A stretch of 64,000 nucleotides of DNA from Mytilus galloprovincialis (lineage: Eukaryota; Mollusca; Bivalvia; Mytilida; Mytilidae): NCBI RefSeq assembly GCF_965363235.1, contig NC_134839.1, positions 80,129,410 to 80,193,409 on the forward strand, in the 5' to 3' direction. This document shows, in pieces, positions 1 through 64,000 of the stretch. The position numbers were made by a program, and so were the translations under genes. The number at the start of each line of letters is the position of its first letter. The stretch's first letter is position 1. The notes below the pieces were generated by a model. It ran no database searches and was not told the DNA's origin. It saw only the letters and a program-made list of their open reading frames with translations.

Positions 1-2140
1 GTTTGATGTAAGCTGATAATGCTTCCTAGTTGTGGTCAGAATGAGAGAATTATATGTTCTTCAAATCTTAGCAATAAAATACAATTGCATCATTCATTAC
101 TCAGAATTGAGCTGTGGGTGTTAAGTTACTCAATATAAATCTTTCTAGGAATTTTATATTGTCACTTCATCCAGTAGTCTATTAATAATGCATTTGTTCA
201 TTCCCTGTAGTGATCAGATTAGGTCAAAGATATGCCAGAAATAGTGTTTTCAATGCTTTTAATAAATTATGTTTACCACTAATCCTAAAATATATGAGCT
301 TTTATGAGAAATTTCTTTTTTGATTGATAGCAGGGATGCATTCTTATGTATATCTATTCAGTCTAAAACCATGTTAACAAGTATAAATCATTTTGCTCAT
401 AAATCAGGCCATTTGTTTTCTCGTTTGATTTGTTTAACATTTGTCATTACAGGGCCTTTTATAGTTAACTATGAGGTGTCATTGTTGAAGGCCTACAGTG
501 ATCTATAGGTTTTTTTCAAATATACAGGTCATTTGGTCTCTTGCTTGAATTGTCTCATTGTCAATCATACCATAACTCTTTTTTTTTTTAAATAAAAGAT
601 ATGCTCAGGCTCAAATTTATACACATGTAATGAAATACCATAAATGACATGCACGATGTTTAGGGAACATCCAGAAATAAGTTACAAAACATAATTCTTG
701 AATAAATTGTGAATTCACTACTGAGATAAAACATTGAATTCATCCAAATACTTCCATTATGTTACTTCAGGGGAAAATACTGGAGAATACTAGAGAAATA
801 ACTTAAATCTTATCAAAATCAGTGTAGCATAAAATGCACATCAGATGGCCTACATTAAATGGTAGACAATTATGTTCCTTATAGTTCCTTATAGGATCTA
901 CACTATTTCAATGTATTTTTATGATTGAAATTCTCTATATTAATAAACTGTTAAATGTAAGGCAAAGTATAACATTGTTCTGGTACAGATCATGAAACTC
1001 AGAACTTTAGTCTCTGAACTACGAAATAAAGGGCATCATGACATATTATTATTGGCTATGGGATGTTGGTATAATCCTAATGATGCATACTTGCATAATT
1101 GTATATGACTGTAGGTTTCTAAGTATCTGTGAAATAAACTAGGATGAAAAAGTTACAATCTGACTATAAAAGTCACTAAAGCATGAAATATAGGTCACAT
1201 TAACTTTATCTAGTTTGGCATCTCAAAGATTCAAGTTAAGAAGTTCATGTCATGAGTAATTCATTAGTCATCAACAGGAGCTACATCCAAGAAACAAACT
1301 ATTTATCATGACACTTACTTGAAAAAAGAAAATAAATAACAAGAGGCAGTAAAATGACAGCAAACTAGGTTTCTATTACATTTATACTGGAATTTTAAAG
1401 CAACAAAGGGTCATAAGTCCTGAAAGACAAAGGTGAAAGAAATCAAGAACCCTGAACAGCTGGGGAAAGTACAAACACAACAGTCAAGCTTGAAACAGCT
1501 CTGAATTTGGATTGTAATTGATTCTAATATAATGTCCTCATCACGCTTCCTAAATATACAATGTTCTTATTAGCGACACGTGTGCACAAATTTAATGTTT
1601 AAGCGTTGACTGTGTGCACATTTTTAAAATGAAGTGCTTCCCGCTTCATACAAAATGTACTTTGGTCAACGCTTTTACACCCCAATGAAGTTACAAAAAT
1701 AAGCATTAAATTCTTAAATAAAATATATACATATTAGCAACTTACATACTTACTTTTATTTTATATTGTTTATAAAAAACATATATCATGTATATTTACC
1801 CTGCAATTAGTTTGTAAACTTATTAAATATGAAAATGTAATGTACAGCTCCAAGGGGTGGAAATAGGATTAGCCAAACATTTTAAGGTATTTTCATATGC
1901 TTTGATCTATTAAAATAATGTATTTGTCTCATAAGAATCGAAATAATTCCTTCATGTCCTGCTCTATGCTCATTTTATCATGGGTAAGCATTATATATTT
2001 GACCAAATTTACAATGAGAGTATGCTAAGGCTGAAATATCGACAAAAATAATACCTACCCATGTTAAATGAGCCTAGGTTTCTTACAGAATGAATGCAGT
2101 CTAAGAACTCCAAATTTTGAAATTGGACATTTACCTATTA
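1..2140. other. AT-rich stretch without a recognisable gene
   Basis: No exon-like ORF with credible splice sites was found on either strand. About 440-590 resembles a dispersed mytilid repeat tail (the phrase TCATTTGGTCTCTTG recurs at 41755). At 1575-1725 there is a segment related to 14270-14425, sharing the blocks GAAGCGCTTCC/GAAGTGCTTCC and a following CATTAAATTCTTAAA-like run, so it is a dispersed repeat. The missing GTF3C5 C-terminal exons could lie in this stretch, but I could not identify them. Confidence 0.5.
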
Positions 2141-2160
2141 TGGTACCATACTATTAGTTC

Positions 2161-2236
2161 ATAGTGTGCAATTGTCCTTATACGAGAATTTATTAGGTCA
2201 ATAAAATCCGTATTAGGACAATTGAACACTGTGTAA
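2161..2236. repeat. Imperfect hairpin, 25-bp arms
   Basis: The left arm, ATAGTGTGCAATTGTCCTTA, is mirrored by a right arm ending ACAATTGAACACTGTG, with a loop of about 25 bases. It looks like a small palindromic repeat or the paired ends of a decayed MITE. Nothing suggests a gene. Confidence 0.55.
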
Positions 2237-3109
2237 CAAATTTATCCTGATTTTGTTATTTTACATATTATTATATTTGAATTCAATATAAGGACAATAT
2301 CAACCAAATATATTTTAGATATCTAATCTAAAACTGTGAAAAATTAAAAATATAAGGACTATAAAGCAACTCATTTAAAAAAAATCATTAGGTCAATGGT
2401 ATAAGGGAGATAATCCCAATTGATGTAATAAATAAGGGAGATAATTCTTATTGACGTAATAAAATTTTTTATTGTGTAGCAATATAATATTTCCCACAGA
2501 AAGTAACCAAAAGTTAGCGTGCAATAAATTCTAATATTGCACTAGTGCAATAAATCATCAAAATTCATGACCTCATCAACAACAAAATCTTAGTTTAAAC
2601 CAATTTTTAAAATATAACTTTCAAATATAATAGGCCACACCAATTTAATTCCTTGTTCGACGGACCCGCCCGCACCTATTTTTTTCAAAACAGATTTTTT
2701 TAATTTTTATTATATTCCTGCTTCCCGCATCCGGAAATATAATCATGTCCATTTCCCGCACGGTTTTTTTGTAAATATTATAAAAAGATCTCAACATTTG
2801 TTTTTAAAATCACAGTATAACCTTTATATAACGATTTTAAACCTATAAGCACCCCACCTCACTGTAAATATCTGTGAGAATATTTGTTTCAGCATGAAAC
2901 CAATTTATTCCAAGTGGGAGTGCTCCGAAATAAATATATAACAGCGGAAATACCTGTACAGAACAAAACATTGGTTTCTTTCCCCCTGACTTATATTCCC
3001 TATTAAAAAATGTTCGTAGTTAAAATAAAGTTCAAAGAAATTCTGAAGGATTTGCCTTCCACTGCAATTATAATGTATGCTGACGGTCATACCCGCTGCA
3101 GGTTTGTGC

Positions 3110-3345
3110 ACCTGTCCTGATGATTCAGGGACCTGTCATTCAGCAGTTATCGTTTGTTGATGTGGTTCATTGGTATTTTCCCGTTTGGAAATATAAATTA
3201 GATTGTTGGTTTTCCTGTTCGAATTGTGTATAATACTAAGTTGTGGTCCCTTATAGCTTGCTGTTTGGTCTGGATCAAAGCTCTGTGTAAAAGGCCGTAC
3301 TTTGACCTATATTTGTTATTATCAGGTTATCCCTCAGACAAGGGC
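3110..3345. repeat. Dispersed mytilid repeat fragment
   Basis: It shares order and wording with segments near 7690-7895, 41380-41815 and 50225-50520: a CAGGGACCTGTCATTCAG-type opening, GTTGATGTG, a TTTGTACATAAATT-type middle and a GACCTATA ending. Copies are old and diverged. Class uncertain. Confidence 0.5.
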
Positions 3346-3400
3346 CTTGAAGGGGTCATTTTACCATGTTTACTGTTGTAGAAAAGAAAATAGAAATACT

Positions 3401-3433
3401 AAGGATTTGTATAGTGCTACTATACAAAACCTT
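3401..3433. repeat. Short hairpin with AAGGATTTGTATAGT arm
   Basis: AAGGATTTGTATAGT, a short GCT loop, then ACTATACAAAACCTT form a near-perfect stem of 15 bp. The same arm sequence forms another hairpin at 18653-18685, so the two are related. Confidence 0.6.
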
Positions 3434-3477
3434 TGAAAACTTAAAATTTTTTACTCAAAAACAGGAGAAATACATTA

Positions 3478-3624
3478 TACATTTATTTCCCGTGTCTGAG
3501 GGAGATATGAAGATTTGTTCACCCAAGAATAATCATATTTCACGAGGGCTCTGCCTGAGGGAAATATGATTTTTCGAGGGTGAACAAATCTTCATATCTC
3601 CAGAGGCCAAGGGAAATGAATGTT
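3478..3624. repeat. Palindromic element, about 63-bp arms
   Basis: The left half (CATTTATTTCCCGTGTCTGA and the GAGATATGAAGATTTGTTCACC block) is repeated inverted in the right half (GGTGAACAAATCTTCATATCTCC, ending GGGAAATGAATG). The arms differ at several sites, so this is an ageing hairpin or foldback MITE. A related fragment follows near 3877-3915. Confidence 0.65.
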
Positions 3625-3989
3625 TTATTCCACTGCCTAAGCTTTGTATACTATCTGAACTTCAAATATTAGTTTGCATACCGGAATTATTACTAAACAC
3701 AACATACATATTGATAAACAGTACGGATAAACATTAATTGTTTAATTAGTCTTTTTGTTTTAATGTCTGAAATACGGTAATAATATTTGCTAAAAGTATT
3801 TAGAAAATAAGAAGTTCAAGACGTTATGAACATAAACCGCGCTTAACGTCGCACGATTTAGTCCCGACATTTCAGAGGGGAATATGATACTCAGAGGTGA
3901 ATATGAAGTTTTGTTCGTCGTCACGTGTGAAAGTTTCCACCAATCAAATTTTGATTTCGCTGTCAAAATCAACATGCAGTGGAATAATA
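3625..3989. repeat. Possible MITE bounded by TTATTCCACTGC inverted ends
   Basis: TATTCCACTGC at about 3627-3637 is matched in inverse by GCAGTGGAATA near 3977-3987. The interior has no convincing ORF. Short inverted ends and about 365 bp length fit a non-autonomous DNA element, but target duplications are not clear. Confidence 0.4.
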
Positions 3990-4620
3990 TATTTTAAACA
4001 ACTTTTCTAAAAGAGGGGTCCACTTATTTTGAATAATATTAAAATGTTAAGGTAAATGTGTTAACATGGTTAAAGTCCAGGAATATTACAAAATTCTTGG
4101 ACATGTTTTGACCATTTAATACCATTTTGATATTATAGTTCTTTGGGAAAATATTAGCCCTTTTGTACTAAAAGTGTTTTAACAAAAAAAATATATTATA
4201 ACTTATATTGACCCCTCATAAAAGGGATATTCATAACATTAAGGGCTTGTTCTGAACCTGATTTTGACTTGGATGGAGAATTATTGTCTAATTGTCAGTC
4301 ACACATACATAGACCAGATTTAATTATTTAATTATTTCTTGTTGAACAGGGAAAAAATACTTCATAAATTAAAGAAATGTCAAGGTACAAGTGATAAATC
4401 AAGTTTTAATATAGTCAAAACCTACAAAACCTAGTATTTTATGTTTACAAATAAAAATTATAATCGCTCGCCTTTACTTTTTAAGCTTCGTCTCAAAAAT
4501 TTGCAAATTAAATATTTTTTTATTTGAATTTTCAAATCCTTCGCTCGCCCCAATTTTTGGAGTCCAAAAATCTGTAAAACAAGAAATTAAATTGGTGTGG
4601 CCATATTGCTTTACAATAAA

Positions 4621-4741
4621 AGGGTTATTGCATGAATATTGGGGAATATTGTCCCTCGTAGAACATATATAGCACTCGCAAGCTCGTGCAATATAAATTT
4701 CTACTCGGGACAATATTCCCCAATATTCATGCAATAACCCT
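4621..4741. repeat. Perfect 35-bp inverted repeat (foldback)
   Basis: AGGGTTATTGCATGAATATT begins a 35-base left arm (4621-4655), and bases 4707-4741 are its exact reverse complement, with a 51-base loop. Perfect arms imply recent origin or ongoing correction. Confidence 0.85.
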
Positions 4742-5339
4742 ATAGTACTGAAATTTATTAGGACAATATCACTCAGCCAATCAAATTGCGAGAAATTACT
4801 CTAAATCAGGATAATAAATTAATATCCATAGAATTTTATAATAATTTGTCAAAATGTTGTTCATATCATGCTTTTTTCAAAAACATAATTAATTTTATGG
4901 ATCACTGGATTTTTTTTCAGGCTACAGGTTGCGCAAAATTGTAAGAGTTTGTATATCTTATGCAAGGATAACCCACTTCTGTTTGATAAAAAAAAAAAAA
5001 AAACTACTCATTGAATTCTCAGATAAAATATTATATTAGAAGATAGCTCAATTAATATGCTTTCAGATAAGAAAAGAAAAAAAAAATGGGTCACCAGACT
5101 CGATTTTTTACATAATAAAATAGGTAAATTCACAACACATTCTTCACATAAAAGTATCTGTATCTGAGTTATCTCCCCCTGTGATGCAAAGTTGAATAAA
5201 ATGAATGAAACAAAAATATTGTTTTTAGTAAAATACAGCTGTAAATATCAATAAGACACATAATTTTCTGTATTAACATGATGATGAATAGTCTTACTCA
5301 TGAATTCCATACTACTCTAAAATTTGCACATTTCAGTAA

Positions 5340-5930
5340 AGATCTTGACCAATTATTATCAGCTATTTCAAAATTTGTGATTCAGGTAGCCACCCCAGCT
5401 TCCTTAAATAGCAATCTATAGACCCATACTTAAAGTCATTCAAGACTTTGCAGATATAAACCTATAACATGAATTTTATAACAATCCAACAAGAAAAGTA
5501 GATGAGAGAGTGTACACTGCAATGTTCAATGTGATAAATATTTCCAAGCTTAACTACTGTGTTAACAAAATTTATTCACACTAATTTTCAAACTCAACTA
5601 AGACATTGCTGATATCAATCTTAAATGTAAATTTCATAACTATTTGGCACAACTTGTATATTTGAGAGTGTTTTAAACTGCAGTTTTCTATACAATTTAC
5701 ATGTCTAAGGACATAACTCCTGTAAAAATAATTGATCAGCGCTGATTCTGGAGTTCATCTAAGACACTGCTGATATACACCCTTGATTTCATAAATACAT
5801 TTGTATTTAAAATGAATTATTTACTTCAGAGCGATTACAATGCAATTTTCTATAGAACTTACATTAATAAACTCATTGTTATACAGTTTGCAAAGCAGTA
5901 TGATATTTCATATTGCATACAGGTCACAAA
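5340..5930. repeat. Dispersed repeat-like stretch
   Basis: Phrases such as AAGGACATAACTCCTGTAAA and GACACTGCTGATAT occur here in two related blocks (near 5590-5700 and 5700-5860). They resemble repeats I recall from bivalve intergenic DNA. No coding signal was found, and the missing GTF3C5 exons were not recognised here. Confidence 0.4.
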
Positions 5931-6296
5931 TCTATTTATAGATTAGTAATAACTGGTTCTGTTTTTATGTTTTTTAAAAGTAAGGTAGTGTTGGTACACA
6001 ACAGACATATCAAATTTGTTCAGAATCTTTATTGCAAGAATTAAAACACAGTATTATGAAAAACACTTAAATTTTAATAGAATTCCAAACTGTACACACG
6101 GATCACAGCTTTTTATCATTCTATCAGAACTTCCTTTTTAAATATGACCACCAAAAACAAATCTGTCAAGATAGATCTGCTTGGGACAACTGTCTAAAAG
6201 AAATTATCAGGATGCAATGGCTTAAATAATTCCCCTACTTGGAAAGTGATTACATATGGACACTCTGTCATAAATTCTTATAAATGTAATACTAAC

Positions 6297-9200
6297 TTTT
6301 CCTTTTTTAACTAAATCTTGAACTTCATCAACTTGTATATCACAAATCTGGTAAAACATTTGCCTACATGGAGGTAACCTATCTGGTCTGTATATATGTA
6401 CTGGTTCCTGAAAGATACAATGGTGTAATAAGTACATATCATAGATTTTTAATATATATTAATTAAGTAAATGAAGCTGTAGAAAAGTAGATATTTCAAA
6501 TATTACTTATCTGTATAAATAAGATAATGTAGTATGAGTGCCAATGAGACAACTGTCCATCCAAGTCACCGTAGTATGAGTGCCAATGAGATAACTGTCC
6601 ATCCAAGTCACCGTAGTATGAGTGCCAATGAGACAACTGTCCATCCAAGTCACCATAGTATGAGTGCCAATGAGACAACTGTCCATCCAAGTCACCATAG
6701 TATGAGTGCCAATGAGACAACTGTCCATCCAAGTCACCGTAGTATGAGTGCCAATGAGATAACTGTCCATCCAAGTCACCGTAGTATGAGTACCAATAAG
6801 ATAACTTTCCATCCAAGTCACCATAGTATGAGTGCCAATGAGACAACTGTCCATCCAAGTCACCATAGTATGAGTGCCAATGAGACAACTGTCCATCCAA
6901 GTCACCGTAGTATGAGTGCCAATGAGATAACTGTCCATCCAAGTCACCATAGTATGAGTGCCAATGAGACAACTGTCCATCCAAGTCACCATAGTATGAG
7001 TGCTAATGAGACAACTGTCCATCCAAGTCACCGTAGTATGAGTGCCAATGAGACAACTGTCCATCCAAGTCACCGTAGTAGGAGTGCCAATGAGACAACT
7101 GTCCATCCAAGTCACTGGTCTGGTACACATGTCTGCTTGCTTATCATTGTTCTTTTAAAAGTCTCACTGAGGCAAACAAATCTCTTTGTATCATTGTTAA
7201 TTGGGATTCCTAATCTACCCAGTTTCCTAATATTCATAGCTGCTCACTTCTAAATGACTAATATTATTGCATTTATAAGACTAGAAGCTAGCAGGAAAAG
7301 GCTAATATCATATTTCATTGTATTTAGACAATTGAGCATCTAAACATGTGTAAATGGTGTCTACTATCTCATTCAATTTGACTTAATTGCATCAATATTT
7401 GAAGTTTAGTCAAATTGTTAATAGAAAAAACATACTGCCTTTAATAGTCAGCACAATATGGTTAATTTTTTGTTGTCACTGATTGTCAATGTTCAAAGAC
7501 AAAAAGCAACTTCTCAGCATTAATTCCCTATTTTAACTCTCATTAACAAATTATGCTCATTGAACTTTCTTTGAATTGACAGGGATACAGTTTGTCCTAC
7601 CTACATGTGATTTCCCATTGCTAAAAAATAGTAAAATTAAAACATAGTTGATAATTGGAAAATATTCTATTCTGCATATTCTGTATCTGCCTGTCCCTAG
7701 CCAGGAGCCTGTAATTCAGTTGTTGTTTGTTTCTGTGTATCATATTTGATTTGCATTCATTATTTTGTACATAAATTAGGCGGTTAATTTTCTCTTTGGA
7801 ATTGTTTTACATTTGTCATTTCAGGGTCTTTTATAGCTTACTATGTGTAATGGGTTTTGCTCATTGTTGAAGGCTATACAGTGACCTATAGTTGTTTTTA
7901 AAAAAAATGTTATTTATTTTTCTGTTAGTTAGAAAACTAATATTTACTGATTCTGTTGTTGCTCCTGGTTTTTGTTTACTACCACTTGGTTTGTTTATAT
8001 CAAGACTCTCCAAATCTATTTTAGGAACATTCGGTGCGTTACGTTTCAGAGCTGGGAATGCCAAGGTATTTTCTGATCTCTTACATTTTATTGCCACCAT
8101 ATCTCCACAGGAAGCTACAATGGAAAATCAAAGGTTCTTATATACAAAGTCTATTTTGTTATTCCATTGATTAAATCTAAAATTCCTAGTTATATAATTG
8201 TATTTCAAGCTATAAAACTGACCAGTGCAGGAAAACTTCACTCAAATATTAAGCATTATATATAATAAAGTGAATGAAGAGTGGTCACCTTAAGGAAGTG
8301 AACTTTAACTTGAAACAGTAACATAAAAGCATGAAATTTAAAGTTACTTGAATGGGGACCAACTCATTAAAGTACACATGAAAATTTAAATGAATCTAAA
8401 TGATCCTAACTGATGAAAATTTAATCTTAACTTAAATCAAATTCAGTAAAGAATTAGGTTTTGCATGGATACTGCTATTATCACAAAGAGGCATCTGTAT
8501 TTAGAGGTATCTTATCCTACAACTTGTATTATCTTAGTATGACATGACTTCCAAACAATAACTCTATCAGTCAAAATATATTTATTTTCCACTGACCATT
8601 TGGGAGTCAAACTTTCTATTTTCTGTAACAATAACTGGCATCAAACATGCCTGTTAGGACTATCAATCAAATTTCTTTACTGAAACATGACAGTATCTTT
8701 ATAGGTAAATGACTTTCTTTTAAAGGGTTATAAATGTACCATTAACATAAAGTTTGGTGGTATCTGGTTCTTTACATTATTGATCTAAAACAACAGAATT
8801 TTTAAAGAAAATAAGTCAGTTTTAAAATTCTTTATAGTTTGTTCTATATTTCAGCTTTTATCATTTTGCTGATTTCTTTCATTTCAAATTTTCTTCATTG
8901 CATTATTTTGAGAATAACAATAAAGCAACACACTGATTTTGACAATAAGCCTTAATTTCAGAATGACAAACATTGTAATTATGACGAGATATAAGATAAA
9001 CATATCTATTAACTTATTTTGCAGCCATGTTCGGTCAGAATGGGGACGTTAAATCTGATGCCTCGTGTAAAGAGAGTGCCACACTCTGTGCACGTTAAGA
9101 ACCCTTGCAACAACTCCTTGAGGGGTCCATAGGTGATCTGTTGCAAGTCAAAATTTCTGTCCCTATCCAATATACCCTCATTTTCCAGTGGCATTCCAAA

Positions 9201-12200
9201 TCTACCCGACCAACATCCCAGATGGCCTCTATTACAAGACCAACCTATTGTATTTATTGGTAACTTGTTCTCTTCCTGAACATGAATGAAATATTTGCCA
9301 CTGGACTTTAAGCAACCAACAATCAATCAATCTATTAACTATTGTTATTTACCTTGTCTTTTTCTATAGTCTATCGTTTGATACATCTTAGCCTCTGGAT
9401 GTTTTTTGGGATCATATCCATATTTGGTCCACAAACACCTCCAGGGACCATTTGTGTAATAAAAAGCCACCAATGGTAACAAATACTTCAGTTTGTCCTT
9501 AAATCCTGTGAAATGGTGATTCAATGCAGCTCTTGACCAAATAGGACGTGTTTCAAAAAGCTGTAATAAAACAAATAGTGTTTTATATTTTATTTTAGTT
9601 TCAAATATATGTTTATCATTCAACAGTTTTTAAGAAAATAAGAACTTACATGTCTAGTTCCATCAAGTTTGTTTGAAACTGGTCCAGTTTAGACATGATT
9701 TATAAGAAAATGTGAAGTTAAAGTTCAATTTGTTAAATGTGTATCCCTTGTGACATTATTAAATAAAGTACAAAATATATAACATTAATAAAACATAAAT
9801 GGAAAATCTATGAGACACTGGTGTCAAATTTCTATAATATTTAAAAAGTTTACTGAAGGAAAATTTTATCAATTAGAATTAAGAATTATAATTTTCATTT
9901 CTTTGAAATAATATGTGGAATTTCACAGTGCTTTCTGTTAATTTTTTATTGAAAATTTGACTAAGGTTGGTCCACAGAATAAAACAGTAAAAGCTTGACC
10001 AGAAACATGTGTGATCCTATTTCCATTCTTTATAAAATAGACAGGTGAGGGGAGATAACTCAATATTTTCTTTTTTCTTTTTTACTTTTCACAATTCTGT
10101 GGATTCTTTGAAATTCAATGATAAAACTAAAACAGCATATTCATCAAAGAGACTTTTCATTCTAAAATTAATCATTCAATTTATATATAAAAAAAAAAAA
10201 AACTTCTGCAAATTTTCTACCAACTATTTCTCAAAATTTCATTTTATTCAAATGTCTTTACAGTATACTGTCTTTCAGTATATCATTAAAAAGTGTGGCC
10301 ATTTTACAAACAGAAGCTGTTTATTATTGGTCTTCCTGTGTTAGTATCACCCTGCTGCTTAGATGTGTGTAAAATACCCATATTTTGGATTGTTATTTTT
10401 CAAATATACAAAGCATAGGACTTTCAGATAAAAGCTTTAAAAGCTATCCCTACTTGCAAAATCAAATGTCAGTCAAAATTTATACACTTTACATCGTGTC
10501 ATCAAGGCATGGCTAGTATTTAGTTTCTGAAAGCATGTATTCTAAATTTAAAAATAAATTGGGAATGTGTGGACACAGATGATGTCCCTGCTTGCATGTG
10601 ACATAAAAAAGGAACATAACTCAAGAACATTAAAGTAATGTTCTGAAATAAGGACTTGAGTTTTGAGGTAATAAGAATTGTGTACAAGTTCCATAAGGTT
10701 CTGTTGAAATAAACTTCAGTTAGAGAATAGAAACAAAAAATTTACATCTTTTCCATTTACAAAGATAAATAATTATAGAACAGTAAAAGTGACACCAACT
10801 ATACTCAAATTTGATCTCTGCCTTACGGTAATTAGCATCGTGAATAAAATTTATAACATTTGGTTGAGACAAACTTAATTCAGCAATTTTAACATTTGTC
10901 AAGGGACAAAACTCTGGAAAGGTAATAACTATGCCACCCAAATTCAAACTTGATCTGAGTCTTAGAAGCATTGTGCACAATGGTACAGGGGTAAAACTTA
11001 ATGCCCCTTCCATTAAAGCAAGAGGGCATAACAAATGTGGTTAGTTATGGTATCAAGCAATTTTAATTTTTTTTTGCTGATTGACAGTGAGCACTTATAT
11101 GTCCTTAAATGTACCTTCTCTTTTTTTCACTGGACTAATAAAAGTAGTTCAAGAAGATCTTAAAGCAATTATAAAATAATCCGAAATAAGAAATGAAGAC
11201 AAAAATTAACCTTCTTCAATTCCTCTTCCTGTTTTGGTTTGAAGAATTTTTTATGTAACTCTCTGTCTGCCTCATCTGATGGACTTGATGGTACATCATC
11301 AACATAGCTCACAAATCTTGTATATACTGTTCTTTTCTGACGAACTAAAAACAAAGATATAATTTCTGAGATACATGTAGCCTACTAGTCTGAGCAAATT
11401 TCTCAAGATTGCAGTATTATACATGAGACTAAGCTTGAAGTTTTGAATTGCAAGAGCTGTTTGAATGTTTTGATTGGTTTTTATTGTGTAGGTAATAAAA
11501 GATATCATTAATTCTAATTCAACATACAATATAATAATATAATAATAATAAAGGAATTTCTCGATCATTTCTTGTAATCTTGTAATGTCAAAATATGATA
11601 TAATATATATATATATAAAACAGAAGTGATGGCCTTATAAGTTATAAGACTCAAAATCATTTTATAAAATAAGAAATACTATTCAAATAGCTACTTGTAA
11701 TGACTTCATCCTCTTTCAAAGGTAACACCTGCCTCTGGCTTATATTTATTCTGCTGTATAGATCATAATTGTTAATTGGTAAATTATAATAAAATGTGGT
11801 TGTATTAAATCACATCACCGAATTAGACTATTTTTCCCCTATTTGTGACATTTTTACCTATTGTTTTTGTTGTTTTGTTCACACATCGTTGTCAATATAA
11901 TGGAATTTGATGCGACTGTCATAGAAGTGAGAGGTTTAGCTAGCTTTAAAACCAGGTTCAACCCACCATTTTCTACATAAGAAAATGCCTGTACCAAGTC
12001 AGGAATATGACCGATGTTATCCATTCGTTTGATGTGTTTGAACTTTTGATTTTGCCATTTGATTGGGAACTTTCTTTTTTGAATTTTCCTTGGAGTTCAG
12101 TATTTTTGTGATTTTACTTTTTATGTAAACTGTTGATGTGTTACAATGTAGATTTGTACATTTTTTTCTTGAACAATGATGTAAAATCATATAATCAGCA

Positions 12201-15200
12201 ATAATGAGAAAATAACCCTTTATATACTATAAATAAAAGGAGAAGTGGCATATAAGTCTATGAGATAGGAAAGCAATAACACAATTAAATTGGATTTCAG
12301 TTATCTCAAAATCATAAGGAATAAGGCAACAGAAAATATTTGCCTAACATGCCTGGGGTGTATAACATTTTAATGAATTGTTATTTAACTCAGTATGATC
12401 AGTGTAAAAACTAGACGTATCTCCAAAACTCACTGGTTCCAATGAGATGTGTTGGTCTGCTATGGTCTGGATTAACATAGCCAGGTTTGTGAGATATTTC
12501 TCCTCTATACAGGTAATCCTTGTCAGGAAGATCAAATCGTGAAAATATCACTGGTGGCAAGAATAAAGCTGCATCTCGATTGAAGAACTCATTTCTATCT
12601 ACATTTTCTTTGAGGTGTAACTGGTGAGATATATTCTCATATCCTGACTCTGCTCTATTGAAAGGAAGATACTGGAAATCTGCCATGGCTGCAAATATAA
12701 ATTTACAAGTTACTGGAAATCTGCCATGGCTGCAAATATAAATTTACAAGTTACTTCATTTACAAATATTGGGCAGGGTATTTTACTAATTTTTTCAATG
12801 AAAGTGGACATATATTTGTTTTATTGACTACATGATATGCTCTTGAAGGTAGTCTATTTACTATTGTCCCAAAAAACCTTCAACAACATGGAGAGAAGAA
12901 TTAACCTAGGCTTGAGAAAAATGTTTTATACAGCACTCGTTCTATTTGAGAAGTCAAAATGTGTTGACCATATATTTCTATGTCATATACAGTCACTGAC
13001 CTGTTATCATTTTTCTTCATGAATATTTAAATAGAAATTGCCGAAAATTATAATTAATTATTCATACGACCTATTCAACCTGTTCTTGTTTCCAATGTAT
13101 ACAACAACTCAAACTTATTTCTTTTTTCAATTTTTAGAGAAAAAAAAAACATATTTCACTTGTTAATATTTTTAGTTTGCAAACTATAAATCATTATGTT
13201 TTATGCTTATTGTTGATATTTTAGTTCATTCTCAAACAAATTTGTTCACCATCGATTGCGGGTTTCAACAGGTAATGTACATTTCATTGTGTTGTATATT
13301 TCTCTGCCTGCATGATATGAGGCCTTTTTATAAAAGGGGGAAGTTATCCAATATCTAAATGAAATAATAACACTCACACATTATACAACAATTGAAATTT
13401 TTTTTATAGATTGCAGTATAAAGACAATAATAGTGCATTGACTTGACATATCAACGATATAAGGATTCAGCCAGAAACGGGGAAACAGCTCTGCAGAGCC
13501 TCGCATTTCCCTGTTTCTAAGCATCATCCTTATCTCGTTGATATGTCAAGTCAATGCACTATTATTGTCTATATATATCACAACAATAAATACAAATAGA
13601 AGGAGATGTTGTATGATTTCCAACAAGAATATTATATATCTATAAAGACCAAAAGACAAACATTTGACCAATTCAAGTTTATTGAACTGACTGATACACA
13701 CTATCATTAATTAGCAAAACTCATACAGTAAACATGTATTTATATAATTAGCTATTAACTAGAACACAGTAAGATACATATTATTTACCATTAAATTTGT
13801 ATGTTGTATCAATAATCCCAAGTACTTCAACTTGATATTCATATTTGGATTTATCTCCCTTTTTTGGTCTTCTTTGGACCTTCATCAATAAATTTGTTGT
13901 AGAACATCTTTCACCAAAAGCTGGTTTACAGAAAGGATCAGCAGGCCTCCAGTTTACAGATAATCTTTTGTTTGCTTCTGAATATACCTGAGTTTATAAA
14001 GTAATAATTACATTACATGTATCTTTTATTATAATACGTTAGAATGATTGGCATACACAAATCCTGTGAATAGTGTCATTCTGAAATCAACCTTCATTTT
14101 AAAATGAAATGTAATATTTATGAAGACAAGAGCTTTCAAAATAAGAAATGATAAGGTGCACAGGTAAATAAATGAAGAAAAAAATATAGAAATCCGGTTT
14201 TCATCATGTTCATAATCCTTGCACAAAAAATGTAATTATAAGTATTGAATGCTTCTTTTAGTAATTTTATAGGGTTGTAAAAGAGTTGACCATGGGTGCA
14301 TTTTTAGAATGAAGCGCTTCCTTGCTCCATACACAATGTAACTTATTTCTGTCATCGCTTATTTTACATCCTAATCAGCTAAAAAATTTACAAGAAGAAG
14401 CGTTCAATTCTTAAACATGTTAAATATATAAATAAGTTACAAATACTACTACAAGGCTGTACATTTGTCTGATGGTGTTATATAAATAAGTTACAAATAA
14501 TACTACAAGGCTGTACATTTGTCTGATGGTGTTATATAAATAAGTAATAATAATACTACAAGGCTGTACATTTGTCTGATGGTGTTATATAAATAAGTTA
14601 CAATAATACTACAAGGCTGTACATTTGTCTGATGGTGTTATATAAATAAGTTACAATAATACTACAAGGCTGTACATTTGTCTGATGGTGTTTTGAGTTA
14701 TTTCAATGTTGATATGTTGTTGTACAAATGTATAAAGTTTTACTGGTTAGATGATATCAAATGGCAAAATATGTTTGAATTGTCTGCAAATTCTACTAGA
14801 GGTCATCCTTGGAAATTAAATAAAAAAAAGAGGTGTAATTCAACTCAACGTCTTCGTATTTTTTCACAAAGGCTCATTGATCAATGGAATAGTCTGTCAA
14901 CAGAAACAGTTAGTGCAAAATCTGTCAAAATTTTAAAGAGGAACACTGGAATGGATAGAAATGGTTATTTAAACTTTTGATGTGAAACAGTAATTGCAAC
15001 AATTTGAATATCATCATTTACCAGAATGGGAAAATAAGTTATCCTTTGGGTCTCACTAATTAGCGACAAGAAGCGTCAAGAAGCGCCAAGAAGCGACAAG
15101 AAGAGTAATTTTAGTGACCAGAAGACTTTTACCTGACAAGAAAACATCTTTTCTTTTTAATTAAGATTACTCATTCCAAAGAAATATTAAACAAGATTGC

Positions 15201-16497
15201 ACACGCTGAAATGTCTCACCTTCGTTACTAATCATTGATATCAATATGTTGATAGTCATAAATATAAATCTTTATTACAACTGTCACATAAACTTAACAT
15301 TAACCAAGAAAACTGAACATTGACCAATGAACCATGAAAATGAGGTCAAGGTCAGATGAACCATGCCAGGCAGGCATGTACAGCTAACAATTCTTCCATA
15401 CAACAAATATAGTTGACCTATTGCTTATAGTTTAAGAAAAACAGACCAAAACATAAAAACTTAACACTGAGCAATGAACCGTGAAAATAAAGTCAAGGTC
15501 AAATTAAACCTGCACAACTTACATATAGATCATAAAATATTTCGATACACCAAATATAGTTGACCTATTGCACATAGTATTAGAAAAAATGACCAAAACT
15601 CAAAAACTTAACTTTCACCACTGAACCATGAAAATGAGGTCAAGGTCAGATGACACATGCCAGCTAGACATGTACACCTTACAATCATTCCATACACCAA
15701 ATATAGTAGACCTTTTGCATACAGTATAAGAAAAACAGACCAAAACACAAAAACTTAACTATAACCACTGAACCATGAAAATGAGGTCAAGGTCAGATGA
15801 CACCTGCCAGTTGGACATGTACACCTTACAGACCTTCCATACACCAAATATACTAGACCTATTGCTTATAGTATCTGAGATATGGACTTTACCACCAAAA
15901 CTTAACCTTGTTCACTGAACAATGAAATGAGGTTGAGGTCAAGTGAAAACTGTTCGACGGACATGAGGACCTTGCAAGGTACAATTATACCAAATATAGT
16001 TATTACTTATAATAAGAGAGAATTTAATATTACAAAAAAATCTTAACTTTTTTTTCAAGTAGTCACTGAACCATGAAAATGAGGTCAAGGACATTGGACA
16101 TGTGACTGACAGAAACTTCGTAACATGAGGCATCCATATACAAAGTATGAAGTATCCAGGTCTTCAACCTTGTAAAATATAAAGCTTTAAAGAAGTTAGC
16201 CACCGCCGTAACAGCCGCTGCTGGATCACTATAATTTTTTTAAATATATGGGCAGAAATGAATTGATAGAATAAAACTTAAGACATAAACATGATAAATA
16301 TCGTTAAAAGAGGCAGTACACAAAATAAAATTATGAAAAATATTCACATTTTAATTGTTTTCCTCTTGTTTGATTTCAGTTCTTTTAATTTCACAATGTG
16401 TGTCTGTATTTTCTGGACAATGATCCACAAATAATGCATTTAGCAAGATTATTATATTTTGTACAACATCTACAAATAGTTTTAAAAACAAATTATA

Positions 16498-16534
<37 letters not shown>

Positions 16535-17615
16535 CTAAAACACAAGTAAAATTAATATCATAATATGAAAGGGTAAACGTAATACTTGCTGTAATACATA
16601 ATGAATATAAAATATCACAAATAAATGTAACAATTAGATTTATGTTTCAAAAATATTTTCTACAACAATGTATTGATTTATCGATAGAATATTAATTTTC
16701 TTGTCGTTAAAATTGTTTTTCCTTGCATATTCTTTAAATATTTATTGGAATAAGTAATTTTAATAAAAAAAAAAAAAATTCTCATTGCTTCTTGTCACTA
16801 ATTTGTGAGACCGATCTTTTCTGACATCCTCTAAAGCCACAGTTCATAGATCATGTAGATTATTACAACAAATTCATGACCAAATTTCAAAGAACAGAAT
16901 TCATATATTACAGAATCATCAAAACTATCATTTTTTCAACATTTTTGTTTTTCAAATATACATGTATCAAAATTGTCCTATTTTAAAAATTATGACAAAC
17001 AATCTAAAACTGAGGATGAATATATCAAACTACTACTTAATAACAAGTGTAGAAAAACACTTAGATTAATATCATCTTTCATTAATGATAATCAATCATT
17101 TGAATTAAGGAAAAATGTCCTTATAAATGAGTAATATGAACAATTTGAAGCTATAACATACAATATACTTATGTCAGTAGTCTATTCTTACAAATTAACC
17201 TATATATATTGATATTTATAACTGCACATTTCATTGTTCGAAATGTGCCCAATGATATGCTATGTAGTATTGTTTAATTGCTGCATCATTACTATTTGTA
17301 TACTAGTTGTATGGGCCGTTGCCAATTATTGTAATTGAGTTTGTGCCAATAAAATATTTGTATTATTAGTATAAGTTATTTATAAAGTTTTATAACAAAG
17401 GTGGTTGTAGTTTTTTAACACTTACAAAAATGTAGAGGCATGTAGATCTATAATATTTATAAATGTGTTTTCACCTTTGAAACATTTTCAGTTCCACCTA
17501 TAGACTTCAACGCATTATCTACATTTTTTACAACACCTGGATAATCTACACAAACAAATCGTTTGTGATTAAAGGGGACTTTGGTTAATTTATCTCCACT
17601 AGACCACATGTTCAT
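6297..17615 (-). CDS. GTF3C5: General transcription factor 3C polypeptide 5 (TFIIIC63), seven coding exons, 3' end not found
   Basis: This is the TFIIIC subunit orthologous to human GTF3C5 and yeast Tfc1/tau95. In the family it helps TFIIIC bind the box A promoter inside tRNA genes, in the nucleus. Coding exons in transcript order: 17615-17475, 13987-13789, 12688-12434, 11344-11211, 9560-9353, 8114-7948, 6407-6297. All junctions are GT/AG and the phases join without a break, giving 405 residues. The start ATG follows an in-frame stop (TAA) about 40 bases upstream; a second in-frame ATG lies two codons on. Family landmarks in order: FVCVDYPGVVKNV (near residue 20), MADFQYLP and LPPVIFSRFDLP (exon 3), LFETRPIWSRAAL and YYTNGPWRCLWTKYGYDP (exon 5), RLPPCRQMFYQICD (exon 7). 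Human GTF3C5 is 519 residues, so about 100 acidic C-terminal residues are missing. Either they are spliced in from exons I could not find in 1-6200, or reading runs through the last donor to a stop near 6222. Identity rests on remembered human sequence. Confidence 0.93.
6529..7115. repeat. 42-bp minisatellite, about 14 copies, in GTF3C5 intron 6
   Basis: The unit contains GTAGTATGAGTGCCAATGAG and CAACTGTCCATCCAAGTC. Copies differ at only a few recurring positions (GTAG/ATAG, GACAAC/GATAAC), so the array is young or homogenised. Because 42 is a multiple of three and the unit has no stop in several frames, it yields long ORFs on both strands. These are artefacts of the repeat. It lies between GTF3C5 exons at 7948 and 6407. 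The unit resembles part of a dispersed repeat seen at 19787-19900. Confidence 0.95.
7690..7900. repeat. Dispersed mytilid repeat fragment
   Basis: CCAGGAGCCTGTAATTCAGT, a TTTGTACATAAATTAGGCGG-type block and CTATACAGTGACCTATAG correspond in order to the copy at 41530-41740. It ends close to the GTF3C5 exon 7948-8114. Confidence 0.55.
9009..9330 (-). repeat. Dispersed repeat containing a 105-codon open frame
   Basis: The minus strand reads GATTGTTGGTTGCTTAAAGT, then GTGGCAAATATTTCAT, a phrase I recall as a very common bivalve interspersed repeat. The open frame contains CTECGTLF but lacks family motifs of the surrounding gene and sits in the intron between GTF3C5 exons at 9353 and 8114. A diverged copy appears near 42085-42260 (GTTGTTGCAATGGTTCTTG). 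I treat it as a repeat rather than a gene. Confidence 0.6.
10600..11040 (-). repeat. Dispersed repeat with fortuitous ORF
   Basis: The minus strand carries phrases such as TTATGCCCTCTTGCTTTAAT and GCACAATGCTTCTAAGACTC that resemble a common bivalve repeat around an AGTTATGTCCCTT-type core. The 104-codon ORF at 10720-11034 has no recognisable domain and no splice context fitting GTF3C5. Confidence 0.4.
11790..12145 (+). repeat. Tail of a dispersed retroelement-like repeat
   Basis: ACCGAATTAGACTATTTTTC, then GATGCGACTGTCATAGAAGT, TGCCTGTACCAAGTCAGGAA and CCATTCGTTTGATGTGTTTG follow the order of a 3' tail that I recall as abundant in Mytilus. The class is uncertain. Related tail text occurs near 38985-39320. 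Confidence 0.5.
12671..12752 (-). repeat. 41-bp tandem duplication copying the GTF3C5 exon 3 acceptor
   Basis: Bases 12671-12711 are repeated exactly at 12712-12752. The unit includes the intron end TATATTTGCAG and the first 18 bases of exon 3 (CCATGGCAGATTTCCAGT). There are therefore two identical 3' splice sites 41 bases apart. Only the one at 12688 keeps the GTF3C5 frame; use of the one at 12729 meets a TAA six codons later. Confidence 0.95.
13422..13570. repeat. Foldback element with about 45-bp arms
   Basis: AGACAATAATAGTGCATTGA opens the left arm and TCAATGCACTATTATTGTCT closes the right arm. The arms stay paired for about 45 bases with one or two differences, around a loop containing GAAACGGGGAAACAG and CTGTTTCTAAG. 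It lies in GTF3C5 intron 2. Confidence 0.8.
14270..14425. repeat. Dispersed repeat related to 1575-1725
   Basis: AATGAAGCGCTTCCTTGCTC followed by a CATACACAATGTA block and CGTTCAATTCTTAAA parallels the segment at 1630-1720. It lies in GTF3C5 intron 1. Confidence 0.45.
14427..14692. repeat. About five tandem copies of a 53-bp unit
   Basis: Each copy contains ATATAAATAAGTTACAATAA and CTACAAGGCTGTACATTTGT and ends CTGATGGTGTT. The last copy runs straight into the LINE fragment, so the array may have grown from the LINE's own sequence. Confidence 0.9.
14678..14980 (+). pseudogene. Non-LTR retrotransposon (LINE) reverse-transcriptase C-terminal fragment
   Basis: The reading frame has RGHPWKLNKKKRCNSTQ, then RIFSQRLIDQWNSL and SAKSVKILKR. 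This matches the typical end of bivalve LINE ORF2 proteins (RGH-x-KL-K-x-RC, FSxRVxxxWNSLP, S-x-x-x-FK). Only the last 80 or so residues remain, so it is a 5'-truncated dead copy, as is usual for LINEs. It is inserted in GTF3C5 intron 1 in the opposite orientation to the gene. Confidence 0.75.
15049..16812. mobile_element. Non-autonomous TIR element with internal tandem block
   Basis: The left end, GGTCTCACTAATTAGCGACA followed by AGAAGC, and the right end, GCTTCTTGTCACTAATTTGTGAGACC inverted, match over about 26 bases. Just inside the left end is a short (AGCGACAAGA)n array. The middle (about 15285-16200) holds six 148-bp tandem copies built around CCATGAAAATGAGGTCAAGG. There is no transposase. 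Target duplication not clear. Confidence 0.7.
15285..16200. repeat. About six tandem copies of a 148-bp unit
   Basis: Each unit has ACTTAAC, GAACCATGAAAATGAGGTCA, CATGTACACCTTACA and CCAAATATAGTTGACCTATT. It ends in AGCCACCGCCGTAACAGCCG. Single diverged copies of the same unit occur at 29470-29650 and 33830-34020, so it is a dispersed repeat nested in the TIR element. Confidence 0.85.
16830..17400. repeat. Retroelement-like tail in GTF3C5 intron 1
   Basis: The plus strand ends in GTTTGTGCCAATAAAATATT, which resembles the 3' end of a bivalve non-LTR element. No coding part was recognised. Assignment is weak. Confidence 0.3.
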
Positions 17616-17904
17616 GTTTTTGTTTTTATTTTCAACTGGTGCTTTAATCTCTAATTATATTTTTTCCAGGAAAACTGTTAAGTTCTCGTTATTCATAAAA
17701 TAGCTTATATAATGCCAAATAATAATGATATTTCTGTAGATTTTATGGTCTATATTTATGAATCGAAAAGAAAATAAAAGTTGAGATTTGTTAATTTAGA
17801 GATTATTTTCAAGATGTCTGCGCCCATGATAAATTTCGTAATCCTTGAACATAACTAACACACCATATATATAGCGACCTGTACTGCAGATATTTGCTCT
17901 CAAA
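17616..17904. promoter_or_regulatory. Shared upstream region of GTF3C5 and RPAP2 (candidate bidirectional promoter)
   Basis: Only 289 bases separate the divergent start codons of GTF3C5 (minus) and RPAP2 (plus), so both transcripts should start inside or close to this AT-rich stretch. On the plus strand a TATA-like run (CATATATATAG) lies about 40 bases before the RPAP2 ATG. A short ORF at 17814-17858 (14 codons, first residues MSAPMINF) lies upstream of the RPAP2 ATG. It would be a uORF if transcription begins before it. No CpG-rich core is evident. Start sites are inferred, not seen. Confidence 0.6.
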
Positions 17905-20900
17905 ATGAAGAAGAACTCAAATGAAAAGTAACCAATTATTTATTGCAGTCAGTGGTACATGTCATATCGCCGTATCGGCACATATTTACGGACATTTTGC
18001 CATTAAGTGGTCAAATTCGTCTCGAACAGGTCAGGAATAACCACCAATTGGTGGATTATACCTCAATTGACGTATAATCCACCAATTGAGTTATATTGGT
18101 ATAGACCAATTGATGTATAATACAATTTTTTTGTAATTTAAATGCTAGTGTGAGATAGGAGCATAATTTTGCAACCTGCAACCTATTTCATGTATTTCAT
18201 GACCCTTATTGAGTCCTCCGAAAGTTTCAGTTTTGTCTAAGCCTGCTGCATCTCTTGAGAATGCATGTGACTTCAAATATAATTATTGATTAAATGCAAT
18301 ATGTTATGTTACAATACTAAACTAGGAATGTTTGACAAGTTTTCATACCATAATATGGTTTTAAGAAAACTGCTCCGTTTTGGTGGAATAATTTGTTTTG
18401 AAAAACAAAATTATACACCAATTGATCTATACCATTATATGTCAATTGGTGGATTATACGTTAATTGAGGTATAATCCACCAATTGGTGGTTATTTCTGA
18501 CCTGTCGAAATGATATATTTTTCACCTTTTTGCATTTTATATTGTTCTGTAAATCGTTAAAAACTAATATTGTTCTGTAAATTGTTAAAAACTATCACAT
18601 GTTATTGAACTGTGAACTTAAAATATTTAAGATAACAACATGAACAATCTGACCAAGGATTTGTATAGTAAATACAAATCCTTGGCTTGATCTGACATAC
18701 AAAAATTGTCGCATCATACATGACATATTTTTTTATAACATCCATATTTCAAAGGTTTGGATTGCACTCACGTACATTTTTATATGTTTTCCGGTTACTT
18801 TATTTGGAACAACAAAAACACTAGAACATGAAAAATGTCAAACATATTCAAAGTCGCTTTTAAAGACATATGAACAAACTTAATCAAAGTTCAACATTCT
18901 TATTTAATGTTAAAAAATATGCATTGTTAGAAATGGTGCACCGTTAGAAATGTTGTCTGAAGGGTGACATTAAGTACAGCTATGTCATCTGCCTGTCAGA
19001 TACTGGTTCTTCAAGTCACATGACTGTCTTGTGATTTTTGGTCATACTTATTACATGTATTACAAACCAGCAAAACTATTTATTCAATATTGATTGTACA
19101 TGTACTATTGACAATTCTTTTTAGACAACTGTAAGCTTAAGACATAAAGGGGAAAACAGTCTCAACTCTTTTTTTATTTAATCCCAAATGTTTGAAAACT
19201 GCATTTTAAATTAGAAAAAAAAATGTCTTTTGTAGAAACGAATCCCAATGTTACAGTTTGAAATTAAAGTATTAATATTTTTTTGTTTATGATTCAAGCG
19301 GTCACCAAAACATGAATAAAACCCATCAGTGAAAATTGTTATTAATATCAAAATATATCACATGAGGATATAATCAATATTGAATTGCTATTACACTTAT
19401 AACTAATTTTTTACCTCCAGGCTCTAGCGAGGCATATAATTTAGTAAAATTATAGTTCTCAGATTAATTACTTTGTATTTCCCCTTTTCCTTGTTATTTC
19501 AATTTTTTTATAAGATTTAATCATTCTTTTGAAGTTTATACTAATGTATTTCCTTGTCAAATTCTGAAAACTGGAAAATTTATCACAAATATTGATATCA
19601 CTGTTTTCACCCATGATATCAAAATGGAAAATCAATGATCAGATTATGCAAGATATCACCTGTTGAAAATAGTATTACACACACTTCTGTAGGCACATAA
19701 AATTACATGGGCAAAGCAATGGCCCGACAAATAGCCCTAGCACTATTCTTCTGGAAAGATAGCCACCCCAATATTTTTAAGAAAATGTGGTATGATTGGC
19801 AATGAGACAATTCTCCACAAGAGACCAAATGACACAGATATTAACAACTATAGGTCACCGTACAGCCTTTAACATTGAAGAAAACCCATGCCATATGTCA
19901 TAAAATTAAAACACAATTAGATATTTTAACTGATTTTAACTGAGTTCTGTTATTCATATAGTACAAAACATACAACTATTTGATGTTTTTAAGTGTATAC
20001 GTACATTTTAATTTAACTGCCATCTAATTGACATACATTCTACAATCTACCATTACAATCTACCACCCCTTTTATTCCTAAGTGCAAAATTATTTATCAT
20101 ATTTATACTGTAAATACCTAAATTATTTTATTACATCTCAAAACTTTGTTTGGGTTTTCCTATGACTTCATCAATGGATCAAAGGAAATACAATGTCCAT
20201 TATTATTTTTTTTATGCTCAACATAATGTTATGATTGATATGTTATGTCAGATGTGGTCAAACATACAAATGTATAATATCTGGATATTTGCTTTTCCAT
20301 ATATATGCATGATATATTTTCTAGGAAACAGCCTGGTCAATAAACTGCCATATTTTCATTAATGTAATTATCTGTTAAATGTTTATAATGATGTAATAAT
20401 TTTTACTTCTCTTTAAAGATATCACAAAGGAAGAGAGAAGAAGACAGGAAAGGAGGAAGAAAATAAACAATTGGAAAAGAAAAAGTTATTAGAAGCTAAG
20501 ATCAGAAAACAAGTTGCATCTGAAGAAAAAGCCTTTCGTATTGTTGAAAGACTGATAGAAAACCCAATAACAGAAGAATTTCTTAAAGATTCAGTAGGTT
20601 TTGATAATTGAATTTTTGAAATCATTTTTTTTTCTTCGATTGTGTAGATGTGAAAAGCACAAGTGTCCCACACTATTTGACATAATGATTTGAAGCATAA
20701 GGAAAAAGAACTTTGATTAGAATTGCTTTTTATGCCCCATTTATTATGCCCCATTTATGGGCATTATGTTTTTTTGGTCTGTGCATCCCTTTGTTTGTCG
20801 TACTGTCTGTTCGTCCGTCCCGCTTCAGGTTAAAGTTTTTGGTCACAGTAGTTTTTGATGAAGTTGAAGTCCAATCAACTTGAAACTTTGTACACATGTT

Positions 20901-23900
20901 CCCTGTGATATGATCATTCTAACTTTAATGCCAAATTAGAGAGTTTCCCTCATTTTCACAGTCCACTGAACATAGAAAATGATAATGCAGATGGGGCATC
21001 CATGTACTGGGGACACATTTTTGTTTCACATGTTTTATGTCTCTGTTTGCTGAGCTCTATAAATTTAACTATTTTATTTGTATGCACCTTCAGATTGTTG
21101 TGGTTTGTGACTCTGTACACACATTAAAAGAAGAAGGTAGTGGGTTCATGGAAATTATTTTTTGTTCCTTCATAACTTTACCTTCTACTGTCTCCATCTT
21201 AATATTCGAAAAAAAACGGAGGATACCAAGGGGACATTAAGTGGAAGAAAAACTGACAATGCCATAGCATGAAACACACACACAAAAAACTCCATAAAAA
21301 ACATAATAAGCTAAGGATTGAGAATGGAGAGTGCTCATTTTTTTCAATTCAATAAACCTTAGAAGTTTGGCCTTCATTTCACATATTAATATAAAAATTA
21401 ATATAAATCTCCTACTGTAGATTCATTATTACTGGTTGCATACTAATTATTATGGGTGTCGTGGGTAAAGGTGAACCAGGAATTTAAATGTTCAACAAAT
21501 AACATATTTCAATAGACTTTGTATACAGAGATTGGCAAAACCACGAAGTCAAATATCCACGAATATGCAAGTTGTCAACAATCCACGAAAATTGAAACCC
21601 ACGAAAATAAACAAATCTACAGTAAACAGAAACCACATTTGTTATTTCAGTGCCAGTTTATTGCACCTCACCATTATGAAGATATTGTTGAAGAAAGGTC
21701 CATAACAAAGACATGTGGCTATCCTGTATGTAGTAAACCACTTAATGCTGTAAGTTCTTTTCAGTAACTTATATACTGTATACTGTAAAGACAGAATCAT
21801 TTGTGAGGAGTTTGATTTTGCTTATTTATCAATTGTTATAAGTTAATCATGGAAATATTCCCTAGCACCAGAAGTTAAAAAAAATGATAAAATTCAGCGA
21901 AAATAAACCATTTTTCAGATTTTGGTCAGTGTAAAAATTGACTTGGTCATCGATCAGATATAACTGTTTTCTTCATAGAACCTTTATTGTTAGAATCAAG
22001 AGTGTGTTTATTCTTATCAGGTCAACATACATATGCAACTTCTTGTTTTAAATTGTGTTTTAGCTTTAACTCCTTTTAATTTTATTGATCTAGATGCTCA
22101 TCAAATAATGCATGTTGAATCTTCCATTCGTATGATTGATAGCAATGGCTGCTATATCTTTATCTTTTCATGTGCTTTTGTTCGATTTAAAATTGCTTTA
22201 ATTTTGTACAAACTACAAAAATTAATACTTTTGACAATATTATTTTTTTTCACACTGTATACTATTGTTTAATGTTGAATTTGATGCATGTACATTTAGC
22301 ATGTTTTTTTACCTTATTACTAAAGTGTGATTTACATATTTTATATGAACAGATATCCAAGCAGAAATACCACATCTCCACAAAAGATAACAAAGTTTAT
22401 GATATAACTGAGAGGAAGGTATGACATAGCTTTTATTAGTGAAACTTTGATCTTAAGAAAAAAGCAATGAAAAATAATCGAACAAGCCATACACATTTAT
22501 TTTAAATTGAATTTATGATATTAAGCAATGAACAAAAACTTTTGTCTATATGTGGCTTCCCTTAAGTCTCAAGGTGGCATTTACAAATGCATCAGGTCAT
22601 TATGTAACTTTTAAGCACATTTCAGTGTAGTTTGAAAGTTTTTTACGGTTACAAGTTACTAATTGTTTTAGATTAGAACTCTGATTTCAAGGTTGGATTT
22701 GACCATAATGGGGCCACCTACATGCTTTAACAGCAAAGTTTAATGAAAACATAAGAAAATGTATTAGATGATTGTGCAAAAAATTCTGTCAAACGGCATC
22801 TTCAAAAAGTTGTGTTGTAATTTGATAACCACCATTTGTTTTGTGATCAAGAGCTATTTGCCTCTTAAAATTTGTGTGTCATCTCTTTTTATCTTACAAC
22901 CTGTCTAAGGTTGCTGTTCAGATTTTATGACGAAAACATTCTTAAGTTATTTTAACTTCATACATGTAATAATGTTTGTTTTATTTGAACAGAGTTATTT
23001 TGACTTCATACATGTAATAATGTTTGTTTTATTTGAACAGAGTTATTTTGACTTCATACATGTAATAATGTTTGTTTTATTTGAACAGAGTTTCTGTAGT
23101 AACCATTGTTACAAAGCATCTAGATACCTACAGACTCAGTTATCTACAACTCCATTATGGTCAAGAGAAGAGGAGAGAGTTTGTGTTAGTCTGCTTACTA
23201 CAAACAGGTATCAGGTTTACTTTAAAATCTTCACTAATTTTATGTCTGACATTTTACTATTTCAAAAATATATTTACAACAACTATCCACCAAATATATC
23301 ATTCTAAAAACAATATTTGTTGCAGAAAATAATATTCTGATAAACATAAAAAGCCATGATCATGTATTAGATCTTTAAAGTAATGAAAGAATTTCACTGA
23401 TTCCAGTGATGAACAAACAGGCATTTTAGAAATTTGAATAGATTTGAGAAATTTGGCATTGCCTGAGATTCAATGAGAAAATATGTTTAAGTAATGTCAT
23501 ACAATTTCTGACATGTATGAGGTTATCACCAATGTACAACTATTGCGCAATAATACTTTTTTTACAGATAAAAATTATTGTTAAGCTTACATTAAATGGT
23601 TGGAACATTGCACTAACACAATAATAGCTCACCTGAATCAATGATATTAACATTTGAATATTTGATTTGTTTCAGTGGATTACCAGGTGTAGAAGTCGTT
23701 GGACCAATAGAAACTGTATGGAAAGAAGTTCATCAGTTAAATAAACTTGACCAATCAGAATCAAAGGTCAAAAATTCAGATGACAACAACAAAGAAATTA
23801 ATGATATAACCAGAAAAACAGCTGACATTAAACTTAAGGATGAAACTTTGTTGGAACAAGGTTGTGTAGAAGATTCAGATGATGAAAAAGATGAACATGT

Positions 23901-26900
23901 TTGTACAGATATAGATCAGACTAAAACAAATAATCTGTTTGAGGGGACATTTACAGAAAATAATGCAAGTGATTGTAAAACTTCAGTCGCCCAGGCAGAT
24001 AATGCAGGTTGTCCTCCTGTAGAGTCAATACCCGAGACAAAGAGTACAAAGGGAGATAATCCCTCACAAACTGAAGATAAAATGCAACAGTTGATGAAAT
24101 TATTAGACAGAAGAAAACAGTTGCTTGGTCAGTTGGCTGAAATAGAAACTGTTTCTGAACCTTCAATGGTACAAAATACAAAACCAAAAACACAAGAAAA
24201 TTTAGAGACCAAAAGTTCTAATCAGCAACAAATGCCCATTGATAAAGATGTTTCAAAAGTTCATAGAATAGATATCAATTTTCCCAAAATTGTCCATGTA
24301 GAACATGAACAGAAAAATGCTGGTATATCAGAGAGAGACATAAGTGATGGATCATCAGTTTTCAAAAATATTGTTGAAAGTGAATGTAGTAAAACCTTTG
24401 ATGTTAGCAAAGAAAAAGACACTAAGCCAAAACCAGAAAATACCAAAATGTCTAGTCATTCTGTTATTCAGTTGATATGTCAGTCTGTTAAAACATGGAT
24501 TACAACTGAAACCTTAGAATGTTTACAAAAACCAGCAGAACAGGATCAGACTAGTAAGACCTGGTCAAGAACACATTTTGATGCATTATATCAAGCTTTA
24601 TGTAAAAGAGTAGATGCGGGAGAATTTGAAATAGAAGATATTGGTACTGAATCCAATATGGATGATGATAAAGATCAAAGACTACCAATACCTGAATTTG
24701 AAAAATTGAGAGTAGAAACAAAAGATTATGCAAATAAAGTGCAGCGATACTTTGCTGGTGAATTGTTTACTGAACCTACAGAAAAGGTACTATCAGTTAA
24801 TTCATACTTCAGTTTGTTAAGATAAGATAAGATATTTTATTGGTTTAAAATAAAAAATTACAGGATTGATACCAAGATAATGGTTAATGAAACGTACAAC
24901 AGCAATAAAAATTTGTACAGTCATTCATTTATTTATTTTGACCACTCATAGTTATTTAAAATAAAATGTTAACTTTCATTTTTTAAACCTCCAGTAACTT
25001 CTCCAAGAAAAAAGACCATAATGTTTATTTTGTTTCCTTAATTCTATGCATATTTCAACAGAATACACTAGTATGCAGAAGCCTGATGAAAACTATAGTT
25101 AAGCTTTTAGATTTGATTTCTACCAAACACTTTGATAAGTTTTCAAGTAGAAAGACATATAACAAAAACATAGACTGGACATGGCAGGGTAGTTATACAT
25201 CCACACAACAAAAAAAGAACACTATCTTCTTCGTTTAATGTTTATTCACATTATAGGATTACCAAGAAAATACACCTGTATACCTGCCTACAGTGGACAC
25301 TTATGATCAGATGCAAATAAGAAGAAAAATAGTAATGGAGAGATTACAAAACGTGTAAGTTTTAAATTATCTGTTATTTTTTTTGTCAGATTTGGCACTG
25401 AGTAAAATTTGTTTCCTTTGCCACATTAGTTGCTTTTCTTAAATTCACTATATGGTATTATTTGTTACAATCTGATGGTTTGTGTCAATGTGCGTTGAAC
25501 AAAAAAATGACTTCCATTTTCTTTATTGCTTTCCATAATTGTAAAACTGGAGACAATCCAAATTTGTTATACAAATATTTCCACACTTGACATGAGACTG
25601 GTTAACACTCAAAGTAATTTCAGTTTATTAACTTGAAACAAAAAATTTCAATGAAAAAGTATGAATGCTGTTTCTCATTATATCTAAGTAATCATAATTA
25701 TATTGCCTCTTCCTGAGTATGATTTTAAACATATACAACGTATGTCAATTAGATATATATATAGCAACACATCATTAAGACACGTAATTCATATAATACA
25801 TAAAATGTTAAAAAAAAAAAACACATAAAACTTGCTGTAAACCAAAACAAAATATATGAAATGAACATATGTTTTTTTTTCCCTTAGGATACAAGATGTG
25901 TTATCTCCCTTGAAGCTCACACTACAAGACGTTTATACTGAATACAAAGACATGATTGGCACATTCAGGTTAGTAGCTGCATTTTTATTGACATTTTTAT
26001 CTTACCCTCCACTGTAAAGGACATATTTGTCTGTCTGTGTTTCCATATTCATCTGACTGTAAGTATATCTGTTATTCCTTCATCCCATGACAAGTTAGTT
26101 TTTGATTTAGGGTAACAGGTACGTAAATGGCAGATCTCACTGAGTTTCAAAATTTACCAAGTTAATTTTTATACTTTCTGAAAGCAATTTGAATATTCTT
26201 TAGATAGAAGAATCAATGAATAAGATGCATGCAAACATCGTAAAAAATATTTGATTTTTTTTACTTCTAATATCGTTTTCTGGTGATGATATAAAATCTA
26301 TAGGGAATCTATAAATTTATTTTGCTGTGTAATTTATTCAGTTGTATTCTGTAATATCTCTTAAAAACATTGAAAAATAATAATTTGATGCCCAATTTAG
26401 GCAGGTTGTCATGTCTCATCCCTATTTGGGGACATTTTGTCATCATGTGCATAGAGTCAACTGTAATATACTCAAGTAATGAATTTGGTGATTCTTTTTC
26501 AAAAAGAGTCAAAAGATACTAAATGGATATTCTTATTCACAAGTTGAAAACAAACTGACAACACCATGGCCAAAAAAAGAAAAATACCAAAAAACAAAAA
26601 ACAAAAAACAAACAACAGTACATAGAAAACTAAACAAATGTGGAACACGAACAACACCTTAAACCAGTATTTCATCATATTTAAAGGAAAAGGAGTAGTG
26701 TAAGGGCACTTCGAGCACAATTGTTCATGATAATGTGAACTTTTTCTGTCCCATTTTATAAGGGCTATTCCAGAAAAAAATGTAGGGGGGTTGGGGGGGT
26801 TGGGAGGCAGTTTTTGTCAGCACCCACCACCCAGACAATTGTAATTGAGAATTATAGTGCATTATAGTGTGAAAAGTTGCTCTGATACCCATCACCCATG

Positions 26901-28851
26901 TATTATTAATATAATGTGCCTTCCAACCCCCAACCCCCCATACATTTTTTTCTGGAATAGCCCTAACTTTATTTCACCTGATGACATATAAAGAATAAAA
27001 TTATCTTTATCTGTTCTTATTAGGTAAACATTTGTCATACTTGAATCAAGTACACTTATCGATCAAATCCTGTCTGACAGGATATAAAAAAAATAATAAA
27101 TTCTTCCAAATAATTTTAAATATCAAATCCCCATTTGTTTGAGGTTTAAAATAACCCCACTTCGCATAAATATGAACTCTAATTTGCATGCCATGACTGG
27201 CTGACAAAGTTTATCCTCTTAGAAAAGAAATGGTTGTGTGTTTTGAACTTCTGATGCTACTTTTGTTAGACTATACTAGAACATTTACACATTAATAACT
27301 TTATAAATATGATACATGTATAGAAAATAAATCTAATAATTCCAAACAAAGATTAATATTTTAATTATTATTTTGCATTAAATTGGTATATAAATCTGTA
27401 GAGACAGTTGTCATCTGTTTATATTTCAGTCTTGACAGCAAAAATATCCTTCACAAGCCAGCAGAATGGACAATTATCAATCTTATTTTACTGAGATTGT
27501 AAGTACTGCTTAAGACACTACTTGCATTGTAATGTTACCTTATTGTTTAATTTAGAGTTATCTAATGAAAGTTCTGGAAATTTTCATCCTATTAAAGCAT
27601 TTAAGTTTATTTTCATTGAGTGAATGAATAGCTAGGTTAAATGCACAAAATATAGGTCAGTGTCAAATTGTTACCAAGGTATATAGAATAACCATTTTTG
27701 TCTGTACACATGTGCTTAAATTAAAAATGACAAAAAGACAAGCAACAGTCTACAAAACATAACAGAGAAAACTAAAAAATGAGTAACATAACCCAACCAA
27801 AAACTAAAGACAGAGCAACATAACCCAACCAAAAACTAAAGACAGAGCAACATAACCCAACCAAAAACTAAAGACAGAGCAACATAACCCAACCAAAAAC
27901 TAAAGACAGAAACTATAGACGGAGCAACATAACCCAACCAAAAACTATAGACGGAGCAACATAACCCAACCAAAAACTAAAGACAGAGCAACATAACCCA
28001 ACCAAAAACTATAGACTGAGCAACATAACCCAACCAAAAACTATAGACTGAGCAACATAACCCAACCAAAAACTATAGACAGAGCAACATAACCCAACCA
28101 AAAACTAAAGACAGAGCAACATAACCCAACCAAAAACTAAAGACAGAGCAACATAACCCAACCAAAAACTATAGACTGAGCAACATAATCCAACCAAAAA
28201 CTAAAGACAGAGCAACATAACCCAACCAAAAACTAAAGACAGAGCAACATAATCCAACCAAAAACTAGACTGAGCAACATAACCCAACCAAAAACTAAAG
28301 ACTTGAGCAACATAACCCAACCTAATTCATAAAGAATCTATTTACAAAAAATAAAAAAGATGACAGACATGAAGTGATGGTAACCGCTGTCCTACAGGCT
28401 TTTGGCCAGGTGCAGGCACTGTCTTTGTATTTTAGTTAACAAGAGTGACATTGTTGTGTCCATTGGTAAATATTGTCAGTAGAATTGTTAAATTCTTTTA
28501 AGTTGTATGACTACTGTTAACAACTGATTACATTATCTTTTCATACCAGGATCTGATTTGATAGGATATTATAAACTAATACATTGGGAATTTCTTTGAT
28601 TAAACACAAAGGTCGACATGAGACTGCTGTTGATGTTTCAACAAATTATTTAGTATATATGTTCCAGCACAATATATATATATATAACTATATAATTTTT
28701 TTGTAGGCTGTCTAGGAAGAATATTAAGATAAAGAAAGCATTCCTTCAGCCATCATCTGTGACATACTTTAAGATTTTACTTGGCAGACTAGGAACTAAC
28801 TTACAGCAGATTGATATGTACATTGATGACTTATTATCTATCACTAATTAA
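17905..28851 (+). CDS. RPAP2: RNA polymerase II-associated protein 2 (Rtr1/RPAP2 family), ten coding exons, complete
   Basis: RPAP2 binds RNA polymerase II, takes part in its assembly and nuclear import, and belongs to the Rtr1 family linked to removal of Ser5 phosphate from the CTD. Exons: 17905-17927, 20419-20593, 21651-21749, 22353-22418, 23089-23207, 23676-24786, 25257-25354, 25888-25968, 27430-27498, 28707-28851. Phases are continuous; the product is 661 residues (human about 612). Residues 20-66 are a lysine/glutamate-rich helix ending ENPITEEFLKDS. The Rtr1 zinc-binding cysteines are visible: CGYPVC (C88, C93) in exon 3 and SFCSNHC (C124, C128) in exon 5, with KVYDITERK between. Exon 6 (1.1 kb) codes for a low-complexity acidic linker. 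The C-terminal part (VLSPLKLTLQDVY, ILHKPAEWTIINL) matches the vertebrate tail. The weakest part is exon 1 (MKKNSNEK), chosen because its ATG, donor and phase fit and nothing better was seen upstream. A 48-bp triplication precedes exon 5. A likely poly(A) region follows in 28852-29360 but the site is not defined. Confidence 0.93.
18026..18505. mobile_element. MITE with about 95-bp terminal inverted repeats, in RPAP2 intron 1
   Basis: The left end, ACAGGTCAGGAATAACCACC, is mirrored by a right end closing GGTGGTTATTTCTGACCTGT. The arms pair for about 95 bases with few differences and contain the internal palindrome CCACCAATTGGTGG. Total length is about 480 bp with no ORF of note. The small ORF at 18286-18468 is fortuitous. 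Confidence 0.85.
18653..18685. repeat. Perfect 14-bp-arm hairpin
   Basis: CCAAGGATTTGTAT and ATACAAATCCTTGG flank a five-base loop. The arm is shared with the hairpin at 3401-3433. Confidence 0.8.
19787..19905. repeat. Dispersed mytilid repeat (GGCAATGAGACAA type)
   Basis: GTATGATTGGCAATGAGACA, CCACAAGAGACCAAATGACA, then TATAGGTCACCGTACAGCC. The inverse appears at 41695-41810 (TCTCATTGGCAATCATACCA). I recall this as one of the commonest repeats in Mytilus transcripts and introns. Confidence 0.7.
20738..21036. repeat. Dispersed repeat (GCCCCATTTATGGGCAT type), plus orientation
   Basis: Opens with ATGCCCCATTTATGGGCATT and holds CGTCCCGCTTCAGGTTAAAG, TTGAAGTCCAATCAACTTGA and TTTTCACAGTCCACTGAACA. 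Inverted copies lie at 43740-44200 and 47965-48240. It lies in RPAP2 intron 2. Confidence 0.8.
22945..23088 (+). repeat. Three 48-bp tandem copies, each carrying an RPAP2 intron-4 3' splice site
   Basis: Copies at 22945-22992, 22993-23040 and 23041-23088 differ at one base and each ends in TTTTATTTGAACAG followed by AG. The third copy abuts the exon at 23089 (SFCSNHC). Since 48 is divisible by three and the unit is open in this frame, use of the upstream acceptors would insert SYFDFIHVIMFVLFEQ once or twice without breaking the RPAP2 frame. Confidence 0.97.
26761..26964. mobile_element. Small MITE with AGGGCTATTCCAG ends
   Basis: AGGGCTATTCCAGAAAAAAA at the left is matched by TTTTTTTCTGGAATAGCCCT at the right. 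The arms continue through a G-rich/C-rich block (GGGGGGTTGGGG versus CCCCAACCCCCC). About 204 bp, in RPAP2 intron 8. No ORF. Confidence 0.8.
27782..28322. repeat. 32-bp minisatellite, about 17 copies, in the last RPAP2 intron
   Basis: The unit is made of GAGCAACATAACCCAACCAA followed by AAACTAAAGACA. Variants AGACGG, AGACTG and ATAGAC are interleaved along the array, which suggests growth by unequal exchange. It lies between exons ending 27498 and starting 28707. Confidence 0.95.
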
Positions 28852-29469
28852 AATATGAGACAATATACTGGAGTATTCTATCACTAATTAAAATATGGGA
28901 CCATATAGTACAATTCCTGGCAAGGTCAAACCAAAGATTTTAAAATTTGCTGACTATCCAATATTCTAGCAACATTTATGAGTAAGAGAAAAGACTGGTA
29001 TGCCTGAAATTAGAATAATGTGTCTAGAAAGGATGACCTATATTCTTGTTTGCTTTCTCATACAAATCTGGCTCAGTGTGTTTTCAGCTCGTACAAACCT
29101 GAATATACGTTTAATTTTCCACTGGACATTAATCATTCCTCTATCAACACTATGGTTTATGTGCTTTTTACAGTTTTAGAAGAATTGTCTATGTCTCAAG
29201 AGTTAATTAGGTTTCAGTCTTGCAAGTGAATGAATCTTTTACTGATAAATTGAGCTCTTTTGTTTCTTAAGCAACACATTCATTGTAGATGTAGAAAAAC
29301 AGACTTAAGGCTAAAGGAAACCTGCATTTTAATTTCTGAAGAGAACAAAATAAAAAATGACCTATCACAATCAAAAGAGTGCACATACTGAAATGTCTTG
29401 TCTGCTTGGAAAATTGATTTCATGTTGAAAGTCTAAAATAGAAAGGGCCTATTATAAGTATCACAAAAA

Positions 29470-29660
29470 CTTCACATGTTTAAAGATCCATGACACTGGG
29501 GTCAAGCAAGCAAGGTCAGATAAATCCTGTCAGAGAGATATGTACACCTCACAAGATTCAATACACCAAATCTAGCTGACCTATTGCTTTACAGACCAAA
29601 ACACAAGACTTAACATTGACCAATTAAGCATGAAAATTAGGTCATGGTCGGATGTAACCA
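29470..29660. repeat. Single diverged copy of the 148-bp unit
   Basis: CACTGGGGTCAAGCAAGCAA, GATATGTACACCTCACA, CACCAAATCTAGCTGACCTA and CAAAACACAAGACTTAACAT align with the tandem block at 15285-16200. Confidence 0.65.
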
Positions 29661-29801
29661 GCAAGACTGATAAAAAATTGAGAATGGAAATAGGGAATGT
29701 GTCAAAGAGACAACAACAAGACCAATGACCAAAAACTATCTGGAGGCCACAAGGGGTCTTTGACACAAAAAAGGAAATCCCACAACCTGAAGGTGTGCTT
29801 C

Positions 29802-29946
29802 AGCTGGTACCTAAATAGTATGTGATCTAGTTCAGTGATAGCTGGTACCTAAATAGTATGTGATCTAGTTCAGTGATAGCTGGTACCTAAATAGTATGTG
29901 ATCTAGTTCAGTGATAGCTGGTACCTAAATAGTATGTGATCTAGTT
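29802..29946. repeat. 38-bp minisatellite, left part (about four copies)
   Basis: Unit AGCTGGTACCTAAATAGTAT then GTGATCTAGTTCAGTGAT. The array stops in mid-unit after CTAGTT, where a 2.3-kb element begins, and resumes at 32238. Confidence 0.95.
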
Positions 29947-32237
29947 AGCTCACCTGGCCCAAAGGGCCAAGTGAGCTTTTCCCATCACTTGGCGTCCGTC
30001 GTCCGTCGTCGTTAACTTTTACAAAAATCTTCTCCTCTGAAACTACTGGGCCAAATTAAACCAAACTTGGCCACAATCATCATTGGGGTATCTAGTTTAA
30101 AAAATGTGTGGTGTGACCCGGCCAACCAACTAAGACGGCCACCATGGCTAAAAATAGAACATAGGGGTAAAATGCAGTTTTTGGCTTATAACTCAAAAAC
30201 CAAAGCATTTAGAGCAAATCTGACATGGGGTAAAATTGTTTATCAGGTCAAGATCTATCTGCCCTCAAATTTTTAGACGAATCCGACAACCTGTTGTTGG
30301 GTTGCTGCCCCTGAATTGGTAATTTTAGGGAATTTTTGCTGTTATTGTTTATTATCTTGAATATTATTATAGATAGAGATAAACTGTAAACAGCAATAAT
30401 GTTCAGCAAAGTAAGATTTACAAATAAGTCAACATGACCAAAATGGTCAGTTGACCCCTTTAGGAGTTATTGCCCTTTATAGTCAATTTTTAACCATTTT
30501 TCATAAAGATTAGTAATCTTTAACAAAAATCTTTTCCTCTGAAACTACTGGGCCAAATTAATCCAAACTTAGCCACAATCATCTTTGGGGTATCTAGTTT
30601 AAAAAATGTGTGGCGTGACCCGGCCAACCAACCAAGATGGCCGCCATGGCTAAAAATAGAACATAGGGGTAAAATGCAGTTTTTGGCTTATAACTCTGAA
30701 ACCAAAGCATTTAGAGCAAATCTGACATGGGGGTAAAATTGTTTATCAGGTCAAGATCTATCTGCCCTCAAATTTTCAGATGAATCCGACAACCCGTTGT
30801 TGGCTTGCTGCCCCTGAATTGGCAATTTTAAGGAAATTATACTGTTTTTGGGCTATTATCTTGAATATTATTATAGATAGAGATAAACTGTAAACAGCAA
30901 TAATGTTCAGCAAAGTAAGATTTACAAATAAGTCGACATGACTGAAATGGTCAGTTGACCCCTTTAGGAGTTATTGCCCTTTATAGTCAATTTTTAACCA
31001 TTTTTCGTAAATCTTAGTAATCTATTACAAAAATCTTCTCCTCTGAAACTACTGGGCCAAATGAATCCAAACTTGGCCACAATCATCATTGGGGTATCTA
31101 GTTTAAAAAATGTGTGGTGTGACCCGGCCAACCAACCAAGATGGCTGCCATGGCTAAAAATAGAACATAATGGGTGAAATGTAGATTTTGGCTTATATTT
31201 CTGAAACCAAAGCATTTAGAGCAAATCTGACATGGGGGTAAAATTGTTCATCAAGTGACAATCTATATGCCCTGAAACTTTCAAATGAATCGGACAACCG
31301 GTTGTTGGGTTGCTACCCCGAAATAAGTCATTTAAAGGAAATTTTGCAGATTTTGGTTATTATCTTGAATATTATTATAGAAAGAGATAAACTTTAAACA
31401 GCAATAATGTTCAGCAAAGTAAGATCTACAAATAAGTCAACATGACCAAAATTATCAGTTGACCCCTTAAGGAGTTATTGCCCTTTATAGTCAATTTTGA
31501 CCAATTTTTCGTAAATTTTTGTAATCTTTTACAAAAATCTTCTCCTCTGAAACTACTGGGCCAAATTAAACCAAACTTGGCCACAATCATCATTGGGGTA
31601 TATTGTTAAAAAAATGTGTGGCGTGACCCCGCCAACCAACCAAGATGGGTGCCATGGCTAAAAATAGAACATAGGGGTAAAATGCAGTTTTTGGCTTATA
31701 ACTCAAAAACCAAAGCATTTAGAGCAAATCTGACATAGGGGTAAAATTGTTTATCAGGTCAAGATCTCTCTGCCCTGAAATTTTCAGATGAATCGGACAA
31801 CCAGTTGTTGGGTTGCTGCCCCTGAATCGGTAATTTTAAGGAAATTTTGCTGTTTTTGGTTATTATCTTGAATATTATTATAGATAGAGATAAACTGTAA
31901 ACAGCAATAATGTTCAGCAAAATAAGATCTACAAATAAGTCAACACGACCAAAATTGTCAATTGACCCCTTAAGGAGTTATTGCTCTTTATGGTCAATTG
32001 TTAACAATTTTCATAAATTTTTGTTAATTTTTGTAAATTTTTAGGAAATATTTTCCACTGTAATTACTGGGCCAAGTTCATTACAGATAGAGATAATTGT
32101 AGCAACAAGAATATTCAGTAAAGAAAGATCTACAAACACATCACCATCACCAAAACTCAATTTTGTCATGAATTTATCTGTGTTTATTGTTAATATGCAC
32201 ATAGACCAAGGTGAGCGACACAGGCTCTTGAGAGCCT
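29947..32237. mobile_element. Composite interspersed element inserted in the 38-bp minisatellite
   Basis: It starts AGCTCACCTGGCCCAAAGGG with a short hairpin (GGCCCAAAGGGCC), then GGCGTCCGTCGTCCGTCGTC. Four diverged tandem units of about 504 bp follow, each with TCTCCTCTGAAACTACTGGG and CAAGATGGCCGCCATGGC. It ends GACCAAGGTGAGCGACACAG, GCTCTTGAGAGCC. GCTCACCT near the start and AGGTGAGC near the end are inverted. CTAGTT occurs at both junctions. No transposase ORF; the small ORFs inside are chance. A second copy lies at 56303-58111. Confidence 0.85.
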
Positions 32238-32556
32238 CTAGTTCAGTGATAGCTGGTACCTAAATAGTATGTGATCTAGTTCAGTGATAGCTGGTACCTA
32301 AATAGTATGTGATCTAGTTCAGTGATAGCTGGTACCTAAATAGTATGTGATCTAGTTCAGTGATAGCTGGTACCTAAATAGTATGTTATCTAGTTCAGTG
32401 ATAGCTGGTACCTAAATAGTATGTGATCTAGTTCAGTGATAGCTGGCACCTAAATAGTATGTGATTTAGTTCAGTGATAGCTGGCACCTAAATAGTATGT
32501 GATCTAGTTCAGTGATAGCTGGTACCTAAATAGTATGTGATCTAGTTCAGTGATAA
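32238..32556. repeat. 38-bp minisatellite, right part (about eight copies)
   Basis: Resumes with CTAGTTCAGTGATAGCTGGT directly after the inserted element. Two units carry GGCACC instead of GGTACC. Together with 29802-29946 it made one array of about twelve units before the insertion. Confidence 0.95.
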
Positions 32557-33128
32557 TGGACCTCACACTAAACTCCAAAGAATATAAATGAACTAAAATT
32601 AACAATCAAGACTTACAAAGTTCAGAGGCTCCTGACCTGGAACAGGCTCAAAAATGTGGCAGGGTTAAACATGTTTTGTGAAATCTCAACCCTCCCCTAT
32701 ACCTCTAACCAATATAGAAAAACAAACACTGCAATTCGCACAGTAAAATTCAGTTTAAATGAAGTCATGACTGTCAGAATAAGTAACAAAAGAAACTAAG
32801 CAAAATGACAATATTACATGAATTAACAAAGGACTACTAGCAGTTAATGACATGCTAGCTCCAAACCTCAATATAACTGATTGAAAGATTATGTCTTCAT
32901 CATATATGAAAACCAAGCACAATCCCTCCCATTAAGGGTTTAGTATCATACCATCATAAAATATATGAGAGGAAAATAACCAGTATCATTATAACAACTG
33001 GATTTAGAAGAAATTTGTTAATTTTTGTGGCAAAAACCCTATGAGTGAATCAATATTGATGCCAAAATATACCATCTTTAATGACCTGTCAACAGTATCG
33101 TAACTATATCCCTTCTTAATAAGTCTGT

Positions 33129-33758
33129 TTAAGGGCATACAATACAGTTTTGATCCCATATTGAGATTATGCTGACAATTTGCATATAAAGGCTATTTTT
33201 TGACTGATTAAATCAAATATGTAATAAAAAAGATACCTTCATGTGCTACTTTTTGAGTAAAATGAGGTCCAAATTTTATATAGTTGCTCAAAATTTGAAT
33301 TTGTGGACATATTTTACTTTTCGACAGAAATACATAACTTTTTTGTTTTAAAAGATAAACACAAGCTGTTTTTTGTTAAATTAATTGTGAATTCTGTGTT
33401 CTATAAATGTCCTTTAAATTTGTGCAATTCGTTTTTCAAATAACTCATATTTATCAAATGTACACGGATGTAGTAAAAACACGTCATTTTTTGCTGCATA
33501 TTTATCAAATTTTTAAAAATTGCACTATCTACATTTTCATGAAAATTGACACACATTATCTTCTTACGTAATCAAACCAAATGGCATTTTAAAACAGAGG
33601 GGTCCATGAACTTGTTTTCAAGTTAGATAAGTTTGAATGATAAAAATCAGTCGAAAACTGAATATTTTCACGATAAGTCATAGTTTGATGTCGCGAAAAA
33701 AACAATTAACGTTAGCATCGTCATTACCTCCTCTTTAACAGTATCGTATGCCCTTAAA
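33129..33758. mobile_element. MITE with TTTAAGGGCATACAATAC ends
   Basis: TTAAGGGCATACAATACAGT at the left matches, inverted, AGTATCGTATGCCCTTAA at the right. The TTAA at each border could be a TTAA target duplication as in piggyBac-type elements. The interior (about 630 bp) has no transposase. Confidence 0.65.
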
Positions 33759-33829
33759 AGATTGGTTAGCTTTCGAGGTGAATGCCGAAATTTGTGTGCT
33801 TTGTAAAAGAATATTAGTATGTTCACATT

Positions 33830-34025
33830 ACAATCATTTCATACATCTAATATAGTTACCCCATTGCTTATAATATTTGAAAAACAGTCCAAAACACAAA
33901 AACTAACAATGAACCATGTAAATGAGTTTAAGGTACTGGTAAGATGAAAACTGCCAGACTGACATGTACCTCTTTTAAACACTCAATACACAAAATAGAG
34001 TAGATTTCCTGCTTGTATTATCTGA
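33830..34025. repeat. Single diverged copy of the 148-bp unit
   Basis: AATCATTTCATACATCTAAT, TAGTTACCCCATTGCTTAT, CAGTCCAAAACACAAAAACT and CTGACATGTACCTCTT align in order with the tandem block at 15285-16200. Confidence 0.55.
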
Positions 34026-34660
34026 GAAACAGACCTAATCTTGTAAACTATATTCCGTACTACTCTGAAAGGAGGGTAGTATACCTAACCTAATAATGAC
34101 TTCACAGTTCAGCTAACAAGCGAGCTAACCGAAGATTATACCTTAACCTACACACTAAATACATTCTGCTGTAATTAAAATCAACCAAAATACTTCTCAA
34201 ACTCATCATTCAATCACCATGAAGAACTGTATTAGGTGACTGACTTTTGTCCTATCAACAACAGAAAAAAGAACCTACAGTTATCAAGCTCAAGTACCCC
34301 TCACCCCCATAGTATTTTGAGATCTTTTTTGAGATTTGAGATCATAATTATTGCATACAAATCTTTTTGGCTTGACCTTTAATTTAGCATCTGGAAACAA
34401 CTGTTGTGCACAAATTTTAGTCTTTTTTGTTACTTTGACCTTGATCATTGAGGTATTGACCTCAAAATCAATAGAGATCTTAGTCTCATTTAACTGACCA
34501 TATATTTAAGTAAAGTTGCAATCTAATATAAAGTACCGGCATTAGAGTTTTCTTCTGGAAACCAACATGACTGACTTAAGTACAGGTCAAAACCAATATA
34601 CCCAATAAGCTACATTGTAGCAGGGGTAATAATAAGATATATTTAATTAAGGCCTCCAAT

Positions 34661-36374
34661 TTTTATACGGCCGCAAAAATTGAAAATTTTGTGGTTGTAT
34701 ATAGGTATCATGTTGGCGTCGTCGTCATCGTCGTCCGAATACTTTTGGTTTTCGCACTATAACTTTAGTTTAAGTTAATAGAAATGTATGAAATTTAAAC
34801 ACAAGGTTTATGACCATAAAAGGAAGGTTGGGATTGATTTTGGAAGTTTTGGTCCCAACAGTTTAGGAATTAGGGGCCAAAAAGGGCCCAAATAAGCATT
34901 TTCTAGGTTTTCGCACTATAACTTTAGTTTAAGTAAATAGAAATCAATGATATTTTGACACAAGTTTTATGACCACAAAAGGAAGGTTGGGATTGATTTT
35001 GGGTGTTTCGGGTCAAACAGTTTAGGAATTGGGGGCCAAAAAAGGGCCCAAATAAGCATTATTCTTGGTTTTTGCATAATAACTTTAGTATAAGTAAATA
35101 GAAATCATTGAAATTTGAACACAAGGTTTATGACCACAAAAGGAAGGTTGGGATTGATTTTGGGAGTTGAGATTCCTACAGTTTAGGAATTAGGGGCAGA
35201 AAAGGGGCCCAAATAAGCATTTTTCTTGGTTTTCGCACCATAACTTAACATAAGTAAATAGAAATCTATGAAATTTAAACACAAGGTTTATGACCATAAA
35301 AGGAAGTCATTCAGTATTCAGCAATAGCAAGAAATCTTCAATTGCACAGTATTGTGCAATAGCAAGAAATTTTCAATTGCACAGTATTGCGCAATAGCAA
35401 GAAATCTTCAATTGCACAGTATTGTGCAATAGCAAATATTTTCAATTGCACAGTATTGCGCAATAGCAAGAAATATCTAATTGCACAATATTGTGCAATA
35501 GCAAGAAATTTTCAATTGGAGTTACCTTTTTTGATCAGAATAGTAGTTGAATCAACTTAAATCATTGTTTTATACAATATACAATGTATATTCACTTTTA
35601 CTACCAACTGATAAATTAAAACAATCTTTACCATTCAGTGATAACAAGCACTTTATTTTACATTTTAATATTTTATGATGTATCTAAATGAGTAGTTATT
35701 GTTGCAAACTCCATTAGAAATTTGAATTGAGATCAGTTTTGGAAAAAGGGAAAGGGGGATGTGAAAAAAAATGGGGGTGGGGGGTTAAATTTTTCTCATT
35801 TCAAATTTCATAGATAGAAAGAAAATTTCTTCAAACATTTTTTTGAGAGGATTAATATTCAACCGCATAGTGAATTGATCAAAGGCAAAAAAAATATTTT
35901 AAGTTCATTAGACCACATTCATTCTGTGTCAGAAACCTATGCTGTGTCAACTATTTAATCACAATCCAAATTTAGAGCAGAATCCAGCTTGAATGTTGTG
36001 TCCATACTTGCCCCAACCGTTCAGGGTTCAACCTCTGCAATCGTATAAAGCTGCGCCCTGCGGAGCATCTGGTTGATTATGGGGCCCAGTTTTCAAGTTT
36101 TCAGATTTCATAAATAAAAAGTAAATTTCTTCAAACATTTTTTTGAGAGGATTAATATTCAACAGCATAGTGAATTCCTCAAAGGCAAAAAAAACTTTTA
36201 AGTTCATTTGACCACATTCATTCTGTGTCAGAAACCTATGCTGTGTCAACTATTTAATCACAATCCAAATTTAGAGCTGAATCCAGCTTGAATGTTGTGT
36301 CCATACTTGCCCCAACCGTTCAGGGTTCAACCTCTGTGGTCGTATAAAGCTGCGCTCTGCGGAGCATCTGGTTT
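34661..36374. mobile_element. Composite repeat 'cgtcgtc' family, copy 1
   Basis: It opens TTTTATACGGCCGCAAAAAT with a small hairpin, then GGCGTCGTCGTCATCGTCG. A block of about 160-bp tandem units follows (TTTTCGCACTATAACTTTAG, ACACAAGGTTTATGACCA), then a palindromic array at about 35308-35520. The tail is unique (TCATTCTGTGTCAGAAACCT) and ends GGTCGTATAAAGCTGCGC, GGAGCATCTGG. The first and last 12 bases are roughly inverted (TATACGGCCGCA, TGTGGTCGTATA). In this copy the last 290 bp are duplicated (junction near 36075). The second tandem block of copies 2 and 3 is missing. No ORF of note. Confidence 0.85.
35308..35520. repeat. Tandem array of a self-complementary 37-bp unit
   Basis: Units read TTGCACAGTATTGTGCAATA followed by GCAAGAAATTTTCAA. 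The core TTGCACAGTATTGTGCAA is itself a hairpin, so the array can fold into a row of cruciforms. The same array recurs in the other copies at about 60547-60789 and 62860-63104. Confidence 0.85.
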
Positions 36375-38779
36375 ATCTCATGTTTCCAAACTTGCCAAGT
36401 TCTTGAAGAGAACATGCAGAAATGTTAGTTCCCAACTGGTTCAAAAGTAACAAATATGGAATCAATGTCACCCAATCCACACTGAATATATGAAATATGA
36501 AAATGACAGGCCATAGCTTCACAGATGAAAATATGGAAAAAAATGACCAATTGAACTTGAGAATTTCCTTGGACAGCCATGCTTTGTCTATTATCTATAA
36601 TAGACCTTTCATACCATGTTTGGCTAACATTTTCTAAGAAGTATCAGTGGAGTAAAAGAAATTAGAGAAGTTAACAACTATGGATTCAAACGATAGCTGT
36701 AGTCTTGTCTTTAGGGCAAAGTAATCTATAAATACTAAACAATTCATAGATTTTTGTTTTATTTTTTTTTCTATAACATTTTCTTTTTTATGAATTATTT
36801 TGCATGTTTTCTGCATAAGAAACATGTATACACATGTAATTGAAAGACAGAACAATTTCATTTATATTACATTCATTAAACTTCTGTCAACAGAACAACA
36901 CCACTATATAATAAATAGTTAAAAACAAAGTAACAATCATTATACATAAACAAAAAATATGCAAATATATAAACTTTTTTTTCTATTTTGAAAAGTTTAT
37001 AAACTTGCTGTATATTCAATAAAATACAAATTTAATTTTACATAAAATAGTTTTCAATGGTTATTTTTTATATGTGGTGTATGCTTTTTATCCAACAATA
37101 TTACTGAGAAACAAAAATGTAACAAATCTTATTGCAACATCTTAAGCCTTTAAGAAAACTATTCAGGGCCTGACAGCAGTATTTACAAACTGAATGAAAA
37201 GTAATTTTTATAACAAGAAGTGTAATGTAAAGCACTTTTTAAAAGCTTATGAGAAACTTACTTAAATCATTTACATGGGGAAAAATGCTGTAACTGTGTT
37301 ATTAATACAATAAAGTGAATCTAAACAATTATTAGGTCAAAAGCAGACCAAACTACTTCTCATTTCATTCAATACCAACATAAATATTACCCCAAAATAT
37401 TTTTTTCCCTTAAAACAAAGAGCACTTCAGAAAACATTTTTACACCAGAAAGCCTTTATGACATCCCATTCTACAGCCAATCATGCACACACACACAATT
37501 TAAATGATGATTTTTTTTTTGCATATAGTTGAAACAGACAAAATTTATGTACAAAAAGGCAGTGTTATAAAATAGAAATATTGTCAACAAATTAAAAGCA
37601 GTTGAACTCATCATGCTTATATTATACCAGACTATGAAAAAAGTTAATTTTTATTGTAGAGCAATAAAATATTTATATGTAACAAACCAAAAACCAATTA
37701 TATATTCATGTTTTGAAAACAGGATGATTTCACTCAGTTGTCAAACAAATGATTCAAAGAATATTATCTCCAGTCCTTGGATCATTAGTTTTCTTTGCTA
37801 CACACTTAAGGCCAATTAAAATTAATTGATAGATTTTCATCCCCGCCCGCCCCTCTGATATCTTCCCGCCCCGATTTTTTTTATTTTTGAAAACAATTAC
37901 GATTTCCGGATTTTGTTCATTTCCGTTACCGGTAACCGTCGATATTTCGTTTCGTGTAAAACTTCCTGTTTCAAATTTCGGTTTTCGTATTTCTAAGTTA
38001 GAGTATTCTAACTGAATGATTAAGTCGATATATTCTGCTGATCTATGATGACAACATCATTTACCGAAATTAAAGATTGATTACGAGAAGGGTGTGAAAT
38101 ATTCGAATAACGAGTAATACGCTGTGTCCAAGAACGCAAATCGCCGTACACTGTGTCACAAATGACACAAATGTTTGTGAGTAAAACACCTTGGATTTAT
38201 TTTATTTATACAATGACTGTGTCAAGAAATTTGGACTGTGAAGGAAACCCAAAAGCGTCAGAATCGTGGAACACATTTGACTGGAATTAAGAAATTGACA
38301 CAAGCATGAACTTTTTAGATTAATGACCGTATATTGAGTTCAGAATCGACATACGCATTTTTAATTTATTAATTTACAGCAAGCTCTTAGAAATAAATTG
38401 AGCCATGCCTTTCGTTTTTTGTATAAAAAAAAACAGAAAACATCCTCTGTCCAATACCCTAGATAGAGTCATTAAACGACTTTATGTTCTACATTGTAAT
38501 TATATTTGCATCTTGCATATTAAGGACCAACCCTATTATTTCAACACTGTTTGAGTTTTCATTTTATTCTGTACTTATTGTACTCGTGTTGCATACCAAT
38601 GTATTTGCTTCATTTTATTAGGACAACAAAACATAGCTTAGAAAGCAAAATACATTTGATGTAGGTAGTCCAACTGAAGAGAGCATTTCTTCACATTTCT
38701 GCTGTTTACTATAAAATAGGTTTCTAAAGCGGCAATTACATGTAGAACAGTGGTTGCCAATCAGAGATATATTTTTACA

Positions 38780-38872
38780 AATCAGTGGCGGATCCAGAAC
38801 TTTTCCTAAGGGGGGCCCGCTGACTGCCCCCCCCCCCCCCCCCCCCCCCTGGATCCGCCTATGCGAATTTGA
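38780..38872. repeat. Foldback with poly-C core
   Basis: CAGTGGCGGATCCAGAACTT at the left and CTGGATCCGCCTATGCG at the right are inverted around a run of about 22 C. I recall the GTGGCGGATCCAG end as a frequent animal repeat terminus (MITE or hAT-like), but the class is uncertain. Confidence 0.55.
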
Positions 38873-38984
38873 AAAAGCGGCACCAGCATATGGAGTAAAT
38901 GTGTTTCCATATTGATACGTTACTCTAGAGCTAGCTCAAAGTTTGTTCAACGAGAAATACTGCTTTCTCAAAAGTTGCTAAGAC

Positions 38985-39320
38985 AGGGCTATGAATCATC
39001 AAATTAAGGTCATCACTCAATTTTATGGTTGCCATCATGAGCTGATTGGCCATTATGACAAAAGTCTGTCAGAAATCAAATCATATCTCAGTGATATTCT
39101 TCCTCAGTCATAACAACCTTCCCTCATTATCGAACTGAACAAAGAAATAACATGACGGGTGCCGTATACGGTGCAGGAAATGCTTACCCTTCCGGAGCAC
39201 CTGATTTCATTCCTGGTTTTTAGTGGAGTTTGTGTTGTTTCCTACTAATTATTTGTAACTGTTGATGTAAATGTCTTTTGGTTTTATGAGTCTTTTGTTA
39301 CTCCTTGGTTTTGATTGTTA
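38985..39320 (+). repeat. Tail of a dispersed retroelement-like repeat
   Basis: TTATGGTTGCCATCATGAGC, AACATGACGGGTGCCGTATA, GCTTACCCTTCCGGAGCACC and TTTAGTGGAGTTTGTGTTG are phrases I recall from an abundant Mytilus repeat. The segment at 11790-12145 appears to belong to the same family. Class uncertain. Confidence 0.5.
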
Positions 39321-41026
39321 TTGTCTTATAAACAATACCTAATGGATGTGTTTACATGATTTAAGCTTATTATTACACTTGCATATATATATGATTGAAT
39401 AACACGTGACAAGAAGGTTTCATATGAAATAAAATTTAAAAAATAAAATCCTCCCACCCGCTCCATTTTTTTCAAAAATTTGGATGAAAATCTACTAATT
39501 AATTTTAGTTGGCCTAAGTGGTATTGCATGATCATTGGCAGTAATAACTAATATTCCTAACTCTAAATCAAAGAAAAGTACTGTCACAACATTTCAGTCT
39601 TTGCTTTATTTTATAATGCAATGATAGGCTATTATCATGAAGATCTGGTTGATATACTTAATGCCCTTGACTAAAAAAAAAACACACTTTTTTGGCATAA
39701 AATCATTTAAAAAAAATCATATTGCTAAACATGTTGTTATTTTCCCCTATTACCCACAATTACACACACTTTCCTAGAACCCTGGATCCAACCCTTCAAA
39801 TATACAATAAATATTGTTTTTCACTCTTACAATTGGAGATGTGAAACTTTCAAACATACAATATATTATCTACTGACTTAATTGACTTGGATACAAGTGA
39901 AAAATTCATCATTGTTTATAAATGACTATACAATGTACCGACTTTGTTTTAAATATGAGGCAATTTTCATTGTCAAGTCTATATGCAGTGTGCTCAATTA
40001 AGAAGTGTGAGGATAAAAAAGATATTCAGATAACACTAAATAAATGATCTATTTGTCACTATAATGATAATAATTACATGTAGTTGAACAGATATGTTAT
40101 ATATACAAAAAAAAGTGATGAATATTATTATGAACAACTGAGCACTTCTTTTATATCAATTCCTTAATAATTTACAACAGAAAATATACACATATGTTAA
40201 ATTGACTGCATGAACTTTGTTTTAATTTTAAAAATTTGATGTTTACATGCATGCATACTGGTGGTTAAAATTTAATGTTTGAGGCAAGTAAAATCACCAA
40301 TTAAAGGTAAAATGAATATAACTGAAGAATTAAAGGCATTCTTGGTGGCCTTCAGATGTTTTGTGCTTTTTGGTCAGGTTGTTGTCTCTTTGACACATTT
40401 CCCATTTCCATTTTCAATTCTATTATATAATGTGTCAAAAATATAACATTAGAGAGCCTAATCTTCTGTGACTTATATCATAAGGCTAGACAGAATTACC
40501 TGTCAGACCAAGCTAAAAGCTAGACTAGGTCAGTTATTAAATTATTAAAGTTAAAATGTCCCTTTTTTAACAGCTTCACTGTAGTCAACAATGATTTACA
40601 TTTCAGGCAACATAATCTATTTCATATACAGAAAAGCTGTGATTCAATTCAGCAAAAACTTATGATTTCTAGCATGAGTTTTTCCCCTTTTCAAGATATT
40701 CTGTTTGACAGCTGCTATATTCAAAATCAATAGGGCTGAATAAATCAAACAAATTAAGACATAAATTATTCAACCCTGTCCTTAGCATTTTAGCACCTTA
40801 AGAAGAAATTTTGTTATGTGTTAAAGACATGATAGTTATAAATTAAAATACACTTCTACAATATATATAGTTTGTAATTCCAACATTGTATTATCTGAGA
40901 ACACAATTTAACTTCATGTCATGAAAATCTGAGACCTTCTACAACCTGTCACATCCTTCATATATGTTCCTTCTAATTTTGTTTCCTCGAAGAAAATCAT
41001 AAACACATATTAAGTAATATCATAAA

Positions 41027-54122
<13,096 letters not shown>

Positions 54123-54472
54123 CTTTCTTCTTAAGTTCAACAGCAAGCAGTATAGCTAACAAAGTTAGTAACTAACTCTCTAAAAAATATTCATTATCCG
54201 CCATGTTTTGGTATCCGCCAAACATTGCAGTATCGCAGTGAATGTATCAATTCATTAGTAATATATAAACAATGTTATGCTTTGAAAAGGAAATAAGATA
54301 TATAAAAAATGATTAATAAGCAATTCTTACGTTTTCTGATTATCTCTAAAAAATCAACGACAAATTCACTGCTAAAAGGGGAGCTAACTAGAAATTGCGC
54401 AATAACAGACGATTTTTTTTCTCTCCACTAACTCAAGAACTTTTATGCTATAAAATACTTGAGTCTATAAAT
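54123..54472. promoter_or_regulatory. Shared upstream region of ATAT1 and GNL1 (candidate bidirectional promoter)
   Basis: The 350 bases between the divergent ATG codons of ATAT1 (minus) and GNL1 (plus) must hold both promoters or lie just downstream of them. At 54197-54211 the plus strand reads TCCGCCATGTTTTGG, which is close to the YY1 consensus (CCGCCATNTT), an element common in housekeeping and bidirectional promoters. No clear TATA box was found. Function is inferred from gene arrangement and the motif alone. Confidence 0.55.
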
Positions 54473-54548
54473 ATGCCTAGAAAAAAGCCTTACAGTGGAA
54501 AACAAAAGAAGTTACAGCTACAGGAGAAGAGAAAAAGGAAACAAAACA
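54473..54548 (+). CDS. GNL1: Guanine nucleotide-binding protein-like 1, first coding exon only
   Basis: The exon codes for MPRKKPYSGKQKKLQLQEKR and continues KRKQN before a GT donor (GTAAAT) at 54549, phase 1. Human GNL1 begins MPRKKPFSVKQKKKQLQDKR, an almost residue-for-residue match to this basic N-terminus. The family (HSR1/MMR1, circularly permuted GTPases) acts in ribosome biogenesis or nucleolar traffic. No later GNL1 exon, including its G motifs, was recognised before the window ends at 64000, so intron 1 would be longer than 9 kb and is full of repeats. The alternative is that this is an isolated fragment, but its position head-to-head with ATAT1 and the intact start and donor argue for a real first exon. 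Confidence 0.82.
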
Positions 54549-54684
54549 GTAAATGGCATTTAATTTACAGAATTGACAGATTATGATCCAACATTATTAT
54601 AACTATTAAATGTAACCGGAGAGCACGAATTTCATTACAAAATTGCTTGTCTCCACCGGGACTCGGATCTCCTGTAGTTGGTGA

Positions 54685-54790
54685 TCGCAATACTGGTATA
54701 CCAGTATTGTCGACAATACTGGTATAAAAATTTTGTACCAGTATTGTATTCCAGTATTGTACCAGTATTGTGTTTTTTTTTTAAATAAAC
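54685..54790. repeat. Array of palindromic AATACTGGTATACCAGTATT units
   Basis: Overlapping palindromes CAATACTGGTATACCAGTATTG and CCAGTATTGTCGACAATACTGG are followed by further CCAGTATTG copies. It lies about 140 bases after the GNL1 first exon. Confidence 0.85.
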
Positions 54791-55024
54791 AATACATATA
54801 GGTAATTATATTATTAAAGGTGTCACATATATATATGCATAATGATATCAACATATGACATAACAATTTTATATAGAATGATTGTATGTTTAACTGATGA
54901 TGCCATTGTTGATACACTGTGATTGTAATCAAAGAAACTAATTTATTATTTAACTTTTAAATCTTCCGATGTTTTTTTTCTTTTAAACTGTTAAAAGGGA
55001 ACCATACTATCTCAGCATTTTAAC

Positions 55025-55290
55025 AAACTCTTTACTTTCTTCCCTGTTTTCTTCCAGCTCTCTTTTTCCAAGACTCATATATTTAAGTGAATTTAATGCT
55101 GTTATAGCTTCTGTATCATCAGCATTTATATTGTTTTTTTCTTCTTCAGATGGCATTTCTGCAACCCCCACTTCCCATATTGATATTTAGGTATTCAGTC
55201 TGTTGACTTCCTCTTACGCTTACTAGATTACAAGCTTGTTTAGCATGTTTAGATAGCACCTGTACGGCTCTCTTACTGTAGGAGTGCTTG
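55025..55290 (-). pseudogene. Possible coding remnant of unknown origin
   Basis: On the minus strand, one frame reads KHSYSKRAVQVLSKHAKQAC and on to YLNINMGSGGCRNAI. A second, overlapping frame continues EMPSEEEKNNINADDTEAIT, ALNSLKYMSLGKRELEE and SKEFVKML. Composition is protein-like (alternating charged and hydrophobic residues) but there is no intact ORF and no family I recognise. It could be an old gene or transposon fragment, or two exons of an unknown gene. It lies opposite GNL1 intron 1. Confidence 0.3.
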
Positions 55291-55310
55291 TCTAATACAT
55301 GTATTAATTA

Positions 55311-56165
55311 TTATTAATTAACTACACTGTTATTGGACTTAATATGATGAAAACTGCCTATGCAATATAATGTGTAAACTAGGCCAATACAGAATAACTC
55401 GGCCAATACAGATTTTTTTCTGTATTGGCCGAGTTATTCTATATTGGCCGAGTTGACACAAGTGCAGGAATTCGGAACGTCTCTAGATTTTACATCGAAA
55501 GTCACGATAAACACAAACTGAAAGTAAACAGTTGTTTTGAAGACGCAGTTGTCATTTAGTGATCTTAAACATGCTGAAAATGTCAGAATGGCATACATTT
55601 CAGGCTAAAGACGGTTACATTCATTTAAAAGGTATTTTGAAAGCAGACAATAGAACTATTTCAGGTTTGGGGAACGAGTAGATTATCACAAAAGTTCATT
55701 TCTTGACGACCTCATAATTTCACGATTGTACACATCGATTTTAAATTAGTTTCTGCATAACACATGCAATGGCAGTACCTTTCCAATTACTATTTATGTG
55801 TTGCGTCTAAATTTAAGTTGTAACACTTTATAGTGACTGAAAAGGGTAGAAAAATTCATCAGATGAGAAAATGCTGAAGACACCTGGAAACAGCACCAGA
55901 TCATTATGTATTGCATCTAATACAAAGAAACAAACTGAGATTTGGATAGTTCCACTTCAAGGTAAAAATATTTATCTCTTGAAATGATAATAAAAAAATA
56001 TTGTAACACTGTAGTTAATTAATAAAGATATTATTACGTGTATTTCTGTATTGGCCTTGTTATTGGTCCTCGGCCAGCTGTATTGGCCTTCGGCTTCGCC
56101 TCAGGCCAATACAGCAAGCCTCGGACCAATAACAAGGCCAATACAGAAATACTTACGTAATAATA
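55311..56165. mobile_element. Foldback element with GGCCAATACAG hairpins at both ends
   Basis: ATTAATTAACTACACTGTTA near 55314 is inverted at 56010 (TAACACTGTAGTTAATTAAT). Each side also carries its own hairpin: 55392-55457 (GAATAACTCGGCCAATACAG against CTGTATTGGCCGAGTTATTC) and 56046-56152 (TGTATTGGCCTTGTTATTGG against CCAATAACAAGGCCAATACA). No transposase; a 36-codon ORF at 55572 is probably chance. Confidence 0.6.
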
Positions 56166-56302
56166 TCATAGTATTTGAGTATGTATCTGCTACAAATTGT
56201 ATTGCCCATGGTTCTGAGTCAACTGCTTTAACTACCCTTAACATTTATGTAGACAAACTAGTTAATTTGATTATAATCAGGTTTCCCTATTAGCAACTTT
56301 TT

Positions 56303-58111
56303 AGCTCACCTGGCCTAAAAGGCCAAGTGAGCTTTTCTCATCACTTGGCGTCCGGCGTCCGTCGTCGTCCGTCGTCCGTCGTCGTCCGTCGTCGTTGTTA
56401 ACTTTTACAAAAATCTTCTCCTCTGCAACTACTGGGCCAAATTAAACCAAACTTGGCCACAATCATCATTGGGGTATCTAGTTTTAAAAATGTGTCCGGT
56501 GACCCGGCCAACCATCCAAGATGGCCACCATGGCTAAAAATAGAACATAGGGGTAAAATGCAGTTTTTGGCTTATAACTCAAAAACCAAAGCATTTAGAG
56601 CAAATCTGACATGGGGTAGAATTGTTAAACAGGTGAAGATCTATCTGCCCTGAAATTTTCAGATGAATCGGATAACCCGTTGTTGGGTTGCTGCCCCTGA
56701 ATTAGTAATTTTAAGGAAATTTTGCTCTTTTTGGTTATTATCTTGAATATTATTATAGATAGAGATAAACAGTAAACAGCAATAATGTTCAGCAAAGTAA
56801 GATTTACAAATAAGTCAACATGACTGAAATGGTCAGTTGACCCCTTTAGGAGTTATTGCCCTTTATAGTCAATTTTTAACCATTTTTCGTAAATCTTAGT
56901 AATATTTTACAAAAATCTTCTCCTCTGAAACTACTGGGCCAAATTAATCCAAACTTGACCAAAATCATCTTTTGGGTTAGTAGTTTGAAAAATGTGTCCG
57001 GTGACCCGGCCATCAAACCAAGATGGCCGCCATGGCTAAAATATAACATGGGGTAAAATGCAGTTTTTGGCTTATAACTCAAAACCCAAAGCATTTAGAA
57101 CAAATCTGACATGGGGTAAAATTGTTTATCAGTTCAAGATCTATCTGCCCTGAAATTTTCAGATGAATCGGACAACCCGTTGTTGGGTTGCTTGCCCTGA
57201 ATTAGTAATTTTAAGGAAATTTTGCTCTTTTTGGTTATTATCTTGAATATTATTATAGATAGAGATAAACTATAAACAGCAATAATGTTCAGCAAAGTAA
57301 GATTTACAAATAAGTCAACAAGACTGAAATGGTCAGTTGACCCCTTTAGGAGTTATTGCCCTTTATAGTCAATTTTGAACCATTTTTCGTAAATCTTAGT
57401 AATCTTTTACAAAAATCTTCTCCTCTGAAACTACTGGGCCAAATTAATCCAAACTTGGCCACAATCATCTTTTGGGTTAGTAGTTTGAAAAATGTGTCCG
57501 GTGACCCGGCCATCCAACCAAGATGGCCGCCATGGCTAAAAATAGAACATGGGGTAAAATGCAGTTTTTGGCTTATAACTCAAAACCCAAAGCATTTAGA
57601 GCAAATCTGACATGGGGTAAAATTGTTTATCAGGTCAACATTTATCTGCTCTGAAATTTTTAGATGAATCGGACAACCAGTTGTTGGGTTGCTGACCCTG
57701 AATTGTTAGTTTTAAGGAAATTTTGCTGTTTTTGGTCATTATCTTGAATATTATTATTGATAGAGATAAACTGTAAACAACAATAATGTTCAGCAAAGTA
57801 AGATTTACAAATAAGTCAACATGACCGAAATGGTCAATTGACCCCCTTAGGAGTTATTGTTCTTTATAGTCAATTTTTAACAATTTTCATAAAATTTGTA
57901 AATTTTTACTAACATTTTCCACTGAAACTAATGGGTCAAGTTCATTATAGATAGAGATAATTTTAAGCAGCAAGAATGTTCAGTAAAGTAAGATCTAGAT
58001 GTACAAACACATCACCATCACCAAAACACAATTTTGTCATGAATCCATCTGCTTCCTTTAATATTCACATAGACCAAGGTGAGCGACACAGGCTCTTTAG
58101 AGCCTCTAGTT
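56303..58111. mobile_element. Composite interspersed element, second copy
   Basis: Same ends and body as the element at 29947: AGCTCACCTGGCCTAAAAGG, GTCCGGCGTCCGTCGTCG, three tandem units of about 503 bp with CTCCTCTGAAACTACTGGGC, and the end CAAGGTGAGCGACACAGGCT, AGCCTCTAGTT. Having three units here against four in the first copy shows that the internal units vary in number. Confidence 0.85.
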
Positions 58112-58129
58112 TATGATTAATGGATATTG

Positions 58130-58670
58130 AGAAAGATTTATAAGAAATTGAAGACCAACAAATACATATGATCTTAGTATACATGTATTAAAATATCTGT
58201 AAAAAAAATATACGATGGCATACATGTAAATGCTGAATTTACAGTGTCATAGTGTAATAATTTGCTTGAATTTATTAAAATTAATAATAACCATGATAAC
58301 TCAGATAATAAAATTACGCTTTTTTCTTTTTTTTTAATTTTTTTATCTCAATTGAATTAATTAAAAAATATAGAAATGTGATAAAATCATTAGCAATTAT
58401 TTATATAATTAAAAATTGTTTGAATAATATGAGTTAATTACAATAATCTTTTGTTTATTTGCACAAGTATAGTAATTATATATCATGATTATTTTTACTG
58501 GTTTTTAATTGATTTCACAATTATCCTCTATAATCTTTTTGAGTCAATAATCTCCCTTTGAACTTCAATATATCTAATTTTGCTTAAAATTCATTTTTCA
58601 TTACACACCTTAAAAGTATAAAGTACAATCAACAGTTACTATACAACTACAATACTGGTATATAAGTAAT
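58130..58670. other. AT-rich spacer, nothing recognised
   Basis: Very AT-rich sequence between the composite element and the hAT element. No repeat family, ORF or hairpin that I can support. Confidence 0.5.
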
Positions 58671-58779
58671 GTCAAGGCCGTAGCATCCATTGAGGCAAGT
58701 GAGGCAAATGCCTCACTAAAAAAATGACCAAGTATGGTATTGATGTTTAAAAAAATTCATTTATATATCCAAATAATGA

Positions 58780-59350
58780 GTGATGACCAAAACTAATCCT
58801 AAAAGACGTGGATGGACAACTATCTACTTTGCGTCCTTAGACCATGTTTGTACCGAGATGGAGAGACGTTTTCCACATGACCAACGTCAGATGATGTTAG
58901 ACCAAAACTTGGTTCCATCAAAATTGGCAAATCTTAATGATACCATACAAGACGTTTCAAGTTTATTCCCCGGATCTGCCAGATGTAAATACATGGGAAC
59001 AAGAAGTAAACAAAGTGGAAGGTTAAATTTTCTGACATCCCGAAAGCCAAATTACCAGGAACACTCAAATCTTCTTTGAAACAGACACATCAAGACTTTT
59101 ATCCAAATATCAGACGGATATTTGTGCTACTGTTGACAATGCCTGTCACCCGATGAGCGTTTGTTGTGAAAGATCCTTTCCAGGACTCAGTAGACTGAAG
59201 ACGTGGGAAAGGTCCACAATGAGTGAGGAACGCCTTTGTGGTCTGGCAATGCTTCACACTCACAAGGACAAGGATGTTTCACGGGAGGATATTCTACTAA
59301 GATTCAATAGAACTGGACACAGACGGATTGGAAAGCTGACATTTGACTAG
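58780..59350 (+). pseudogene. hAT transposase C-terminal remnant (dimerisation domain)
   Basis: Pieces in order: YFASLDHVCTEMERRFPHDQ in one frame, FYPNIRRIFVLLLTMPVT in another, and CCERSFPGLSRLKTWERSTM followed by SEERLCGLAMLHTHKD in a third. The last block is the hallmark of the hAT C-terminal dimerisation region (CERSFSxLRRLKTxLRSTMxxERL). The closest relatives are the ZMYM/P52rIPK-like hAT proteins. At least two frame changes and absence of the N-terminal half make it a dead copy. Confidence 0.8.
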
Positions 59351-59468
59351 AAGATTTCACTTAAATGAAATATAGCCCTTATAAATGTGTGAAATTTTGA
59401 TTTTTGGAAGAAACAGTTTAATGACCACAAGTCTTGTCTTTATTTTATTTATCTTTTTTCTCTGACAG

Positions 59469-61337
59469 TTTTTATACGACCGCAAAAATTGAAAATTTTT
59501 TGGTCGTATATTGGTATGACGTTGGCGTCGTCGTCGTCGTCGTCGTCCGAATACTTTTAGTTTTCGCACTCTAACTTTAGTAAAAGTGAATAGAAATCTA
59601 TGAAATTTAAACACAAGGTTTATGACCACAAAAGGAAGGTTTGGATTGATTTTGGGAGTTTTGGTTCCAACAGTTTAGGAATTAGGGGCCAAAAAAGGGC
59701 CCAAATAAGCATTATTCTTGGTTTTCGCACAATAACTTTAGTATAAGTAAATAGAAATCAATGAAATTTAAACACAAGGTTTATGACCACAAAAGGAAGG
59801 TTGAGATTGATTTTGGGAGTTGAGGTCCCAACAGTTTAGGAATTAGGGGCCAAAAAGGGGCCCAAATAAGCATTATTCTTGGTTTTCGCACCATAACTTT
59901 AGTATAAGTAAATAGAAATCTATGAAATTTAAACACAAGGTTTATGACCATAAAAAGAAGGTTGGCTTTGATTTTGGGAGTTTTGGTCCCAACAGTTTAG
60001 GAATAAGGGGTCCAAAGGGTCCAAAATTGAACTTTGTTTAATTTCATCAAAAATTGAATAATTGGGGTTCTTTGATATGCCGAATCTAACTGTATGTAGA
60101 TTCTTAATTTTTGGTCCCGTTTTCAAATTGGTCTACATTAAGGTCCAAAGGGTCCAAAATTAAGCTTTGATTTCAACAAAAATTGAATCCTTGGGGTTCT
60201 TTGATATGCTGAATCTAAAAATGTACTTAGATTTTTGATTATTGAGTTTTCAAGTTGGTCCAAATCGGGGTCCAAAATTAAACTTTGTTTGATTTCATCA
60301 AAAATTGAATAATTGGGGTTCTTTGATATGCCAAATCTAACTGTGTATGTAGATTCTTAAGTTTTGGTCCCGTTTTCAAATTGGTCTACATTAAAGTCCA
60401 AAGGGTCCAAAATTAAACTAAGTTTGATTTTAACAAAAATTGAATTCTTGGGCTTTTTTGATATGCTGAATCTAAACATGTACTTAGATTTTTGATTATA
60501 GGCCCAGTTTTCAAGTTGGTTCAAATCAGGATCCAAAATTATTATATAAAGTATTGTGCAATTACAAGTAATTTTCAATTGCACAGTATTCAGCAATAGC
60601 AAGAAATCTTCAATTGCACAGTATTGTGCAATAGCAAGAAATTTTCAATTGCCACTATTGCGCAATAGCAAGAAATCTTCAATTGCACAGTATTGTGCAA
60701 TAGCAAATATTTTCAATTGCACAGTATTGGGCAATATCATGAAATATCTAATTGCACAATATTGTGCAATAGCAAGAAATTTTCAATTGGAGTTATCTTT
60801 CTTTGTCCAGAAGAGTAGTTGAATCAACTTAAATCATTGTTTTATACAATATACAATGTATATTCACTTTTACTACCAACCGATAAATTAAAACAATCTT
60901 TACCATTCAGTGATAACAAGCACTTTATTTTACATTTTAATATTTTATGATGTGTTTAAATGAGTAGTTATTGTTGCAAACTCCATTAGAAATTTGAATT
61001 GAGATCAGTTTTAGAAAAAGGGAAAGGGGGGATGTGAAGAAAAAAAATGGGGGGGGGGGGGGGGAAATTTTTCTTATTTCAGATTTCATAAATAAAAAGA
61101 AAATTTCTTCAAACATTTTTTCAACAGCATAGTGAATTGCTCAAAGGCAAAAAAAAATATTTTAAGTTCATTAGACCACATTCATTCTGTGTCAGAAACC
61201 TATGCTGTGTCAACTATTTAATCACAATCCAAATTTAGATCTGAATCCAGCTTGAATGTTGTGTCCATACTTGCCCCAACCGTTCAGGTTTCAACCTCTG
61301 CGGTCGTATGAAGCTGCGCCCTGCGGAGCATCTGGTT
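59469..61337. mobile_element. Composite repeat 'cgtcgtc' family, copy 2 (nested in the hAT element)
   Basis: Starts TTTTTATACGACCGCAAAAA, a hairpin closing TTTTGGTCGTATA, then GTCGTCGTCGTCGTCGTC. Blocks: about 160-bp tandem units (59560-60000); about 130-bp tandem units with GGGTTCTTTGATATGC (60000-60540); the palindromic 37-bp array (60547-60789); and the unique tail ending GCGGTCGTATGAAGCTGCGC, GGAGCATCTGG. The start and end share inverted TATACGACCGCA. Confidence 0.88.
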
Positions 61338-61766
61338 TTTATTTGCCATAATCGCCGATAATATCTACATATGACATAAAAATGCACATAACCGTGCATT
61401 TGAAAACAGTACCACATTTATAATTTACCAGATAAAGAGGTTCCAATTTATTCATTTTACACATAAGTAACCCCCCCCCCCAAGAAAAAAAAATGTTTTA
61501 TCACTTTTATGGCACATGAAACCCATATGATCGATATCCCTAATATAGGCCCAGGAAACGCCCAGATAGCAGGATTTTGCACCATTTACCCCAGAGCTTC
61601 TGGGGACCTTGTGCGGCCCCCAGACCCCCTGCCAAATTTTTTTCGCCTTGCTCCTCTCCGCGAAAGGATCTTGCCTCACTATTTAAAAGACCCTAGCTAC
61701 GGCCTTGAATGTACCAGTATACATATGAAAATTCATCTTGCATACATTTTTTCAATTAACCATCTC

Positions 61767-63663
61767 ATTTTTATACGACCGCAAAAATTGAAAATTTTTT
61801 GGTCGTAAATTGGTATGATGTTGGCGTCTGCGTCTGCGTCGTCATCGTCGTCGTCGTCCGAATACTTTTAGTTTTCGCACTCTAACTTTAGTAAAAGTGA
61901 ATAGAAAGCTATGAAATTTTGACACAAGGTTTATGACCACAAAATGAAGGTTGGGATTGATTTTGGGAGTTTTGGTTCCAACAGTTTAGGAATTAGGGGC
62001 CAAAAAAGGTCCCAAATAAGCATTATTCTTGGTTTTCGCACAATAACTTTAGTATAAGTTAAAAGAAATCAATGAAATTTAAACACAAGGTTTATGACCA
62101 CAAAAGGAAGGTTGGGATTGATTTTGGGATTTGAGGTCCCAACAGTTTAGGAATTAAGGGCCAAAAAGGGCCCAAATAAGCATTATTCTTGGTTTTCGCA
62201 CCATAACTTTAGTATTAGTAAATAGAAATCTATGAAATTTAAACACAAGGTTTATGACCATAAAAAGAAGGTTGGGTTTGATTTTGGGAGTTTTGGTTCC
62301 AACAGTTTAGGAATAAGGGCCCAAAGGGTCCAAAATTTAACTTTGTTTGATTTCATCAATAATTGAATAATTGGGGTTCTTTGATATGCCGAATCTAACT
62401 GTGTATGTAGATTCTTAATTTTTGGTCCCGTTTTCAAATTGGTCGACATTAAGGTCCAAAGGGTCCAAAATTAAACTATGTTTGATTTTAACAAAAATTG
62501 AATCCTTAGGGTTCTTTCATATGCTGAATCTAAAAATGTACTTAGATTTTTGATTATTGGCCCAGTTTTCAAGTTGGTCCAAATCAGGGTCCAAAATTAA
62601 ACTGTTTGATTTCATCAAAAATTGAATAATTGGGGTTCTTTGATATGCCAAATCTAACTGTGTATGTAGATTCTTAATTTTTGGTCCTGTTTTCAAATTG
62701 GTCTACATAGTCCAAAGGGTCCTAAATTAAACTTAGTTTGATTTTAACAAAAATTGAATTCTTGGGCTTTTTTATATGCTGAATCTAAACATGTACTTAG
62801 ATTTTTGATTATGGGCCCAGTTTTCAAGTTGATTCAAATCAGGATCCAAAATTATTATATTAAGTATTGTGCAATAGCAAGAAATTTTCAATTGCACAGT
62901 ATTCAGCAATAGCAAGAAATCTTCAATTGCACAGTATTGTGCAATAGCAAGAAATTTTCAATTGCACAGTATTGCGCAATAGCAAGAAATCTTCAATTGC
63001 ACAGTATTGTGCAATAGCAAATATTTTCAATTGCACAGTATTGCGCAATAGCAAGAAATATCTAATTTCACAATATTGTGCAATAGCAAGAAATTTTCAA
63101 TTGATTGGAGTTATCTTTCTTTGTCCAGAATAGTAGTTGAATCAACTTAAATCATTGTTTTATACAATATACAATGTATATTCACTTTTACTATCAACTG
63201 ATAAATTAAAACAATCTTTACCATTCAGTGATAACAAGCACCTTTTGTTACATTTTAATATTTTATGATGTATTTAAATGAGTAGTTATTGTTGCAAACT
63301 CCATTAGAAATTTGAATTGAGATCAGTTTTGGAAAAAGGGAAAGGGGGATGTGAAAAAAAAATGGGGGGGGGGGTTAAATTTTTCTCATTTCAGATTTCA
63401 TAAATAAAAAGAAAATTTCTTCAAACATTTTTTTGAGAGGATTAATATTCAACAGCATAGTGAATTGCTCAAAGGCAAAAAAAATATTTTAAGTTCATTA
63501 GACCACATTCATTCTGTGTCAGAAACCTATGCTGTGTCAACTATTTAATCACAATCCAAATTTAGAGCTGAATCCAGCTTGAATGTTGTGTCCATACTTG
63601 CCCCAACCGTTCAGGGTTCAACCTCTGCGGTCGTATAAACTGCGCCGTGCGGAGCATCTGGTT
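61767..63663. mobile_element. Composite repeat 'cgtcgtc' family, copy 3
   Basis: Same order of modules as copy 2: TTTTTATACGACCGCAAAAA hairpin, GTCGTCATCGTCGTCGTCG, 160-bp units, 130-bp units, palindromic array (62860-63104), and a tail ending GCGGTCGTATAAACTGCG, GGAGCATCTGG. It lies only 60 bases past the hAT end, close to copy 2, and is very similar to it. Confidence 0.88.
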
Positions 63664-63664
63664 C

Positions 63665-63900
63665 TCTCATATACTCATGTCACTCATTCATTTTTTCCAC
63701 TGCATACACATTTCACCAAATATTCAACATCTATATTCACACTCACTCTAATTCATGAACTCAATAAAGTTAGTGTAATATCAAATGAATGGTCTGGTAA
63801 CGTAACGTCAAGTGGTTGTGGGGATGCTGGTACTGGTGGTGCTTCTATTATTTACTGCTGGAACCTGAACGAAAAACATATGTATAAAGTCACCGTGGGG
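63665..63900. other. Short unique spacer
   Basis: It lies between two copies of the composite tail and reads as non-repetitive DNA (CTCTCATATACTCATGTCAC and onward). It may be an extra internal segment or the original flank. The 111-codon ORF spanning 63583-63918 crosses repeat borders and is not a gene. Confidence 0.4.
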
Positions 63901-64000
63901 TGGGGGGGGGGGGGGTAAATTTTTCTCATTTCAGATTTCATAAATAAAAAGAAAATTTCTTCAAACATTTTTTTGAGAGGATTAATATTCAACAGCATAG
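63900..64000. repeat. Start of a fourth, tail-only copy of the composite repeat
   Basis: After a G run, TAAATTTTTCTCATTTCAGA and TTTTTTTGAGAGGATTAATA repeat the tail module of copy 3 (63375-63465) and run off the window end. Confidence 0.8.

Follow-up and report, generated by a model that had tools for sequence, protein, structure and literature searches.

Tandem triplication of a 3' splice site in the RPAP2 gene of Mytilus galloprovincialis, and duplicated splice edges at other genes of the same genome

Copied or closely spaced splice sites have been described in several settings. In one known natural case, a tandem duplication across an intron-exon boundary doubled the 3' splice site together with its pyrimidine tract and a putative branch site; exon sequence was part of the copy, and the new intron that resulted took its donor from the upstream exon. 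Tandem alternative splice sites form a second class, in which several close sites share one partner site; according to the available part of a catalogue of such sites, which is expression-based, the minor sites are weaker on average (PMC8055015). A third comparison is a human-cell library of designed, duplicated tandem sites, where, in the portion of the study drawn on here, neither of two equally strong synthetic 3' splice sites is preferred because of its order and the addition of an optimal branch point generally leaves the choice between tandem acceptors unaffected (PMC6783452).

In this study, we describe a 48-bp tandem array at an intron-exon boundary of the mussel RPAP2 gene. Like the known boundary duplication, it multiplies a putative branch site along with the pyrimidine tract and 3' splice site, but its unit is intronic except for a 4-bp microhomology, lacks a good donor and is present in three copies. 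As in the tandem catalogue, several close sites share one partner site, whereas those of RPAP2 are copied from a single sequence and recur every 48 nt; as in the designed library, equal acceptors compete, but in a native gene and as three sites. We consider it probable that this splice-site array is young and neutral, that the acceptor with exon start at 23089 is standard, that the upstream acceptors leak without regulation, and that the resulting insert probably hinders Pol II binding. A search of open-access works for Mytilus together with RPAP2 found no paper, and we make no claim that such arrays are unpublished.

The RPAP2 array and its origin

The window, the 64,000-nucleotide stretch of DNA analysed here, comes from an assembly of 1.38 Gb in 331 contigs, in which C1-C14, ranging from 133 to 73 Mb, have the size of chromosomes and C15 measures 0.27 Mb. 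Eight RPAP2 exons were placed on the plus strand (20419-20593, 21651-21749, 22353-22418, 23089-23207, 23676-24786, 25257-25354, 25888-25968 and 27430-27498), and further exons may exist. Joined, they score 94.8 bits against PF04181 (cut-off 33). A profile search of the genome reported PF04181 matches at one place, the RPAP2 gene of the window, and thus no RPAP2 retrocopy from which the junction used might be read. As a member of the RPAP2/Rtr1 family (PF04181; PDB 7f4g and others) the host gene is ordinary, and its CGYPVC and CSNHC align with both cysteine pairs of RPAP2 in the PDB.

The array occupies the end of the intron that extends from 22419 to 23088 when measured up to the exon-proximal acceptor (plus strand; donor AAG/GTATGA). 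The exon 5' of it, 22353..22418 (ISKQKYHISTKDNKVYDITERK), ends with KVYDITERK in phase 0, and the fourth placed exon, 23089..23207, which the array adjoins, starts with SFCSNHCYKASRYLQ and contains the second cysteine pair. The PDB RPAP2 chain, which we take to be human, aligns without gaps to the 5' exon and on through the junction KVYDITERK-SFCSNFC, which bears out the claim of the initial annotation that an insert would fall just before the second cysteine pair. The donor that it had put at 22418 needs a small correction: 22418 is the last exon base, and the GT occupies 22419-22420.

Three nearly identical 48-bp copies, each ending in an acceptor, had been reported at this boundary, and two approaches agree on them: TRF calls an array at 22945-23092 (period 48, 3.1 copies, 99% matches), and direct reading of 22945-23088 gives three head-to-tail 48-mers followed by the exonic AGTT. 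Such an array is far beyond chance. All copies lie on the plus strand. Copy 1 (22945..22992; AG 22991-22992) stays intronic with any of the three acceptors, while copies 2 (22993..23040; AG 23039-23040) and 3 (23041..23088; AG 23087-23088) would each encode SYFDFIHVIMFVLFEQ if retained, the three acceptors setting exon starts at 22993, 23041 and 23089. The locus thus has at least two acceptor signals behind one donor, the arrangement of alternative 3' splice sites as far as sequence signals go, and it fits a tandem genomic duplication that abuts an exon edge and carries a splice signal. A cryptic AG 5' of the array (22920..22921, plus strand) would, if used, run into a TGA at 22928-22930. A DNA search of the 1.38-Gb assembly with the 48-bp unit gave at least one match, the RPAP2 array itself, and reported no other place; a scan for bacterial promoters and terminators, of a kind not relevant to this genome, returned nothing. 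Separately, a perfect 13-nt inverted repeat joins the intron (22699-22711) to the exon (23152-23164), and its pairing would loop out the three acceptors.

The copies differ at 1 in 100 compared positions, with A at 22954 in copy 1 and G at 23002 and 23050. This single difference suggests that the array is young. It also bears on whether the genome truly has one copy and the assembly is in error, an explanation that we regard as extremely unlikely: an artefact would have to include a base difference between copies, 144 bp would be short for long reads, if such were used, and several other genes carry arrays of different units, albeit in this one assembly.

At both edges of the array, the flanks differ outside the four bases AGTT (left copy 22945..22948; right copy 23089..23092, the first exon bases; plus strand). 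When 200,000 breakpoints with a spacing of 48 were drawn at random in the window, 3.0% had microhomology of at least 4 bp, and the array edges point to microhomology-mediated tandem duplication. A recent duplication primed by the 4-bp repeat, probably in two steps, would have tripled the last 48 intron bases, comprising the branch-site region, pyrimidine tract and AG; the order of these events is one that we infer. The outcome would be a single donor followed by three branch-site-to-AG cassettes of the same local sequence.

Every unit also contains CAT/GTAATA, and a 75-nt intron from copy 2 to copy 3 would be possible. GTAATA could accordingly serve as the donor of a nascent 21-nt microexon, but its estimated U1 pairing is -1.5 kcal/mol, compared with -4.8 to -7.7 for eight RPAP2 donors, and we find this reading hardly credible. 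Intron gain by tandem duplication was likewise considered and set aside, since it calls for a usable new donor and GTAATA is predicted to pair weakly with U1.

Duplicated splice edges in the window and genome

Two of 20 approximate exon edges in the window lie in arrays, one being that of RPAP2. A second array of the window, a 41-bp tandem duplication of 2.1 copies (12670..12755, minus strand), runs across an acceptor of GTF3C5, has a 4-bp microhomology (AGTA) and gives exon starts at 12729 and 12688. This gene was identified by a Tau95 domain in one exon, this exon matching PDB 8clk chain E (General transcription factor 3C polypeptide 5); its exons were mapped with a human sequence. As the exon before the acceptor ends in phase 1 (AAT G/GTAAAT), the exon-proximal acceptor reads AMADFQYL, where the human sequence has MSDFQYL, and the upstream acceptor gives AMADFQ and then TAA, a stop after six codons. 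If this allele works, the exon-proximal acceptor must be used enough; the allele may, however, represent a single haplotype in a heterozygous animal, which we count against our preferred reading. A 42-bp unit repeated 14 times (6529-7115), with long open frames on both strands, lies a short way upstream of the exon match of GTF3C5 at 6303-6410 (minus strand).

Further exons were hand-chosen from profile matches in the same genome, and their edges were taken from profile matches, not RNA. The kinase sample covered 53 of 139 matches, those with the match starting inside the profile and one per obvious cluster, and left out several others that would have qualified. One of its 53 acceptor edges was spanned by an array, that of CDK9 (L056; G000:C2:81416033-81416432, minus strand), where a 51-bp unit in 4.9 copies provides five acceptors, in frame and stop-free, with a block of ATPYNRYKSTFYISLFS per copy; the unit apparently consists of 44 copied bases and a 7-base filler. 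At another locus, L037, a 56-bp duplication lies 5' of the exon and does not cross the edge.

The second sample comprised 78 kinesin and myosin exons, fetched of 80 listed, from 125 kinesin and 93 myosin matches. Arrays spanned three of the 78 acceptor edges (L083, 82 bp; L104, 94 bp; L134, 97 bp) and three of the 78 donor edges (L087, 41 bp; L090, 90 bp; L108, 50 bp), the sizes being those of the repeat units; in all of these except L083 the array reaches, or comes within a base of, an end of the fetched stretch, and the extent seen is a minimum. All six spanned edges were in the 56 kinesin exons and none in the 22 myosin exons; the array at L114 lies in the intron only. Two more kinesin loci were chosen for repeats visible in the match list and are excluded from the rate: at L080 (G000:C3:107861380-107862560) the exon start lies in an array of about six copies of a 133-bp unit, not a multiple of three, with an acceptor in each, and at L081 a donor edge lies in an array of 2.8 copies of a 118-bp unit. 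With donor edges in arrays at L081, L087, L090 and L108, donors are therefore multiplied too. Across the 11 collected arrays, which include the RPAP2 finding and the two picked loci, three have units divisible by three (RPAP2, 48; CDK9, 51; L090, 90).

Comparison with background depends on how satellite-rich sequence is treated. Exon windows with any duplication numbered 7 of 78, compared with 21 of 400 windows of 500 bp drawn at random (p 0.19); the random count became 10 of 360 (p 0.019) once two satellite-rich loci had been removed, an exclusion made afterwards. Similarly, 7 of 209 surveyed edges were spanned, compared with 29 of 1500 points drawn at random (p 0.19); 26 of those 29 fell in the two satellite-rich loci, and their exclusion, again made afterwards, left 3 of 1350 (p 6e-5). 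Within the 78 kinesin/myosin stretches, arrays covered the intron points next to the exon in 2 and 4 cases, the middle of the exon in 1, the acceptor in 3 and the donor in 3. Intron points are therefore spanned about as often as edges, with no sign of splice-site targeting, and we did not retain the idea that duplications are targeted to splice sites.

It is conceivable, and we propose it tentatively, that tandem duplications repeatedly multiply acceptors and donors at perhaps a few percent of exon edges, are commoner near exons, and form a large, often high-identity reservoir. The same tentative reading would have this reservoir probably polymorphic, with out-of-frame arrays kept silent by exon-proximal choice and in-frame ones, such as RPAP2 and CDK9, leaking inserts. 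If arrays are as common as this small survey suggests, tandem duplication would be a steady source of splice sites in this animal, and its gene annotation would need care.

Other repeats were seen along the way. Kinase-domain matches of similar scores form dense clusters at C1:45763305-45812657 (about 1.85-kb spacing) and C3:92336287-92352768 (about 1.7-kb spacing) of assembly G000, and some of them contain stops. In the window, two arrays of one 38-bp unit (29802-29946 and 32237-32555) flank a stretch with repeated blocks, including similar ORFs near 30016, 30524, 30998 and 31463. Three composite blocks (34745-35518, 59560-60789 and 61871-63103), possibly a mobile or satellite element, share a layout in which a 160/161-bp array is followed by a 35-bp array; in two of the blocks a 135-bp array separates these.

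Choice among three locally identical acceptors

At all three RPAP2 acceptors, the final 23 intronic and first 4 exonic bases (AGTT) are identical, and any local splice score computed from them alone is equal by construction. Equal, too, are the pyrimidine count in the 18 bases before the AG and the distance to the previous AG, and past its first two bases the unit has no AG until its own terminal one. The best candidate branch sites are common to all copies (-2.0 kcal/mol at 25 and 29 nt, -1.3 at 38), and since the previous AG is 48 nt off in each case, each acceptor has its own candidates with equal estimated U2 pairing. Differences are small: the values at one A are -0.7 and -0.8, and a further candidate (-1.5) lies 57 nt before the copy 1 AG, outside the unit. 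A copy-specific branch point was set aside because the best within-unit candidates are the same in all copies. A paper on casein states, in the part consulted, the rule that the first AG after the branch point is used (PMC3048548). Each acceptor having its own candidates, we infer that the acceptor would be set by which branch site gets chosen; the branch-point result of the designed library, as given in the available portion, counts against this (PMC6783452).

Folding discriminates little between the acceptors. That of 22900-23207 is not unusual (z -0.30; the minimum-energy fold appears to pair 22914-22923 with the copy 1 AG), and structural masking was rejected on this basis and on the slight differences in accessibility. 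Values for an unpaired AG are 0.055-0.058 at 23089 and 0.012-0.025 upstream, a slight preference, whereas an 8-base accessibility measure gives 0.001-0.004 for all three and no preference. Purine-rich exon stretches can act as enhancers, and one lies at 23163-23179 on the plus strand, within the exon 23089..23207. This stretch may favour exon-proximal choice, and on one of the two measures folding may also favour it slightly.

It follows from the identity of local signals that all three acceptors might be used comparably and without regulation, in which case a large share of the RPAP2 from this allele would carry the insert and the allele would be a partial loss of function. This reading draws further support from the designed library, whose equal acceptors are reported, in the portion available, to lack an order preference (PMC6783452), and from human tissue data, where the available part of the study finds upstream minor sites favoured at similar strength (PMC8055015). 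We nevertheless judge it unlikely: only 23089 adjoins the standard exon and lies nearest to the purine-rich stretch, the slight folding preference, though absent on the 8-base measure, is for 23089, and the out-of-frame arrays in other genes suggest that the exon-proximal site can be chosen well enough.

In the reading that we prefer, the exon-proximal acceptor would yield the standard, working RPAP2 mRNA, and the upstream acceptors would be used at some unregulated level. Some leakage is expected because these same two sources, as far as they are drawn on here, show no order preference at equal strength (PMC6783452) and an upstream preference in tissues (PMC8055015); the latter could make insert forms common, which we count against our reading. 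The three identical acceptors of RPAP2 and the five near-identical ones of CDK9 provide natural competition tests in native genes: as their local strengths are equal or almost equal, the ratio of reads would show the effects of order and exon context.

Predicted consequence of the insert

Use of acceptor 23041 would add one SYFDFIHVIMFVLFEQ block (16 residues) and use of 22993 two (32 residues), in frame and with no new stop, as the frame of the upstream exon is open through the copies; the earlier statement that the unit has no stop in the RPAP2 frame thus holds. Such an insert has no counterpart in the three chains compared by alignment, two of RPAP2 and one of Rtr1. In human RPAP2, according to the part of the study available, double mutants of either cysteine pair (C100/C105, C136/C140) lost Rpb1 and Int4 binding (PMC3262128), and the numbering of the PDB alignment identifies C136/C140 as the second pair. 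By analogy, a hydrophobic insert beside these conserved cysteines is likely to be damaging and would probably hinder Pol II binding, because it would stand two residues before a pair needed for Rpb1/Int4 binding. The PF04181 score falls to 82.8 bits with one insert and to 78.8, in two stretches, with two (cut-off 33); this cost of 12-16 bits leaves the protein over the cut-off, which we count against damage.

The initial annotation had left a choice between splicing noise and a regulated switch, in which presence or absence of the insert would turn the binding of RPAP2 to Pol II off or on. An in-frame, stop-free insert before cysteines needed for that binding, as far as the mutant data of PMC3262128 are represented here, is what a switch would use, and that the unit is open and a multiple of three, as a functional insert would be, we count against our preferred reading. 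Among random 48-mers, however, 35% of 37,706 are stop-free, as are 94 of 331 acceptor-like ones; with the further factor of one third for length, about 9-12% therefore qualify by chance, and the open frame is weak evidence. Moreover, eight of the 11 collected arrays break frame; that only three have units divisible by three, the share expected by chance, makes the RPAP2 frame no sign of design or function. The three AGs have no differing local signal, the folding is unremarkable and the array looks young. We therefore regard a switch as very improbable. Noise fits better with the recurrent arrays, the three of 11 in frame and the upstream stop in GTF3C5, and nothing found supports regulation. 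Similar copied splice sites at other genes argue for recurrent mutation rather than a purpose-built switch, and the RPAP2 array would be one of the recurrent splice-edge duplications of this genome, neutral or mildly harmful.
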